Below, piece after piece: positions 1 to 59,775 of a DNA stretch of 59,775 bases (position 1 is its first letter; every line of letters begins with the position of its first letter). The stretch is from Lachnospiraceae bacterium. GTDB taxonomy: Bacteria > Bacillota > Clostridia > Lachnospirales > Lachnospiraceae. Location of the stretch: NCBI GenBank assembly GCA_014239155.1, contig JAAZZQ010000038.1, positions 1-59,775 on the forward strand, written 5' to 3'. The position numbers and the translations under genes were made by a program. The notes below the pieces were generated by a model that was not told the DNA's origin, ran no database searches, and worked only from the letters and a program-made list of their open reading frames with translations.

Positions 1-4
1 CGAT

Positions 5-334
5 ATGGGATTTTCTGAACAACTAAAAAAGGCACGTTTAAATATGAATTATACTCAACAAGAAGTTGCTGACCTTATGGGCATTACCAAAAGCACATAT
101 TGCGGTTATGAAACGGGAAAGCGCCAACCGGATGTTGCCAAGATAAAGCAACTTGCAACTATCCTAAATACATCTGGCGATATTCTTCTTGAAACTGGAT
201 TTGAAGATATAACCAGTGAATTAGATATTAACGATGAAGCGAGGCAGCTTGCCCAACAATATAGTTTGCTCAATGATTCAGATCGTGAGTTAATCAAAAA
301 GATGATTGATTCATTAGCTGAAAAATCAAAGTAG
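5..334 (+). CDS. XRE-family transcriptional regulator
   Basis: A 109-residue DNA-binding protein. Residues about 6-62 form a Cro/C1-type helix-turn-helix domain: the recognition region reads EVADLMGITKSTYCGYETGK. The C-terminal tail (about 70-109) is acidic and helical and may dimerise. The ATG lies 4 bases from the window edge, so its ribosome site and any upstream extension cannot be seen. It lies inside the integrative element that ends near 4870 and reads toward the second XRE gene at 905. It probably controls genes of the element. The family is clear; the target is not known. Confidence 0.85.
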   Translation: MGFSEQLKKARLNMNYTQQEVADLMGITKSTYCGYETGKRQPDVAKIKQLATILNTSGDILLETGFEDITSELDINDEARQLAQQYSLLNDSDRELIKKMIDSLAEKSK

Positions 335-568
335 CCTAAAATGGTATAACACAATGTACATAGCTGACACACAAAAGTCCTCCCTACATAATTCTGAAAA
401 ATGATGCAGGTACATCTCCATATCTGCATTTTTTCAAAATCTCTGATTTTCAAGGCAAAATCTCTACTTTTCACAAAATAATCTGCCTACCGACACCACA
501 TCAAAATTAGATTTTGGTAAATTTTTCTTAAAATCAGCATTTCCACATTTGGTAAGCAATCCCTTAAC

Positions 569-730
569 TTAACGACTCACTCCGCTAACTAAATGACATT
601 GCTCTGCAAGCTCCTGTCTGGCAAGTAGCACTGCAGTATTGGACTTTATAATCATCCTGCCAATATCATCCAAACCTTTCAACAAATCCACCATTTCTTG
701 TAAATCCTTTTTTGTGCTTTCAGCCAACAT
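569..730 (-). CDS. small 53-residue protein divergent from an XRE regulator
   Basis: A short ORF read from ATG at 730 to TAA at 569, with sequence beginning MLAESTKKDLQEMVDLLKGL. It has a ribosome site AGGAG 9 bases upstream of the ATG and a good promoter (TTGACA, 17-base spacer, TAATAT) at 796-768. The protein is mostly helical and has no recognisable domain. It faces away from the XRE gene at 905, an arrangement common in element and phage control modules where the regulator represses a small divergent gene. Function unknown. Support comes from expression signals, not from homology. Confidence 0.6.
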   Translation of the reverse strand: MLAESTKKDLQEMVDLLKGLDDIGRMIIKSNTAVLLARQELAEQCHLVSGVSR

Positions 731-761
731 AATCTATCATCTCCTACGTTTTGTTATTTAC

Positions 762-840
762 AAGACTATATTAATTCTTTTAAAGACTTTTGTCAATATA
801 TTTTTGTCCTTTTAAAGACTTATTGTTGTTTCAAAGACTT
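762..840. promoter_or_regulatory. operator-like AAAGACTT repeats between divergent genes
   Basis: AAAGACTT occurs at 782-789, 814-821 and 833-840, and a partial AAGACT at 762-767. The copies sit inside or next to the two divergent promoters. They are probable binding sites for the XRE protein encoded at 905 or at 5. The repeats are seen directly; the binding protein is inferred. Confidence 0.5.
768..796 (-). promoter_or_regulatory. promoter of the divergent small ORF
   Basis: On the minus strand TTGACA (796-791) and TAATAT (773-768) are separated by exactly 17 bases. The spacer contains one copy of the AAAGACTT motif (782-789), so a protein bound there would block RNA polymerase. Confidence 0.65.
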
Positions 841-845
841 TTTCA

Positions 846-874
846 TTGACATAAATAAAATTTAGTAATATAAT
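846..874 (+). promoter_or_regulatory. promoter of the XRE regulator at 905
   Basis: TTGACA at 846-851 and TATAAT at 869-874 are both perfect consensus hexamers with a 17-base spacer. An AAAGACTT repeat ends 5 bases upstream of the -35, which suggests autoregulation. Confidence 0.75.
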
Positions 875-904
875 TCATATCAAGAAAGGCGGTGAAAAAC
901 ACAA

Positions 905-1294
905 ATGAAAGATAGAATTAAGAAGATTAGGAAAGAACTTGATTTAACTCAACAAAAATTTGCTGACAGACTAAGTGTAAAAAGGAACACCGTTGCACAA
1001 TGGGAATTAGGAATAAATACTCTAACAAACCAAGTTATTATGTCTATTTGTCGTGAATTTAATGTGAACGAAGATTGGTTGCGGAATGGTGGTTCTGATG
1101 ATGATATGTTTATTAAACTAACTGAAGATGAGGAACTAGCGATGTATACTCAGATACTTTTGGATTCAACCGATGATATAGTTGCTGATATGATAAAAGA
1201 AATTATAATTATGTATGGAAAATTAGATAATAATTCCAAACAGGTAATAAAAAGTGCTACAAAAAACTTGCTGGATAAAATAAAAAATACATAA
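905..1294 (+). CDS. XRE-family repressor-like regulator
   Basis: A 129-residue protein. Residues 4-60 form a Cro/C1 helix-turn-helix (QQKFADRLSVKRNTVAQWEL), followed by NEDWLRNGGSDD, the kind of linker seen in Firmicute phage and element repressors. The C-terminal 60 residues are helical and probably oligomerise. The gene has a perfect sigmaA promoter (846-874) and a GGCGGTG ribosome site. It is divergent from the 53-residue ORF, and operator-like repeats lie between them. It probably represses itself and the divergent gene, setting the state of the integrative element. The specific targets are inferred. Confidence 0.85.
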   Translation: MKDRIKKIRKELDLTQQKFADRLSVKRNTVAQWELGINTLTNQVIMSICREFNVNEDWLRNGGSDDDMFIKLTEDEELAMYTQILLDSTDDIVADMIKEIIIMYGKLDNNSKQVIKSATKNLLDKIKNT

Positions 1295-1377
1295 ATTAAA
1301 TCATTAATTGAGTCGCAAAGCTACAAGAGAAACTAAAAAACAACAAACATAAAATTTACTTTTTGAAAGGACAAAAT

Positions 1378-2577
1378 ATGAGAAAAAAATACATTGCATT
1401 AACTTTTCTAACACTTTTTCTCTTTGGTTGCGAAAGATCTGTTGAATCAACTAAAGAGAATCTTAATTATCCAGAAACAATATCACAAGAAACATCTATA
1501 CAAAATGAGTCTGCATCACAGTCTCAAACATTTGATGCTTCTCCAAATATAGACGAAACACTAGATTCTCTCACCTTTGGAATTACATCAAAAGAAATTG
1601 CACAAATTATATACAATAAAGAGGTAGAATCTTATTCCAAAAATATCGCCAGTTATAATATTGACGTTTTTCCAAATGGAGATTATCTTCTTTTTTGTGT
1701 AACTTTAAAAGAAGACCAATTTCCATCACTAATATACACATATGATCAAGCTAAACCCGGAAGAGACAAAAGTGCAACTGCGCTAATTAAAACATTTATA
1801 AATAACTTTCCAATTGAATCTGATGTAAAACAAGTGTCATACAATTTAGGGGATTCTACTAACCAAATGATTAGTTGTTTGTACATAAAAAATTCAAAAG
1901 TTGTCAATTTCCCACTTACAATAAAAATCGTGCCCGAAACAGACTATTTTCTTACTATCGATACTGAAGAATATAAAGCAGCATGTAAGGAAGGGCGATA
2001 CAATGACATATTACAAGATGCACAATCATATATAGATAACACCTCTCCAGCTAGCTATGATAATGCATATACACTTGTGTCTGTTCTTACACCAATAGTC
2101 GAATATTGGGACAATATTAAAGTAGATTATGATTCGATAGAAAAAGTCGCAACATTTTCTTATAAAGGAATAAATAAAATTGATAGTAACACGCACTTTT
2201 TTCCATATGCTACCACGAACGAAAAACAGATACATTCCTTAATAGGATTTTATGATTCAGATTGGAGTTTTTTTGAAAGTATAATAATATCTTCGAATAA
2301 AAATATTGATATTTCTGCATCTTATAACAAATTTGAAAAAGTTGCGGATAATGGTCAAATTTATGAAGCTTATGACACTTCTCTTGAAGATGATGTCCTA
2401 GAAGAATTATTATCGTCTCCAGCTCATACTATTCGATTTGTTGCAAAAGATGGTACTTTGAAAGATTATGAAATGTCAAGCGAAGAATATGAAGCTTTGG
2501 TCGTAATTTCTAAATTCCAAAATGTCCGCAATATTCTTTCTGATTTATTATTTTGCTTTCAAAATCGCTTAATATAA
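1378..2577 (+). CDS. putative lipoprotein of the integrative element
   Basis: A 399-residue protein beginning MRKKYIALTFLTLFLFGCE: a signal peptide with a lipobox ending at Cys18, so it is probably lipid-anchored outside the membrane. Residues about 20-60 are Ser/Thr/Glu-rich, like a linker. The rest is a globular domain I do not recognise. ATG at 1378 is preferred over the TTG at 1363 because AAAGGA lies 6 bases upstream of the ATG. Codons are very AT-rich compared with the housekeeping genes downstream, as expected for element cargo. It follows the XRE gene by about 80 bases and may be cotranscribed. Function unknown. Confidence 0.7.
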   Translation: MRKKYIALTFLTLFLFGCERSVESTKENLNYPETISQETSIQNESASQSQTFDASPNIDETLDSLTFGITSKEIAQIIYNKEVESYSKNIASYNIDVFPNGDYLLFCVTLKEDQFPSLIYTYDQAKPGRDKSATALIKTFINNFPIESDVKQVSYNLGDSTNQMISCLYIKNSKVVNFPLTIKIVPETDYFLTIDTEEYKAACKEGRYNDILQDAQSYIDNTSPASYDNAYTLVSVLTPIVEYWDNIKVDYDSIEKVATFSYKGINKIDSNTHFFPYATTNEKQIHSLIGFYDSDWSFFESIIISSNKNIDISASYNKFEKVADNGQIYEAYDTSLEDDVLEELLSSPAHTIRFVAKDGTLKDYEMSSEEYEALVVISKFQNVRNILSDLLFCFQNRLI

Positions 2578-2839
2578 TATAAAAGAGAAATTTAATAAAA
2601 GTCTACTAGATAAAGCGAAAAAACAAATAATTTTATCATCTATATATAAAGTGATTGATTTTTGCTGCCCTTTGTTTTTTATAAATTTCTGAGTAATTTG
2701 AATAAGATCTTGAATTTTCAGGAGCAAGATTTTAGGCAACAAAAAGTGTGATATATATGTGGGCAAGAATCAAACACAATATATATTTAAAGCATGAATT
2801 TAGTAAGCGAGTCGTTGTAAAAGATAATCATTCAAAAAT

Positions 2840-2860
2840 GAGTAGGCTTACTGCCTACTC
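2840..2860 (-). terminator. terminator of the 38-residue ORF
   Basis: GAGTAGGC and GCCTACTC form a perfect 8-bp stem with a 5-base loop. On the minus strand it is followed by ATTTTTG. It overlaps the end of the small ORF at 2848. Confidence 0.6.
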
Positions 2861-2964
2861 ATTATGTGAGTTTTAATCATAATCAATATTTGAGACAAAA
2901 ACTTTTGTTCCTTTACCTCGTCCAATTTGCCGATGAGTATGATTATCTCTTCTTTGTACTTCAT
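2848..2964 (-). CDS. small 38-residue element protein
   Basis: ATG at 2964 to TAA at 2848, beginning MKYKEEIIILIGKLDEVKEQ, with a very strong AAGGAGGA ribosome site 8 bases upstream. The protein is amphipathic and helical and resembles the short KYKEEII-type proteins found in Firmicute integrative elements, but I cannot assign a function. A terminator hairpin overlaps its 3' end, and the palindrome TATAGTTACTATA (2983-2995) lies just upstream, where an operator would be expected. It is divergent from the serine recombinase gene and could be a regulator or an accessory factor for it. Confidence 0.55.
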   Translation of the reverse strand: MKYKEEIIILIGKLDEVKEQKFLSQILIMIKTHIMSRQ

Positions 2965-2982
2965 GCGTTTAAATCCTCCTTG

Positions 2983-2995
2983 TATAGTTACTATA
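2983..2995. promoter_or_regulatory. 13-bp palindrome, possible operator
   Basis: TATAGT-T-ACTATA is a perfect palindrome just upstream of the small minus-strand ORF. It could be a repressor site overlapping its promoter. Confidence 0.4.
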
Positions 2996-3030
2996 TCACA
3001 TAAGGAGATGTAATGTATACCCTCATGTTT

Positions 3031-3052
3031 TCATATCTTATTTAAGATATGA
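3031..3052. promoter_or_regulatory. 10+10 bp palindrome between small ORF and recombinase
   Basis: TCATATCTTA (3031-3040) and TAAGATATGA (3043-3052) are perfect inverted arms separated by TT. The position between divergent genes suggests an operator or a recombination-accessory site. It lacks the T-run of a terminator. Confidence 0.5.
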
Positions 3053-3123
3053 ATTTTGTTAGATACATACAAAATTCTAACAGTCACTTTTTTATAGTTT
3101 ATTGCAATATTGACAATAAAAAA

Positions 3124-3153
3124 CCGCCCACTACGGCAAATAGCGGACGGTAC
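3124..3153. other. GC-rich imperfect hairpin upstream of the recombinase
   Basis: CCGCCCACTA and TAGCGGACGG form a stem with two mismatches around a 7- to 9-base loop. It is a GC-rich island in very AT-rich DNA. It may terminate leader transcription or fold in the recombinase leader; the role is not certain. Confidence 0.35.
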
Positions 3154-3273
3154 CATAAATACCTCTGAAAAAACAAAGGATCTAAGGATTTAAACGCACT
3201 ATTATAATATCACAGAATCCTTTATTTTTCAATGGTTTATTTTTTATACTCATTTTTAGAAAGGACGTGTGAT

Positions 3274-4842
3274 ATGTTAAAAATAGCATGTTATGCCAGA
3301 AAATCAATTTACTCAGACAAATCTGATTCTACAAATGTACAATATAAATTCGCTGAGGAATATTGTAAGTCCCATTATGAGGATTATATTTTAATCAGAT
3401 ACGAAGACGAAGGGTACACGGGTGCCAACACTAATCGCCCTGATTATAACAGATTGATGGCCAATGTAAAAGACCAGCAGATTAATGTTGTAATTTGCTA
3501 TAAAATAGACCGCATTAGTCGAAACGTCTCAGACTTCTCCAATTTTTTCTCTATCCTCACTGATAATTATGTTGAATTTGTAAGCATTAAAGAACAAATA
3601 GACACGAGCACACCGCTGGGACGTGCCATGATGTACATATGCTCTGTTTTTGCACAAATGGAAAGGGAAACAATTGCAGAACGTATTAAAGATAATATGT
3701 TGGAACTAGCTAAATCCGGCAAATGGGCAGGTGGCAAAGCACCAATAGGATATAAACTTGAAAAAGTTATAATCGGTAATAAAACACATACTATATTAAC
3801 CGAAAACCCAGAAGAAATTCCTTATCTAAATATGATTGTTGATACTTTTTTGAATGGAAATTATACTATAGGTGGACTTGAAACTTATTTTCGCAAAACC
3901 GATGTTAAAACTTTAGGAGGCAATTATTTATCTACTACACAACTTTATAAAGTCTTAAAAAATCCCTATTATGCTCCTGCAGATAAATCCACATTAAACT
4001 ATTTTAAAAATATTGGTTGTACTATCGGATGCGATGAGAGTAAATTTAACGGAGAATATGGTATTATTGTATATGGACGCACATCTGGTGGAAGAAAGAA
4101 AAAACATACACTAAATACTCCTGATAAGTGGATTATATCCGTCGGAATGCATCGGCCACTACTAACTTCTGATAAATGGATAGCTATACAATCTAAGTTT
4201 GGCAACAATATTATTAATAAAACTAGAAAGTATAAAATTGGCATATTGAAAGGTGTATTACGTTGCAAATGCGGTTATACAATGCGTACACAGCACAAAA
4301 TAGATAAAACTTATAATAAAACATATGACAACTACTTTTGTCAAAATCGCAATCGCAGGGGAATAGAATATTGCGACTGCCATTTCGTACCAATAGCACA
4401 ATTAGATCAGGCTGTATTAAATATTCTTAATAGCATTGCTTTAGATAAATCTATCATTGATAGTTACATTTATCAAGATACTGTATGTTATGTACGTTCT
4501 TCTGTAGATATAACAAAGGATATTACAAAATTAGAAACAAAAATAAAAAATGTTACTGCTGCACTAGAAAGTTCCGGTAGCTCTACTGCTGCTAAATACA
4601 TAATAAAAGAAATCGAAAAGTTAGACAAAGAATTAACAGGTCTAAAATACGAACTAATGGAATCTGAAAACAATGAGCGAAAACACAATAAGATACTTGA
4701 TGAAAAAGAAGATAAATACAAAACAGTTTGCTACATTACAGAAAATTTAGAATCGTTGGAATATGATGAACTAAATGACCTTATGAAAGCAATATTAAAA
4801 GAATGTATATGGGATGGTGAAACTCTTAAAATAAAACTATAA
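3274..4842 (+). CDS. large serine recombinase (site-specific integrase)
   Basis: A 522-residue enzyme that cuts and rejoins DNA at attachment sites through a 5'-phosphoserine link. The resolvase catalytic domain covers about 1-150: YARKS gives the nucleophile Ser11, and DRISRN carries conserved arginines. A recombinase domain follows (about 165-300). Then comes a zinc-ribbon with CKCG and later Cys residues (about 328-375), and a C-terminal coiled coil (about 410-495). ATG at 3274 is chosen because AAAGGACG precedes it; the ORF stays open upstream to 3232. The gene ends about 30 bases before the break in tadA, the normal place for an integrase at the end of its element. It probably inserts and excises that element. 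Confidence 0.93.
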   Translation: MLKIACYARKSIYSDKSDSTNVQYKFAEEYCKSHYEDYILIRYEDEGYTGANTNRPDYNRLMANVKDQQINVVICYKIDRISRNVSDFSNFFSILTDNYVEFVSIKEQIDTSTPLGRAMMYICSVFAQMERETIAERIKDNMLELAKSGKWAGGKAPIGYKLEKVIIGNKTHTILTENPEEIPYLNMIVDTFLNGNYTIGGLETYFRKTDVKTLGGNYLSTTQLYKVLKNPYYAPADKSTLNYFKNIGCTIGCDESKFNGEYGIIVYGRTSGGRKKKHTLNTPDKWIISVGMHRPLLTSDKWIAIQSKFGNNIINKTRKYKIGILKGVLRCKCGYTMRTQHKIDKTYNKTYDNYFCQNRNRRGIEYCDCHFVPIAQLDQAVLNILNSIALDKSIIDSYIYQDTVCYVRSSVDITKDITKLETKIKNVTAALESSGSSTAAKYIIKEIEKLDKELTGLKYELMESENNERKHNKILDEKEDKYKTVCYITENLESLEYDELNDLMKAILKECIWDGETLKIKL

Positions 4843-5690
4843 CCTTTTTCTCTTCTTTTTATTTTGATACCTTCTGGGCGCATCCTAAGACTCGACTTTA
4901 GCAGATCTCGAATTGTAATTTCCCGCGCGCCATCCATATTGGCATTTCGTGTCTCTAACCGCACCAGATTTGGTATTCCCTGAAGTTGCAACTCTGCTGA
5001 ATCCTCAATTGTAATCACACGTTCTGTTATAGGAATATAATGTGACAATGCATTGAGAAACGTCGTTTTTCCTGAGCCTGTTCCGCCGCTAATAAAAATG
5101 TTATATCCTGCAATCACCAATTTTTGAAGCTCTGCCGCAGCCTCTTTGCTAAGAGAGCCAAAACGAATGAGATCTTCCATAGAAATTGGATGTTCTGGAA
5201 ATCTCCGAATTGTGATAATCGGTCCATTCAATGCTACAGGAGCAAGCACAATATTTACCCGCGAGCCATTTTCTAGTCTTGCATCCGCAATTGGCAATGC
5301 TTCATTGACAACTCTGTTGCACTTTGCCACAATTTGTTGAATAACATTTTCCAACTTTTCTTGTGTGTCAAAATGTTTATCCCACTCATAAATGTGCCCT
5401 GCTTTTTCTACAAAAATATTGTCCGTTCCATTTACCATAATCTCTGTGACATCATTGCTGTCCACTAACTCCTGAAGCACATCCAATTTTCTAATTGCAT
5501 AAAACACACTTTTGCCAAGCTCTTGCCTCTGTGCCAGTGACAACGCATATTTTCTGCCCATCTGTACCACAAGTGTGTCAATCATATCCTGAATTTCAGA
5601 ATCCTCCACTTCTCTTGACAAATCAATTCTCTGCCGAACGGTGTCGCTGATTTGTTCTCTGCACTGCTCATATCTATCCAATTCACTCAC
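4731..5690 (-). pseudogene. tadA: TadA/CpaF secretion ATPase, 5' part, interrupted by the element
   Basis: This encodes the N-terminal 274 or so residues of the ATPase that powers Tad (Flp) pilus assembly at the inner face of the membrane. Walker A GGTGSGKTT is at 202-210, followed by VITIEDSAELQL and the conserved REITIRDLLKSSLRMRPE. Family members are usually 400 residues or longer; here the match stops after RMRPE. Another 45 or so residues are read from the element, overlapping the recombinase gene antisense, so the Walker B and C-terminal regions are missing. It starts at GTG 5690 with an AGAAGG site and overlaps tadZ by 8 bases. The 3' part should lie beyond the element, left of the window, and excision could restore the gene. 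Confidence 0.88.
4860..4885. other. probable attachment-site junction of the element with tadA
   Basis: Reading leftward on the minus strand, the tadA reading frame matches its family up to the conserved RMRPE, then changes to a lysine-rich run that does not. The border is therefore near 4869-4880. The exact crossover dinucleotide cannot be set without the other end of the element, which is outside this window. Confidence 0.65.
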
Positions 5691-6687
5691 CTTCTTCCAA
5701 AACCTCCTTTAATCGGATTCCAACTGAAGATGATGTAAGTTTTTCTAGGTTTCTGCATTGCTCCTCCCAATGTGCAGGCAGAGTAAACTCTGTGATATGT
5801 TCTAGAATTTTATTGTACTCTTTTGCGTGTAAAAGTTTCTTAAAATGCGATGCCATCGCCTGTCCATAAATGGTTGTGTCATCTGTCAAAAGATAAATTT
5901 TATTGCTTTTTTCAAGCATATCGTAAAATCCTTGGCAAACTTCTGACAAATCCAATATAATCCAATCATAGTCGCTGTTATATAAAAGCAAACTTAAAAA
6001 TCGTTCCCACGCATCGCGTTCTATTGCAAGCAGGTCTGCATAATCTAGTGCCGGCGGAAGATAATCCGCGCCATGAATACAGCGTTTTAGACTGTCGAGT
6101 TTATAGGATAACTTTTCAGAATGATTGAGTACAAAGTACATAAAATCGGTTATGTCCGCCTCATAGCTTGTCTGCATAAGTTCTTCAAATCCACTAAATG
6201 CAAGAAGATTAATGTACAACACTCGATGCCCTTTATCTGCCAATAGCTCTGCTGCGCAAAGTGCTGCCACGCTCTGACCTTTATACCTATCTGGCGCATA
6301 AAAGCTAACCAGCGATGTTTTATTTTTACTGCATCTATTGGTTGTTGTACAGTTTTCATCTAGCGCAAATTCTGCAAGTACCTGCGTAATCATACGTTCC
6401 ATAGATTGATATTTTGCCACCACACTATATCCAGTAACTTCCTTTGTTCCATCCTCTTGCAAAATACAGACTTTTTTTGCATTAATCTTTGTGATAGTTG
6501 AATCATATATCTCTTCGCCGACAAGCAAAATTTCAAATGCTCCTTCTTTGCTCGCTTCTAGTGCTTTGTTTACGGTGTCAAAAATTAGAACTGTAAAATC
6601 TGCTGCATTTCTTTTTAATAAATACGCCTGCAACATTTTTAGATATTCTTGGTCTTTATCACAGATAGCAAACTTTTTTGCACCCAT
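5683..6687 (-). CDS. tadZ: TadZ/CpaE-like pilus assembly protein
   Basis: A 334-residue protein with a receiver-like N-terminal half (about 1-115) and a MinD/ParA-like C-terminal half beginning near KTSLVSFYAPDRYKGQSVAA. The P-loop is atypical: YKGQS replaces the usual KGGVGKT, so ATP binding may be weak or absent. In the Tad system such proteins localise the pilus machine at the membrane. ATG at 6687 is chosen because AAAGGAGGAG lies 6 bases upstream. It follows the prepilin peptidase gene by 14 bases and overlaps tadA, so the three form one operon. Confidence 0.75.
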   Translation of the reverse strand: MGAKKFAICDKDQEYLKMLQAYLLKRNAADFTVLIFDTVNKALEASKEGAFEILLVGEEIYDSTITKINAKKVCILQEDGTKEVTGYSVVAKYQSMERMITQVLAEFALDENCTTTNRCSKNKTSLVSFYAPDRYKGQSVAALCAAELLADKGHRVLYINLLAFSGFEELMQTSYEADITDFMYFVLNHSEKLSYKLDSLKRCIHGADYLPPALDYADLLAIERDAWERFLSLLLYNSDYDWIILDLSEVCQGFYDMLEKSNKIYLLTDDTTIYGQAMASHFKKLLHAKEYNKILEHITEFTLPAHWEEQCRNLEKLTSSSVGIRLKEVLEEGE

Positions 6688-6701
6688 TTGTTCTCCTCCT
6701 T

Positions 6702-7202
6702 TTAATAAATCCCGACACACAATAGTAACAGACTTAAAAATGCGGGAACAGATAAACGTATCATACTTCTTTTTTGTGTTTTATCCACTTGATATGTATC
6801 AATCGTTCCTGTTAGGGAAACTTTTCTAACATATCTCCCCAGATAGAAAAGACGCTCTCTACTCTCTTTATACAAAACCATTTTGAAAATGGATATTAAC
6901 GCTGCCAAGAACATTGATACAAACAAATAACACAGCAGCTGTTCTCCTCTGATATAACATGCAGTCATCATAAAAAGCTTAATGTCCCCTGCTCCAAGTG
7001 TCTTCAATAAATAAAAGGGATACAAGAACAGAAAGATTACAGTCATTTCTCCCACCAAAACGATTAGTTTTGCCACTGAACCATTCACACCTGTCAGAAT
7101 CAACCCTGCTGCCATTCCAATAGCAATACAGATATTTGGTATTCGATAAAACCGCCAATCCATAAAAATGACAACACAAAACACACCTATGAGGATTCCC
7201 AT
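6702..7202 (-). CDS. tadV: A24-type prepilin peptidase (TadV/CpaA)
   Basis: A 166-residue polytopic membrane protease. The catalytic aspartates are in DWRFYRIPN (about residue 15) and GAGDIKL (about residue 71), spaced as in A24 peptidases. It lacks the N-methylation domain, as expected for the short TadV/CpaA type. It removes leader peptides from Flp prepilins. AAAGGATG precedes the ATG. It is the first visible gene of the minus-strand tad operon, whose tadA is interrupted, so the processed pilins may currently have no working assembly motor. Confidence 0.88.
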   Translation of the reverse strand: MGILIGVFCVVIFMDWRFYRIPNICIAIGMAAGLILTGVNGSVAKLIVLVGEMTVIFLFLYPFYLLKTLGAGDIKLFMMTACYIRGEQLLCYLFVSMFLAALISIFKMVLYKESRERLFYLGRYVRKVSLTGTIDTYQVDKTQKRSMIRLSVPAFLSLLLLCVGIY

Positions 7203-7549
7203 ATTTCACATCCTTTCGTTTTAAATTTTTAGTATGGAATACTTTGAAAATAAAATCTACAAAGCTGACGCTCCTGAAACGGAACAGTTATGATTATATC
7301 GAATTTAAAAATATTGTCCACTCGAAATGTAAAAACTAGCACTACTATTTTTTTATTGTATATTTTTACTATATTTATCAAATGATATTGTTGTACTGTT
7401 ATATATTATAACCCTATATTTTGTGTGAATTTTTACATCGCGAAACTTTACGAAATAATTATCTTAGAAATACCAAATATATTTATGCATAATTTTTCCT
7501 TTTTGTGACTATACTATCTCATATAAAGTAATACAGAAAGGACATCCCT
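7203..7549. other. intergenic region between tad operon and DUF2508 gene
   Basis: A 347-base AT-rich region between divergent transcription units. It must contain promoters for both, but I see no consensus pair worth marking and no ORF with a ribosome site. Confidence 0.5.
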
Positions 7550-7870
7550 ATGAAAACATATTTCAGTCTGAAAGGTATACTTAATCCTGTCGGCAACACA
7601 GAGACGCAGCCGCGGACACCGCGTGATATGCTGCTTGACGATATCCGCAAAACGCAATGCGCACTCGAAACCGCATACTCTGGTTTTGACAATGTAACAG
7701 ATCCTGACCTGATAGACTGTTATATCTATGAAGTAAATTCCGCATTGAAACGTTATCGTTTCCTGCTGCAACAGGCAGAACGGATGCAACTTTATGAGGA
7801 GTCCCCTATGGACTCCTCTGACTGCTATGACAGTGAATCACTAGTACATCAACCAATAATGAATGCTTAA
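7550..7870 (+). CDS. DUF2508 family protein (YaaL-like)
   Basis: A 106-residue soluble protein. The core about 30-85 (MLLDDIRKTQCALETAYSGF, then DPDLIDCYIYEVNSALKRYR) has the layout of the DUF2508/YaaL family, known from the recR-region of Firmicutes. The molecular role is not established. AGAAAGGA precedes the ATG. The gene converges on fliS, and the two share a strong bidirectional terminator. It is not next to recR here. Confidence 0.75.
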   Translation: MKTYFSLKGILNPVGNTETQPRTPRDMLLDDIRKTQCALETAYSGFDNVTDPDLIDCYIYEVNSALKRYRFLLQQAERMQLYEESPMDSSDCYDSESLVHQPIMNA

Positions 7871-7897
7871 TAACACAAAAGCTTCTCAATTTTTTCT

Positions 7898-7933
7898 CAA
7901 ACAAAAAACGCAGTTTGCTGCGTTTTTTGTTTG
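7898..7933. terminator. bidirectional terminator, DUF2508 gene / fliS operon
   Basis: A perfect 16-bp stem (7898-7913 with 7918-7933) with loop TTTG. The arm contains A and T runs on both sides of GCAG/CTGC, so it works as a terminator on both strands. Confidence 0.9.
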
Positions 7934-7948
7934 ATATTATCAAAATTA

Positions 7949-8404
7949 TCAGACACAATATCCTCTTGCACCAGAATAATTTATTAAATTTTCATTGACA
8001 TCTGTCCTGCCATATGTAAAACCTGCATACACATCTTGCGTATTTTCCATAAGCGGCTTGGAATCATCCTTTTTGCTGATGGTTTGATAGGCATCGCGCA
8101 ATTTTTTAAACATTTTAACTACTTCTTGGATTTGATTTGCTGCCAGTTCTCTGTCTGCAAATACATAGAGTGCAAACAAATTTTTGGACAAATCATAGCT
8201 GAAATCTAAGCTGTTTCTCAATTCTGTAATGCAATTTCTAGCGCACTGCACAGCCTTTTTGAACTCCTGATCACAGCCGACTTCCTGTGCTGTAGCTGCA
8301 TCCTTCAGGTATGTCAAGGTCATATCATACAAAATCACTATCAACTGTGTGCGATTTGCCTGTGTAATACGCCTTGTAAAAATCTGTTTCATCTCTCTTG
8401 TCAT
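7949..8404 (-). CDS. fliS: FliS-like flagellin export chaperone
   Basis: A 151-residue helical protein. FliS proteins bind the C terminus of flagellin in the cytoplasm and stop it polymerising before export. TQLIVILYDMTLTYLKDA matches the FliS first helix, and ELRNSLDFSYDLSKNLFALY matches its later helices. The C-terminal 30 residues are an extra tail. It lies 37 bases downstream of flagellin on the same strand, the expected place for its chaperone, and ends at a strong terminator, so it is the last gene of the flagellin operon. Confidence 0.82.
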   Translation of the reverse strand: MTREMKQIFTRRITQANRTQLIVILYDMTLTYLKDAATAQEVGCDQEFKKAVQCARNCITELRNSLDFSYDLSKNLFALYVFADRELAANQIQEVVKMFKKLRDAYQTISKKDDSKPLMENTQDVYAGFTYGRTDVNENLINYSGARGYCV

Positions 8405-8441
8405 ATTGATACCTGACCTTTCAAACCTTATTTATCATTCT

Positions 8442-10295
8442 TTATTGTAAGAGTTGCAGTACTTGTTGTGGTCTCTCATTTGCCTGTGCAAGCATAGAGG
8501 TAGATGCCTGTACTAGCACCTGCACAGTAGAATACTCTGTCATCTCTGTTGCCATATCCACATCCATAATACGAGAGTAAGCAGATGTAATATTTTCTTC
8601 CGAAGTATCCAAATTGGTAATTGTGTGCTCAAGACGGTTTGCATACGCACCAATTTTTGCGCGGACAGAAGATAGCTGATTAATGGCATCACCAATAATA
8701 TCGATGGCTGCTGTCGCCGACTCTTCTGTGGTAACATCCAGTTTATCTATACCAAGGGCTTCCGCATTTAGTGTAGGGATTTCCAATTCCATATACTGCC
8801 CTTCATTTGCTCCAACCTGTACAATCATTGCCCCCATACCCGTTACATCAAGTAAGATGCAATCATCAACAGTTCCATTTCCTATTGTGTATTCGGTTCG
8901 CGTTGTCTGTGTTACCGAATATTTATAATCTTCCAAATTCTTCTGATGTGCCATCACAGCACCATGCTCATTTAATTCCTGATAGAATGTAAAATCTCTT
9001 GTCTCACTTGGTCCCGGTTGCCCTGTTTTCCCATCTGTAGGAACATAAGTAACCGTAAATTTGGCAGGATTTCCGCCCGCTGCTGCGACAAACTGTACAC
9101 TTTCAATGTCTATACTACAATCAGGGTGTTCTGCCTTAAAATATTCCACAAAATCATCTTTTAGGTCTCTTCCACCATCACCTCGAACTCCAGTAAAATA
9201 TTGTTGTTGCCCATCATTAAGTTCATTGCCTTTAGAATCGACATTACTAAAGAAATTAATTTCACCAATATTGTATCTTTTTCCATCAGGTCCTGTCAAA
9301 GCAATATTTCGATATGTTGTAATTGCACTATAAGAAGTAGTTGTAACTGTTGAACTATTCTCTGTAACATCTTTGCCATATTCTCTCTTAATACTTGTCA
9401 CTCCAGCGGTGGTTCCTGGAGGTGCTGTATTATTGGATACAGTCGTTGTAGTTACCTGTCCAAGTGGTTCCCTATCATTTACTTTAATTTGTATTTCAAA
9501 ATCATTCTCTGCCTTAATAATAATTTTCTCATCTTCTACAATCACTTTGGAACCGTCTGGAAAAGTCTTTATTTGATCGATATCTGAAAACTGATCCACC
9601 GATGCGGTAGTCACAAGCGCATCAAAAATCTTATTGCTATTATTATCTATCTCATACTTCTCATTTTGTGTAATACTTCCTTCTGATGAACTATATTCAA
9701 TATCTATTACTTTTCCGTTCGTATCCTTTATCTTTTTTTCTTCTTGATTATACTTTGTCGTCGTATTCTCATAATGATAATAAGTCAGCTTGCCAATTGC
9801 GTAAGTTCCGCTTGCCACTCCTTCCGTATAGGCCTTTACTTTAATATTTTCTGCATTTGTATAGGATTTAAATGCAAAGCTTCCATCAAGCAAACTCTGC
9901 GCATTAAACTGTGTTGTATTTGCAATTCTGTCAATCTCACCAACTAATTGGTCAATCTCCTTCTGAATCATCTCTCGATCTGACTCAGCATTGGTTCCGT
10001 TTGCTGACTGTATTGCAAGTTCATTCATTCTCTGCATAATATCATGCATTTCTGCCATAGCGCCGTCCGCGGTATTCACAACAGAAAGACCATCATTTGC
10101 ATTTCTGTTTGCCTGTTGTAAGCTGCGAATTTGTGCGTTCATTTTTCTCGCAATTGCCAACCCCGCAGCATTGTCCGCAGCGCTGTTGATTTTATAGCCA
10201 CTTGATAGCTTCTGTGTGGAAGCTGCCACTCTCCTGTCATTATTATTCAAAGCGTTTCTTGCTATAATCGATGAAACATTGTAATTAATTCTCAT
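8442..10295 (-). CDS. fliC: flagellin
   Basis: A 617-residue filament subunit, larger than typical 270-500-residue flagellins. The D0/D1 N-terminal part (1-145) begins MRINYNVSSIIARNALNNND, and the C-terminal D1/D0 ends SMLAQANERPQQVLQLLQ. The central part (about 150-500) is a long variable Thr/Asp/Gly-rich region exposed on the filament. In the TLR5-contact segment, IMQRMNELAIQSAN keeps the Arg aligned with Salmonella R90. GGAGAAATA lies 7 bases before the ATG. The gene is 17 bases downstream of the FliK-like gene and ahead of fliS, so the three are probably cotranscribed from the sigma28-like promoter at 13718. Confidence 0.95.
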   Translation of the reverse strand: MRINYNVSSIIARNALNNNDRRVAASTQKLSSGYKINSAADNAAGLAIARKMNAQIRSLQQANRNANDGLSVVNTADGAMAEMHDIMQRMNELAIQSANGTNAESDREMIQKEIDQLVGEIDRIANTTQFNAQSLLDGSFAFKSYTNAENIKVKAYTEGVASGTYAIGKLTYYHYENTTTKYNQEEKKIKDTNGKVIDIEYSSSEGSITQNEKYEIDNNSNKIFDALVTTASVDQFSDIDQIKTFPDGSKVIVEDEKIIIKAENDFEIQIKVNDREPLGQVTTTTVSNNTAPPGTTAGVTSIKREYGKDVTENSSTVTTTSYSAITTYRNIALTGPDGKRYNIGEINFFSNVDSKGNELNDGQQQYFTGVRGDGGRDLKDDFVEYFKAEHPDCSIDIESVQFVAAAGGNPAKFTVTYVPTDGKTGQPGPSETRDFTFYQELNEHGAVMAHQKNLEDYKYSVTQTTRTEYTIGNGTVDDCILLDVTGMGAMIVQVGANEGQYMELEIPTLNAEALGIDKLDVTTEESATAAIDIIGDAINQLSSVRAKIGAYANRLEHTITNLDTSEENITSAYSRIMDVDMATEMTEYSTVQVLVQASTSMLAQANERPQQVLQLLQ

Positions 10296-10312
10296 GCATT
10301 ATTTCTCCATTT

Positions 10313-13300
10313 CTATATGTCTTTAAGCGCCGTCAAAAATGCTTTTGCAGTCTGATACAACTCTCCTGTGGAGATTTTTCCCACACTTCGATCCTGCCCA
10401 AATCTGGTTAAATCAACAGACTTTGCATGTACTAAACTAATCTGTGTCTGTCGTGTCCCGCTGCTTCTAAGCTCCTGATTTACTGCTTGTTCCAACTGTT
10501 TTAATGAAGCTTTTTCCGACACATTTTCATACACAATCATTCCTGAAATACGGTCTTTAGTGACATCAAACTCTGCTGCCACTTTACCAAGACGCTCTGT
10601 GTCAAGAGTCACTGCCACTTTACCCGTCTGCGACGCATTGTGATAAATCTTTAGATTGACAGAAGTTATCTCACCTTTAATATCCATAGGAATTTCATAA
10701 TTCTCTTCCCTTGCCATATTTCCTGCCAAGGTAAGCCCTTTATACAGTGCTTTTGCGGCTTTTAAGTCAATCTGCGTATTTCCGCTATCATAAATCATAT
10801 GTTCTACAGCTTTGTTTGCCTCACGGATAATTTCCTGATATGATACTGACGCCTGTCCCGCATCTGTCATATGCTCCACAAAATTATCCGCCTGTCTTAA
10901 CACATCACTTTCTATCTGTTCTACATCTGTATTTGTTGTGTCATTAGCCGCATCTGAATCCAATGTCGTCTCGGCATTCTTATTTATCACTTGACGGAAC
11001 AGCAAACCGCGTTCAAAGAGGAGCATGGATGCAGCCTGAATATTATCAACACTAATGGGTTGACCATACGCAATTAGCGCATCAATAATCTGCTCGTCAA
11101 TCTGTTCCACTGTTTGCATATCTTTTTGAAATTCTTTGTGATTGTCCTCCTGTTTTTGTGTCGCCTGAGTGCTATTTTCTGGCACGCGTGCCATTTTCAC
11201 AGTATCTGCAAACTTTTCAATTGTGGTATCCTCTGTAATTTTTTCGGAATTTAGCGCATTGTAATCGGTTCTGTCTGCAAGCTCATCTTTGATTTCACCA
11301 GAAAGTCTTGCATAATATTTCTCCTGTGTACTCTGACCTGTATTTTGATTATCAGCACCACTGTCCCCAGTATGTTGATACCCTGCATTAATTTGTGTAT
11401 CAATAGCATTACCTTTTGTAATTAAATTCTCTAGCGCACCAAAGCCATCATCTATATGGACATCCATATTTTTCTTAGAAGCAGTTCGCACTGCTGAGAG
11501 CATATTTTTAAAATTCATCTGCGCTCCTGACGCGATAAGGCTTCCAATAACAGCACCGTCCGATTTTTCGATCTGACGAAACATGCGATAGATACCAATA
11601 TAAGCCTCGCGCTCCTCTGTGCTAATACTACCTGCCCGATCAAGACGCTGCAAAAATTTGGAATATTTTTCTGCGTCCGCCGCTGGTTCTGCATCTCTGC
11701 TATCCAGATATGCTTCTAGTTCCTCCATTGTCATTTCCAATGGATTTTTTTGTTCCCGTATCATCTGAAGCGTTGCCGCCGGAGTCATTTTTCCAATCAC
11801 ACTTGTCACCTGACTGTCTGCCTCCTTGACAGCATTCACATTATCACTGTTAATGGTCATTCGATTATATCCGAGAATCCGAACTGCACGCCGATTCTCC
11901 TCATTTGTTTCCATTCCCAAATCAGAAAGAATATCGTCTATATTTCGGAATGCCTTGCTAATCTTATCCCCCAAATCCTTGCGCGGTTCTGTCATTAATG
12001 TCTCATATGCAACAGAAGCTTTTCCCTGCTGATTTGAATTCTGTTGATTCTGTCCGCCAAGCTGATTTTGAAGTTCTTTTCCTGCCTCATGAATCCGCAA
12101 CAGTGTGCTATTTGGTATCTTTGACAACAATTTTCCAAGTACTGCTGCTGGCATATCTGCCAACTCTTTTGTTGTCTCTAATGTCTCCTTATATAATAGA
12201 GCTCGCTGCGTATTTTCCTCTGGGTTCTCTCCCTGAAAGAGAACTGCCTTCATACGATCTTCCGCTGCTTTTAATGCCTCTACTAACTTTGATAACTCCG
12301 TTGTATCAATAGAAATTCCTGTTTTTAAAAGATGCCTGTTTGCCTCCTCTGTCATCATAAGACGAATTTCTTCAAGCTGCCTTCTCGCCTGCATCTCCTT
12401 TAACTCTGTCTCAGATGGAAGATTTGCAGTGTCTGTAATTTCCTCCTCTGTTTCTGGCGCATAATCAGCCTGACTGTCAATCTGCTGTTGCGCTTCTGTT
12501 AAATTCTTAAGATTCATTTCCTTTCCAGATACAACCGTCTCATGTATTGCCGCGTCTGTAATCTGGTCTGTCTGCTCTTTTATCTCATGCGCACGGACTG
12601 CAATCGACACCTCACCTGTCATATCTGCCTCTTCTGGTGCTTTTCCATTCTCCATTGCAATAACACACAAATCTGCAATATCATTTTGGTTCATTGGAAA
12701 CGAAAGATTCTTTAAGGCTGTCAGTTTTTCAAGGTTCTGCGCAGTCAACTCAATTCCAGATGCCACCAACCACTTTGCATTCTCAACAGCCTGTGCCTTT
12801 GTGTCTGCATCTGTATCTAGTCCTGCCTCCTGCACCACTGTTTCTATACTCCCTTTTAAGTTATCCCAGTTAATACTATCTGCTTTCTTTGCATAATATT
12901 TTCCGTAGTTTCCCGTCCCTTCACTGTAATAGCCTTGGGACTGTTGAATATTACCTGTGCTGGAATACTGTGCTTTGTACAAATTTTCTATTGTGGGCGT
13001 CTTTTTGTTCACAATCAAATATTTCATCGCATCTTCTGTGAGCCCACTAATACTGTCCGCCTTCAGAACTGCTTCAACCAACTCTGTAATATTTTCATCT
13101 GTGACAGGCATGTCACTCTTTTGTAGTGCGTCAGATAATTTTCCCACTAATTTATTGATTAGAGCACCCGCATTTGCCCTATTTCCCACAATCTGTTCGA
13201 CTGTCTCTAAATCTAAATCATCATTGTATCCTGATACTTCCACTCCTGCCTGCGCCAGTGTTACCTTTATCTTATCTACAATTGTCACAAAAGTCTCCAC

Positions 13301-13618
13301 ATCAACACTTCCCGGTGTGAATCCTTCTTCCTGCATCTTCTGCAAATCTTCCCCGGAAACGCAACTGGACATCACTATCATAAAGTCTTTTTTGGATTGC
13401 GCATTTGAATTAGCTGCCTGCTGCATAATATCATCTGTAGTCATTCCATGACTTCCATATGCTTCGTTATCCATAACTTTATCAGCGATGCCCAGTGTAT
13501 ATCCGCTCCTAGATACCTTTCCCGTATCTGTTGCGGCTGGTTTATATGTAGTTGTTGTAGTTGATTCGGTATTTACTGACACAGAAGGAGTATAATTTGT
13601 GTCAACAGTAAAATTCAT
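10313..13618 (-). CDS. giant FliK-like flagellar protein (DUF6240-type)
   Basis: A 1101-residue, Gln/Glu/Asp-rich, mostly helical protein. The first 900 residues contain repeated helical modules of the form TEENITELVEAVLK or QNLEKLTALKNL, which resemble the DUF6240 proteins of Lachnospiraceae flagellar loci. The last 130 residues (SVNLKIYHNASQTGKVAVTL, LGKVAAEFDV, then LKQLEQAVNQELRSSGTR) have the beta-sheet-then-helix pattern of the FliK hook-length-control C-terminal domain. ATG at 13618 is preferred to 13624 because AGGG lies 7 bases upstream. It probably acts as a secreted ruler/switch or filament-associated protein. The exact role is inferred. Confidence 0.6.
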   Translation of the reverse strand: MNFTVDTNYTPSVSVNTESTTTTTYKPAATDTGKVSRSGYTLGIADKVMDNEAYGSHGMTTDDIMQQAANSNAQSKKDFMIVMSSCVSGEDLQKMQEEGFTPGSVDVETFVTIVDKIKVTLAQAGVEVSGYNDDLDLETVEQIVGNRANAGALINKLVGKLSDALQKSDMPVTDENITELVEAVLKADSISGLTEDAMKYLIVNKKTPTIENLYKAQYSSTGNIQQSQGYYSEGTGNYGKYYAKKADSINWDNLKGSIETVVQEAGLDTDADTKAQAVENAKWLVASGIELTAQNLEKLTALKNLSFPMNQNDIADLCVIAMENGKAPEEADMTGEVSIAVRAHEIKEQTDQITDAAIHETVVSGKEMNLKNLTEAQQQIDSQADYAPETEEEITDTANLPSETELKEMQARRQLEEIRLMMTEEANRHLLKTGISIDTTELSKLVEALKAAEDRMKAVLFQGENPEENTQRALLYKETLETTKELADMPAAVLGKLLSKIPNSTLLRIHEAGKELQNQLGGQNQQNSNQQGKASVAYETLMTEPRKDLGDKISKAFRNIDDILSDLGMETNEENRRAVRILGYNRMTINSDNVNAVKEADSQVTSVIGKMTPAATLQMIREQKNPLEMTMEELEAYLDSRDAEPAADAEKYSKFLQRLDRAGSISTEEREAYIGIYRMFRQIEKSDGAVIGSLIASGAQMNFKNMLSAVRTASKKNMDVHIDDGFGALENLITKGNAIDTQINAGYQHTGDSGADNQNTGQSTQEKYYARLSGEIKDELADRTDYNALNSEKITEDTTIEKFADTVKMARVPENSTQATQKQEDNHKEFQKDMQTVEQIDEQIIDALIAYGQPISVDNIQAASMLLFERGLLFRQVINKNAETTLDSDAANDTTNTDVEQIESDVLRQADNFVEHMTDAGQASVSYQEIIREANKAVEHMIYDSGNTQIDLKAAKALYKGLTLAGNMAREENYEIPMDIKGEITSVNLKIYHNASQTGKVAVTLDTERLGKVAAEFDVTKDRISGMIVYENVSEKASLKQLEQAVNQELRSSGTRQTQISLVHAKSVDLTRFGQDRSVGKISTGELYQTAKAFLTALKDI

Positions 13619-13656
13619 ACACATTCCCTACTCTTTCCGTCAGTCCTATTTATTAT

Positions 13657-13671
13657 GTGCCAGATTGGCAC
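13657..13671 (-). other. leader hairpin of the FliK-like/flagellin mRNA
   Basis: GTGCCA and TGGCAC are separated by 3 bases. It lies between the sigma28-like promoter and the start codon, and has no T-run on the minus strand. It probably folds in the 5' leader and may stabilise the message. Confidence 0.4.
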
Positions 13672-13691
13672 AGTCCTTTTTCTTATACTAT

Positions 13692-13718
13692 ATGTCGGAA
13701 TATTCTGCAAAAAACTTA
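13692..13718 (-). promoter_or_regulatory. sigma28 (SigD/FliA)-type promoter of the flagellin operon
   Basis: On the minus strand TAAG (13718-13715), a 15-base spacer and TCCGACAT (13699-13692) fit the flagellar sigma28 consensus TAAA-N15-GCCGATAA with few mismatches. It is 70 bases upstream of the FliK-like start codon, and flagellin is a classic sigma28 target. Seen by eye only. Confidence 0.6.
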
Positions 13719-13739
13719 AGAGCATTCCGCGCAAGATTT

Positions 13740-15086
13740 TTATGAGATTCCTTTAAATTCCCACTTTCCTTTGTGATAACGCACCATGCTGACAATGCCA
13801 GTCAATGCCCATGTAAGCCCCGTTGTAAGAAAGATTCCCCACACACCAATCAATGGAATTTTGGTGAGCGGAACAGCAAACCCAACGCGCCCGGCTACTT
13901 CCATCAATCCGTTAATCATAGCAAATGCCGCGTCGCCAGCACCATTTAGCACACTTCTTGCCACATAAATCATACCGAGAAAAAAGTAAAACCAACTTGT
14001 AATAGAAAGTCCTTTTGCACCAATTGCAATCACCTCTGGATCTGTTACAAACACCCCCACAATCTGTTCTCCTAAAAGTTGACATGGAATAAACATCACA
14101 ATGCTAAATACAATTACACTGCGCACAGCAGACCGATACCCCTGTTTTACCCGGTCAATCTTTCCGGCGCCGATATTCTGCCCTGTGTAGGTGGTAATCG
14201 CCGCTCCAAGTGAGTTGTACGGTTGTTGTACAAGCTGTTCAATCCGTCCAAGCGCTGTGTTAGCGGCAACCACGTTCTCGCCAAATCCATTGACTACCTT
14301 CTGCAAAAAGATACAGGAAAATGCAATCAGAGCATTCTGTAGCGCAATAGGAAGCCCTAATGTAAAACAACGCGAAATGATATCTTTTCGTATAGGACGA
14401 TTTTGTCTTTGAATATGAAAATATGGAATTTTGTACAGTGCGTATGTGAAAGCTCCAGCCGCAGCAGCAAGCTGCGCAATAACTGTAGCAAGTGCCACAC
14501 CAAACACAGACCACTCGAACACAACAACAAACAAAAGGTCAAGACCTATGTTAATAAAACAAGCAACCACCATAAAATAGAGTGGAGTTTTGGAATCTCC
14601 TAGCGCACGCAGCACAGACGCCACACCATTGTACGCCGCAATAGCAAGTATTCCTGCACAAGATACACGCATATAAACCACTGCATCTTCAAGAATAATC
14701 TCCGGTGTATCGAGCGCTGTCAAAACCCACCGCGCAGTGGAAATACCGACCAATCCCATCAGAACAGAAACCGCCACCAAAAGATACAGGCCATTGATAA
14801 TACTCTTCTCCACCATATCCATTCTATCTGCACCAAAATACTGTGATACCACGACACCTACACCCGCTGAAATGCCAAAACTCATCGCAAAAAACAAAAA
14901 ATTCAAAGACCCCGTTGCCCCCACAGCCGCCAGCGCATTGGATCCTACAAACCGCCCTACAACAATAGAGTCTACCATATTATAAAATTGTTGAAATAAA
15001 TTTCCAATCAACATTGGAATTGTAAATTTTAGAAGAAGTTTCGACGGACTTCCTTCTGTCATACTAAAAACTGCTTTCTTTTCCAT
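13740..15086 (-). CDS. MATE family multidrug/metabolite efflux transporter
   Basis: A 448-residue integral membrane protein with about 12 predicted membrane segments. It starts with the family-typical SPSKLLLKFTIPMLIGNLFQQF, then NMVDSIVVGRFVG and LAAVGATGSL. The second half repeats the pattern (NALIAFSCIFLQKVVNGFGE, AANTALGRIEQL). MATE proteins export cationic compounds in exchange for Na+ or H+; the substrate cannot be told from sequence. It stands alone between the flagellar promoter and the tnpB relic. Confidence 0.93.
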   Translation of the reverse strand: MEKKAVFSMTEGSPSKLLLKFTIPMLIGNLFQQFYNMVDSIVVGRFVGSNALAAVGATGSLNFLFFAMSFGISAGVGVVVSQYFGADRMDMVEKSIINGLYLLVAVSVLMGLVGISTARWVLTALDTPEIILEDAVVYMRVSCAGILAIAAYNGVASVLRALGDSKTPLYFMVVACFINIGLDLLFVVVFEWSVFGVALATVIAQLAAAAGAFTYALYKIPYFHIQRQNRPIRKDIISRCFTLGLPIALQNALIAFSCIFLQKVVNGFGENVVAANTALGRIEQLVQQPYNSLGAAITTYTGQNIGAGKIDRVKQGYRSAVRSVIVFSIVMFIPCQLLGEQIVGVFVTDPEVIAIGAKGLSITSWFYFFLGMIYVARSVLNGAGDAAFAMINGLMEVAGRVGFAVPLTKIPLIGVWGIFLTTGLTWALTGIVSMVRYHKGKWEFKGIS

Positions 15087-15218
15087 AATACTACCCCTCT
15101 GAATCTATTATTTTTGTCTCGAAATGTTATCATAGCACGATTACAAAATAAATCAATGGGGTGTTTAAAAATAATTTATTTTTATAAAGCAAACTTTTTA
15201 GCAAACTCCACTGACCTA

Positions 15219-15234
15219 AGAAGCCGAAGCTTCT
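15219..15234 (-). other. IS200/IS605-type right-end hairpin
   Basis: AGAAGC and GCTTCT form a perfect 6-bp stem with loop CGAA, about 60 bases beyond the 3' end of the tnpB relic. Such hairpins mark the right end of IS605-group elements and the 3' part of their guide (omega) RNA. Confidence 0.55.
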
Positions 15235-15289
15235 AAAAGTTTAATAACTCTATTTAAGAAGTTTGGTATTTTAGTTTTCACCTAATTAC

Positions 15290-15610
15290 TCAGGTAACTC
15301 TTATTCTTACAGGCGTATCCACTTCGCCTCTGTTGTATAGAACTTCTAAGCTCACAATATTACTTTCTCTCATTATGTTTCATACTCCGTCCATGTCTGC
15401 ATTGAAACGGATTCCATTCTTAGTTTTGTACTCTCTTCTGTATATCCGATTTCCACTAAATTCATAGCTTTTTGGATTATCTACGTTATACATTGGTGTT
15501 TCATCTTTATTTCCAAAATGATACTTTTGATGCATAACCTTCTTCTTGTTTTACAAAAGCGTTCCGCGCAACACTATACCCTTTTTCAACTCTCATTTCA
15601 AATAGATTCA
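15290..15610 (-). pseudogene. tnpB relic (IS200/IS605 RNA-guided nuclease, C-terminal piece)
   Basis: Only the last quarter of a TnpB-like protein remains, in two frames. It reads EEGYASKVSFW, then after a frameshift KDETPMYNVDN, SYEFSGNRIYRREYKTKNG, IRFNADMDGV, a stop, NIMRES, and ends with TPVRIRV, the usual TnpB C terminus. NADMDG is the third RuvC-like motif and keeps the Asp. The N-terminal domain, other catalytic residues and left end are gone, so it cannot be active. The right-end hairpin is still present downstream. Confidence 0.7.
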
Positions 15611-15617
15611 CAAAATA

Positions 15618-15893
15618 CTATTCACTGTCAGGGTTAAAATAAGATAAAAATTCATCCTTATATTTTACTTTAAAGGGCAAACTTTCTATCCATTCAAAAG
15701 CATCTATCATTTGTATTCGCATTTTCTCTTTTACTTCTTTGGGTATATTTTTTATATCGTATCCACTATCTACAATCTCTTTCATGAAGTCAAAACATTG
15801 CACTTTCTCTTCCTCTGAAAAACGTACTATTTCAAAAATATATGCTAATTCTTCTAATTCTTCATACTGCTGCTTATCTATAATAATTTTCAT
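15618..15893 (-). CDS. hypothetical protein (91 residues)
   Basis: A small acidic helical protein beginning MKIIIDKQQYEELEELAYIF, with no membrane segment or recognised domain. GGAAAGCGG lies 9 bases before the ATG, which supports translation. It ends 8 bases before the tnpB relic and is read in the same direction, so the insertion may have separated it from former neighbours. Function unknown. Confidence 0.55.
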   Translation of the reverse strand: MKIIIDKQQYEELEELAYIFEIVRFSEEEKVQCFDFMKEIVDSGYDIKNIPKEVKEKMRIQMIDAFEWIESLPFKVKYKDEFLSYFNPDSE

Positions 15894-15974
15894 TGTTATA
15901 ATCCGCTTTCCTATAAACTATTCCAACCGCAAAACAATTACAGTATATCATAAAAAATAGATAAAGGATAATTT

Positions 15975-16742
15975 TTAACAGGAAACATCGATAGACACAC
16001 TTTGCTTCCCTTTGCGCGTCTCGCCAGCTACTTCCACAAATTGAAATCTGCCAAAGCCTCGCACAGACACCTTGTCACCCGGTTTTAGCTGCCCACCATT
16101 ATTTTCATTTAACCGACCATTTACAAAAATCTTCTTTGCCCGAAAAAGTTCCACACTCTCACTTCTTGATAAATTGTAAACTTTTGCAATAATACTATCT
16201 GCACGCACTGTATTCACCTGCACAACCCTGCGCTCTGTTTTTGTAATTGTACTCTCTGGTATATTTACTGCGTGCAGACATTTCACATTAGTATGCCGAA
16301 TCTTATCCAAATTTTCTATAATATAAGGCTCCATCTTATCCGTACAAAATACGAATGCATGTTTTCCTTCAATTATAATGTCTCCAAGGGTGCTGCGCTC
16401 AATTCCTAGATTCATCAGTGCCCCTAGATAATCTCTATGCCCAAGATCCTCACTAAACTTCTCAACGAGCGGCACAATCTCAATACACTGGATTGGAAAT
16501 GCCTCCTCATACCCACAAAGTTCCTCATTTCCAAAGCGTAACATAACACGCTCACAGTCCGCAGTCCCGCCAAATACAGTGACTGACACATAAGATAATT
16601 CCCGCTCCATGCGATAATATAAATCAAGTTCTGCCACTGTCAAAAAACCTGTGAAAAAATACTGACCATTTTGATAGGCTCTGTCCGCAAGCTCCTTTAG
16701 GCGCTTGCGAAAAAGTACTTCCTCAGAATCCACATAAATCAC
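15975..16742 (-). CDS. YlmH-like S4 domain RNA-binding protein
   Basis: About 255 residues. The C-terminal S4 domain (about 180-245: VRADSIIAKVYNLSRSESVE, then FRAKKIFVNG and LKPGDKVSVRGFGRF) binds structured RNA. The N-terminal 170 residues match the YlmH family, linked to cell division loci and to rescue of stalled ribosomes in Firmicutes. The first start is GTG at 16742, directly against the AAGGGG site; a GTG at 16733 has better spacing and may be the real start. It is 72 bases downstream of the McrBC-like operon. Confidence 0.8.
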   Translation of the reverse strand: MIYVDSEEVLFRKRLKELADRAYQNGQYFFTGFLTVAELDLYYRMERELSYVSVTVFGGTADCERVMLRFGNEELCGYEEAFPIQCIEIVPLVEKFSEDLGHRDYLGALMNLGIERSTLGDIIIEGKHAFVFCTDKMEPYIIENLDKIRHTNVKCLHAVNIPESTITKTERRVVQVNTVRADSIIAKVYNLSRSESVELFRAKKIFVNGRLNENNGGQLKPGDKVSVRGFGRFQFVEVAGETRKGKQSVSIDVSC

Positions 16743-16814
16743 CCCCTTACTGTTCCAATCCTTGAAGATACTCTCTATCCCACAAAAATTGTATGTTTGT
16801 CTGTGTATTCATTA

Positions 16815-18599
16815 TCACTCTTTCTCCATAAGCTTTTTCTTTAGTCCCTTTGCCAATTCACATCTGTCTTTTATCTGTTCAATCTCAGACATTAATATCG
16901 TTTTTAACTCATTGACCATCTGACCACTCTCAGAAGCCTTAAAGCTTTTCACCAGCACACCAAAATCTGTCTGTTCCTGTCCATCACCCAAATCATCAGG
17001 TGTCAACACAATTACTTTTGTGACAGGACGCATATTGAGCAATTCCCCTATTCCTCCAAACAATATGCGCGAGCGGGCATTATTATAGTAGGCTTCCAAC
17101 TGCCCTCTGCTTGAGCGCGGAGAATTTTCTGTCCAGAAGGAATTGAGTTTTCTGTATTTACACTCTATAATAATTGTTCCTAGATACCACTGTTCCTGAA
17201 TGTCATAAATGTGAACCAACAAATCCGGTCTGTTATGATTTCGGTAATCGCTGTGATGCCTTGCCATATACAATGGTTGTTCCAGAGAAGTCTCTTCCTG
17301 TTTTAGCGGAAGACAAATATCATAGATTACTTCCAACCGCAAATGATTCTTTTCAAATCGTATGGTTTTTCCCACATCAAGAAGTGGCAATAACATTCTA
17401 TCCGCATCGGCGTCGCGCTCTCCATTCGGCACAAAGGTATACTCTGACATAAAAATGCGACAAATTTTAAGATAACACCACATTTCATACATATAACTAC
17501 TGGATTTCCATGTATAAGAAAACGCTGTTTTCAGCCCTAAATCAATCTCCTCCCGCTTTAAATCAAGATGCATTTGATATAAAAGGCTATATCTGGAATC
17601 CAAAATTAACGCATGTGGGACATAAGGGTCCCGCAAATCTTGTATTGACGCATACCATTTCTGCGACTTTAATATTGCTGTCATTTTTCGCAACCGAATT
17701 GCCCGTTCTTTAAATTCCTCCAGATTATTTTTCCATGAGATTCTACTCTGCGAAGCGCCGCCATCCATCTCATCAATCAGATAGATAAACTGCTCTAGCT
17801 TTTTCTCATAATCCAAAATAATTCTCTTTAAAATGCGATTTTCCTGAATATCATAGTTCACTGTCTTCACTGGAATTTTGTAGGTTGGCTCAGAACCTGA
17901 CCGCACAGCAAACCGTCTGACTGTCTCCGCATCAAAACTGTAGTTCTCCCCCTCATTTTGAGATACATTCTCATAAACTGTAATAATCTCGCTTCTTGGA
18001 TTGCTAGAAATATCTGTCAGAGCCATCATAACCTTGTTGGAATACTTTCGCATAATCAAAAAATTATAAATCACCTTGGGTGGAATGTTTTCATGATTGT
18101 TTCCCATGCCAATGCTGCTGCGAACAATATCCTGTGACAAATCACGAATCTCGCGCTCAAGATCATCCCGCATCATCTGCCACTCTTCAATTGCAATTGG
18201 TTTTGGAAGGATCTGTAAAGTTCCATAATACCATTCTTTCTGACACAATACAGCAATGCGGAAGGTATCCACACGCAGGGCATCATATCCCCTGCCGCTT
18301 CTATACAACGCAAAACAGTCTGGGGAAACAGCTCTGTAAATCCTGCCATGACGATCCTCCTTGATATACAAATCATCTGTGGGTATCCTATCCAACGCCT
18401 CTAAATACAGCCGTGCCTCTGGGTCCTCCGCATTGAAATACAAATCCATCTCTTCGTTTTCTTCCACAGACAGTGTAATAATACTGTCCTTCCAAATGTC
18501 TTGTTCTTCCTTGCAAAATACCCTTGCTTCCTGAATTGTCTCCACCGGATAGTTCTGTATCAGCTTGAGCGTAAATGGCAGATCAGATACAATATCCAT
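16815..18599 (-). CDS. McrC-like DUF2357 protein with PD-(D/E)XK nuclease domain
   Basis: A 594-residue protein. The N-terminal two-thirds resemble DUF2357, the region that joins McrC-type nucleases to their AAA+ partner. The C-terminal nuclease core has RPDLLVHIYD (Asp about 459), TIIIECKYRK (Glu479, Lys481) and RSSRGQLEAYY, the full PD-(D/E)XK metal-binding signature. It probably cuts nucleic acid when driven by the motor gene at 18583, with which it overlaps by 17 bases. AGAAGGAG is 10 bases upstream of the ATG. All catalytic residues appear intact. It is the last gene of a three-gene operon. A defence role is inferred from the McrBC family. Confidence 0.8.
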   Translation of the reverse strand: MDIVSDLPFTLKLIQNYPVETIQEARVFCKEEQDIWKDSIITLSVEENEEMDLYFNAEDPEARLYLEALDRIPTDDLYIKEDRHGRIYRAVSPDCFALYRSGRGYDALRVDTFRIAVLCQKEWYYGTLQILPKPIAIEEWQMMRDDLEREIRDLSQDIVRSSIGMGNNHENIPPKVIYNFLIMRKYSNKVMMALTDISSNPRSEIITVYENVSQNEGENYSFDAETVRRFAVRSGSEPTYKIPVKTVNYDIQENRILKRIILDYEKKLEQFIYLIDEMDGGASQSRISWKNNLEEFKERAIRLRKMTAILKSQKWYASIQDLRDPYVPHALILDSRYSLLYQMHLDLKREEIDLGLKTAFSYTWKSSSYMYEMWCYLKICRIFMSEYTFVPNGERDADADRMLLPLLDVGKTIRFEKNHLRLEVIYDICLPLKQEETSLEQPLYMARHHSDYRNHNRPDLLVHIYDIQEQWYLGTIIIECKYRKLNSFWTENSPRSSRGQLEAYYNNARSRILFGGIGELLNMRPVTKVIVLTPDDLGDGQEQTDFGVLVKSFKASESGQMVNELKTILMSEIEQIKDRCELAKGLKKKLMEKE

Positions 18600-20526
18600 A
18601 TGCTTTCAGCTCCTTCTGTTTCTGTGTAATCATTTCCCTGCACTTCTCAAATTCTGATAGATCTTGATATTGGTCAAAAATCCGCTCAAAATTGTTGGTA
18701 CTATTCTTGTCCAAAATCGCTCCCAACTGACTTTCTGGTCCTCGCACTTTAGTCAATACACGCTGTACCACCTGATAGTCAAGTGCTGTCCTCTGATCAA
18801 AATTGTCAATAATTTCCTGTGGGAGATTGTTGATATACATCTCTATAGATTTGACGATGCGTGGTCCAATTCCATATTTTGTACTTGCACACTGCATCAG
18901 CTGATGAATATCCCACAACAGTTCATGCAGGCGATTTGCATGGTGCGCGGGTCCCTTTACCAAAAGCCTTGCATAATCGTTGGAAGACCATATGACTGGG
19001 CGTTTTGTCGCATAAGGTTTGTCTTTCCACTCTGTAGCATAATTGAGCACATTCAACTGAATGACATTCGCCCGGTCCAACACTTTGTCAGAAAAATGAT
19101 AAGTTGACTCATCTACATTGACTGTTCCCACAAAACGAATATTGTCCCCAATCTTTATTTTGTATGGATAATCTTTAGAATTATACAATCTGCCAATATA
19201 CTGCTCATCATAGAGTTGCAACTCTCGCTTTTGGCGCTCAAGAATCGATAAAAATTGACTGAAATAATGCTCTACCCGCGCCAGATTCATCTCGTCAAAA
19301 CAAACCAGATACATCTTGTCCGAATTATTTTGTGCACTGACCAACAAGTCAACAAATCCTGTGTCGGATGGTCTGTATACCATGTGCACCAAGTCGACAT
19401 ATCCAAGCAAATCTGCATCGTCATTCCACGACGGTCGCACTGGAATCACCAAAAGTCTATCTTCAATGCCCAGTGCCTTTGCATAAACCTCTACCAATTG
19501 GGACTTTCCAGTGCCACTCAGACCAGATAAAATAACCAGACTGCTGCATTTAACTGCGGTGTGTACATTGACAAAATCCCGCATACTATAATACAGTCCA
19601 TCCCGCTGGCTGTGATAATCCATTGATTGAATTATCATCTCATCTGTCTTTTCTGTAATGTCAATCTCAATCAATTTCTCATTGCTAAATTCATTTACCT
19701 CCCGTATATCTGTTGGCACAGTGATTTCAACTTTTTCCTCAATACTCTTTCCTGTCTTTTTCCGCGTGACAGAATCTTTTAAAATCGCATCCTCAATATC
19801 CTTGTATATTGCTTCTGGCACAAAGAGAATTGTTGGATTTGCATTCATATCATACACAACAAATTTAATGTAATCGCTGATATTAACTTTAAATATATCA
19901 CTCCCTTCCAATATAATCCCGCCTAGCGAATCATATGTAATATCTGTGATTCCACCTATGGCATAGAGCCTCCCCTCCGTATCTTTCCAGACGACAAAAG
20001 AAGGTTTGAACGAATCAAGGTCATATCCATATAGACTGCCAACAGAGCGCTTCTCATAGATGTAGTTTTGAAATTCTCCAAGGTTTGCATAGTCCCGCCA
20101 CAGATTAAAACGCTGTCTGCTGCACCAATCCATAATAATCCTATCGCCCTCCGCCGCGAAAACGGGGACTGCAAAAAAGCGCATATTTATGTCAAATGCA
20201 TTGGGCTTAGCCACTAGGTTCGCCTTTCTTACTTTCGCAAAATCTCCGCCCGTCTTGTAGGAAAAAATAAGCAACTGTTTGCTAATCCATTCCCGAAAAA
20301 TTTCGGATCGTTCAGAATCATCAAGATAAGTGTCATCTTCAAACTCAATTTCATCTTCAAAGGAGCTAAGATATCCTGTAAAATATTCTGCCTCTCCCTG
20401 TGGAATACTAAGTGATTTTAATGTGTATTGAATCGCTGAGCTTCTATTGATAAAAACACTGTTATTTTTTAGTTCTTCATCACGAACCAATACTCCTATG
20501 ATCTGTCTGTCCTCCGTCTGCATCAT
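18583..20526 (-). CDS. McrB-like AAA+ NTPase
   Basis: A 647-residue motor. Residues 1-320 are an N-terminal region rich in beta strands that I do not recognise, probably for target recognition. The AAA+ domain follows: Walker A GLSGTGKS at 335-342, Walker B LVCFDEMNLARVE at about 407-419, and sensor region VGTVNVDESTYHFSDKVLDR, close to the McrB consensus. McrB proteins use GTP to translocate and activate McrC; nucleotide preference cannot be read here. A ribosome site GGGAGG precedes a double ATG. It overlaps the coiled-coil gene by 47 bases and the nuclease gene by 17. Confidence 0.85.
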   Translation of the reverse strand: MMQTEDRQIIGVLVRDEELKNNSVFINRSSAIQYTLKSLSIPQGEAEYFTGYLSSFEDEIEFEDDTYLDDSERSEIFREWISKQLLIFSYKTGGDFAKVRKANLVAKPNAFDINMRFFAVPVFAAEGDRIIMDWCSRQRFNLWRDYANLGEFQNYIYEKRSVGSLYGYDLDSFKPSFVVWKDTEGRLYAIGGITDITYDSLGGIILEGSDIFKVNISDYIKFVVYDMNANPTILFVPEAIYKDIEDAILKDSVTRKKTGKSIEEKVEITVPTDIREVNEFSNEKLIEIDITEKTDEMIIQSMDYHSQRDGLYYSMRDFVNVHTAVKCSSLVILSGLSGTGKSQLVEVYAKALGIEDRLLVIPVRPSWNDDADLLGYVDLVHMVYRPSDTGFVDLLVSAQNNSDKMYLVCFDEMNLARVEHYFSQFLSILERQKRELQLYDEQYIGRLYNSKDYPYKIKIGDNIRFVGTVNVDESTYHFSDKVLDRANVIQLNVLNYATEWKDKPYATKRPVIWSSNDYARLLVKGPAHHANRLHELLWDIHQLMQCASTKYGIGPRIVKSIEMYINNLPQEIIDNFDQRTALDYQVVQRVLTKVRGPESQLGAILDKNSTNNFERIFDQYQDLSEFEKCREMITQKQKELKAYGYCI

Positions 20527-21529
20527 CCTTTTTTCCTCCCTGACTTACTGTGTTAATCAAATCTTCCATTGTCAAAAACTGTCTCAACCGCTTTCCAATA
20601 CATTCGCTAATCTCAGATACCAAATGATAGGGAAACTGTTTCTGGACAAGCCATACCTCCGAATAACCTCCATTGACTGCCTCCTCCTTCGCTATCTCAT
20701 CCCATTCATGAATCATCTTAATATCATATCCCGGAAAATCAATCTTATTTTTTGTCTTTGCAATACATAATAATTTGGGTGCATGTTTCCTATAAAGTTC
20801 TAATTCCTTTAATTGTTTCATAAGTATTTCAATCTGTTCTTTGAGTGCCACATTCTGTCGCTCTATCGTCTCTCGCCTTCCAATTTCTTCATTTTTTTCC
20901 ACCTGTATCTGTTGTATTTGATTCTTCAATTCTCCAATCTGCCTAAAAAAGCGGTCCTTTGCCTTCTCTTGTTTGAGTATATTGTTTTGCAGATTGTCAA
21001 TCTCTATTTTGTACTCTTGAATTATACCTTTATATTTTTTATTTTTTTCCTTTATAATTAACAGTTCCTGCGCAATTTGTTCCATTTTCTTTGTCAGTGC
21101 TACACTCTCACTTTTTTCCTCCTGTTCTCGATTCTGCTCCTGACTTTGCGGCTCTTTTTCTTCTTTCTTTTCTGTAGCTGCGCTATCTAGCTCTTTCTTG
21201 TCATGTGTCAACTTTCTTAAATATTCCTCAACTCCAGCGTGTGTATACTCCCCTTTCATCCACTCACCCGCAAGATGATAAATAATATTTTCTTCATTAA
21301 TTTTTCTTCGTTCCGCCATCGTATCCAAAACGAGCTGATATGGATATTTTCCGCCGCGCCGCGCCCGTTTTGCCATACACGCATAAACTGCCCGCGGCGG
21401 CGCTTTACTCACATTTTTGGAAAATCCATCTACCACAAATCCCTTCTCAGCCGCTCCCTTGACGACAAGTCGCTGATCTTCCTCTGCAAGTTGCAAATAC
21501 AGTGCCCGCGTCAGCTCTAATTCATTCAT
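20480..21529 (-). CDS. coiled-coil protein of the McrBC-like operon
   Basis: A 349-residue protein and the first gene of the operon. Residues 1-110 form a basic globular domain (RALYLQLAEEDQRLVVKGAA, then MAKRARRGGKYPYQLVLDTM). Residues 115-150 are a Glu/Gln/Lys linker. Residues 150-250 are a long coiled coil (heptads in KKMEQIAQELLIIKEKNKKY and onward). The last 85 residues are a compact alpha/beta domain (LCIAKTKNKIDFPGYDI, SEVWLVQKQFPYHL). Coiled-coil partners are known in CoCoNuT-type McrBC relatives, predicted to act on RNA or translation, but this protein is not certain to be one. The 47-base overlap with the AAA+ gene implies cotranslation. Confidence 0.6.
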   Translation of the reverse strand: MNELELTRALYLQLAEEDQRLVVKGAAEKGFVVDGFSKNVSKAPPRAVYACMAKRARRGGKYPYQLVLDTMAERRKINEENIIYHLAGEWMKGEYTHAGVEEYLRKLTHDKKELDSAATEKKEEKEPQSQEQNREQEEKSESVALTKKMEQIAQELLIIKEKNKKYKGIIQEYKIEIDNLQNNILKQEKAKDRFFRQIGELKNQIQQIQVEKNEEIGRRETIERQNVALKEQIEILMKQLKELELYRKHAPKLLCIAKTKNKIDFPGYDIKMIHEWDEIAKEEAVNGGYSEVWLVQKQFPYHLVSEISECIGKRLRQFLTMEDLINTVSQGGKKDDADGGQTDHRSIGS

Positions 21530-21603
21530 TCTGCATATCCCCTCTCCTTTTCTTTTGGCAATAAAAATCCTATGTTACTCTTTCAGTTTATCATGAAACA
21601 TTA

Positions 21604-21698
21604 GGAACTGTAAACAAATAACCTAACAATCTCGCTTGTCTATTACACCTTCAAAGACCTATGTCTCACAACATTGTCCTGTTATTTTATACAGTTCC
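21604..21698. repeat. MITE-like intergenic repeat, family A copy 1
   Basis: The left end GGAACTGTAAACAAATAAC (21604-21622) is the inverted counterpart of GTTATTTTATACAGTTCC (21681-21698). The element is 95 bp long and contains no ORF. A second, shorter copy lies at 27134-27212. Confidence 0.6.
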
Positions 21699-21742
21699 TT
21701 CGTTCTATTCTACAACCTCCTTCTAAAAATTCAAAAATAATA

Positions 21743-21771
21743 TTTACAATTTCTATAAAATGGTGTATAGT
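21743..21771 (+). promoter_or_regulatory. promoter of the folT riboswitch leader
   Basis: TTTACA at 21743-21748 and TATAGT at 21766-21771 with a 17-base spacer. It lies 40 bases upstream of the riboswitch-like region, giving a leader of about 380 bases. Confidence 0.6.
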
Positions 21772-21810
21772 TCGATTATTACAATTGGTATTGTATTTTA
21801 TTAAAATATT

Positions 21811-22056
21811 TTGCAGAGTAGAATCGCGTGCGTTAGGAATGTGTATTTCTACACAAGTCCATACAGTCTTTGTGAACAGGGAGTTGTCACAAAGATGAAA
21901 TAAACAAAAATGCTATCGTAACTTGCCTGTTACCTTTCACGCCTCTCCAAAGGCAGTGAATATCATACACCAAAAGACTTGTCTTTTTGCATTTTGTGTG
22001 TAAGACACCAATGATAGTATTTGTTTTGCGATACGAGATTCGCATCCCGCTGCTAC
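21811..22056 (+). ncRNA. probable tetrahydrofolate (THF) riboswitch with a large internal insertion
   Basis: The 5' part GCAGAGTAGAATCGCG (21813 onward) and 3' part GATTCGCATCCCGCTGC (22037-22053) resemble the two ends of THF riboswitches, which read GGAGAGTAGATGATTCGCG and GCATCCGCTCC. They pair as P1 (GCAG/CTGC) and P2 (GAATC/GATTC), and a P3-like GTGTA/TACAC hairpin follows. Unlike the usual 90-100 nt, about 150 extra nt lie inside, including CTTTGTGA/TCACAAAG and a branched domain closed by a 10-bp helix (21908-21917 with 22013-22022). The position ahead of folT supports the call. Fold and ligand are untested. Confidence 0.5.
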
Positions 22057-22156
22057 ATATTTGACTGAGGAATTATAAAAATAACCCTATCTATACAATT
22101 GTTCCTTAAGTCTCATTTGTGTAGTTTTCGGAGGCTGCATAAAGGAGGCTTATTTT

Positions 22157-22744
22157 ATGCAAAAAATCAGAAAACGTTACGCAGAGTGTTATTCTGGTGC
22201 GTTCCAACAGTTAAAAATCACGCACAACCTAGTGCTCTGTGGACTAATGGCGGCGTTGGCAGTTGTACTCAACTACACCACATCCATCTTTATCACCCCA
22301 AATATACGTATTGGTTTCTCAGGTCTTCCAAACCGCATTGTCGAATATTTATTTGGACCTTGTATTGGCGCTGTCTTTGGCGGTATGCTTGATATTTTAA
22401 AATATTTGTTAAAGCCAGATGGCGGCGCCTTTTTCTTTGGTTACACCTTTAATGTTATGGTTGCAGGCGTCATTTATGGCACAATTTTATATCAACGGCC
22501 AGTTCGGCTTTGGCGTATTTTTATTGCAGAGTTTCTGACAAAGACAATTGTCAACTGCGGTCTAAATACACTGTGGCTTGCCGTTATGAATGGAAATGCT
22601 TTTTTGGCAATTTTGCCCGCACGCGTAATAAAAAATATCATTATGTTGCCAATTGATACTGCAATTTTATTTTTTACGCTCACGTTTGTATCTCGCCTGC
22701 TAAATATGACCGAATTTCGCAAATTTCGGGGTGGGAAATTTTAG
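22157..22744 (+). CDS. folT: folate ECF transporter substrate-binding subunit FolT
   Basis: A 195-residue, six-helix membrane protein that binds folate and works with the shared EcfAA'T energy module. The signature RIGFSGLPNRIVEYLFGP and GGMLDILKYLLKPDG match FolT S components. AAAGGAGGC lies 7 bases before the ATG. It follows the THF riboswitch candidate, so folate level probably controls uptake. The first 20 residues are a basic cytoplasmic tail. No ecf genes are nearby, as is usual for group II ECF systems. Confidence 0.9.
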   Translation: MQKIRKRYAECYSGAFQQLKITHNLVLCGLMAALAVVLNYTTSIFITPNIRIGFSGLPNRIVEYLFGPCIGAVFGGMLDILKYLLKPDGGAFFFGYTFNVMVAGVIYGTILYQRPVRLWRIFIAEFLTKTIVNCGLNTLWLAVMNGNAFLAILPARVIKNIIMLPIDTAILFFTLTFVSRLLNMTEFRKFRGGKF

Positions 22745-22833
22745 CCCTTTTTCTGTGCGCAAAAATGTGTTAAACTAACTATATAATACATAAGGCAACA
22801 AAAGCACCTATACTATCAAAGGGGTACCTATTT

Positions 22834-23715
22834 ATGAACCATATTGAAAACCGAATGTTTGAAGAAATGAAACAGTTGATTGACCGCTCTACCTTAATTT
22901 GGCTAACATTTATGACAGTCGTGTCACTTTTAACAGGCTTGCTTTTCCTGCTTGGCATTCTGCCACGCATTGCACTGTGGTCTTTACTTTGGTTTCTCCC
23001 GACAGCTATTGCTCTGCTTATTGCTGTCCGCCATTATCACAAAAAAGCAAAGATTCTTGCACAGAAACAGCAGATTTCTATGATGGCTTATCACGCCAAA
23101 CAGGTTATGGAACAACTTCAACAGCAAATTCCTGACGCACTTATTACAGATAGCAGAATAAAAATGCGCTATCTTGCCCGTCATGGTGTTGATATTGATG
23201 CTGCTATGGCTAGACTTGGGCAAAATGTAGAAAAATATAATGAATTGGCAATATCTTTTTTGCAAAACAGTGACAAATATGAGGATACCTTATATGACTT
23301 AATGCAGCCCAATACTCTGATGCAATACGCTACAAACGCGCACATACTGCGGGTTAAAGTAAATGAACTCGGACTGGTCAACCTTACGGACACTGCATTT
23401 TTTCACGAGATAGAAGCCTATGCGGGCTGTATTGATGTGGTGCGTAGCAACTGGAAAAAACTTTCTCTTGAACTTGACGAAGCATACAGCATTCTAAATG
23501 AATATGTGAAATCTGTAGGACTGACAGACGGCAATCATATCTCCTTCAAACAATGGGGAGAACAGCTTCAAGAAGCTTTTCAGGCACTAGAAACCTATGA
23601 CACACAAAAAGCTAAAACTATTTTGAACAAGTTGATTCAATCTCCCATTGACTCTGATATTACAAACGCCTTAAGAGGGATTGTCTCAAACATTGACGAA
23701 ATGTTGGCACTCTAA
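22834..23715 (+). CDS. membrane-anchored HPt (histidine phosphotransfer) protein
   Basis: A 293-residue protein. Two membrane segments are at about 20-42 and 46-65, followed by a cytoplasmic helix. An HPt-like domain spans about 108-212: YLARHGVDIDAAMARLGQN, then NAHILRVKVNELGLVNLTD with candidate phospho-accepting His170 (the usual HxLK motif appears as HILR). Residues 225-293 form a second small helical unit like those at the end of multi-domain response regulators. No kinase or regulator lies beside it. Membrane attachment of an HPt domain without a kinase core is unusual. A strong terminator follows. Confidence 0.6.
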   Translation: MNHIENRMFEEMKQLIDRSTLIWLTFMTVVSLLTGLLFLLGILPRIALWSLLWFLPTAIALLIAVRHYHKKAKILAQKQQISMMAYHAKQVMEQLQQQIPDALITDSRIKMRYLARHGVDIDAAMARLGQNVEKYNELAISFLQNSDKYEDTLYDLMQPNTLMQYATNAHILRVKVNELGLVNLTDTAFFHEIEAYAGCIDVVRSNWKKLSLELDEAYSILNEYVKSVGLTDGNHISFKQWGEQLQEAFQALETYDTQKAKTILNKLIQSPIDSDITNALRGIVSNIDEMLAL

Positions 23716-23717
23716 AA

Positions 23718-23743
23718 AAGATGAGTGCCAACACACTCATCTT
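23718..23743. terminator. bidirectional terminator
   Basis: AAGATGAGTG and CACTCATCTT form a perfect 10-bp stem with a 6-base loop. A T-run follows on both strands. It separates the convergent HPt gene and the 23757 gene. Confidence 0.88.
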
Positions 23744-23756
23744 ACACTTTGTTTTT

Positions 23757-24536
23757 TTATTCCTCTAAAATCCTAGCCCAATCCCCCTGCCAATTATCCA
23801 TACTAAGCAGATTATATGTTGTTCCTTTCACAGATATGTATTGACTTGTAATAATATGTGGTGCTTTTTTCACCATCTCATTTAACACTTCCGAACACGT
23901 ATTCTTGCAGTCGCGCTGCATTCTTAACATACCATTCTCAAATCCCAAATACTGCTTTCCAGTATAAACATTCTTGATACCCGGCATCTTTGTATCCTGT
24001 CGGGTAATAACAAACAAACCTTGCCGATATCCACCATTTCCCGGAATCTCATTTGAGTAGAAGGCAGCGACAATATCATCAAGCTTCCGCAGATAACAGC
24101 CCTTCACTGCCCATACAGACAGAAAATAATGCTCTGTGACAATATATATCACTTGCTTGCGCCCATCGTCTATTTTACTTCCAACCATCACTGCGTCTGA
24201 ACGCAATAATTCTTGGTCCGCTTGATGGATTTCCTGCGCGCTGTATCCTGTATCTTTCTGAAAAAAATCAATATATGTATCAACCCTTTTCTTGTGCTTT
24301 GTATTGCCCACGAAGCACAAAATTAACCCCGGAACGCCCAATATTAGGAAAACCATAAGACCTATAAAAATATCAATCAAAGCCGATGGAATCGCAAGCA
24401 TCACACCAAAAATTAACAGTGTAATTCCGCCGGCTACTGCCCCTGCTCCCAGACCGCCTTGCGTCCGGTATGCTTTCAACAAACTGTTATAGCGTGTAGC
24501 CTTTTTCTGTAACCCCTTTTCCAACTCCATTCTCAT
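23757..24536 (-). CDS. hypothetical membrane protein (259 residues)
   Basis: Starts at ATG 24536 with an AAGGAGAG site, not at the first ORF codon. Two adjacent membrane segments (about 35-55 and 57-80: GAVAGGITLLIFGVMLAIPS, then LIDIFIGLMVFLILGVPGLIL) form a hairpin anchor. The cytoplasmic remainder has strands and helices (QVIYIVTEHYFLSVWAVKG, LRKLDDIVAAFYSNEIPGN) suggesting a PH-like fold. Third gene of an operon with the LRR protein and the lipoprotein. Function unknown. Confidence 0.65.
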   Translation of the reverse strand: MRMELEKGLQKKATRYNSLLKAYRTQGGLGAGAVAGGITLLIFGVMLAIPSALIDIFIGLMVFLILGVPGLILCFVGNTKHKKRVDTYIDFFQKDTGYSAQEIHQADQELLRSDAVMVGSKIDDGRKQVIYIVTEHYFLSVWAVKGCYLRKLDDIVAAFYSNEIPGNGGYRQGLFVITRQDTKMPGIKNVYTGKQYLGFENGMLRMQRDCKNTCSEVLNEMVKKAPHIITSQYISVKGTTYNLLSMDNWQGDWARILEE

Positions 24537-24549
24537 AATAGCTCTCCTT

Positions 24550-26430
24550 TTAATCACTGATAATATTAACCTGCGTCTCATCCAAAACGCGCAGGTTGTT
24601 AACCGGATTTCCCTTGCAGTTTACCTGCCGCAAAGAAGGCAGTGAGGACAAAACATGTATATCTGATACATAATTGTCTGAAAAGTCAATCTCTTCCAAA
24701 TTTGTAAGATTTGTAGCAAAATCAAGCTCCTTAATTTTATTGTCTGCCACATTCAGCTTTTTTAGATTAGGAAAACGTGTTATAAAATCTGTATGCTCTG
24801 CCAAATACACATCATCCCATGACACATCGACAATTCCATTTCCTCCTGATACCTGCACATTTTCATAAAGTTGCACACCAGCTATTTCAAGTGCCTGTAA
24901 AGAAGGATTTTCTGCAACTTTATCAAAATTAATTTCACACTCCATACCACTGATATCAAGATTTTTTAGCTGCGGCAGTGCAAAGATTCCTGAGATATCT
25001 TTGTAAGTCACCATTCCTCCTAGATCGATCTCCTCCAATGCAGTGAGACTTTTTATAAAATCCAGCGACATATCCCCGGAATGCGAAGTGCAAGTCAACT
25101 TTCGCAACTGTGTCAATCCTGATAAATTTAGATTGGGTGACAGTCTACAGCCATTTAAACTTAACGTCTCAAGGTTTGTCAAATTGGAAAGAAAATCACA
25201 GGAATCAAATCTTTTTAGTGTCAGATGTTGAAGTTTTGTAAGCCCTGCCAGTGATGGCTCTGAACAGTTATACGTACATTCTAGTGAGAGCTCTTTCAAT
25301 TCCAAAAGTTTGGTAACGCTGTTCATATCTGTCAACTCATCACAATCCTCAATTGTAAGCTTCTCAAGTTCTGTAAGCGTCTCAAGTCCGCTTAAATCCA
25401 GAAATGCACCATCCAAAAGCCCAAAACTCTTTAGCTGTGGCATTCTTTTTAGAAACTCAAGTGTTTTTAAACTATCTGAATCAATCACTAACTCCTCTAG
25501 CGTTTCGACAGACGCAAGCACAGCAAAATCATTCACTGCATCTGCATTGTTTAGCGTGAGGGATCTCAAATGCTTCAGTACAATCGCTGCATCAATATCG
25601 CTCAATGCACTTGCGTTTACAACAAGCTGTTCTATATTAGGAAATAATTCCAACCCTTGTAAACTTTCAATGCGACCTCCAATCGTAAGCTGTCGTATTC
25701 CACTCGTGTCTTCCAGTTCCTGCGCTGCATCCTCTAACGATTTAATTGGCGCAGAGAGGCTTTCAAGTTGCACTCCCTGCAAATTACATTGGGAAAGCGA
25801 TTCCTTAGTATCCAGTCTTTTTAATCCCTGAAGTCGATATAAACCTGCATACCCGCTCTCACTATGAGCAGGAAATGTAAACCAGTTCAACTCGGCATCT
25901 GGTTTTTCTATAGGATTATCAAAACTGTACCCAATATAACGATAATCAATATCACTGCGGTCTGCAATCCATTGAATCCGCGACAGCTCTTCCTCTGTCA
26001 CGCTATTTACATCCTTACCATAAACAATTGCTACCATCTGCCCCAATATGCCGGAAAACTGTTCTTCCTCTGCCGTCTCCTCAAGCAAAGGATAAAGAGG
26101 CTGTTGAACAGGTATTGGATCTAATACAACATATTTCTGTTTCTGTGCGTCTTTATAATTGCCAACGGCGATTACTCCCCCTATTCCGATCAAAAACAAT
26201 ACAATGCAAAACCATATTGCATTTGAATTATTAGGTTGAATGCTGGGCTGGGGTGATACAGGTTCCCAGTCCGGTATTCTACGCGGAGAAGATTGCTGTC
26301 TTGGAATATCCAAAACATACTCATTACCGCAATATTCGCACTGAACAGACTTTGTATTTTCATCTGGCAGTTTCAAAATCCCCCCACAGCTTGGGCACCG
26401 CATTTCTGTAATCCGTACATGCTCTTCCAA
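24550..26430 (-). CDS. zinc-ribbon, single-TM, leucine-rich repeat protein
   Basis: A 626-residue protein. A CPSCGG...CEYCG zinc ribbon (about 12-38) is followed by a Pro-rich linker and one membrane helix (about 72-92, WFCIVLFLIGIGGVIAVG). The extracytoplasmic region has about 16 SDS22/internalin-like leucine-rich repeats of about 22 residues (ETLTELEKLTIEDCDELTDM). TTG at 26430 is the likely start because GGGAGG lies 10 bases upstream; the frame stays open to 26463 but without a ribosome site. The ribbon would be inside and the repeats outside the cell, suggesting sensing or adhesion. It is in an operon with a lipoprotein gene. Confidence 0.75.
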   Translation of the reverse strand: MEEHVRITEMRCPSCGGILKLPDENTKSVQCEYCGNEYVLDIPRQQSSPRRIPDWEPVSPQPSIQPNNSNAIWFCIVLFLIGIGGVIAVGNYKDAQKQKYVVLDPIPVQQPLYPLLEETAEEEQFSGILGQMVAIVYGKDVNSVTEEELSRIQWIADRSDIDYRYIGYSFDNPIEKPDAELNWFTFPAHSESGYAGLYRLQGLKRLDTKESLSQCNLQGVQLESLSAPIKSLEDAAQELEDTSGIRQLTIGGRIESLQGLELFPNIEQLVVNASALSDIDAAIVLKHLRSLTLNNADAVNDFAVLASVETLEELVIDSDSLKTLEFLKRMPQLKSFGLLDGAFLDLSGLETLTELEKLTIEDCDELTDMNSVTKLLELKELSLECTYNCSEPSLAGLTKLQHLTLKRFDSCDFLSNLTNLETLSLNGCRLSPNLNLSGLTQLRKLTCTSHSGDMSLDFIKSLTALEEIDLGGMVTYKDISGIFALPQLKNLDISGMECEINFDKVAENPSLQALEIAGVQLYENVQVSGGNGIVDVSWDDVYLAEHTDFITRFPNLKKLNVADNKIKELDFATNLTNLEEIDFSDNYVSDIHVLSSLPSLRQVNCKGNPVNNLRVLDETQVNIISD

Positions 26431-26449
26431 TAATATTGCACCTCCCAAT

Positions 26450-27091
26450 CTACTCACCGTCAAACAATGCCTTTTCTAATTCCATAATGTCATCTGCATT
26501 TGGTGTGTATACATTGTCCTCAAGTTCTATTCTAATATTCATTGAGGCGGCTTCCTCATAAGTTACCTCAGACAATACCGTCTCCATGCTTCCTTTAAAT
26601 TCCAGAATTACACGCTCCACAATCTCTTCCTCTGAAGGAACACTATCGCTGTCTTTCCACTCCTCTCCCAGAGCTGCAACTTTCTCCTGATACAGTGTTA
26701 ATGCTGGTTCAAAAATGCGCATTTTTTCGTAAGTTACCGATACAATATAAGAACCATCACTTTGTTTCTCCGCGGTATCAACTGTGTAACGCACTTTTCC
26801 CAACATCTCCATATAGATTTGGCGAAATTCTTCCTTGTAGTCTTCTGATACACCCATTTTGCTGCAAAAAACTCCAACACCGGTATCAATTCCTTGCGCA
26901 TAGAGTGTTTGTGCTTCCTCGGCTTTGCCAAGTTTCATATCCACAAATGCACTGGAATCATTTTTATAAGAAGCATCCAAAAGTGCCTGCAGATAAGTTT
27001 TCACCTTTTTGTCCGATGTACATCCACTCAGAGCACCTACCATTAGGATCGCTGCGAGCACAAACAAGATTCTCTTTAAATATTTCTCCAT
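26450..27091 (-). CDS. putative lipoprotein (DUF5105-like)
   Basis: A 213-residue secreted protein with signal peptide LKRILFVLAAILMVGALSGC (lipobox GALSGC, Cys24). The mature part is acidic and helical (VKTYLQALLDASYKNDSSAF, then EEFRQIYMEMLGKVRYTVDT), with the layout of DUF5105-type lipoproteins of Gram-positive gut bacteria. First gene of the three-gene LRR operon. Its last bases are 20 bases from the preferred start of the LRR gene. Function unknown; it probably acts at the outer face of the membrane. Confidence 0.7.
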   Translation of the reverse strand: MEKYLKRILFVLAAILMVGALSGCTSDKKVKTYLQALLDASYKNDSSAFVDMKLGKAEEAQTLYAQGIDTGVGVFCSKMGVSEDYKEEFRQIYMEMLGKVRYTVDTAEKQSDGSYIVSVTYEKMRIFEPALTLYQEKVAALGEEWKDSDSVPSEEEIVERVILEFKGSMETVLSEVTYEEAASMNIRIELEDNVYTPNADDIMELEKALFDGE

Positions 27092-27133
27092 GCTTTCTTC
27101 CTCATATTAACCATAATATAACCATTGAGGCAA

Positions 27134-27212
27134 GGAACTGTAGAAAAATAACTGACACATCTTGACTTGTCTATTTCTTCGCAATTTGTATCACTTATTT
27201 TCCCATAATTCC
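27134..27212. repeat. MITE-like intergenic repeat, family A copy 2
   Basis: Begins GGAACTGTAGAAAAATAAC and shares CTTGTCTATT inside with copy 1. The right end (ATTTTCCCATAATTCC) is a degenerate inverted copy of the left end. Confidence 0.5.
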
Positions 27213-27217
27213 TAATG

Positions 27218-27253
27218 AAAACGCATATCTCGCTTGGTTGAGATATGCGTTTT
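27218..27253 (-). terminator. terminator downstream of glgP
   Basis: A 14-bp perfect stem (27218-27231 with 27240-27253) with an 8-base loop. The T-run follows on both strands; it serves glgP. Confidence 0.85.
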
Positions 27254-27272
27254 TACAACCTTATTTTTAGCT

Positions 27273-29723
27273 CTACAGTTCTACTTTGTCCAGATGCCAA
27301 ATTTCATCGACATACTGCTGAATTGTTCTGTCGGAAGTAAACTTGCCAACCTTTGCAGTGTTGAGCATTGCACTTCTCGCCCATCCAGCTTTATCCTTGT
27401 AAGCCTTCTCCACCCGCTTTTGCGCATCCGCATAAGCATGGAAATCTTTCAAAATAAAATAACGGTCTGCCTTGTCTGTATCTAGTGTATTCAAAAGGGA
27501 ATTGTACAGACTTCTGAAAAGCTCTCTGTCCTCTGCAAATGTGCCATCTACAAGCTGGTCCACAATCTTTCTAATCTCAGCGTCCTTATTGTAGATATCC
27601 ATCGGATTATAGCCGCCGTTGTTCTCGAAATTAATAACCTCATCAGAACTCAGACCAAAGATAAATGCATTCTCATTGCCCACTTCCTCGACAATCTCCA
27701 CATTTGCACCATCCATCGTGCCAAGCGTCAGCGCACCATTTAGCATAAACTTCATGTTGCCAGTACCACTTGCTTCTTTTGACGCAGTAGAAATCTGCTC
27801 TGAGAGATCTGCGGCAGCAAAAATTAACTCTGCGTTAGAAACTCTGTAATTCTCGATAAACACAACTTTAATCCGATCCTTTACAATCGGGTCATTGTTC
27901 ACCTTATCCGCCACTGCATTAATCAACTTAATAGTAAGTTTTGCATTTTTATAACCCGCTGCTGCCTTTGCACCAAAGATAAATGTCCTTGGATAAAACT
28001 CCATATTTGGATTTGCCTTCATTTCATTATACAGATACATTACATGAAGGATATTGAGTAGCTGGCGCTTATATTCATGCAATCTCTTGACCTGCACGTC
28101 AAAAATAGAATTGGGGTCAACTGTAATTCCGTTGTGTTCCTTAATATATTTTGCTAAGCGTATCTTATTCTTATGCTTAATCTCCATAAACTCTTTCTGT
28201 GCTACAGGGTCATCCACATACTTTACAAGCCCTCCAATCACAGGAAGGTCCACAATCCAATCCTCTCCCACCTTCTCTGTAACCCAATCTGCAAGCAACG
28301 GATTTCCATGTAACAGGAAGCGTCTTTGCGTAATGCCGTTTGTCTTATTGTTAAATCTCTGCGGGAACATCTCATAGAAATCTTTCAACTCTTGATTCTT
28401 TAAAATTTCCGTGTGAAGCTTTGCCACACCATTTACGCTGTATCCTGCAACAATGGCCATATGTGCCATCTTCACCTGTCCGTCCGCAATAATCGCCATC
28501 TTCTTAATCTTATCTGCCGGTTCTGGATATCGATTTACAATTTCCATCAGGAATCTGCGATTGATTTCCTCCACAATCTGATAAATTCTTGGGAGTAATC
28601 TCTGGAACAAATCTACTGGCCACTTCTCAAGTGCTTCCGCCATAATTGTATGGTTTGTGTACGCGCAAGTCTTTGTCGTAATCTCCCATGCCTCGTCCCA
28701 CTCCAAATGAAAATCATCCAACAGAATCCGCATCAACTCTGCAATCGCCACAGTCGGATGTGTATCATTCAACTGGAAAGTTACTTTCTCATGAAATTTA
28801 TGAATATCCTCATGCTTGGACATATATTTCTCAATCGCTGTCTGCACAGAAGCCGAAATAAAGAAATACTGCTGTTTTAAGCGGAGTTCTTTTCCAGAGA
28901 TATGATTATCATTTGGATAAAGCACTTCCACAATATTTCTCGCAAGGTTGGTCTGCTCCACAGCCTTCTGATAATCGCCCTTGTCAAAAGAATCCAAACT
29001 AAAACAATCCATTGGCTCTGCATCCCAGATTCTAAGCGTATTGACAATACCATTTCCATATCCTACAACTGGAAGGTCATATGGAACCGCCTTGACGGAC
29101 TGATAATTTTCCTGATACCAAATCAGTCTTCCATTCTCTTCTCTACATGCTACATTGCCGCCAAATTTAATCACTTTTGTGTATTCTGGACGACGCAGCT
29201 CAAACGGGTTGCCATCCCGAAGCCAATCATCTGGAACTTCACGCTGAAAACCATCACGAATCTCCTGCTTAAACATACCATAACGATAACGAATACCACA
29301 ACCATATGCAGAGTATCCCAGCGTCGCAAGCGAGTCAAGAAAACATGCGGCAAGACGTCCCAATCCGCCGTTTCCAAGCGCTGCATCCGGCTCCTGGTCC
29401 TCAATCACATTGATGTCAAGTCCAAGCTCCTCAAGTGCTTCAGAGAATTCTTTGTACGCCATCAAATTAATCATATTGTTTCCAAGTGCACGTCCCATTA
29501 AAAACTCCATAGACATATAGTAGACTGTCTTAGGGTCCTTCTCCTCATACGCTGCCTGTGTCTTGAGCCAGTGATCTACAATGGCATCCTTCACAGCATA
29601 TGCAACTGCCTGAAAAATCTGCTGATCTGTAGCCTCCTCCAAAGTTTTTCTGTACAGTGTCTTTACATTGTACAGAACGCTTCTCTTAAACATTTCTTTA
29701 TCAATTATTGGCTTTTTTGGCAT
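27273..29723 (-). CDS. glgP: glycogen/starch/alpha-glucan phosphorylase
   Basis: An 816-residue cytosolic enzyme that releases glucose-1-phosphate from alpha-1,4-glucan using phosphate and pyridoxal phosphate. Family landmarks include VYYMSMEFLMGRALGNN, DAALGNGGLGRLAACFLDSL and the PLP-site region EASGTGNMKFMLNGALTLGT with the binding Lys. Full length for the family. An AAAAGGAGAGG ribosome site precedes the ATG. It is monocistronic, with a terminator at its 3' end and a repeat-bearing intergenic region upstream. Confidence 0.98.
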   Translation of the reverse strand: MPKKPIIDKEMFKRSVLYNVKTLYRKTLEEATDQQIFQAVAYAVKDAIVDHWLKTQAAYEEKDPKTVYYMSMEFLMGRALGNNMINLMAYKEFSEALEELGLDINVIEDQEPDAALGNGGLGRLAACFLDSLATLGYSAYGCGIRYRYGMFKQEIRDGFQREVPDDWLRDGNPFELRRPEYTKVIKFGGNVACREENGRLIWYQENYQSVKAVPYDLPVVGYGNGIVNTLRIWDAEPMDCFSLDSFDKGDYQKAVEQTNLARNIVEVLYPNDNHISGKELRLKQQYFFISASVQTAIEKYMSKHEDIHKFHEKVTFQLNDTHPTVAIAELMRILLDDFHLEWDEAWEITTKTCAYTNHTIMAEALEKWPVDLFQRLLPRIYQIVEEINRRFLMEIVNRYPEPADKIKKMAIIADGQVKMAHMAIVAGYSVNGVAKLHTEILKNQELKDFYEMFPQRFNNKTNGITQRRFLLHGNPLLADWVTEKVGEDWIVDLPVIGGLVKYVDDPVAQKEFMEIKHKNKIRLAKYIKEHNGITVDPNSIFDVQVKRLHEYKRQLLNILHVMYLYNEMKANPNMEFYPRTFIFGAKAAAGYKNAKLTIKLINAVADKVNNDPIVKDRIKVVFIENYRVSNAELIFAAADLSEQISTASKEASGTGNMKFMLNGALTLGTMDGANVEIVEEVGNENAFIFGLSSDEVINFENNGGYNPMDIYNKDAEIRKIVDQLVDGTFAEDRELFRSLYNSLLNTLDTDKADRYFILKDFHAYADAQKRVEKAYKDKAGWARSAMLNTAKVGKFTSDRTIQQYVDEIWHLDKVEL

Positions 29724-29890
29724 TTCTTTACCTCTCCTTTTACCTGTGCCCGTTTCTTAAAAGTATATAACTCCAAGGATTCTGAACACGTAATTTTTGT
29801 TGTTCTTCAAAGATTCTGCTTTCATTCTTTTTAATTATAGCACACAATGTCAAATCTTTAAACAATTAATTCACGAAAAACGTGTTTTTC

Positions 29891-30044
29891 TGTAACAGTT
29901 CAGCCTTTGGCTTTCTATTACATGCATCAAGCCATGCATACTCGCTTTGCGATGGCTCGATGCATCTCAACTACTATGCCATTTCACATGGCTTATAAAA
30001 CCATAATCTGCAATAAATACAAAGTCCTGTGCTAAACTGTAACA
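29891..30044. repeat. MITE-like intergenic repeat, family B copy 1
   Basis: 154 bp bounded by TGTAACAGTTCAGCC and the inverted TGCTAAACTGTAACA. Inside is a 14-bp hairpin (ATGCATCAAGCCAT paired with ATGGCTCGATGCAT, one mismatch). The end GCAATAAATACAAAGTCCTG is shared with copies at 52371 and, inverted, at 35521. It occupies most of the 344-base gap between glgP and the next gene. Confidence 0.65.
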
Positions 30045-30067
30045 TTTTCTTATTTTCTTACAGATTC

Positions 30068-31267
30068 TTACTTTTCGTGTTCCAATCTCTCGCGTTCTAA
30101 TTGTTCCTGTTCCAATTTTTCTTCGTCCTCTTCCTTCTCCTTTGTAACTTCCTCAACGCCCTCTGCTTCGACAGGATCCTCGTTGCGCTTGTCAATCGCA
30201 TCTTGCACTCTTTGCTCTAGTTCCTTTGATGCCTTGTCAAGAGTACTCTGCGCAACTTCATTTTGCGCAGCATCCACTCCTGTCTGCAAAATAGTCTGTT
30301 TTGCCTGTTTTACACCATCAAGCGGATTGATTTTAATATGTTTTAAATCCAGTTCCCGCGCGTCTTTCATTTCCTGAATCCCACTTCTTCGCAAGTTTAT
30401 CATTTCCTCATAATTTGACATTAACAATCCTTTGGCAGTCTCCATATGCCCGGACACCAGTTCTTGTCTATCCTCGGCACTTAATCCTTCCCTCTTTGCT
30501 GCCTCCTCTGCCATATCCACTTCTACGTGTATCTCATGAATCATTTCATTTACTCTGGCAAGCTTATCATAACCGTCAGCTCTTAGCGCATCAATCGCTC
30601 CTTTTGCCTGAAGCTCACGTTTTGCGGCTGTAGCACCAAGCATAGATGCAGCGTGTGTAAACTCGTCGCCAATTCCACCGGGTTTTTGCTCTGTATCATC
30701 CGTTGAGGATTCTGCCTCGCCAGAACTGCTGCCAGACATCTCGTCCTCTTCCTCCTCTAAACTTTTCAACAACAGATAGAGATCTGCATTTTTCTGGTCA
30801 ATTTCCCCCTGCTCTCTTGAAGCTGCCGCAACATTGTTAGCGGCGGCTTCCGCCCGCTGTTTGTTTTCCTGCTCCTGACGCGCCTTTAAATCCAACATCC
30901 GTTGCAGCGCATCTTGTTTCTTTGCAATAGTCTCCTTATCTTCGCCGGACGCATAGGAATTTCTGATAGAATCCATTAAATCTGATATTTCATCTAACAT
31001 ACCAGAAGACTCTTTCTTGTTTGACTCTGCCTGTTGCTGCTCTCGCATCAGCAATCTGCCTGCGCTGGCCTTCATAAAGCTTCCTGATGTTTCCTGCGTG
31101 GATTCCTTGCTCAATTTTTTGCCCTCACGCGATATTGTCACCTTACACTGCGCACCATACATATCTGGGTTTTTCAGGTGATGTTGACTCTTTTTCTGCG
31201 TCCAAGCCGTTGAATAATTCGTTCCTACCTGAAACATCTTATAACTGTTTAACACACCTATCTGCAT
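30068..31267 (-). CDS. coiled-coil protein of unknown function
   Basis: A 399-residue, highly charged, helical protein without signal peptide or membrane segment. The N terminus MQIGVLNSYKMFQVGTNYST is hydrophobic and is followed by Lys/Glu/Gln-rich coiled coils (about 85-175 and 225-380), ending in a Glu/Arg repeat. ATG at 31267 is chosen over the in-frame GTG because GAGAGG has correct spacing. A weak sigma28-like GTCGATAT lies upstream, so a link to flagella is possible but not shown. The composition resembles conserved Lachnospiraceae proteins of unknown role. Confidence 0.5.
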   Translation of the reverse strand: MQIGVLNSYKMFQVGTNYSTAWTQKKSQHHLKNPDMYGAQCKVTISREGKKLSKESTQETSGSFMKASAGRLLMREQQQAESNKKESSGMLDEISDLMDSIRNSYASGEDKETIAKKQDALQRMLDLKARQEQENKQRAEAAANNVAAASREQGEIDQKNADLYLLLKSLEEEEDEMSGSSSGEAESSTDDTEQKPGGIGDEFTHAASMLGATAAKRELQAKGAIDALRADGYDKLARVNEMIHEIHVEVDMAEEAAKREGLSAEDRQELVSGHMETAKGLLMSNYEEMINLRRSGIQEMKDARELDLKHIKINPLDGVKQAKQTILQTGVDAAQNEVAQSTLDKASKELEQRVQDAIDKRNEDPVEAEGVEEVTKEKEEDEEKLEQEQLERERLEHEK

Positions 31268-31351
31268 ACTGTCCACCTCTCAATTCTAATTTTTTCTATT
31301 ATTATATCGACAAATTTAATAGTATACGTTACAATCACATTACTATAAATA

Positions 31352-32836
31352 TCAATACTCAAAGGCCTTGCCTTTCTCATGTAAAAGCCCCATCTTTAAT
31401 TCGTAATAATCAGGCGTCATATCCATATAATGTACATGCGGATTGATAAATCGCTGTTCCTCCTCCCAGATTTCCTCTTCAAGCTGTTTTTTTACATATT
31501 CTCTTATTTCCTCTAGTGTTGGCAATTCATATACCAATTTGCCATTCTCAAATATTTTTATCTGAAGAGGTTTTGCCGTACAGTTTGTAAATTTTAGGTT
31601 TCTCCACGGCATTTTGGGGTCCACAAATCGAAACGAACTGCTCATATCTATCTCTTCTTCTGCCTTCGCAATCAAATCCGCCTTTGCCTTTCCATTTTGG
31701 TCATAAATACGATACACTTTCTTTAATCCAGGATTTGTAATCTTTTCCACTGTGCCAGAAATCTTAATCCGCGGTGTAAACACACCATTTTCCTCGACTG
31801 CCACTATCTTATAGACTGCACCTAACAATGCCAGCGTATCATCAGAATAATCACTAGTAGCACCCGTAATTAGCCGCTCACCTACCCCGTAACTGTCAAT
31901 GCACGCTCTTTGTATGTTTAAAGAAGAGATTGTATGCTCATCAAGACTGTTTGACACAATGATTTTACAGTCCGTCAATCCTTCGCTATCTAACATTTTC
32001 CGAACTTTTGATGACTGGTATGCTAAATCCCCACTGTCAATGCGAATGCCTTTCAGCCGTTTTCCCATAGGTTCTAATATCTCATGTGCCACGCGAATTG
32101 CATTCGGAATGCCAGACTGTATCGTATCATATGTGTCAACCAAAAGCACTGTATTATCGGGATAATTGACTGCATAATTTTTAAATGCCTCAAACTCATC
32201 TTTATAATACATTACCCAACTATGTGCCATTGTACCACTAACAGGAATTCCAAACATCTGCCCAGCAAGCACTGTCGCTGTTCCCGCAGCACCACCAATA
32301 TAAGAGGCACGTGCACCATATACTGCGGCATCCATATTGTGTGCACGTCTTGCGCCAAAATCCGATACCGTTTTCCCCTCTGCCGCTCTCACAATACGGG
32401 CAGTCTTTGTCGCAACCAAAGACTGATGGTTAATCTGTGCTAATATGGCTGTCTCCACAAGCTGCGCGTCAATCAACGGAGCAATTACAGTAAGAACTGG
32501 CTCATTGGGATACATAATCGTTCCTTCTGGAAATGCATAAATGTCACCGTGAAATCGAAACGTCTTTAAATACTCTAAAAATGCATCCGTAAATGTATGA
32601 AGCGAACGCAGATATGCTACATCTTCTTCAGAAAAATGTAGGTCTTGCACATACTCCACAATCTGTTCCAGTCCTGCAAAAATGGTAAATCCCCCTCTAT
32701 CTGGATTTTTCCTGTAAAATACATCAAACGCTACTCGTGTCTCTATATCCCCATCATTAAAATAACCATTTGCCATAGTCAGCTCATACAAATCCATAAT
32801 CATGGATAAGTTTCTTTTATCTGCCTGCTTCATCAT
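31352..32836 (-). CDS. pncB: nicotinate phosphoribosyltransferase
   Basis: A 494-residue enzyme of the Preiss-Handler route: nicotinate + PRPP + ATP to nicotinate mononucleotide for NAD synthesis. The N terminus SMIMDLYELTMANGYFNDG and the core GARRAHNMDAAVYGARASYI and GTMAHSWVMYYKDEF are typical, followed by RIDSGDLAYQS in the barrel. AAAGGA is upstream of the ATG pair. It is read in the same direction as its neighbours but with spacing that suggests its own transcript. Confidence 0.96.
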   Translation of the reverse strand: MMKQADKRNLSMIMDLYELTMANGYFNDGDIETRVAFDVFYRKNPDRGGFTIFAGLEQIVEYVQDLHFSEEDVAYLRSLHTFTDAFLEYLKTFRFHGDIYAFPEGTIMYPNEPVLTVIAPLIDAQLVETAILAQINHQSLVATKTARIVRAAEGKTVSDFGARRAHNMDAAVYGARASYIGGAAGTATVLAGQMFGIPVSGTMAHSWVMYYKDEFEAFKNYAVNYPDNTVLLVDTYDTIQSGIPNAIRVAHEILEPMGKRLKGIRIDSGDLAYQSSKVRKMLDSEGLTDCKIIVSNSLDEHTISSLNIQRACIDSYGVGERLITGATSDYSDDTLALLGAVYKIVAVEENGVFTPRIKISGTVEKITNPGLKKVYRIYDQNGKAKADLIAKAEEEIDMSSSFRFVDPKMPWRNLKFTNCTAKPLQIKIFENGKLVYELPTLEEIREYVKKQLEEEIWEEEQRFINPHVHYMDMTPDYYELKMGLLHEKGKAFEY

Positions 32837-32932
32837 ATCGGTGTATCCTTTCTATAAAATAACACTCTTTTATTCCGTATTATATACAGATTATACCAAT
32901 TCTTCCTTATATATTTTATTAGTATAAGTAAA

Positions 32933-34348
32933 TTACTTTGACCTAACTTTTTTAAGATATGGAAGTTCCTTTTTTAAATCAGCCCGAATACTCATATGCC
33001 AGAAATACTCTCCTAGGAACAGCAGTTTATGCAGTGCATCTTCACACAATAATGCTTGCACTAATCTAGGAAAAGAATAAATTTTCTTGCTTGCCTTTAT
33101 ATGTTCTAATTGAAGTTCATACGGTGTCATCTGTTCTGGCATATGCACTGCATTTCCATTGTATCTGCTCCAATCCCGATGAAGCAGCCTATCCTTATGA
33201 CTTTCATATACAGGCGTCCCCGGAACAAAATACATACACTGAATAAGCGCCCCTTTAATATGATTCTCAATTACAAAGTCCGCCAACTTATCTCCTACAC
33301 CTACAGTATGATTATCAGCGCCCAGTATAAACAGCCCGCGAACACTAAGTCCATGACGCTGGATATTTTGAATAGATTCTATAATCTTTTCTTTGCTGCT
33401 TTTTTTGTGATACAACGCAAAAGACGCATCATCAATAAATTCAATTCCCATCGCCAGCTCCACAAAGCCTGCCTTTTTCAACAATACCAACATTTCATTA
33501 TCTAGACCTACCTCCCAGCGCGCCTGTACCGTAAAATGATATTTTATCCCGCTGTCAATAATCTTCTGCAGCACCTCTATCGCCCATTTGCGGTCTGCAA
33601 AAAAATTGTCATCGGTAATCCACAATGCCTTTAAAAGTCTATGGTGCCCTTCTTCCTGAAATGCAATCGTCCGACAAATATCCTCCAAAACATTCTCTGG
33701 TGCCCTTGTCCGAACCTGTCTTCCAAAATGGCGCACAAGCGCACAGTAGTCACAATTATGAGGACATCCCCTAGATGCATGGACCTGTCCCCAAAGCGTA
33801 TTATGCCCTGCCATTTTCTTATAATGATACACCAAATTTTTATCTGGTATTGTCTCAAATTGTTCTGGTGGCCTTCGCTCCCCTGTATGTACTAATTTTT
33901 TATCTTTTATATAAGCCACGCCCGGAAATGTTGGTCTCTCTTTCTTTGCCACAGCCTCCACCATCTCCAAAACAGACTCATCCCCTTCGCCTAAAAGGAC
34001 ATAATCACAATATTTCACAGCCTCTTTGTAGTTCATAGAAGCGTGCAGACCGCCCATCACAACAACGGCATTGCTCTTTTTCTTAAAATAGCGTGCCAAC
34101 TTATAACCTCGTATGGCATTAAATGTAAATATACCTATAAAAATGATATCTGCATCCACAATATCATCTATAACTAGCCGGGAAATAGATTCGCTGTACA
34201 TCATGGTATCCGGAACTTTTTGCTTCACAATAGTTGCCAATGTATTTAAGCCGACAGATGGTGTTCTGATATACCTGTCATACACGAAATAATTTAGCAA
34301 TGTAGGTTTATATGGTCTGTTTCCCGGCTCTATAAAACGTATCTTCAT
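32933..34348 (-). CDS. B12-binding-domain radical SAM protein
   Basis: A 471-residue protein with an N-terminal cobalamin-binding-type Rossmann domain (about 15-140: VGLNTLATIVKQKVPDTMMY, IFIGIFTFNAIRG, VVMGGLHASMNYKEAVKYCD). A radical SAM core follows with the cluster motif CPHNCDYC (Cx3Cx2C, about 197-204). The last 120 residues are a C-terminal extension. ATG at 34348 has AAAGGGG upstream. Families of this build make methyl transfers or ring rearrangements on natural products or tetrapyrroles; no neighbour indicates the substrate. Confidence 0.85.
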   Translation of the reverse strand: MKIRFIEPGNRPYKPTLLNYFVYDRYIRTPSVGLNTLATIVKQKVPDTMMYSESISRLVIDDIVDADIIFIGIFTFNAIRGYKLARYFKKKSNAVVVMGGLHASMNYKEAVKYCDYVLLGEGDESVLEMVEAVAKKERPTFPGVAYIKDKKLVHTGERRPPEQFETIPDKNLVYHYKKMAGHNTLWGQVHASRGCPHNCDYCALVRHFGRQVRTRAPENVLEDICRTIAFQEEGHHRLLKALWITDDNFFADRKWAIEVLQKIIDSGIKYHFTVQARWEVGLDNEMLVLLKKAGFVELAMGIEFIDDASFALYHKKSSKEKIIESIQNIQRHGLSVRGLFILGADNHTVGVGDKLADFVIENHIKGALIQCMYFVPGTPVYESHKDRLLHRDWSRYNGNAVHMPEQMTPYELQLEHIKASKKIYSFPRLVQALLCEDALHKLLFLGEYFWHMSIRADLKKELPYLKKVRSK

Positions 34349-34540
34349 AACCAATTTCCCCTTTATTATAAAATTAAGTTGATTATACCACCCCAACGAC
34401 AGCTTTTGAAGACCCTATTCTATAATTCTCTATTTCTCGTATATTTATAGTTCCTTCTGCGCCAAAAATACTTACCTATTCGCGTTTTGTATACAGAATT
34501 ATTGCTGTTTTATGCCTATTAGAACTTGCAAAATTTGTAT

Positions 34541-35026
34541 TTATCTTTGATAAATCACTGCGCATTCGCCATCTTCACAGTATGAAATAAACCAATCAAA
34601 ATTTCTTGATACAATATAAAAATCCTCCAACAATCCATCTGTTTCCTTTAAAACAGAAAAGATCGCATCCGCATACCCTTCATAAACCCACCCTTGTGAC
34701 AAGAGTAAATAAAATTTATTATCTATTGTTACTGGCATTGACGCATGAAGCTCCTCAAGAAAACTTGTCCACCCATAATTTCCTACCAAAAAGCGGTTTA
34801 ACATGGTTAAATCATTTTCCCTAAAATGAAGCCAACAATAAGACAATGAAATTTGAGGATATTTCTTGTAGTCAGCAAAGCTATAATAAAATTTTTTAAT
34901 AATACTATTATAGGAAAATTTGGAGTATTCATAAAAGTGGCTTCTATTCACATTTTTCTCCTTAATAATCTCCTCAAATTCATCTCGAATCCAATATTTG
35001 TATGGCTTTCTTCTCCTATCAATCAT
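34541..35026 (-). CDS. hypothetical immunity-like protein (161 residues)
   Basis: A small soluble acidic/aromatic protein, beginning MIDRRRKPYKYWIRDEFEEI and ending with strands like FDWFISYCEDGECAV. Its size, richness in aromatic residues and 8-base overlap with the Imm51-like gene suggest a polymorphic-toxin immunity protein, possibly of a DUF6756-like type, but I cannot assign the family. No toxin gene is in the window. Confidence 0.45.
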   Translation of the reverse strand: MIDRRRKPYKYWIRDEFEEIIKEKNVNRSHFYEYSKFSYNSIIKKFYYSFADYKKYPQISLSYCWLHFRENDLTMLNRFLVGNYGWTSFLEELHASMPVTIDNKFYLLLSQGWVYEGYADAIFSVLKETDGLLEDFYIVSRNFDWFISYCEDGECAVIYQR

Positions 35027-35390
35027 ATTCAGCCCTACTAAATAAATCCAAAATTAAGTTTTTATCCTCACAAGCCTTCTTAAATTGAAGAATAAAATGA
35101 TACAAAGCCTCCCTGTTATCGGAATCTGCACAAAACATCTGCGCCTCTGAATCAATGATAATCTTGCTCTGTAAGCCAGAACACTTTTCCTCCAAAAATA
35201 CTTGCGCCAAACTGCCCCAGTCATAGCCATTTCCTATAAATCCTTCCTCCGAACGCGTATCAAAAACATCTTGCAGATACCTACCAACTACATTTAAGCA
35301 GACACCCGCACCAGAGTTATCATCATATTCTACCCAAAGAAAAGGTGCAATTTCATTTTCAAACTGTTGTGTAATCTCCATGCTTAACAT
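35019..35390 (-). CDS. Imm51-like immunity protein
   Basis: About 123 residues from ATG 35390, chosen because GAAAGGG precedes it. The sequence has GNGYDWGSLAQVFLEEKCSG, then KIIIDSEAQMFCADSDNREA, which matches the Imm51 family pattern of a conserved Trp/Ser pair and DxEAxMFCA motif. Imm51-type proteins neutralise contact-dependent or secreted nuclease-type toxins. It overlaps the next gene by 8 bases, so the pair is cotranscribed. It appears to be an orphan immunity gene without toxin nearby. Confidence 0.6.
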   Translation of the reverse strand: MLSMEITQQFENEIAPFLWVEYDDNSGAGVCLNVVGRYLQDVFDTRSEEGFIGNGYDWGSLAQVFLEEKCSGLQSKIIIDSEAQMFCADSDNREALYHFILQFKKACEDKNLILDLFSRAEYD

Positions 35391-35520
35391 TTTCCCTTTC
35401 AAACTTAAAGATATTCTTTTACTGATTATAAGTATTTTATCACAGAATCCATTCGCTGTCATTTCTTTATCAATAAATTGTTTCTATGATTCGCATTTAT
35501 GCCATGAAAGGTAACCCGCA

Positions 35521-35653
35521 GTTACTGTTCACACAGGACTTAGCATTTACTGCTAAGTTTGTACCAAAACATGCATATAGCAAGTAAAAATCCATTTGCA
35601 AAACAAATTTTACATGAATTTTTACCTGTTACTGGAACAGAGTGGACAGTAAC
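35521..35653. repeat. MITE-like intergenic repeat, family B copy 3 (inverted)
   Basis: 133 bp bounded by GTTACTGTTCACACAG and its inverted partner ending CAGTAAC. Read from the left, ACAGGACTTAGCATTTACTGC matches the reverse complement of the right end of copy 1. A half-end copy, TGTAACAGTTCATTAAGC (35672-35728 with inverted ACTGTAAC), lies immediately beside it. Confidence 0.55.
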
Positions 35654-35822
35654 AACCCGCAGCCAACACCCTGTAACAGTTCATTAAGCTGCTTGTCATA
35701 TGGAATATCATCTGCTATACTGTAACTATCAAAATTCTTAGAAACTATGCTAAAAAGTAAATATGCTTTCCTTTCATAGCAACTGCAAAAAACAAGAATA
35801 AAAGAAAGTTGAGGTTTTATAG

Positions 35823-37124
35823 ATGTTAAAAAACAAAGATATATTAGAACTAAAAAAACGCTTTAAAAAAGAGTCCTGCACCATTACAAAGATGTGTGGC
35901 TGCTATGTGGACGCCAACAAAAACAAAGTATTAAAACTTAATGAAACCTTCCTCAATCTGGAAGATGAAGAGTTTTTCAAATATCTTGATATTGCAAAGA
36001 AAACACTTTCTGGCACAATTGGAAACAATCTGTTGGAATTGCACTTTGCCAGCGAGGAAGAAGAATCCGGTGGAAAACAACAATATCTAATGGGATTACG
36101 CGAGAGTGGACTTAAAAATCCAGAACTGCTTGAACACCTTTATGATAGAATTATTGAAAATTATGATTATGTAGGCAATTATCTTATTTTGATTTTTCAT
36201 GATGCTTATGACGTCATCACCAAGACAAAGGATGATTTGAAAATAGATGAATCCGAAGAAGTGTTTACTTATCTTTTATGCGCTATCTGCCCAGTGAACC
36301 TATCCAAACCGGGTCTTGGTTACCGCGCTGATCTAAATCGCATTGGAATCCGAATACAAGATTGGGTGGTGGCTGCCCCTGACGTTGGTTTCCTCTTCCC
36401 TTCGTTTATAGAGCGCTCAACGGATATCCATTCTCTTACATATTATGTTCGTGACGCCAAGGATTCTCACCGTGACTTTATCGAAGTTGCACTTGGTTGC
36501 GGCGCAAAGAGAACCGCTACAGAAGAGCAAAATACATTTAATAGTATTGTGAAAACTGCAATTGCTCCTATCATTGAAGACAGTGACGATATGCTTCTTG
36601 ATATTCAAGAAAAATTAAATGATATTGCCGAAGATCATGATGCGACAATGGAAGACTTGGTAATTGTAGAACCAGAAGAATTTACACTCACAACGGAAAT
36701 TATCAAGGAAGTCTTTACAGACAGCAAGATTCCCGATGCAGCAGTCATGCAAATTCAAGATCATTTCACAGAAGAATTTAGTGACAAGCCTCCTGTTATA
36801 CGAAATTTAGTGAACGAAAAAGCAATTGAGAAAAAAAATAAAGAAAAAAAAGAAATGAAACTTCTTGAGGAGGTTGCTTCTCTTCGACAAGAACTTAAGA
36901 ATACACAACAAGAGAGCGAAGAGAAAACAGAGCAAATTAAAGCGCTTGTCAACATGGAGGCACCTCTCGATTCCGAGGAGGCTAAAAATTGGTCCGAAAT
37001 CTTTGTGCGCATGAAACCTGATAAAGCAGAGCAAGTAAAGTATGAGACTATCAATGGGCAAAAGTATCTTATGATTCCAATGGAAGAAGATGAGCACATC
37101 ACCCTAAATGGAATCGAACAATAA
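35823..37124 (+). CDS. DUF4317 family protein
   Basis: A 433-residue soluble protein of a family conserved in Lachnospiraceae and related Clostridia; its role is not known. It begins with NKDILELKKRFKKESCTITK, then CGCYVDANKNKVLKLNETFL, and a long helical middle. The last 100 residues form a coiled coil (KEKKEMKLLEEVASLRQELK) and end in a short beta element. TTGAGG precedes the ATG. It stands alone on the plus strand between repeat B and a strong terminator. Confidence 0.8.
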   Translation: MLKNKDILELKKRFKKESCTITKMCGCYVDANKNKVLKLNETFLNLEDEEFFKYLDIAKKTLSGTIGNNLLELHFASEEEESGGKQQYLMGLRESGLKNPELLEHLYDRIIENYDYVGNYLILIFHDAYDVITKTKDDLKIDESEEVFTYLLCAICPVNLSKPGLGYRADLNRIGIRIQDWVVAAPDVGFLFPSFIERSTDIHSLTYYVRDAKDSHRDFIEVALGCGAKRTATEEQNTFNSIVKTAIAPIIEDSDDMLLDIQEKLNDIAEDHDATMEDLVIVEPEEFTLTTEIIKEVFTDSKIPDAAVMQIQDHFTEEFSDKPPVIRNLVNEKAIEKKNKEKKEMKLLEEVASLRQELKNTQQESEEKTEQIKALVNMEAPLDSEEAKNWSEIFVRMKPDKAEQVKYETINGQKYLMIPMEEDEHITLNGIEQ

Positions 37125-37138
37125 TGCAACATAAAATG

Positions 37139-37178
37139 CAACCCTAAAATGAATAATACTGTATTCATTTTGGGGTTG
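37139..37178. terminator. bidirectional terminator between DUF4317 gene and anti-sigma gene
   Basis: A 16-bp stem (37140-37155 with 37162-37177; one G-T pair) with a 6-base loop and T-runs on both sides. It serves both convergent genes. Confidence 0.85.
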
Positions 37179-37192
37179 TTAAAACAATTTTA

Positions 37193-38104
37193 TTATGGCA
37201 CTTCTTGGTCCCCGCCACCATAGTACAACAAGTGAATTTGATATGGTTTTTCTAGCGATATCCAAATACAATACTCTGCCTCCTCAAAATCTCCATGCAG
37301 GACAACTGTGTCATTCACACGCCAATAATAAGCATCTTCTCCTGTGAGCAAGGTTACACTGAACTCAATCCCCTCTATTCCATCAATTGTGCGGATTCCC
37401 CTAACTGGATTTAGTAAAACATTATCCTGATTCCAATTAGCGTCCACCCTTCTACATATCTCTTCCTCAAGTTCAGATATTAAAGATATATGATCATTGT
37501 GCCAATTATACGCTTTAAATTGATCGTAGTCTGCTCCAACGACATAGACTACCTTTCCTTTCATATTAGGAATTGTGATAGAAAATTCTTTCTTTTCCTG
37601 TCCATAAGGAAGGGTTTCTGCCGCGTAGACAAACAAGTCAATCCGTCCATTAATGCTAGGATTTTCCTTCCATTTAACACGTGTAATACGCTCCACAGAA
37701 GTATCAATTACTCCAGACAACATTAAATTGTCTGTCTGTTCGTCATACTGAAAATCGGTCACTCGTACTATATGCGCGTCCAACAGGCTTCCTATCACAT
37801 AAACTTTAAGAAATATGCCTATCACTATCATAGCAGCCAGCAATCCCCCCAATAACGCAACTGTCCTCAGTCGCTTGGTCCGGCTATTAACCTTTCTTAG
37901 ACCGTCAAGTGCAGCCTGTTCCACAAATATATTTTCTCCCTGTCTACCTTCTCCCTGCAAAATAATTTCTTCTTTCATCTGCATATAGACATGCTTACAT
38001 GCCTCACAGTCTTCTAAATGTTCCCGCACTGCGTCACTGCCTGCCTCGCTCAATAATCCATCAATATACCCGGGCATCAAATCCTTAATAATATCACATT
38101 TCAT
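37193..38104 (-). CDS. anti-sigma factor with zinc-finger N terminus
   Basis: A 303-residue membrane protein. The N-terminal zinc-finger motif HLEDCEACKHVY (about 28-40) is typical of ZAS-type anti-sigma factors. One membrane helix is at about 83-103 (TVALLGGLLAAMIVIGIFLK), and about 200 residues lie outside the cell as a putative sensor domain. Overlap of 11 bases with the sigma gene indicates translational coupling. It probably holds its sigma factor until an outside signal arrives; the signal is unknown. Confidence 0.85.
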   Translation of the reverse strand: MKCDIIKDLMPGYIDGLLSEAGSDAVREHLEDCEACKHVYMQMKEEIILQGEGRQGENIFVEQAALDGLRKVNSRTKRLRTVALLGGLLAAMIVIGIFLKVYVIGSLLDAHIVRVTDFQYDEQTDNLMLSGVIDTSVERITRVKWKENPSINGRIDLFVYAAETLPYGQEKKEFSITIPNMKGKVVYVVGADYDQFKAYNWHNDHISLISELEEEICRRVDANWNQDNVLLNPVRGIRTIDGIEGIEFSVTLLTGEDAYYWRVNDTVVLHGDFEEAEYCIWISLEKPYQIHLLYYGGGDQEVP

Positions 38105-38609
38105 ATTGTTCCAACTCCTTTCTTATTTTTTGCTTTGCTCGATAAAATACCGTTCTGCTCCAATTTTCACTCCTTCCAAGAATTTCCCCAATCTGACGGA
38201 AAGAGAGCTCCCCAGTCATACGATACAGAACCACCTCACGCTCTATTTCTGGCAGATGATGTATCGCTTGATATATTTCCTGTGTGCACTCTTTACAGAG
38301 AATATCTGTCTCTCCCTCCGCGCCAGAAACATCAGGAAAATCTGTTGTCAGCGCCACAGTATCTACCCGATTTTTCTTGCGTAACTCCTGCCACAAAATA
38401 TGTTTTGCAATCTGGCAAAGCCACACTGACAACTTGCAGGTGTTATCATAACGCGAAATGGAATCTACCGCGCGCAGAAACGTTTCCTGCATTAAATCCT
38501 GTGCCCAATCTGCATCGTGTGTATGCGTATATAAAAAACGATACACCAACTGCGCATATTCTTGATAGACAGCTTCCATATCAATTTTATCCACATCTTT
38601 TTTCTGCAC
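38094..38609 (-). CDS. ECF-type RNA polymerase sigma factor
   Basis: A 171-residue sigma-70 family protein. Region 2 (YQEYAQLVYRFLYTHTHDAD, WAQDLMQETFLRA) and region 4 (LPEIEREVVLYRMTGELSFR, IGEILGRSENWSRTVFYRAK) are intact. The start is GTG at 38609 with a perfect AAGGAGGTG site. It directs polymerase to its own stress regulon and is paired with the downstream anti-sigma gene. A non-consensus promoter of its own would be expected upstream, at about 38620-38680, but I cannot identify it by eye. Confidence 0.93.
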   Translation of the reverse strand: MQKKDVDKIDMEAVYQEYAQLVYRFLYTHTHDADWAQDLMQETFLRAVDSISRYDNTCKLSVWLCQIAKHILWQELRKKNRVDTVALTTDFPDVSGAEGETDILCKECTQEIYQAIHHLPEIEREVVLYRMTGELSFRQIGEILGRSENWSRTVFYRAKQKIRKELEQYEM

Positions 38610-38669
38610 TTTTTCACCTCCTTATCCTATATATCTCAATTTTGTTCTATTCGTTTCAAAAAAAATAAA

Positions 38670-38712
38670 AAATCGGAAAAAAATAACCAATAATGTTATC
38701 TCTTTCCGATTT
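38670..38712 (-). terminator. terminator of the alpha/beta hydrolase gene
   Basis: AAATCGGAAA and TTTCCGATTT are paired across a 23-base loop that contains a smaller hairpin. On the minus strand a long T-run follows. Confidence 0.75.
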
Positions 38713-38735
38713 CTAAATCAAACATTCTTCTTGTA

Positions 38736-39800
38736 CTATTTTCCAATGGCTTCCATATAAAAATCTACAATATCCTTAAACAGCGCCTGATCAAGCCGTG
38801 ATGTCAGTTTTTTGTCAATCGTCTTATTCCATTCTCTTTCAACTTCATCTGGAATCTCATTTTGATACTGTTCTTGAAGCTTTTGATATGCCGCATCCAA
38901 CTGATCCATATATGCCAAACGCTCCGGACTTTGGTCCATCATCAAATCGCCGTGCTTTCTACCTTCAAGCAATACAAACTGCACATCATCTCTTGTAATC
39001 TTATCTTGATTGGCATAAATACATGGACCATCAAAACCAACAAAGTTATCCAAATCTCCTTGAATAATCATAACCGCCGTATGCTTTGCACGGTTAATGC
39101 CCCCCGCCGCAGTAAGATTCATCTTATCCCCAAATGTTGCGCGTAGCACTAGCCACAGAAAAGGCTTTTCCACATAAGCAAACGACCCTAAAAGACTTTT
39201 GCCTACGTAAGTCATTTCCTCTAGGCTGTCATTGTATCCAGCAAGACTGGCAACTGCAATAATGTCATGGTTATAATTTAAAATTGCTGTTGTTGCAAAA
39301 CCACCCCAACTATGCCCATACAGACAAATAGGAAGACCACGAAAAACTGGATTTTGTTCTACATAGGTCAATGCATTATCCAAATCTATCACGGATTGCA
39401 CAAGCCCAACACAACTTTCTCCAGTCGAAGCTCCGCTTCCCGTATTATCATAGGAAAACACCATAAACCCGTTGTCCACAAAATACTTGGTCTCACTAAT
39501 ATATCCTTCCGAATATCCGCCTAGCCCATGAGAAATCACCACAAGTCCTTTGGAGGTATTATCTCTTCCATAGATATAACCTGTTAACGTTTCTTCTCCA
39601 GATGAAAACGTCACAGTCTCCCTTGGAAACTCTTCAAAATCAGCCCAGCGCATATACTCCGAATACTTTTTCTGCTCGCTTCGGTTAAAATACTGCTTCA
39701 TATAATGATTGATAATAATAATAGAAGCAACAACAAAAAGAACCACCAAAGCAACAACTGCAATTAAAATAATCTTTAAGAGCCTGCTTCTTTTCCTCAT
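38736..39800 (-). CDS. membrane-anchored alpha/beta hydrolase
   Basis: About 354 residues. One N-terminal membrane helix (LLKIILIAVVALVVLFVVAS) anchors the catalytic domain outside. The alpha/beta core has GLVVISHGLGGYSEG (oxyanion strand) and CLYGHSWGG with the nucleophile Ser. A candidate Asp is in VMIIQGDLDNFVG and a candidate His in EGRKHGDLMM. ATG at 39800 is chosen because GGGGAGA is at the correct distance; the ATG at 39809 is too close. Substrate unknown; an esterase or peptidase role is plausible. Confidence 0.85.
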   Translation of the reverse strand: MRKRSRLLKIILIAVVALVVLFVVASIIIINHYMKQYFNRSEQKKYSEYMRWADFEEFPRETVTFSSGEETLTGYIYGRDNTSKGLVVISHGLGGYSEGYISETKYFVDNGFMVFSYDNTGSGASTGESCVGLVQSVIDLDNALTYVEQNPVFRGLPICLYGHSWGGFATTAILNYNHDIIAVASLAGYNDSLEEMTYVGKSLLGSFAYVEKPFLWLVLRATFGDKMNLTAAGGINRAKHTAVMIIQGDLDNFVGFDGPCIYANQDKITRDDVQFVLLEGRKHGDLMMDQSPERLAYMDQLDAAYQKLQEQYQNEIPDEVEREWNKTIDKKLTSRLDQALFKDIVDFYMEAIGK

Positions 39801-39826
39801 ATCAAACATTCTCCCCTAGAAAAGAT

Positions 39827-42800
39827 TTACACTTTCTTTACGCCAATTGTCGTATTCTCTCCATTAATATTCCATTCCTTCGCATTTAGAGTTTTGTCCT
39901 CACTATATACAAACGCATCTGCCAAAACCTTCTCGCCAATTGCTTTTTCGTTTTTCTGAACAACTTGAACAATTGTATCATTTCCGCTAATAGATACTGT
40001 AATGTGATCCATCACTTCAAAGCCAGAATCTTTGCGCATTGTTTGTATCTTGCTGATAACTTCATACACAAAACCTTCCTCAACAAGCGCATCTGTTAAA
40101 TTTGTGTCAAGCACAACTGTCACCGTATTGTCTGCCTCTGTCACATAGCCTTCTTTCTGCGAGATATCAATCAGTAAATCTTCCTCGGTAAGTTTCACCT
40201 CTGTGCCATTTACATCAAATATAATAACCCCATTTGCTTTAAGCTCATCCATTGCCGCATTTCCATCAATTGAGGAAAGCTTCTCCTTAATACCGCCAAG
40301 CTGCTTACCATATTTGGGTCCAACTGTCTTTAATTGTGGCTTGAATGTGTAGGTTGTAAATTCCCGCACATCATCTGTAAATACAACTTTTTTCACGTTG
40401 AGCTCATCTTCAATAATCTGCTGATAAAAAGTGCCCAATGTAAATGGCGCCTTAATAAACATTGTGCTAATTGGCTGCCGATTTTTGATATTCGCTGCAT
40501 TTCTGCAGGCACGCCCCATTACAACCGCTTTTAAAACAGCCTCCATATCCGCCTCTAGCTGCCTGTCAATAAAAGTCTTATCCACCACTGGAAAATCACA
40601 TAGATGAATACTTTCTGGTGCAGATTTATCAATGCTGCACACAAGATTTCTATAAATATCCTCTGTCATAAACGGAATCATTGGCGCTGCTGCCTTAGAA
40701 ATCGTCACAAGTGCAGTGTAAAGCGTCATATAAGCATTAATTTTATCCTGTTCCATTCCTTTTGCCCAGAAGCGCTCACGGCTGCGTCTCACATACCAGT
40801 TACTCATCTGGTCAACAAATTCTTGCAATGCCCGTGCCGCCTCAGGAATGCGATAATGCTCTAAATTATTGTCTACCTCACTAACAACTGTATTGAGCTT
40901 TGACAAAAGCCATTTATCCATCACTGGAAGTTTGTCATATTCCAATGTATATTTTGTAGCGTCAAACGCGTCAATATTTGCATAGAGCACAAAAAATGCA
41001 TAGGTGTTCCACAATGTTCCCATAAACTTGCGCTGCCCTTCCTGAACTGCCTTTCCATGAAAACGATTTGGAAGCCACGGTGCTGAATTGACATAGAAAT
41101 ACCACCGAATTGCATCTGCGCCGTAGGTTTCAAGCGCCTCAAACGGGTCTATTGCATTGCCCTTAGACTTAGACATCTTCTGTCCGTTCTCATCCTGAAC
41201 ATGACCGAGTACAATAACATTTTCATACGGAGCCTTATGAAATAACAATGTAGATTCCGCCATTAATGAATAGAACCATCCACGTGTCTGATCAACTGCC
41301 TCCGAGATAAACTGTGCTGGAAACTGCTGCGCAAACAGCTCCTGATTCTCAAAGGGGTAGTGATGCTGTGCAAATGGCATCGCACCAGAGTCAAACCAAC
41401 AGTCAATTACCTCCGGAACTCTATGCATCTTTTTGCCACAGTCCGGGCATTGAAAAGTTACCTCGTCAATATACGGTCTGTGCAATTCCACCTTTGCCAC
41501 ATCAGGATTTCCACATCGGTCTGCAAGCTCCTGCCTGCTGCCAATACACTCCTGATGACCGCACTCGCATTCCCATACATTTAATGGTGTTCCCCAATAA
41601 CGGTTGCGCGAAATACCCCAGTCCTGAATATTCTCAAGCCAATCGCCAAAACGTCCCTTTCCAATGGATTCTGGAATCCAATTGACTGTGTTGTTATTGC
41701 GCACCAAATCCTCTTTTACCGCGGTCATTTTGATAAACCAAGATTCGCGCGCATAATAAATAAGCGGTGTATCACAACGCCAACAATGCGGATACTCATG
41801 CTCAAATTTGGGTGCGTCAAACAACAGCCCTTTTGCCTCCAGATCCTTTAAAATCATTGGATCTGCCTTTTTTACAAAAACACCTGCATAGGAGGTTTCT
41901 TCTGTCATCTCGCCCTTCCCGTTGACAAGCTGTACAAATGGCAGTCCATACTTCCTGCCAACATTGGCATCATCCTCACCAAACGCTGGCGCAATGTGTA
42001 CAATACCAGTACCATCTGTCATTGTGACATATGTGTCACATGTAATAAAATGTGCCTTCTTGTGCTGTTTCTCAATAATGCCTGCCGCAAAATCAAACAG
42101 TGGTTCATATGCTTTGTGCTCCAAATCGGTTCCCTTGTAGGTCTCAAGCACTTCATATGCCTTGTCACTCTCATTCTCAACTAATTTTGCAAGTACTTTG
42201 TCAAGCAGCGCTTCTGCCATATAGTATGTGCAACCATCCACTGCCTTTACTTTGCAGTATGTTTCATTAGGATTCACACAGAGCGCCACATTAGACGGAA
42301 GCGTCCAAGGGGTTGTCGTCCATGCAAGGAAATATGCATCCTCGCCAACAACTTTAAAGCGCACAACTGCAGAGCGTTCTTTTACAGTCTTATAGCCCTG
42401 CGCTACTTCCTGTGAGGACAAAGGTGTCCCACAGCGTGGGCAGTATGGTACAATCTTAAAACCCTTATAGAGAAGATTTTTCTTCCAGATTTCTTTTAGT
42501 GCCCACCATTCGGACTCAATAAAATTGTCATCATAAGTGACATAAGGATCATCCATATCTGCCCAGAAACCAACTGTTCCTGAGAAATCCTCCCACATTC
42601 CTTTGTATTTCCACACAGATTCCTTACATTTTTTAATAAAAGGTTCCATGCCGTACGCTTCAATCTGATCCTTGCCATTTAATCCAAGCAGCTTCTCCAC
42701 TTCAAGTTCAACAGGCAATCCATGTGTATCCCAACCCGCTTTTCTTGGGACCATATATCCCTTCATTGTACGATAGCGCGGAATCATGTCTTTGATAACA

Positions 42801-42985
42801 CGTGTCAATACATGACCAATATGCGGTTTACCGTTTGCTGTCGGCGGTCCGTCATAGAATGTGTACGTTTCACCTTCTCTGCGGCTGTCCATACTCTTTC
42901 TAAAAATATCATTGTCCTTCCAGAATTTCTCTACATTTTTTTCTCTGTCCACAAAATTTAAGTTTGTGTCTACCTTGTTATACAT
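39827..42985 (-). CDS. ileS: isoleucyl-tRNA synthetase
   Basis: A 1052-residue class I aminoacyl-tRNA synthetase that charges tRNA-Ile and edits valine. HIGH is at 55-58 (TANGKPHIGHVL) and the KMSKS loop is GQKMSKSKGN. A CP1 editing domain lies between, and the long C-terminal helical part fits the Ile type. Expression is probably controlled by the T-box at 43213-43560: uncharged tRNA-Ile allows transcription to continue. A repeat of family C separates the T-box from the start codon. Confidence 0.98.
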   Translation of the reverse strand: MYNKVDTNLNFVDREKNVEKFWKDNDIFRKSMDSRREGETYTFYDGPPTANGKPHIGHVLTRVIKDMIPRYRTMKGYMVPRKAGWDTHGLPVELEVEKLLGLNGKDQIEAYGMEPFIKKCKESVWKYKGMWEDFSGTVGFWADMDDPYVTYDDNFIESEWWALKEIWKKNLLYKGFKIVPYCPRCGTPLSSQEVAQGYKTVKERSAVVRFKVVGEDAYFLAWTTTPWTLPSNVALCVNPNETYCKVKAVDGCTYYMAEALLDKVLAKLVENESDKAYEVLETYKGTDLEHKAYEPLFDFAAGIIEKQHKKAHFITCDTYVTMTDGTGIVHIAPAFGEDDANVGRKYGLPFVQLVNGKGEMTEETSYAGVFVKKADPMILKDLEAKGLLFDAPKFEHEYPHCWRCDTPLIYYARESWFIKMTAVKEDLVRNNNTVNWIPESIGKGRFGDWLENIQDWGISRNRYWGTPLNVWECECGHQECIGSRQELADRCGNPDVAKVELHRPYIDEVTFQCPDCGKKMHRVPEVIDCWFDSGAMPFAQHHYPFENQELFAQQFPAQFISEAVDQTRGWFYSLMAESTLLFHKAPYENVIVLGHVQDENGQKMSKSKGNAIDPFEALETYGADAIRWYFYVNSAPWLPNRFHGKAVQEGQRKFMGTLWNTYAFFVLYANIDAFDATKYTLEYDKLPVMDKWLLSKLNTVVSEVDNNLEHYRIPEAARALQEFVDQMSNWYVRRSRERFWAKGMEQDKINAYMTLYTALVTISKAAAPMIPFMTEDIYRNLVCSIDKSAPESIHLCDFPVVDKTFIDRQLEADMEAVLKAVVMGRACRNAANIKNRQPISTMFIKAPFTLGTFYQQIIEDELNVKKVVFTDDVREFTTYTFKPQLKTVGPKYGKQLGGIKEKLSSIDGNAAMDELKANGVIIFDVNGTEVKLTEEDLLIDISQKEGYVTEADNTVTVVLDTNLTDALVEEGFVYEVISKIQTMRKDSGFEVMDHITVSISGNDTIVQVVQKNEKAIGEKVLADAFVYSEDKTLNAKEWNINGENTTIGVKKV

Positions 42986-43007
42986 TGTACCCTCCTATAA
43001 AAATAAA

Positions 43008-43160
43008 TCGAATGAAGAAAGATTATCTTCCCCTATCTACTGCGTAACTCATGCGCCATGTTAGCGGCATATTTCCATGTGAAAAGTGCCATATATAGTT
43101 TTCACATTGTACACGAATCTGTGCAATCGAGCATGGAAGTCTCATCTTTCCTACTCGCGT
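43008..43160. repeat. family C repeat, diverged copy in the ileS leader
   Basis: TGCGCCATGTTAGCGGCATA matches the core of the tandem family C units at 48784-48954, and GCAATCGAGCATGGAAG with TTCCTACTCGC is a diverged copy of their hairpin. It lies between the T-box terminator and the ileS start codon, so it is part of the read-through transcript. Confidence 0.5.
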
Positions 43161-43212
43161 GCTGAGTGTCCGTCAGCTTTGCTGACATACTTCATTTGAA
43201 CGCCCATGTGCA

Positions 43213-43560
43213 TAAAAAAGGCTCCTTATCCTGTAAATAGGACGAGAGCCTCACAATCGTTATACCACCTAATTACAGCGTACTCCGTTTTCTTGAACTT
43301 TTACATAAGAAAAAAGCATCAAAAAACTTTTATACACGTTCCTTGTAACGTAGGAACTACGTCGGCACCTACTTTGTCTGACAGAGTGTACATTATACGT
43401 TTGATGGTAAAATATCTTCTAAAGATACCACATGCACAAATTCAAACATTTCAGACCGAAACTCAGGAGTGATGTTCGACAATTTCTTACTCATACCGTT
43501 TCTCATCTTATCCGGCTCTCTGTAACTTTCTGAAAATGTGTACTGTCTCCGTCATTGTCT
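43213..43560 (-). ncRNA. T-box riboswitch (isoleucine) of ileS
   Basis: On the minus strand the leader starts near 43555 with AGAAAGTTACAGAGAGCCGG, typical for T-box stem I. A candidate specifier codon AUC (Ile) lies at 43473-43471, just before ACTCCTGAG. The T-box sequence TAATTAGGTGGTA is at 43276-43264. The terminator GGCTC...GAGCC followed by TTTTTT is at 43252-43215. In this family uncharged tRNA pairs with specifier and T-box and prevents terminator formation. The specifier is chosen by eye. Confidence 0.88.
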
Positions 43561-43634
43561 TTATCTATAGATATTCTCTAAGTAATAACAGTATAATATT
43601 TGAACTTTGTAATTGTCAAGTAAAACATTAGGAA

Positions 43635-44252
43635 CTAAAAATCACTTTCAATTTTAATCGATATATCTGACATTCCATTCTGAAATTTTAATCGATAACA
43701 AATACTCGATGCAGTTGTCGAATCATTATAAATAGTTTCAATAATATCTCTGTCAATAATCGCATTAACCTCGCTGGAATTCATCTCAATTTCTCTATCG
43801 TTCACATCAATTGTACAATTGTCAACAGCAAGATAAAATGCACCTGCCTCCTTACTTCGCACTTCAAAAATTGCGTTATTTTTATTGTTGATTAATTCTT
43901 GAAACTGTGCCCATGCAAGGCTTGTTCCTTTATCCTCCACATTAAAACAAATCATATATCCTTCCAGATAGAATTTATAATCAAAGAATATACTGCCTTC
44001 CCACGTCTCTCCCTTCTCTAAATCCTGTCCACTTACTGCATAGTTAATATATTGTTCTAACTCACCAATTGAAATAGTTAGGACAGTCCTATCTTGTGCT
44101 TTTATTTCTAACTTGTTTTCTGTAATGATATATTTTTCAAAATAATTTGTTACAATTCCATGAATTCCCTTGCCAATATAAATACCGCCAACAGTTCTTG
44201 ACAATAATGCGTTTACTTGTGGTCCGGTTACTTTTACTGGTTCCTTTGTCAT
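43635..44252 (-). CDS. hypothetical protein (205 residues)
   Basis: A soluble protein rich in beta strands, beginning MTKEPVKVTGPQVNALLSRT and ending with RLKFQNGMSDISIKI. No signal peptide, membrane segment or recognised motif. GGAGGATAG is 7 bases before the ATG, so it is probably translated. It stands between the T-box region and a 424-base intergenic region. No operon partner can be defined. Function unknown. Confidence 0.5.
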   Translation of the reverse strand: MTKEPVKVTGPQVNALLSRTVGGIYIGKGIHGIVTNYFEKYIITENKLEIKAQDRTVLTISIGELEQYINYAVSGQDLEKGETWEGSIFFDYKFYLEGYMICFNVEDKGTSLAWAQFQELINNKNNAIFEVRSKEAGAFYLAVDNCTIDVNDREIEMNSSEVNAIIDRDIIETIYNDSTTASSICYRLKFQNGMSDISIKIESDF

Positions 44253-44451
44253 AATTTCTATCCTCCATTTCCATTGATAAATTCTCGGAGTCTTTTACAT
44301 CTGGTATCACTTGCACAACAAATAATAATGAATAAAAAATACCCATTTAACGCATAATTTCGACCATTTTTTAGACTCGTAAGTTCAAGTACATTAAGAA
44401 TTGTGTTAATGTCTCTTGATATTCGTTGATGAATATGTAATAATATCATAA

Positions 44452-44521
44452 GCGCAATTCTGCGCGTTTTATGTAGTGAGACCTATCCGATGGTGCGCCA
44501 ACACCGTTTGAGGATAGGTCT
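44452..44521. other. two hairpins in a gene-free region
   Basis: GCGCA/TGCGC (44452-44465, followed by GTTTTA) and AGACCTATCC/GGATAGGTCT (44479-44521, with inner TGGTG/CACCG and TTTATATC after it) stand alone in the 424-base gap between 44252 and 44677. They could form a small RNA or a terminator on the plus strand; no partner gene is visible. Confidence 0.4.
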
Positions 44522-44676
44522 TTATATCATTTTGTTACCTTAAGGATAAGTATAGAACATGTGATTGTATTTGTCAATACTATTTCGTATATTAGTTCGG
44601 AATATTTGTTTGTCCATAATAATTTACCTTATTTTAATAACCCAAAAATTGACTTCGCTAATGCGCCATCTTCCCT

Positions 44677-46002
44677 TTATTTTATAGGCAATGTAACTGT
44701 AATCTGTATTGTGTCTGTATCTGGCATAGACGCTGTTATCTTGCCTTTATGGGCTTCCACAATGGATTTTGCAATGGATAATCCTAATCCATAACCGCCA
44801 CTTTCTAAATTGCTAGACTGCTCTGTTCTATAAAAGCGGTCAAAAAAATGTCTTAACTGTTCAGAACTGACTTGTTCGGAATTGTTCTTTACACTTAGAT
44901 AAAGGAGATGATTCCTTTTTTCAAGCTTTAATAAAATATTCTCACGATTGCTGTATTTAATGGCGTTATCCAGCAAAATTCCCACTAACTGTCGCATACT
45001 ATTTTCGTCCCCGCAGAAAGAAAGCATTGGTATAACCTCCGTCTTAATATTTCGTCCTCTGCTGCGTGCAAGAACCTGAAAAGAGTGAACAGTCTCATCC
45101 ACAATATCCGATATAGGAAAATCTATTCTTGTATATTGCTGCTGATTTGCATCCATGCGAGACAATGTCAACAGATTGTTGGTAAGGTCTGCCATACGAC
45201 TAGTCTGATTGCGGATATCCGACAACCATTCATTCTCATCTCCAATTTCCATAGCAAGAATCTCCGCATCCGCATCAATGATGGTTACAGGTGTCCTAAG
45301 TTCATGCCCAGCCACAGAGATAAACTGCTTTTGCTTTTCATAGCTCTCAGATACAGGTCTTACAATTCTTCCAGAAAGGAAAATGATTATAATAGAAATG
45401 ATTACAAACCCCAAAAAAGAAATTAGACAATTAATTAACAATGTATTCCTAAATGTAAATAGTTTCCTTCCACAGTCTAAAAAAATAACACAAATGTCAT
45501 TTTTAGTCTCCTTTTTTTCAAAAAGTTTTCTGTAGCGAAAATCACCGATAAAGCCGGCTTCATCTGTTCTCTTGTACACTTGTTTCGCATAATCTTTCGC
45601 TTTTACATCATCCACCATAGCAATGCGCTCTGTACTCACAGACATAATATCTCCTTCAAGCGATAACTCCACCATAAAAAATCTTGCCTCATACATCATC
45701 TCAGGAGAAAGTCTTTGTTTTCCTACAAAAGTTCTACGCTCGTCTTTTTTGATAAAAGGTTCCTCTTGAAATCGCTCTTTCTCTTCTATCAGAAATTCTT
45801 CTCGAAGTTTCCTTTCCTTTTCTGACGAAAGCATTGGTGCAAAATGTGGGTTATTCTCGACAATCATTGTCAGAGTCATATCCGCATCTGCGACAAGTTC
45901 TCGATAAGTCAACAAACTACTAGACATTACAATAATTCCCAATAGCAATATCAATGATAATGTTGACAATATAATAAACTTGTGTTGGAGTTTTTTAATC
46001 AT
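44677..46002 (-). CDS. sensor histidine kinase (two-component system)
   Basis: A 441-residue membrane kinase. TM1 (about 8-32), an extracytoplasmic sensor region (about 33-185), TM2 (about 186-212), then a HisKA domain with SVAGHELRTPVTIIDADAEI (phospho-acceptor His233) and an HATPase domain with NLLTLSRMDANQ, LLDNAIKYSN and GGYGLGLSIAKSIVE. ATG at 46002 is chosen because its ATGA overlaps the stop of the response regulator gene, giving coupling. The signal is unknown. Confidence 0.92.
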   Translation of the reverse strand: MIKKLQHKFIILSTLSLILLLGIIVMSSSLLTYRELVADADMTLTMIVENNPHFAPMLSSEKERKLREEFLIEEKERFQEEPFIKKDERRTFVGKQRLSPEMMYEARFFMVELSLEGDIMSVSTERIAMVDDVKAKDYAKQVYKRTDEAGFIGDFRYRKLFEKKETKNDICVIFLDCGRKLFTFRNTLLINCLISFLGFVIISIIIIFLSGRIVRPVSESYEKQKQFISVAGHELRTPVTIIDADAEILAMEIGDENEWLSDIRNQTSRMADLTNNLLTLSRMDANQQQYTRIDFPISDIVDETVHSFQVLARSRGRNIKTEVIPMLSFCGDENSMRQLVGILLDNAIKYSNRENILLKLEKRNHLLYLSVKNNSEQVSSEQLRHFFDRFYRTEQSSNLESGGYGLGLSIAKSIVEAHKGKITASMPDTDTIQITVTLPIK

Positions 46003-46682
46003 TTTATGTGTTCCTCCAGAGCATATCCTGCATTTCGTCTTGCGCGTATCTCTATATCTGCTTTGAGCACAGCAAGTTTCTTGCGCAGATAAGAAATATA
46101 TGTCCACACCACATTGCTCTCCACATTTGCCTCGTACCCCCAAATTTTGTCCATAAATTGGTCCGCTGAAATAATATGTCTTGGATTTCGCATCATCAAC
46201 TCCATCATCTGAAATTCTTTGTTTGCAAGAACAAAACTGTGATATGGAGAGGCTAACTGAAATGTGGCGCAGTCTAAGGTAATGTTTCCAAAGTGCAATT
46301 TTGCGTCTGGCTGCATTGTTAAGGCACCTTTTCTGGTCATTGCACGAATCCGCGCAAGCAACTCTTTTGAGGCGAATGGCTTGGTGAGATAGTCATTTGC
46401 CCCACTGTCCAACCCTAACACTTTGTCATCCACCTCCGCTTTTGCAGTCAAAAGCATAACTGGAACAATATTTCCTTCCTTTCTAATTTTTTGTAGTACC
46501 TGAATGCCATCCATACGCGGCATCATCACATCCAATATCACACCATCATACTCATTTGCACCCAAAAATTCCAATGCTTCAATGCCATCATACGCCGCAT
46601 CAACTGTGTAATTATTCTTTTTCAATATCATCACAATCGCCTTGGAAAGTGACATCTCATCCTCTGCAAGTAACAATCTCAT
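45999..46682 (-). CDS. OmpR/PhoB-family response regulator
   Basis: A 227-residue DNA-binding regulator. The receiver domain (1-115) has acceptor Asp51 in GVILDVMMPRMDG, the conserved Thr in VMLLTAK and Lys in NDYLTKPF. The C-terminal winged helix (about 130-225) has DKIWGYEANVESNVVWTYIS and IRARRNAGYALE. It is the first gene of the two-gene operon and is coupled by ATGA overlap to the kinase gene. The target genes cannot be told. Confidence 0.95.
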   Translation of the reverse strand: MRLLLAEDEMSLSKAIVMILKKNNYTVDAAYDGIEALEFLGANEYDGVILDVMMPRMDGIQVLQKIRKEGNIVPVMLLTAKAEVDDKVLGLDSGANDYLTKPFASKELLARIRAMTRKGALTMQPDAKLHFGNITLDCATFQLASPYHSFVLANKEFQMMELMMRNPRHIISADQFMDKIWGYEANVESNVVWTYISYLRKKLAVLKADIEIRARRNAGYALEEHIK

Positions 46683-46756
46683 CTATATTTTCCTCCCTGT
46701 TTTTATCAGCCTCTATTGTATGTTCTACCTTTCCACATCAAAAACTACACAGCATG

Positions 46757-47509
46757 TTACTCCTCCACAGTCTCTATCTCTACCCACGCAGGATAAAAAC
46801 CGCAATTTAGTGCAATATTCCATGAATGTATATTTGATAAACTTGTCCCATAAAAAGGAATCACTCCTCGCCGAAACACTTCATTTTTTAAAAGCTGGAC
46901 CAATTTTGTTCCAATTCCCATACCCCGATACGCTGGCAATACATCAATTCCAATCTGCCAAAATAGCGCTGTATCGGCAGAACATCCCGCCAATCCTATT
47001 ATTTTTTCCTCTTGCATTGCACCAACCGCCAAAATATCTGGTCTCTGCGGCAAAAACTTTTCACACAAAGCATTTGAAAATGTCTCTTGTCCATACAACT
47101 GCATAATCTCTTTCTGCTCAAACCATCTTAATTCAAAATCAATTGTTGGCTCCTTAATCTCCACTTTTGGGAGAAACATATGATGACTCTGCCCTAGCTT
47201 TTTTCTGTACTTTTGCAACTCCATTTCCAGCTCCATCAAATAACTGTGCTCAAAAAGCCATATACCATTCTTTTCTGCAATCCATTGCCTCAGCCATTCA
47301 TGTATCTCTTCATCCGCAGAAAGAACCGTATTTTTGCCAAGTGTGACCATCGAAAAAAACGCTTTCTGTTGTGTGTACATTCTTTGTCCTTGATTATTTT
47401 TGGCAACTGTAATCACATTTTCCTTGCTATCCAAATCCTCCACTGTACAGTTAAAATCAATTGCCAATTGTTTTTTCCATTCCATTCTAATTTGCTCTTC
47501 ATTACACAT
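46757..47509 (-). CDS. GNAT family N-acetyltransferase
   Basis: A 250-residue protein. The C-terminal GNAT fold shows IGLAGCSADTALFWQIGIDV (strand), VLPAYRGMGIGTKLVQLLKN (acetyl-CoA pyrophosphate loop RGxGIG) and FYGTSLSNIHSWNIALNCGF. The N-terminal 120 residues are an extension with a helical character and no match to a family I know. It is 23 bases upstream of the HAD gene's end, read in the same direction. Substrate unknown. Confidence 0.75.
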   Translation of the reverse strand: MCNEEQIRMEWKKQLAIDFNCTVEDLDSKENVITVAKNNQGQRMYTQQKAFFSMVTLGKNTVLSADEEIHEWLRQWIAEKNGIWLFEHSYLMELEMELQKYRKKLGQSHHMFLPKVEIKEPTIDFELRWFEQKEIMQLYGQETFSNALCEKFLPQRPDILAVGAMQEEKIIGLAGCSADTALFWQIGIDVLPAYRGMGIGTKLVQLLKNEVFRRGVIPFYGTSLSNIHSWNIALNCGFYPAWVEIETVEE

Positions 47510-47532
47510 TCTTAATTTTCCCTTTTCATTAC

Positions 47533-48006
47533 TTATTGAATATGATTCAACCGAATCCGCTCAATTTCCTTTTTTATTTTATCTGTCCATTGATCATCCT
47601 GATCACCCACTATAAAAACGTGAAATCCAAAAGTTTTCCCATTCTCAGCAACAGAATGGTCATCATCAATATGTAAGTCAATTCGATATTTGCTCGGATA
47701 TTTAGATGGCATAGCCTCCACATGCCCTGCCTGTACCTCCCGAGTATGCCGTGCCCCATTAATAATACAATCAAGCTTTATTCCATAACAGCGAAACAAA
47801 CCTCTTATATAACGCTCAGAGCGATAAGAAGTTGTATATACCCAAAGTTCTATTCCTTGTTGACGAATATCGTTCAGAAGCGCTACTGTCCCTAAACGCA
47901 ATCGTTCTTTATATATTATATCAAAAGGAAACTTTAATGCAGGTTCCACCTTAAAGGTTTCCTCTGATACAAAAAGAGTATCATCTAAGTCAAAAGAAAT
48001 TCGCAT
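47533..48006 (-). CDS. HAD-superfamily hydrolase (phosphatase-like)
   Basis: A 157-residue protein with HAD motif I FDLDDTL (nucleophile Asp5, acid/base Asp7), motif II ELWVYTTSYRS and motif IV DLHIDDDHSVAENG. The small cap fits sugar-phosphate or nucleotide phosphatases of the simple HAD type. It lies 23 bases upstream of the GNAT gene, and the two are likely to be cotranscribed. Substrate unknown. Confidence 0.8.
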   Translation of the reverse strand: MRISFDLDDTLFVSEETFKVEPALKFPFDIIYKERLRLGTVALLNDIRQQGIELWVYTTSYRSERYIRGLFRCYGIKLDCIINGARHTREVQAGHVEAMPSKYPSKYRIDLHIDDDHSVAENGKTFGFHVFIVGDQDDQWTDKIKKEIERIRLNHIQ

Positions 48007-48087
48007 TTTGTTTCCACTCCTTTTTGTGCATCCATATTTCTAAATACTTATTGATTTCTCTCTAAATTAAACTCTTTTTATCCTTGT

Positions 48088-48166
48088 AACTTGTTTTTTG
48101 ACACTTACAAGTTTATAATAAATCCACATAGATAAAATGTAAAGTAACTTGTTAGATTCGTATAAT
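48088..48166 (+). promoter_or_regulatory. operator-like AACTTGT repeats upstream of the HxlR gene
   Basis: AACTTGT at 48088-48094 and its inverted partner ACAAGTT at 48107-48113 form a 7-bp inverted repeat with 12-base spacer. A third copy is at 48146-48152, just before TATAAT at 48161-48166. They fit a self-repressing HxlR regulator, but the HxlR gene starts 160 bases further on. Confidence 0.35.
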
Positions 48167-48329
48167 TTTACTTTTTATAATTCTAAAAATAGTTGAAACC
48201 CTGCGTCAAGCCGATATCTCTTGTCTACTTGGGTACAAAAACTACAACAGCAATATCTAAAAAGAAGTGAACAGTAATAGCGAATCAATAAAATAAGTAA
48301 TACTATTGCTAGAGAAACGAGGGATTTTT

Positions 48330-48671
48330 ATGGAAAAAATATTGCCAGCCTGTCCAGTAGAAACAACTTTATTGCTGATTAGTGATCGGTGGAAAGTATT
48401 GATTATCCGTGATTTATTAGATGGCACAAAACGATTTGGCGAACTGAAAAAGTCAGTTGGAAATGTATCGCAGAAAGTGCTGACAGCTAATTTGCGGTCA
48501 ATGGAAGATAGCGGACTGTTAACCCGCAAGGTATATGCGGAAATACCACCACGCGTTGAATATACATTAACAGAAACGGGATATAGTCTAAAACCTGTGT
48601 TGGACGCACTATCAGAATGGGGAACAGCATATAAAAAGAAAAGTTGCATTTCAACAGACAATGCAATATAG
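48330..48671 (+). CDS. HxlR-family winged-helix regulator
   Basis: A 113-residue DNA-binding protein. The N terminus MEKILPACPVETTLLLISDR has a Cys8 in the place used for thiol redox sensing in YodB/HypR-type regulators. The winged helix follows: KWxxLIIRDLL pattern RWKVLIIRDLLDG, recognition helix KRFGELKKSVGNVSQKVLTA and wing YTLTETGYSLKPVL. ATG at 48330 has GAGGGA upstream. No oxidoreductase gene is adjacent, so the target is unknown. It is divergent from the HAD/GNAT pair. Confidence 0.88.
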   Translation: MEKILPACPVETTLLLISDRWKVLIIRDLLDGTKRFGELKKSVGNVSQKVLTANLRSMEDSGLLTRKVYAEIPPRVEYTLTETGYSLKPVLDALSEWGTAYKKKSCISTDNAI

Positions 48672-48783
48672 CACCCAACAGCTTAATTGTGTTATCGACA
48701 ATAGATCTTACTGTATTAATCAAATGGGGAAAATTTATCCTCACTACTCATATGCTCAACACCTGTCAACTTTGACCCTACTC

Positions 48784-48954
48784 AATCGAGTAGGGAAAGA
48801 CTTCTCCCCTACTCCCTGCGAGACCCGTGCGCCATGTTAATGGCATATTTCCTTTGCACAGGTCTATGCAATCGAGTAGGGAAGATTACTTCCCTACTCG
48901 CCGCGCGACCTGCGCGCCACTTTAGTGGCATATTTCCTTTGCGTAGGTTTGTAC
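48784..48954. repeat. family C tandem repeats (two 85-86-bp units)
   Basis: Unit 1 (48784-48869) and unit 2 (48870-48954) both begin AATCGAGTAGGGAA and include GCGCCAYKTTARTGGCATAT. In unit 2, GAGTAGGGAAG and CTTCCCTACTC form a perfect 11-bp stem. The second hairpin is GCCAT-GTTA-ATGGC in unit 1 and GCCAC-TTTA-GTGGC in unit 2, a compensatory pair change. A diverged copy lies in the ileS leader (43008-43160). No ORF with a ribosome site is present. Confidence 0.7.
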
Positions 48955-48964
48955 ATAAAAAAAT

Positions 48965-48993
48965 AAAGGCAGTTCCTGAATAAAACTGCCTTT
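48965..48993 (-). terminator. terminator of acpP
   Basis: AAAGGCAGTT and AACTGCCTTT form a perfect 10-bp stem with a 9-base loop. On the minus strand the sequence then runs into a T-rich stretch. It closes the acpP transcript. Confidence 0.85.
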
Positions 48994-49006
48994 ATCCTGC
49001 ACGTTT

Positions 49007-49240
49007 TTAGATGTCTGCTCCTTGTTCTTTCAAAAATTCGATAATATCGCCAACTGTTTTTACTCGCTTATCCATCTCTTCATAATCCGCATTAATACCA
49101 TACTCGTCCTCAAACGCCATAATCAATTCCACCAGATCAATGGAATCTGCGCCAAGGTCATCCTTCAGATTTAAATCTTCTGTGAGCTCCACACCTGTTA
49201 AGTGCAACTGTTCTTCGATAATTTCCAATACTCTTTCCAT
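49007..49240 (-). CDS. acpP: acyl carrier protein
   Basis: A 77-residue acidic protein that carries growing fatty acyl chains on phosphopantetheine. The DSIDLVEL motif has the attachment Ser33. A ribosome site AAAGGAG is 8 bases upstream. The gene is monocistronic with a terminator at its 3' end and a 370-base leader upstream. It is not in a fab cluster here, so it may be the housekeeping or a specialised ACP. Confidence 0.95.
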   Translation of the reverse strand: MERVLEIIEEQLHLTGVELTEDLNLKDDLGADSIDLVELIMAFEDEYGINADYEEMDKRVKTVGDIIEFLKEQGADI

Positions 49241-49610
49241 TTAAAAATCTCCTTTATACACACTAACCTTCCCAATGCCACAAAATGACATCTCAAAACC
49301 ATGCAAAGAATGCCTGCTTTTTAACATTCTCTCGTGCAAGAAAACTCTTCTCACACAAATCCCGTACATTAGGAAATCGACATTATGCGACACTTAAACT
49401 ATTTAGACTCGCACGGTCCTTCTCCTATAAAAGTACAATTATTTTTTATAGTACATTCCTGTAGCTTTATACTCTCATTGTATGCAATTCCATGCAGTCA
49501 TATGATGTCCATCTTGTAACATTTGCATTATTGCTCACCACATAGCCACTTTTCTATAAAAACGCAATCTACTCTTATAAGAATTATGTAGTTCCCTATT
49601 GACAATCAGA

Positions 49611-49639
49611 AGTATAGTATTCCCATATATATTTGTCAA
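49611..49639 (-). promoter_or_regulatory. promoter of the acpP transcript
   Basis: On the minus strand TTGACA (49639-49634), a 17-base spacer and TATACT (49616-49611). It is 370 bases upstream of acpP, and the intervening leader has no ORF I can support, although it has several small hairpins. Confidence 0.6.
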
Positions 49640-49689
49640 CGTATTTTCTAAAAATTTCCTTAAAAATACAAAAAAGATACCAAATAATG

Positions 49690-50544
49690 CTATTGACTTT
49701 CCAAATTTGCCAATAAATATTGATATACTTCCCGCTTGGAAATCCCCCGATCCTTCGCCACTCGTTTCATCGCTTCCTTATGTTCGATTCCCTGTGACTC
49801 ATACTGTTGCAAATGAACCTCAATTGAAATTTCCTGCCAGTTGCGCTCTCGTTCTCGTTGAAATTCAGAAAGACTTCTACCCTCGATTACAAGCACATAT
49901 TCACCTTTCGGCTCCTGCGTTTCAAATATCCTACACGCATTTTGCAATGTTGTTAATGTAATTTCTTCAAATTTTTTTGTCAGTTCCCTACAAAGTGTCA
50001 GCTTACGCTCCCCAAGCGAATGATACAACTCATCTAATGTCCGCGCCAAGTGATGTGGGGCCTCATATAAAATAATTGTTCTTGATTCTTTCTGTAAGTC
50101 CCCCAAAATCGCTTTTTTTTCTTTCTTATCTGCGGGCAAAAATCCCTCAAAACAAAACCGTCTTGTACTCAATCCTGAAAGCGTCAATGCAGTGATACAT
50201 GCTGCTGGTCCCGGCAAAGAAGTCACCACAATCCCAGCCTCATAACATTTTTTTACAAGCACTTCCCCCGGATCAGAGATAGCCGGCGTTCCCGCATCTG
50301 TTATCAATGCCACATTTTTGCCCTGATGCATTTGCGCAATTAATACATCAGCCTTCCCAACTTTATTATATTCATGATAACTTGTCATTGGTGTGTGGAT
50401 ATCAAAATGATTTAGGAGCTTTATACTATTCCTAGTATCCTCCGCTGCTATTAAATCGACCATCTGTAATGTCTCCACCACCCGCGACGTCATATCTCTT
50501 AAATTGCCAATTGGCGTTGCGCACAGATATAATTTTCCTGTCAT
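49690..50544 (-). CDS. rsmI: 16S rRNA (cytidine1402-2'-O)-methyltransferase
   Basis: A 284-residue SAM-dependent methyltransferase of the tetrapyrrole-methylase fold. It adds a 2'-O-methyl to C1402 in the ribosomal decoding site. Signatures: LYLCATPIGNLRDMT at the N terminus, DLIAAEDTRNS, ALITDAGTPAISDPGE and SLPGPAACITALTLSGL. ATG at 50544 is used; the GTG at 50556 is too near the AGGTGG site. It is the last gene of the pyk-to-rsmI cluster and ends close to the acpP promoter. Confidence 0.96.
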   Translation of the reverse strand: MTGKLYLCATPIGNLRDMTSRVVETLQMVDLIAAEDTRNSIKLLNHFDIHTPMTSYHEYNKVGKADVLIAQMHQGKNVALITDAGTPAISDPGEVLVKKCYEAGIVVTSLPGPAACITALTLSGLSTRRFCFEGFLPADKKEKKAILGDLQKESRTIILYEAPHHLARTLDELYHSLGERKLTLCRELTKKFEEITLTTLQNACRIFETQEPKGEYVLVIEGRSLSEFQRERERNWQEISIEVHLQQYESQGIEHKEAMKRVAKDRGISKREVYQYLLANLESQ

Positions 50545-50644
50545 CACTTCCACCACCTAACACTAAAAAAATTAATCTCTTGTACCATCAAAACTAATTT
50601 GAACTACAACAAAACATTCTCATAACAAACAGATAATAAATAAA

Positions 50645-51382
50645 TTAAAACCCATATGTATCGCAAATTTCATCTGTGTACACATTTGGTGCCTTAAAAA
50701 TAATCAATGGTTTCTCCACAGTCATACGTGGTCTTCCACCGCGACACCCCTCAATCAGTACCATATTTGGTTCCTTATCAACATAAGGATAAACCAACCG
50801 CATACGTTTCGGTTCCAGATGATACTTTGTCATCACTGTCATAATCTCCGCCAACCGAAATGGTCTGTGCACCATGCAAAAGTATCCGCCTGTCCTTAAC
50901 AACTTTGCCGCAGTTCTGACTACATCTTCAAGTGTACATAAAATTTCATGGCGCGCAATCGCTTTGGGCACATCTGGATTTTGTAATCCATGCTGTCCAA
51001 TCATATATGGTGGATTACATGTTATTATATCAAAAGAAGCAGCATCAAATAATTGGTCTGCTTCCTTTAAATCCCCTGTCACAATTTCAATCTTCTTCTC
51101 CAGATGATTAAGCTGCACACTGCGCCGCGCCATGTCCGCGCTCTCCTCCTGAATCTCAATGGCAACTATTTGTGATGCCTGTGTTTTTGCTGCAACCAAC
51201 AGTGGAATAATCCCTGTTCCTGTACCCATATCAAGCACTACTGCGCCAGGCTTGACACGCACAAAACCACTTAATAACACCGCATCCATACCAAAACAAA
51301 ATTTCTGAGGATTCTGAATAATTTGATATCCATTCCGTTGCAAATCATCAATACGCTCATTTTCTTTTAATTCTACAACCAT
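50645..51382 (-). CDS. tRNA1(Val) A37 N6-methyltransferase-like protein (YabB/TrmN6)
   Basis: A 245-residue SAM-dependent methyltransferase. The SAM site is VVLDMGTGTGIIPLLVAAK and the catalytic NPPY motif is ITCNPPYMIGQHG, typical for N6-adenine methyltransferases. In Bacillus the orthologue YabB lies in the same gene order (ricT, yabA, yabB, yazA, rsmI); here yabA and yazA are absent. ATG at 51382 has AGGG at 6 bases; an ATG at 51409 is possible. Confidence 0.85.
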   Translation of the reverse strand: MVVELKENERIDDLQRNGYQIIQNPQKFCFGMDAVLLSGFVRVKPGAVVLDMGTGTGIIPLLVAAKTQASQIVAIEIQEESADMARRSVQLNHLEKKIEIVTGDLKEADQLFDAASFDIITCNPPYMIGQHGLQNPDVPKAIARHEILCTLEDVVRTAAKLLRTGGYFCMVHRPFRLAEIMTVMTKYHLEPKRMRLVYPYVDKEPNMVLIEGCRGGRPRMTVEKPLIIFKAPNVYTDEICDTYGF

Positions 51383-51417
51383 ACAAAACCCTATTCTGGC
51401 ATTTCCCATCCACCAAA

Positions 51418-52350
51418 TTACACTGTATCATCAAGCTTTGACTTTGTATCCTGTTTCTCCTGCTTTTCCAATTTCTCAAGCTCTTTTAATTCTCTGCGTT
51501 CCTCATCACTCATATTGTCATTTTTATCCTTTTTATGCCGTCTTTTAAATCGAAGCTGCTCCACTTTATACTCGTGAATTTCCTTTTCGTCATCCACCTC
51601 CACAATTACCTTAACTAGCTGCCGAAGCACATTGACGCTGTGTACTACCCCCTTCAATCCGTCGTCTGCCGTCACAAAGTCACCCACATTAGGAAGCTTT
51701 CGATTTAAATATTCATACGTCTCCTCCTCATGTTTTAGACAGCACATTAAACGACCACATACACCAGAAATCTTTGTTGGATTCAAAGAAAGATTTTGCT
51801 CCTTCGCCATCTTAATAGAAACTGGAACAAACTCTGACAGATGTGAATGACAGCAAAGTGTTCTTCCACAGATGCCAATTCCTCCAAGAATTTTCGTCTC
51901 ATCTCGCACACCTATCTGCCGCAGCTCAATTCTTGTTTTAAATACAGATGCCAAATCCTTTACTAATTCCCGAAAATCAATACGCCCGTCCGCTGTAAAA
52001 TAAAACAACACTTTATTGTTATCGAATGTATATTCCGCATCAATCAATTTCATCTCAAGATTATGCTTTTTTATTTTTTCAAGACAAATTTTATAAGCTT
52101 CCTTTTCCTTTTGTTTGTTTGCCTCCTCCTGCTCCATATCACGTTTTGTCGCAACGCGAAGCACCGGCTTTAAAGGAGAGACTACTCGCTCCTCGTCAAT
52201 CTCTTTTGGGTCGCCTACCACGGTACCATATTCGATACCACGCGCTGTCTCTACAATAACATGTTCTCCACGCTTAATATCAAAATCTACAGGGTCAAAA
52301 AAATAAATCTTACCTGCTGTCCGAAATCTCACACCAATTACTTTAACCAT
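51418..52350 (-). CDS. ricT: PSP1-domain protein RicT/YaaT
   Basis: A 310-residue protein. The PSP1 domain (about 60-150) and Cys pattern GICGRTLCCHSHL with SGVCGRLMCCLKHE are typical. In Bacillus RicT forms an iron-sulfur complex with RicA and RicF that helps RNase Y mature mRNAs and supports competence and sporulation. The last 30 residues are a Lys/Glu-rich tail. It lies in the classic order after holB. RicA/RicF are not in this window. Confidence 0.92.
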   Translation of the reverse strand: MVKVIGVRFRTAGKIYFFDPVDFDIKRGEHVIVETARGIEYGTVVGDPKEIDEERVVSPLKPVLRVATKRDMEQEEANKQKEKEAYKICLEKIKKHNLEMKLIDAEYTFDNNKVLFYFTADGRIDFRELVKDLASVFKTRIELRQIGVRDETKILGGIGICGRTLCCHSHLSEFVPVSIKMAKEQNLSLNPTKISGVCGRLMCCLKHEEETYEYLNRKLPNVGDFVTADDGLKGVVHSVNVLRQLVKVIVEVDDEKEIHEYKVEQLRFKRRHKKDKNDNMSDEERRELKELEKLEKQEKQDTKSKLDDTV

Positions 52351-52370
52351 ATCTATCTACCTCATACTTT

Positions 52371-52542
52371 TGTAGCAGTTCGACCTTCAGCTTTCTGTTA
52401 TAAGGAATTGTAAAAAATCAAGTTATTTCCTACAGTTTCTAAGCATCAAAGCTATGTAAAACCACGCTGCTTAATGCATCTCTACCACTACACAGTTTCA
52501 CAAACTTTACAATAAATGCAAAGTCATGAATTGAATTGTAAC
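52371..52542. repeat. MITE-like intergenic repeat, family B copy 2
   Basis: 172 bp from TGTAGCAGTTCGACCTTCAG to GAATTGTAAC. It shares CTTTCTGTTA at the left and CAATAAATGCAAAGTCATGA at the right with copy 1. Inside is a short family A-like segment (GGAATTGTAAAAAAT ... TTATTTCCTACAGTTTC, 52403-52439). Confidence 0.6.
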
Positions 52543-52553
52543 TATTTATTCTA

Positions 52554-53642
52554 TTATCCTACTTTCATGTCAAAAAACATCAACTCCATTGTCAAATCAA
52601 AATTTACATTCACAGCAATTCGAGTCCTTGCCATATCAATAGAATGGATAATCTTCTCAATGGCTTCATAACTATAGAATCTTGCTGCGTTCGCAATATC
52701 TGTTAAATACTCTTTAAAAATAATAGGACACTGACTATCAGAATTCTCACATGCTTTATATAATAACACATCCCGGTACCAGATAAAACACAAATCCAAA
52801 TAATCATTTGTGTCAAATTTTTCCTCCGAAATCTTTTTAACTTCTGTTGCAATCTGATTGATTTCCATCTCTGGAATATTCCTTAACAATCCAAATACAG
52901 AAGACTTCATATAGTCAAAGATTTCATTGGACGCAAGCTCAATCGCACGCCCTACATTTCCTCTTGCAAAAGATGCGCAAACAGCAGCCCTATAATCAGG
53001 TATCTGAATCTTCTGCATCAGATATTGCTTGATTATATCATCTGGAACTGGTTTTATATTGAGCACTACACATCTGCTTAAAATCGTCTGAAGCATCGCT
53101 TCCGCTCTTGTGACAAGCAGCAATATCACTGCGTATTCTGGCGGCTCCTCTAGCGTCTTTAAAAGCGCATTTTGCGCCTGTACATTCATTTTTTCCGCCT
53201 CATCAATAATATATATTTTATATTCTCCGCTATATGGTTTGATATTGATATCTTTGTTAACTTGTTGTCGAATATTATCCACTGAAATTACATTCGGCTT
53301 CTCATGTGTCACATAAATGATATCCGGATGATTGCCATTGATTGCCTGTTTACAGGATTTACATTGATTGCAAGGACGTATTTTAATACCAAAATCATTA
53401 TCCATTTCCCCCACATCAAACAATGGCGCTTGGGGTTGCGATGAAGCTCTGTCTCCTTCACATTGAAGTGCCCGTGCAAAAATATCCGCGACCATGTGCT
53501 TTCCTGATAATCGTTCTCCCTGTATGAGATACGCATGCGATATCTTATTATGCTTTATGACATTCTGCAAATTATTTGTAAGCTGTGTCAAACCTACCAC
53601 ATCATTCCACGTCAGACATTCTATTTTTGTATTCGTTTCCAT
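52554..53642 (-). CDS. holB: DNA polymerase III delta' subunit
   Basis: A 362-residue clamp-loader subunit with an AAA+ fold. The P-loop is degenerate (QGERLSGKHMVAD), as usual for delta'. A zinc module has CNQCKSC plus earlier Cys residues. YKIYIIDEAEKMNVQAQNAL and LKTLEEPPEYAVILL match the family, with SRC sensor in LSRCVVLNIKP. It probably loads the sliding clamp together with gamma/tau and delta. Downstream is ricT; upstream, in place of yaaR directly, is a decayed IS607 element. Confidence 0.94.
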   Translation of the reverse strand: METNTKIECLTWNDVVGLTQLTNNLQNVIKHNKISHAYLIQGERLSGKHMVADIFARALQCEGDRASSQPQAPLFDVGEMDNDFGIKIRPCNQCKSCKQAINGNHPDIIYVTHEKPNVISVDNIRQQVNKDINIKPYSGEYKIYIIDEAEKMNVQAQNALLKTLEEPPEYAVILLLVTRAEAMLQTILSRCVVLNIKPVPDDIIKQYLMQKIQIPDYRAAVCASFARGNVGRAIELASNEIFDYMKSSVFGLLRNIPEMEINQIATEVKKISEEKFDTNDYLDLCFIWYRDVLLYKACENSDSQCPIIFKEYLTDIANAARFYSYEAIEKIIHSIDMARTRIAVNVNFDLTMELMFFDMKVG

Positions 53643-53744
53643 AATTGCCCTCTACAGTTTGTAATTTACAAAAAAAAGAAATTACATTTTATGCACAAGT
53701 GAATACCTCTATATTCGACATACTACCTATCTCTACTAAGTTCA

Positions 53745-53890
53745 GCCATAACTAATTGTTCCAAGCTTCTTGTTTTATCAGATATTTTTTCATAATATTC
53801 AGAGAACCACTTATATCTGCGTTTATAATTTTATTTTCTGCACTTTTGAATAAACCTGTATGTACTCTTGTTTCCTGATAATTTTTATGT
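53745..53890 (-). pseudogene. tnpB relic of the IS607-type element
   Basis: The frame reads YQETRVHTGLFKSAENKIIN, ADISGSLNIMKKYL, ending at a stop near 53760. RGLFxSxxGKxINADVNGxxNI is the C-terminal RuvC-like motif of TnpB. Only about 45 residues are left, and nothing of the N-terminal domains is seen. Confidence 0.6.
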
Positions 53891-53899
53891 TTTCAAATA

Positions 53900-54580
53900 T
53901 AGAGATTTTTGCTTAAAAAGCATAAATCTATCAAGTTCTGTACATATATCTTCTTTCGGTTTTTACGAAGTCCATAAAGTTTATCCGAAAATAATGCATA
54001 ATAGAAATAATATCTTCTGCAAGTTCTTTTGATGTTGATTTATCTTCTATTTTACTGTTTACAATAATAATTTCTGTTTTGTGAAAATCACTTATCATTT
54101 TCAGATAATTGAATCCAAAACGTGTCGATCCATCCTTATCAGTGATAAAATACGAGAAACTCTTTCTTCCTGTATCATAGCAACCAGTTTTGTCCGTCCC
54201 CTATGGTTGTCATTTAATTCACTTGCAATATCGGACATAATTTCCAGATTTTTAGGATTCTGTGTAATCGCAAACTGAGAACTCACGGAAGTCTGTCCAA
54301 ATCACCACGATTTTTCTATTTGCGTGTAAAAGCCTTACATAAATTACATCTTTACAATTATCTTCTCAAAATTCCTTTTCTTTCAATAAATCAACGCTTC
54401 TTTTGATATCAAACGTTTCTTATTGACAAAAATCTCTACGAGCATATAATTAATGCAATCGTTCTATACTGTCCTCGTACTTACACCAAGCATTTTTGCG
54501 ACTTCTCCGCTTCTATAATATTCTTTTGTTATATCAATGTCTCTCACTAATTTTTCATCTATTTTCTTATTATCTTATAT
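53900..54580 (-). pseudogene. IS607-type serine recombinase (tnpA) relic
   Basis: Split over several frames with stops. From the left end: KEYYRSGEVAKMLGVSTRTV (MerR-like HTH), then after decay NLEIMSDIASELND, then KLVAMIQEERVSRI, TRFGFNYLKMISDFHKTEII, VNSKIEDKSTSKELAEDIIS and KLYGLRKNRKKI. This is the order of an IS607 TnpA (HTH then resolvase core); the resolvase N-terminal segment with the active-site serine is degraded. It lies between holB and yaaR, which are adjacent in Bacillus, so it is an insertion in the cluster. Confidence 0.75.
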
Positions 54581-54919
54581 CATATATTTTTAACAAAACT
54601 AAGTCTTTTTTCTTTATTTTCTTTAATTTTAGATTCTATCTCTTACACCATCTACTGCAATTAGTTAATTTAAATCACATTATTTTTACTACATTTAAAT
54701 TTTTGTAAAGTGTGTTAAAAATCATTCCTATCACCTATATGCTCCTATATAATATTTACATCAAATTCAGTTAATGTAAAGCATTGCCCTCTACGCCTTT
54801 GCCACCTTTATTGGACAAATTATTGATAAGATTATTTAATCTTCTACGAACCAGAACACATATTTGACACAAAATATTTTTTAACATGCTCTAATACTCT
54901 GTACCTTTAGAAATTTGTA

Positions 54920-54973
54920 CTAGTATTCTATCCAGTCAGAAATTAAAGTTGTGGGATACACATTTTGTACCAG
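54920..54973 (+). repeat. inverted intergenic repeat, arm R1
   Basis: A 54-base segment that is about 78% identical to the reverse complement of 58344-58397 (12 mismatches in 54 positions). The best core is CAGTCAGAAATTA. The two arms flank yaaR, the guanylate-kinase-like gene and pyk. Direct repeats TTTGTACYAGTATT also occur within R1. Confidence 0.5.
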
Positions 54974-55064
54974 TATTAAGCAAAATTACGCCCCATTACA
55001 TCCAAAAATTAAATATACCTTATGCAATTTATATCTTCCCTTATAATAAATCCGTAAAAAGCTA

Positions 55065-55505
55065 TTACGCTAAAATATCTAATAAAAGTCCTCTTATTTC
55101 ATCCACTTTTGCAAGTAAAGCAATCTTATCACATTCATCACTTACAAGCGCTTGTGCCAGTTCATCCAACTTTTCATCCACAAGTCGAATAATACCATAT
55201 ACGCGATGTCTTCCACGCCTATCCAAAAAATTTTCGCGTGAAAATTTATGAGAACGATTGACAATCTCATTCATAAAATCCTTAATTAATGTTCGATATC
55301 GCCGCATATCACGCACATCCATGCGCTTTACAATCTTATCGCCTTGCATCACAATCTCTTCCATCATCAAGTTTAACCGCTCTGCAAGCCCTGCCTCCTC
55401 AATATTGCTTGCCAGCATAAACTTAAATGTGTCATCTGTCGGTTGCGCTGTCTGTGTCTGTTGCACCGGCGCTGACTGTTGCACCTCATTTATCTTAAAA
55501 TCCAT
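55065..55505 (-). CDS. yaaR: YaaR/DUF327 family protein
   Basis: A 146-residue helical protein. The core [20 protein letters not shown], then [20 protein letters not shown] and [20 protein letters not shown] match DUF327 (YaaR). The first 25 residues are a Gln/Thr-rich tail. YaaR lies upstream of holB in many Firmicutes. Its biochemical role is not established; the name is by homology. Its start is just before the tandem repeat array. Confidence 0.85.
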
Positions 55506-55532
55506 CTATATATCACCCTCAGTTTGTCTCTC

Positions 55533-55755
55533 TGCAACACGCATATATTACAAAGTTCTTTTCTATACTCAAGTTCTATCATTTATCTGCAATACCTACA
55601 TTATTGGGGTTCTTTTACACTCAAGTTCTGGGTTCTCTCTCGTTTTCATGCAATATCCATATTATTACAGGTCCTTTTGCATAATCAAATCTCGTTTTTC
55701 TTCTTCTCTGTAACACTCATATTATTACAAGATTTTTTTATACTCGAATGTTTGA
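55533..55755. repeat. four degenerate tandem repeats (55-61-bp spacing)
   Basis: Units start at TGCAACAC (55533), TGCAATAC (55588), TGCAATAT (55649) and TGTAACAC (55709). The common pattern is TGYAAYAYNCATATTATTAC followed by a CTTTT stretch and ATACTCAAGTTCT. Each has an imperfect palindrome TGTAA...TTACA. They fill most of the 504-base gap between yaaR and the guanylate-kinase-like gene. There is no ORF. They lack the equal spacers of a CRISPR array. Confidence 0.65.
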
Positions 55756-56009
55756 CAATTACTCTTTTTATAGAAACCTTTAATCTTTAATAAACTCTAT
55801 ATTTTCTTTGTTAAAGCCAAAAACAATTGCCCGAAATATAACAATTCATTCAGTACTTCTTGATTGTAATAGTTTCATTTTATGAAGATTCGGAAAGGTA
55901 TTTTAAGATTTAAATGGACCAAACACTGATTTAATTTCTGTGAATCTAGGAAAAATTCTACCGCAAACACAACAGAGCTTTCGAATATCTATCTCCACAA
56001 ATAAGTGTT

Positions 56010-56603
56010 TTACATCTCCTGAAACGACAATATATACGCCTCAATATTAGATAAACAAACATTTAGGTTATCATTGCAAAATCTTTTTATAATACCTGCT
56101 TGTTCAAGATTGTGTATAGAAAAGTCCTTTGCATCTGCAAGAAAACGTCTGCACATTTCTTCATATTTTGGTTCATATTGTTTTCTCTCCCGTCTTAGTG
56201 CACGCATTAATCGTTCTCCATCATCCAAATCAATATAAATAGGAACAACTTTATCCTGTCCAAAATAACCTCTAATCTTAATATAAGATTCCAGTGTTCC
56301 AATAATTAGATAATTGAATTGAGCTAAATCAATTTGATTATCTTTTACCATAAAATAATACCATATGCCATAGATTGTATTATAAGAACGGCACTCAATA
56401 ATTTTGTTGTCATTTTGCAGGCGTTGCATTTCCTTTTCCTCTGTGAAGTAATACTCCACGCCCTCCTGCTCCCCTGCACGGATTGGGCGTGTAGTATACA
56501 AAACAATTCGTTTTAATTGAAGGGTTGCATTTGACAAAAGTTTTTTGTATATTGTGTCTTTCCCCGATGAACTTTTTCCAACAATACAAAAAACTTTTCC
56601 CAT
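56010..56603 (-). CDS. guanylate-kinase-like nucleotide kinase
   Basis: A 197-residue protein with P-loop GKSSSGKDTI (9-18) and the GMP-site-like VLYTTRPIRAGEQEGVEYYF. The lid region RALRRERKQYEPKYEEMCRR follows. This matches the guanylate kinase family, although GMP-binding residues are less conserved than in housekeeping Gmk, so it may be a paralogue with another substrate. It lies between pyk and yaaR, 32 bases from pyk, suggesting cotranscription. Confidence 0.75.
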   Translation of the reverse strand: MGKVFCIVGKSSSGKDTIYKKLLSNATLQLKRIVLYTTRPIRAGEQEGVEYYFTEEKEMQRLQNDNKIIECRSYNTIYGIWYYFMVKDNQIDLAQFNYLIIGTLESYIKIRGYFGQDKVVPIYIDLDDGERLMRALRRERKQYEPKYEEMCRRFLADAKDFSIHNLEQAGIIKRFCNDNLNVCLSNIEAYILSFQEM

Positions 56604-56635
56604 CTGTACTCTCCAATACTATCCTTTTAAAAAGT

Positions 56636-58057
56636 CTAAACTTCCACAACACGAACCATATTTGTATTTCCCGCAACCCCCAAAGGTACACCTGCGGTGA
56701 TAACTACCTTGTCTCCATAATTCACTAGACCAGCGTCAACACTCGCCTTTACTGCTGCATGGAAAAGTTTCTCTGTATCATCCTCTTTTTCAATTAACAG
56801 GGGGGTAACTCCAAACATCAAAGACATTTGACGATATACTGTCTCATCCACCGCACAGCCAATCACCATACAGCCTGGCTGATATTTTGAAATCATACCC
56901 GCCGTAAACCCAGACATTGTTACTGTAATAATCGCTTTTGCATTCAAGTCCATTGCTGTTGTACAACATGCGTGACAGATTGCGGTTGTCACCTCCTCAT
57001 TATTGACCCAGTTATGGCTTCTTTCCCGAAGTTGTGCCGCATAACAAATATCTTCTTCTGTGCGCTCTGCAATTCTACTCATTGTTTTTACGGCCTCAAT
57101 AGGATATGCCCCCGCAGCACTCTCTCCACTTAGCATAATAGCAGATGTTCCGTCATATATCGCATTGGCAACATCTGTTGTCTCTGCTCTTGTTGGTCTT
57201 GGATTTTTTATCATGGAATCTAACATCTGTGTCGCTGTAATTACAATCTTGCCCTGCTGTAATGCTTTATTTATCATCTTTTTTTGAAGAATTGGGACTT
57301 CTTCAAGCGGAATTTCTACTCCCATATCTCCTCTCGCCACCATAATTCCATCGGAGACTTCGAGAATTTCATCGAGATTATCAATTCCCTGCATATTCTC
57401 TATCTTAGAAATTACTTTCATTCTGCCATGATATTCTTCAATAAGTTTTCTGACTGCTAGAACATCATCCGCACATCTTACAAATGAGGCCGCAATATAA
57501 TCATACCCCATCTTCACACCAAAGATAATATCCTGTCGGTCAACATCACTGATATAAGGCATCGAGAGAATTGCTCCTGGAACATTGATTCCTTTATGAT
57601 TGGATACATAGCCGCCATTTACTACCTCGCAGACAATATCATTCTCCTCAATCGCTCTAATAGTAAGTTCAATTAATCCATCATCAATCAAGATGCTTTT
57701 CCCAATTTCAACATCATTTTTAAGATTTTTATATGTTATTGTCGCCCTCTCAGCGGTTCCCATGACTTCATCTGTTGTAAGCCGAAATGTTGCACCTGCC
57801 TCAAGAAATGCCTTTCCGCCCTCAAAATCGCAAAGTCGAATCTCAGGTCCTTTTGTATCCTGCATCATAGCGAGCGGAAGCCCTAACTCCTTAGCTGCAT
57901 TTCTAGCACGAGTAAGCTTCATCTCATGTTCCGCATGATCTCCATGTGAGAAATTAAAACGTGCTACATTCATACCTGCTAATAATAATTCCTTTAATTT
58001 TTCTTCACTTTGAGATACAGGTCCAATGGTACAAATAATCTTTGTTTTTCTCATCAA
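56636..58057 (-). CDS. pyk: pyruvate kinase
   Basis: A 473-residue glycolytic enzyme converting phosphoenolpyruvate + ADP to pyruvate + ATP. KIICTIGPVS, MNVARFNFSHG and the active-site segment VISKIENMQGIDNLDEIL, then MVARGDMGVEIPLEEVPILQ and ATQMLDSMIKNPRPTRAET are family signatures. It has no extra C-terminal PEP-synthase-like domain found in some Firmicutes. Two ATGs at the start are possible (58057 or 58054). A 16-bp inverted repeat lies 26-71 bases upstream. Confidence 0.97.
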   Translation of the reverse strand: MMRKTKIICTIGPVSQSEEKLKELLLAGMNVARFNFSHGDHAEHEMKLTRARNAAKELGLPLAMMQDTKGPEIRLCDFEGGKAFLEAGATFRLTTDEVMGTAERATITYKNLKNDVEIGKSILIDDGLIELTIRAIEENDIVCEVVNGGYVSNHKGINVPGAILSMPYISDVDRQDIIFGVKMGYDYIAASFVRCADDVLAVRKLIEEYHGRMKVISKIENMQGIDNLDEILEVSDGIMVARGDMGVEIPLEEVPILQKKMINKALQQGKIVITATQMLDSMIKNPRPTRAETTDVANAIYDGTSAIMLSGESAAGAYPIEAVKTMSRIAERTEEDICYAAQLRERSHNWVNNEEVTTAICHACCTTAMDLNAKAIITVTMSGFTAGMISKYQPGCMVIGCAVDETVYRQMSLMFGVTPLLIEKEDDTEKLFHAAVKASVDAGLVNYGDKVVITAGVPLGVAGNTNMVRVVEV

Positions 58058-58082
58058 TCTTAATTTCCTTTCCGCATATATT

Positions 58083-58128
58083 TTCTATAACAAATAAAGT
58101 GCTTATAAACAATTTATTTGTTATAGAA
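58083..58128. promoter_or_regulatory. 16-bp perfect inverted repeat in the pyk leader
   Basis: TTCTATAACAAATAAA (58083-58098) and TTTATTTGTTATAGAA (58113-58128) are exact inverted arms around a 14-base loop. The right half carries a plausible -10 (TATAGA) and -35 (TTGTTT) with 17-base spacer for pyk. It may be an operator or an mRNA hairpin. Confidence 0.55.
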
Positions 58129-58343
58129 TTTGAGCTGATAAATATTTATTTAAAAATTAGAGCATATTTAAAAAATACTTTCTTCCAGATGTGCATTACA
58201 ATTTATGAAACATTTATACCAAATGAGAGCAGCGTAACTACGTCAACTAAATTTGACACAAATCTCACATAAAGTGGTGAATATAATGTTATAGCATTGT
58301 TATCCATGTGATAGAAATGATTTTTTCAAACTATCGCCTAGAA

Positions 58344-58397
58344 CTCGCACAAAAAATGTAGTCAACAATTCTAATTTCTGACTAGATAGAGTATTAG
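58344..58397 (-). repeat. inverted intergenic repeat, arm R2
   Basis: Reverse complement of this segment aligns to arm R1 (54920-54973). It is followed (58449-58510) by a segment of clearly higher GC than the surroundings, which may be foreign. Confidence 0.5.
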
Positions 58398-58543
58398 TGT
58401 GTTGACCGTTTAATTTATTGTAAAAAGTACTAAATATTTTGTCAGCCTACAAGGTGGAGACAGTCATAGCGGTGACTGACGACACCGAAACAGGTGACGA
58501 AATAGATAGTGGTCTTTACAATGAATTGCAAACAGTTAATACG

Positions 58544-59053
58544 CTAATGCAATACTGTACTAGGTATTGCATATTTTTTGCCAAGTTTCCTATGATGAAT
58601 CTTACCCTTATGAATATGAAGGGTTTCCATCAAAGAACAAAATTTGTCTGCCGATGTGACAATCCACGCCTCCCTACACATTGGTGGAATCACAGTAAGT
58701 GGCCACATGTGTTTTATAATAATGTCTCTCTGTCTTGCTGTCAAAAAATATTCCTTCTGGGCATTTTGCAAAGATCTTGATGGATGAAAAAATCCATGAA
58801 GTCTGTGAGGATTTACTATATCACTTTTATGCCAATCATACAAAAAATAATCATGAAGCAGTGCTCCTCTAATCAAATCTTTTGTATTACACCGAATTTT
58901 AAATTTATCACGAATAAACAAACTTGCCTTAGCAACATTGATTGAATGTTCCTGTACAGACATGTTTCCATGCTGTATATATTCTTTCGTACTCTTAAAA
59001 TTTTCTGATTCAAAAATATCATTTGCATATTTTCTTAATTCATACTCATACAT
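58544..59053 (-). CDS. HD-domain protein (predicted phosphohydrolase)
   Basis: A 169-residue protein. The HD motif is formed by EHSINVAKASLFI (His about 36) and LIRGALLHDYFLYDWH, where the HD pair binds metal; a later His region KHMWPLT and TSADKFCS completes the site. HD proteins cleave phosphodiester or phosphomonoester bonds, but the substrate is not known. ATG at 59053 is chosen because GGAGAAAAG is at the correct distance; the ORF extends to 59083 without a ribosome site. It is downstream of the tRNA cluster. Confidence 0.85.
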   Translation of the reverse strand: MYEYELRKYANDIFESENFKSTKEYIQHGNMSVQEHSINVAKASLFIRDKFKIRCNTKDLIRGALLHDYFLYDWHKSDIVNPHRLHGFFHPSRSLQNAQKEYFLTARQRDIIIKHMWPLTVIPPMCREAWIVTSADKFCSLMETLHIHKGKIHHRKLGKKYAIPSTVLH

Positions 59054-59160
59054 TTCTTTTCTCCTAAATTTTAATATAATCATTAGAACAATTTATCGAC
59101 TTACATTTTATCATATATCTAATAAATAAAAAAGGCTCTTAAGGAATTTTTATGAAAAGT

Positions 59161-59188
59161 AAAACAAAAAAACACGCAAATAGCGTGT
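59161..59188 (-). terminator. terminator of the tRNA cluster
   Basis: ACACGC and GCGTGT form a perfect 6-bp stem with a 5-base loop and a T-run on the minus strand. It follows tRNA-Phe, the last gene of the cluster. Confidence 0.8.
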
Positions 59189-59219
59189 CCCACCATTTCC
59201 ACTTATCTAGAAAATTTAA

Positions 59220-59292
<73 letters not shown>

Positions 59293-59297
59293 AGAAA

Positions 59298-59371
59298 TAG
59301 CGGGGATAGGATTTGAACCTATGACCTTCGGGTTATGAGCCCGACGAGCTTCCAGACTGCTCCACCCCGCG
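59298..59371 (-). tRNA. initiator tRNA-fMet (CAT)
   Basis: 74 nt; anticodon CAT. It has the initiator marks: three consecutive G-C pairs in the anticodon stem (GGG/CCC) and an unpaired 1-72 position (C1, T72). Confidence 0.95.
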
Positions 59372-59411
59372 TTAATTAATATTATACATTTCTTTAATTA
59401 GTATAGCTAAA

Positions 59412-59493
59412 TGGGTGGAGAAGGATTCGAACCTTCGAAGGCGGTGCCAACAGATTTACAGTCTGCCCCCTTTGGCCACTCGGGAATCCACCC
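59412..59493 (-). tRNA. tRNA-Tyr (GTA)
   Basis: 82 nt with a long variable arm; anticodon GTA in ACTGTAAAT. The acceptor GGGTGGA pairs with TCCACCC. Confidence 0.97.
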
Positions 59494-59497
59494 ATAA

Positions 59498-59570
59498 AGC
59501 CGATGATCGGACTCGAACCGATAACCTGCTGATTACAAATCAGCTGCTCTGCCAATTGAGCCACATCGGC
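59498..59570 (-). tRNA. tRNA-Thr (TGT)
   Basis: 73 nt; anticodon TGT in ATTTGTAAT. Acceptor GCCGATG pairs with CATCGGC. Confidence 0.95.
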
Positions 59571-59634
59571 ATATACATAGTATATACAATATATTCTTAA
59601 TAAAATAAGTAAAACTAATTACTTGCTTTATTAG

Positions 59635-59707
59635 TGGGACCTATAGGGCTCGAACCTATGACCCTCTGCTTGTAAGGCAGATGCTCTCCCAGCTGAGCTA
59701 AGATCCC
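59635..59707 (-). tRNA. tRNA-Val (TAC)
   Basis: 73 nt; anticodon TAC in CCTTACAAG. The acceptor (GGGATCT with AGGTCCC) has one G-U pair. Confidence 0.95.
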
Positions 59708-59711
59708 TCAA

Positions 59712-59775
59712 CGACCCCGATCGGACTCGAACCGACGACCTCCGCCGTGACAGGGCGGCGCTCTAACCAACTGAG
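59712..59775 (-). tRNA. tRNA-Asp (GTC), cut by the window end
   Basis: Anticodon GTC in CTGTCACGG, and a complete T arm and 3' end. The 5' end is outside the window. Confidence 0.92.

Follow-up and report, generated by a model that had tools for sequence, protein, structure and literature searches.

A predicted Type I-B CoCoNuT operon related to McrBC at a variably occupied chromosomal site in a Lachnospiraceae bacterium

A branch of McrB-like GTPases in which the motif NxD replaces NxxD was described by Bell et al. 2024 (PMC11090510). According to that paper, Type I-B CoCoNuT consists of CnuA-CnuB-CnuC and occurs mainly in Bacillota; CnuA possesses a PYD/CARD-like head, a coiled coil and a receiver tail, whereas CnuB, as described there, has no fused coiled coil and 'usually' carries a CSD and 'often' a YTH-like domain. 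For CnuC, an immunoglobulin-like N-terminal domain is described in addition to DUF2357 and a PD-(D/E)xK nuclease. The class was predicted to bind RNA via CSD, YTH-like and other domains, control by a histidine kinase was proposed, and a housekeeping or stress role was proposed for the Pseudo-Type I-B systems of Bacillus, which are described as having no CnuA (PMC11090510). In a second paper, Druantia types I and II, which are anti-phage systems, are now called Type IV CoCoNuT, and ARMADA is a validated system; in the available part of that paper, Type I-B was not among the systems tested (PMC12458937).

The window, that is, the whole stretch of DNA analysed (59,775 nt, contig JAAZZQ010000038.1), contained an operon of 3 genes and 4.7 kb, lying between a ylmH-like gene and the gene for an ECF-transporter substrate-specific component (Table 1). 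Three overlapping genes on the minus strand had been claimed in an earlier note on this DNA, and their coordinates and overlaps proved right to the base, with 47 nt (20480-20526) shared by the genes of CnuA and CnuB and 17 nt by those of CnuB and CnuC. When compared with two congeners (G016/G022), the coiled-coil gene had dN/dS values of 0.125/0.133, the motor gene of 0.042/0.040 and the nuclease gene of 0.060/0.059, with 0.043/0.030 and 0.085/0.065 for the flanking ECF and ylmH genes, respectively. Since the values for the three ORFs were low (about 0.04-0.13), these are real constrained genes and not chance frames.

The locus shares with Type I-B CoCoNuT its gene order, the encoding of the coiled coil as a protein of its own, the NxD motif, DUF2357 together with PD-(D/E)xK, and a host in Bacillota, whereas no CSD, YTH-like or receiver domain was detected here and the phospho-acceptor Asp was not seen in the CnuA tail. 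With a probability of roughly 0.8, the locus belongs to the Type I-B CoCoNuTs, restriction systems of the McrBC type from the NxD branch, and works by the mechanism proposed below for CnuABC; what was observed for it comprises the three-gene unit, the motifs, the clade, carriage on plasmids, and gain or loss. Against this assignment stand the undetected domains, the lack of significance of the structural matches to DEATH folds, one related locus without CnuA, and the small number of phage and viral matches. Judged from its sequence, the locus adds an intact member to a subtype already described, with a function that is predicted. CoCoNuTs had been cited for comparison in the earlier note, but the locus was not recognised as one, although its features match Type I-B. 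Its view of an undescribed module with undescribed sensor domains could not be upheld, since Bell et al. 2024 (PMC11090510) named the arrangement and proposed domains for the N-termini of CnuA and CnuB as well as for the C-terminus of CnuA; the word 'uncharacterised' holds insofar as no experiment on Type I-B, anti-phage included, was found among the open PubMed Central papers listed. Type I-B CoCoNuTs are predicted McrBC relatives in which a restriction motor is joined to a DEATH-like adaptor, and the present locus, being compact, intact and provided with natural neighbours with and without it in one genus, is a practical test case. The present analysis supplements the published description with evidence on clade and hosts, with the mapping of a site of gain or loss next to an Mrr gene, and with the 17-nt overlap; it also casts doubt on the receiver domain.

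Table 1. Positions of the operon, its conserved overlap and its flanking genes in the window
Feature	Position	Strand	Evidence
CnuA-like protein, 349 aa	20480..21529	-	ORF; AlphaFold2 model; equivalent ORF in 22/23 intact loci
CnuB, NxD-branch McrB-like AAA+ GTPase, 647 aa	18583..20526	-	AAA_5; PADLOC PDC-M26A 1.5e-45; NxD motif; clade
CnuC, McrC-like, 594 aa	16815..18599	-	DUF2357 + PD-(D/E)xK (Pfam); catalytic residues intact
CnuB/CnuC overlap, 17 nt, CnuC start within last CnuB codons	18583..18599	-	ATG there in 25/25 loci
ylmH-like gene, downstream flank	15975..16742	-	Pfam YlmH_RBD 3e-17; 37/38 genus genomes
ECF-transporter substrate-specific component gene, upstream flank	22157..22744	+	Pfam ECF_trnsprt 1.3e-11; 35/38 genus genomes

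By homology with McrBC, CnuB would form a GTP-driven AAA+ ring, on which CnuC would dock via DUF2357, stimulate GTP hydrolysis and supply an active PD-(D/E)xK nuclease. CnuA, predicted to combine a DEATH-fold-like head, a coiled-coil rod and an alpha/beta tail, may act as a clustering sensor or scaffold and presumably stands in for the coiled coil that is fused to CnuB in other CoCoNuTs. Recognition of foreign, probably modified, nucleic acid by the CnuB N-terminus and/or CnuA would then activate the complex, and cleavage by the activated complex may lead to restriction of phages or plasmids or to abortive infection.

The McrBC-like nature of the locus, also claimed earlier, was supported; the motifs quoted in that claim, GLSGTGKS and FDEMNLARVE in the motor and RPD, ECK and RGQ in the nuclease, were all located. 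In CnuB, GLSGTGKS began at residue 335, AAA_5 scored above the Pfam cut-off, and the GTPase motif, GTVNVDES, was of the shortened NxD form. NxD was present in 32/32 aligned motors, that of the window included, versus NTAD in E. coli K-12 McrB. E. coli K-12 McrBC and the locus both combine an AAA+ GTPase motor with an McrC-type nuclease partner, but the E. coli system has NTAD (NxxD), no coiled-coil gene, and an overlap of 1 nt between mcrB and mcrC; canonical McrBC was thus rejected on motif (NVD versus NTAD) and architecture. In a comparison with the PADLOC candidate PDC-M26, model PDC-M26A was matched by the motor at 1.5e-45 and model PDC-M26B by the nuclease at 5.1e-4, whereas the best stretch covered only part of each model and the coiled-coil gene was unmatched. 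No paper on the name PDC-M26 was found.

In the window nuclease, DUF2357 and PDDEXK_7 scored slightly below the Pfam cut-off. When 12 family nucleases were scanned singly at E <=1, DUF2357 was found in 11 and PDDEXK_7 in 9, and residues D459, K481 and Q500 were unchanged in 12/12 family members. DNA cleavage would be the most direct reading of this intact McrC-type nuclease, by analogy with McrBC. Alternatively, RNA may be the main target, modified tRNA, rRNA or mRNA being bound, abortive infection following and DNA cleavage being secondary. This possibility, in line with the RNA binding that Bell et al. predict for the class (PMC11090510), is somewhat unlikely, as the sole nuclease encoded is an intact McrC-type PD-(D/E)xK enzyme, a DNase in McrBC, and Pfam detected neither a CSD nor a YTH-like domain. 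As for modification, the earlier description of the operon as type IV-like and without a methylase agrees with a Pfam scan of 36 window proteins, a subset of the window ORFs, which contained no DNA methylase; a methylase-linked RM system was rejected on the same scan. The methyltransferase-type matches among these proteins were at 49690-50556, for a tetrapyrrole methylase, and at 50645-51409, for an MTS-type methyltransferase.

The ATG of CnuC was situated exactly 17 nt ahead of the end of the motor gene in 25/25 loci. It was the start of the longest nuclease frame in 21 loci and the RefSeq start of the nuclease in two others (L038 and L040), while the longest frame began upstream of it in L102 and the nuclease gene was incomplete on the contig in L097. 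At this ATG the motor gene had TAT or AAT as the first codon and GGN or GAC as the next, and neither TAC nor AAC occurred in any of the loci. Outside the clade, the overlap between motor and nuclease genes was 1 nt (E. coli and L043), 26 nt (L044), 35 nt (L051 and L052, from mechanically called ORFs) or none (L046). The 47-nt overlap between the genes of CnuA and CnuB was not kept, their spacing ranging from -58 to +20 nt in 22 loci. We read the 17-nt overlap as a putative conserved translational coupling; being unchanging, it offers a simple signature for the subtype. A fixed stoichiometry, deduced previously from the two overlaps, does not follow from them, because the E. coli complex is given in a review as McrB(6):McrC (PMC12707154).

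A maximum-likelihood tree of the GTPase part was built from the window motor, 52 selected relatives and E. coli McrB. None of these sequences is among those named Type I-B by Bell et al., and the set excluded the split copies L107 and L108, the copy L045, which is disrupted by insertion sequences, and several other loci. In this tree, 23 motors, including that of the window, split off at 98/95 from 30 NxD motors and E. coli McrB, and the window motor belonged to a subclade of 7 rows (100/100). The root is unsure because E. coli forms a long branch, with 140/320 columns filled. A CnuA-like ORF (308-498 aa, with heptad runs) was directly upstream in 22/23 intact loci, in accordance with the conserved three-gene unit that the earlier note had named as a supporting outcome, and one locus (L104) had motor and nuclease without CnuA. 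A CnuA profile made from 12 of the 22 loci found 5 more, giving 17/22, the other 5 being assigned by position and heptads alone. Two other NxD motors of Lachnospiraceae (L057 and L058) lay among secreted- or membrane-looking genes and possibly represent the CoCoPALM of Bell et al., which is a guess.

Within the genus, a full-length motor was present in 3/36 genomes, the window's genome counted, and two others (G024 and G026) gave weak partial matches only. The search of the family (299 genomes) yielded near relatives in G281, G251 and G131, with 55-58% identity in the best segment, and that of the phylum yielded matches at E <1e-100 in 12/397 other genomes, the next being at ~1e-73. A scan of genome contigs gave 2 loci, the named carriers being Lachnospiraceae. 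Intact units with all three genes at full length were found on six plasmids, among 11 records examined from the best 20 listed of 268 matching plasmid records; the carriers were Lactococcus, Companilactobacillus, Lactiplantibacillus, Priestia, Pontibacillus and Paenibacillus, all Bacillota. On the Enterococcus faecium plasmid pE1077-217 (L045), the motor gene was broken by insertion sequences, and an IS30-family gene separated it from the nuclease gene. Three viral-collection scans gave one locus in all, on a 120-kb contig (IMGVR_UViG_2910903598_000004) with an intact three-gene unit, and the matches to 2 phage records were confined to the GTPase part.

The predicted protein of the first gene, CnuA, matched no Pfam family. 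A crude scan gave a longest heptad run of 122 residues in CnuA versus 43 in CnuB of the window. The AlphaFold2 model of CnuA, made from 4 sequences (mean pLDDT 70.8, pTM 0.34), consisted of a six-helix head (residues 1-115; pLDDT about 68-87 by block), a continuous helix corresponding to the coiled coil (136-249) and an alpha/beta tail (250-330) modelled with low confidence as beta-beta-alpha-beta-alpha. Foldseek with this model found nothing significant, the best match (E 0.71) being a designed protein; the best 50 matches listed included 6 CARD or death domains and 2 CENP-N, none significant, with E values of 1.9 at best and TM-scores by target of up to 0.52 for the CARD and death domains. 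The N-terminal domain of CENP-N is pyrin-like. On the model, these matches seem to agree with the published PYD/CARD-like head, without proving it. As a tentative and rather doubtful extension, CnuA may be an inflammasome-like trigger, in which the DEATH-fold head would nucleate assembly and the tail, as a pseudo-receiver without a phospho-acceptor, would read a ligand or protein partner; clustering, instead of the histidine kinase proposed originally, would then act as the switch, and the fast-changing coil would serve as a spacer.

No receiver domain was found in the CnuA tail, either by Pfam or by comparison with a profile of 19 receivers (from 30 loci, after a length and stop filter), for which the receiver-versus-receiver control gave 100% and a control with divergent pseudo-receivers was absent. 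At the column following strand 3 of the tail, Asp was present in 0/22 CnuA sequences, as read from a loose alignment and a weak tail model; one Asp was located one column further and another two columns further. The lack of a phospho-acceptor Asp in a receiver-like tail is a weak argument against control by a kinase. For these 22 sequences, with the tail model weak and the alignment loose, the CnuA data thus appear to lend no support to histidine-kinase control, one of the proposed control routes (PMC11090510), which would fall away if the phospho-acceptor is truly missing. A DUF2325-like tail was considered and dropped for want of a Pfam match.

The N-terminal region of CnuB, ~300 residues, was alignable throughout the family with conserved positions in common. 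CSD and YTH-like domains gave no Pfam match in this region in the window or in scanned relatives of other lineages, and an EVE profile (6 sequences from 12 loci after the same filter, without a positive control) gave no match to CnuB; the structure predicted for CnuB from 4 sequences had a mean pLDDT of 31.6. Identity of CnuA to its homologues in two congeners was 93/85% in the head, 63%/54% in the coiled coil and 91/81% in the tail, and outside the genus it was 12-29%. The latter values, the position of the window in the 7-row subclade (100/100) and the failure of Pfam and profiles to detect similarity to CSD, EVE/YTH and receiver domains would be expected of a variant subtype, in which CnuA and the CnuB N-terminus of Lachnospiraceae had swapped the published sensor domains for others. 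Such a replacement is very unlikely, however, given that the CnuB N-terminus shares conserved positions family-wide and that the domains were equally undetected in the scanned members of other lineages, so that non-detection may only reflect low sensitivity.

Of the two anchor genes, ylmH was found in 37/38 and the ECF gene in 35/38 genomes of the genus. In 32 genomes the two shared a contig in head-to-head arrangement, and these are the genomes counted at the site. The other six lacked an anchor (G028, G030 and G034), had the anchors on different contigs (G024 and G035) or showed another arrangement (G001). The gap between ylmH and the ECF gene measured 5.2-5.6 kb in the 3 operon carriers, whereas 26 genomes had a short gap of 667-1124 bp and 3 with other inserts had one of 1.8-4.7 kb; in G750, outside the motor search, it was 997 bp. 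The other inserts, labelled by eye from translations and not from database matches, were two transporter-like genes (G011, L116), a transposase/nuclease-like gene (G033, L117) and an esterase-like gene (G014, L118). The gap may be an insertion hotspot.

The operon was present at the site in 3/32 genomes, and 26/32 held there only an Mrr-type nuclease gene. Adjoining ylmH in 35/38 genomes, among them each of the 26 short-gap genomes, this gene encodes a small Mrr_cat protein with an apparently hydrophobic N-terminus in G015 (L110:885-1361; PF04471, 5.7e-28) and contains an internal stop in G003. In G022, the genes for CnuA-CnuB-CnuC-Mrr-ylmH were in a row on one strand, whereas CnuABC was present and Mrr absent in G016 and in the window's genome (window 16743-16814). 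The simplest account is one insertion beside mrr, with mrr lost afterwards in one line. Insertion framed by direct repeats was rejected, as only short degenerate matches were observed.

Presence in 3/32 genomes only indicates that the operon was gained or lost as a module, and the check on gain or loss suggested earlier therefore showed it not to be fixed among the 32 readable genomes of the genus. Among the three carriers, operon and anchors diverged in step, indicating vertical inheritance after the insertion. This inheritance, together with a chromosomal location and purifying selection like that on the neighbours, could also be reconciled with a housekeeping or stress role of the kind proposed for Pseudo-Type I-B, without anti-phage function; such a role is improbable in view of the absence of the operon from the site in 29/32 genomes, its carriage on plasmids elsewhere, and the presence here of CnuA, which Pseudo-Type I-B lacks.

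Elsewhere in the window, a leucine-rich-repeat protein gene was flanked by two ORFs without a Pfam match (24550-26463), and a large serine recombinase gene (Resolvase, Recombinase and zinc ribbon) overlapped a T2SSE-type gene on the opposite strand, which was followed by a TadZ-like gene (3232-4842 and 4731-6720). A flagellin gene adjoined that of a 1103-aa DUF6240/Flg_hook protein (8442-13624).
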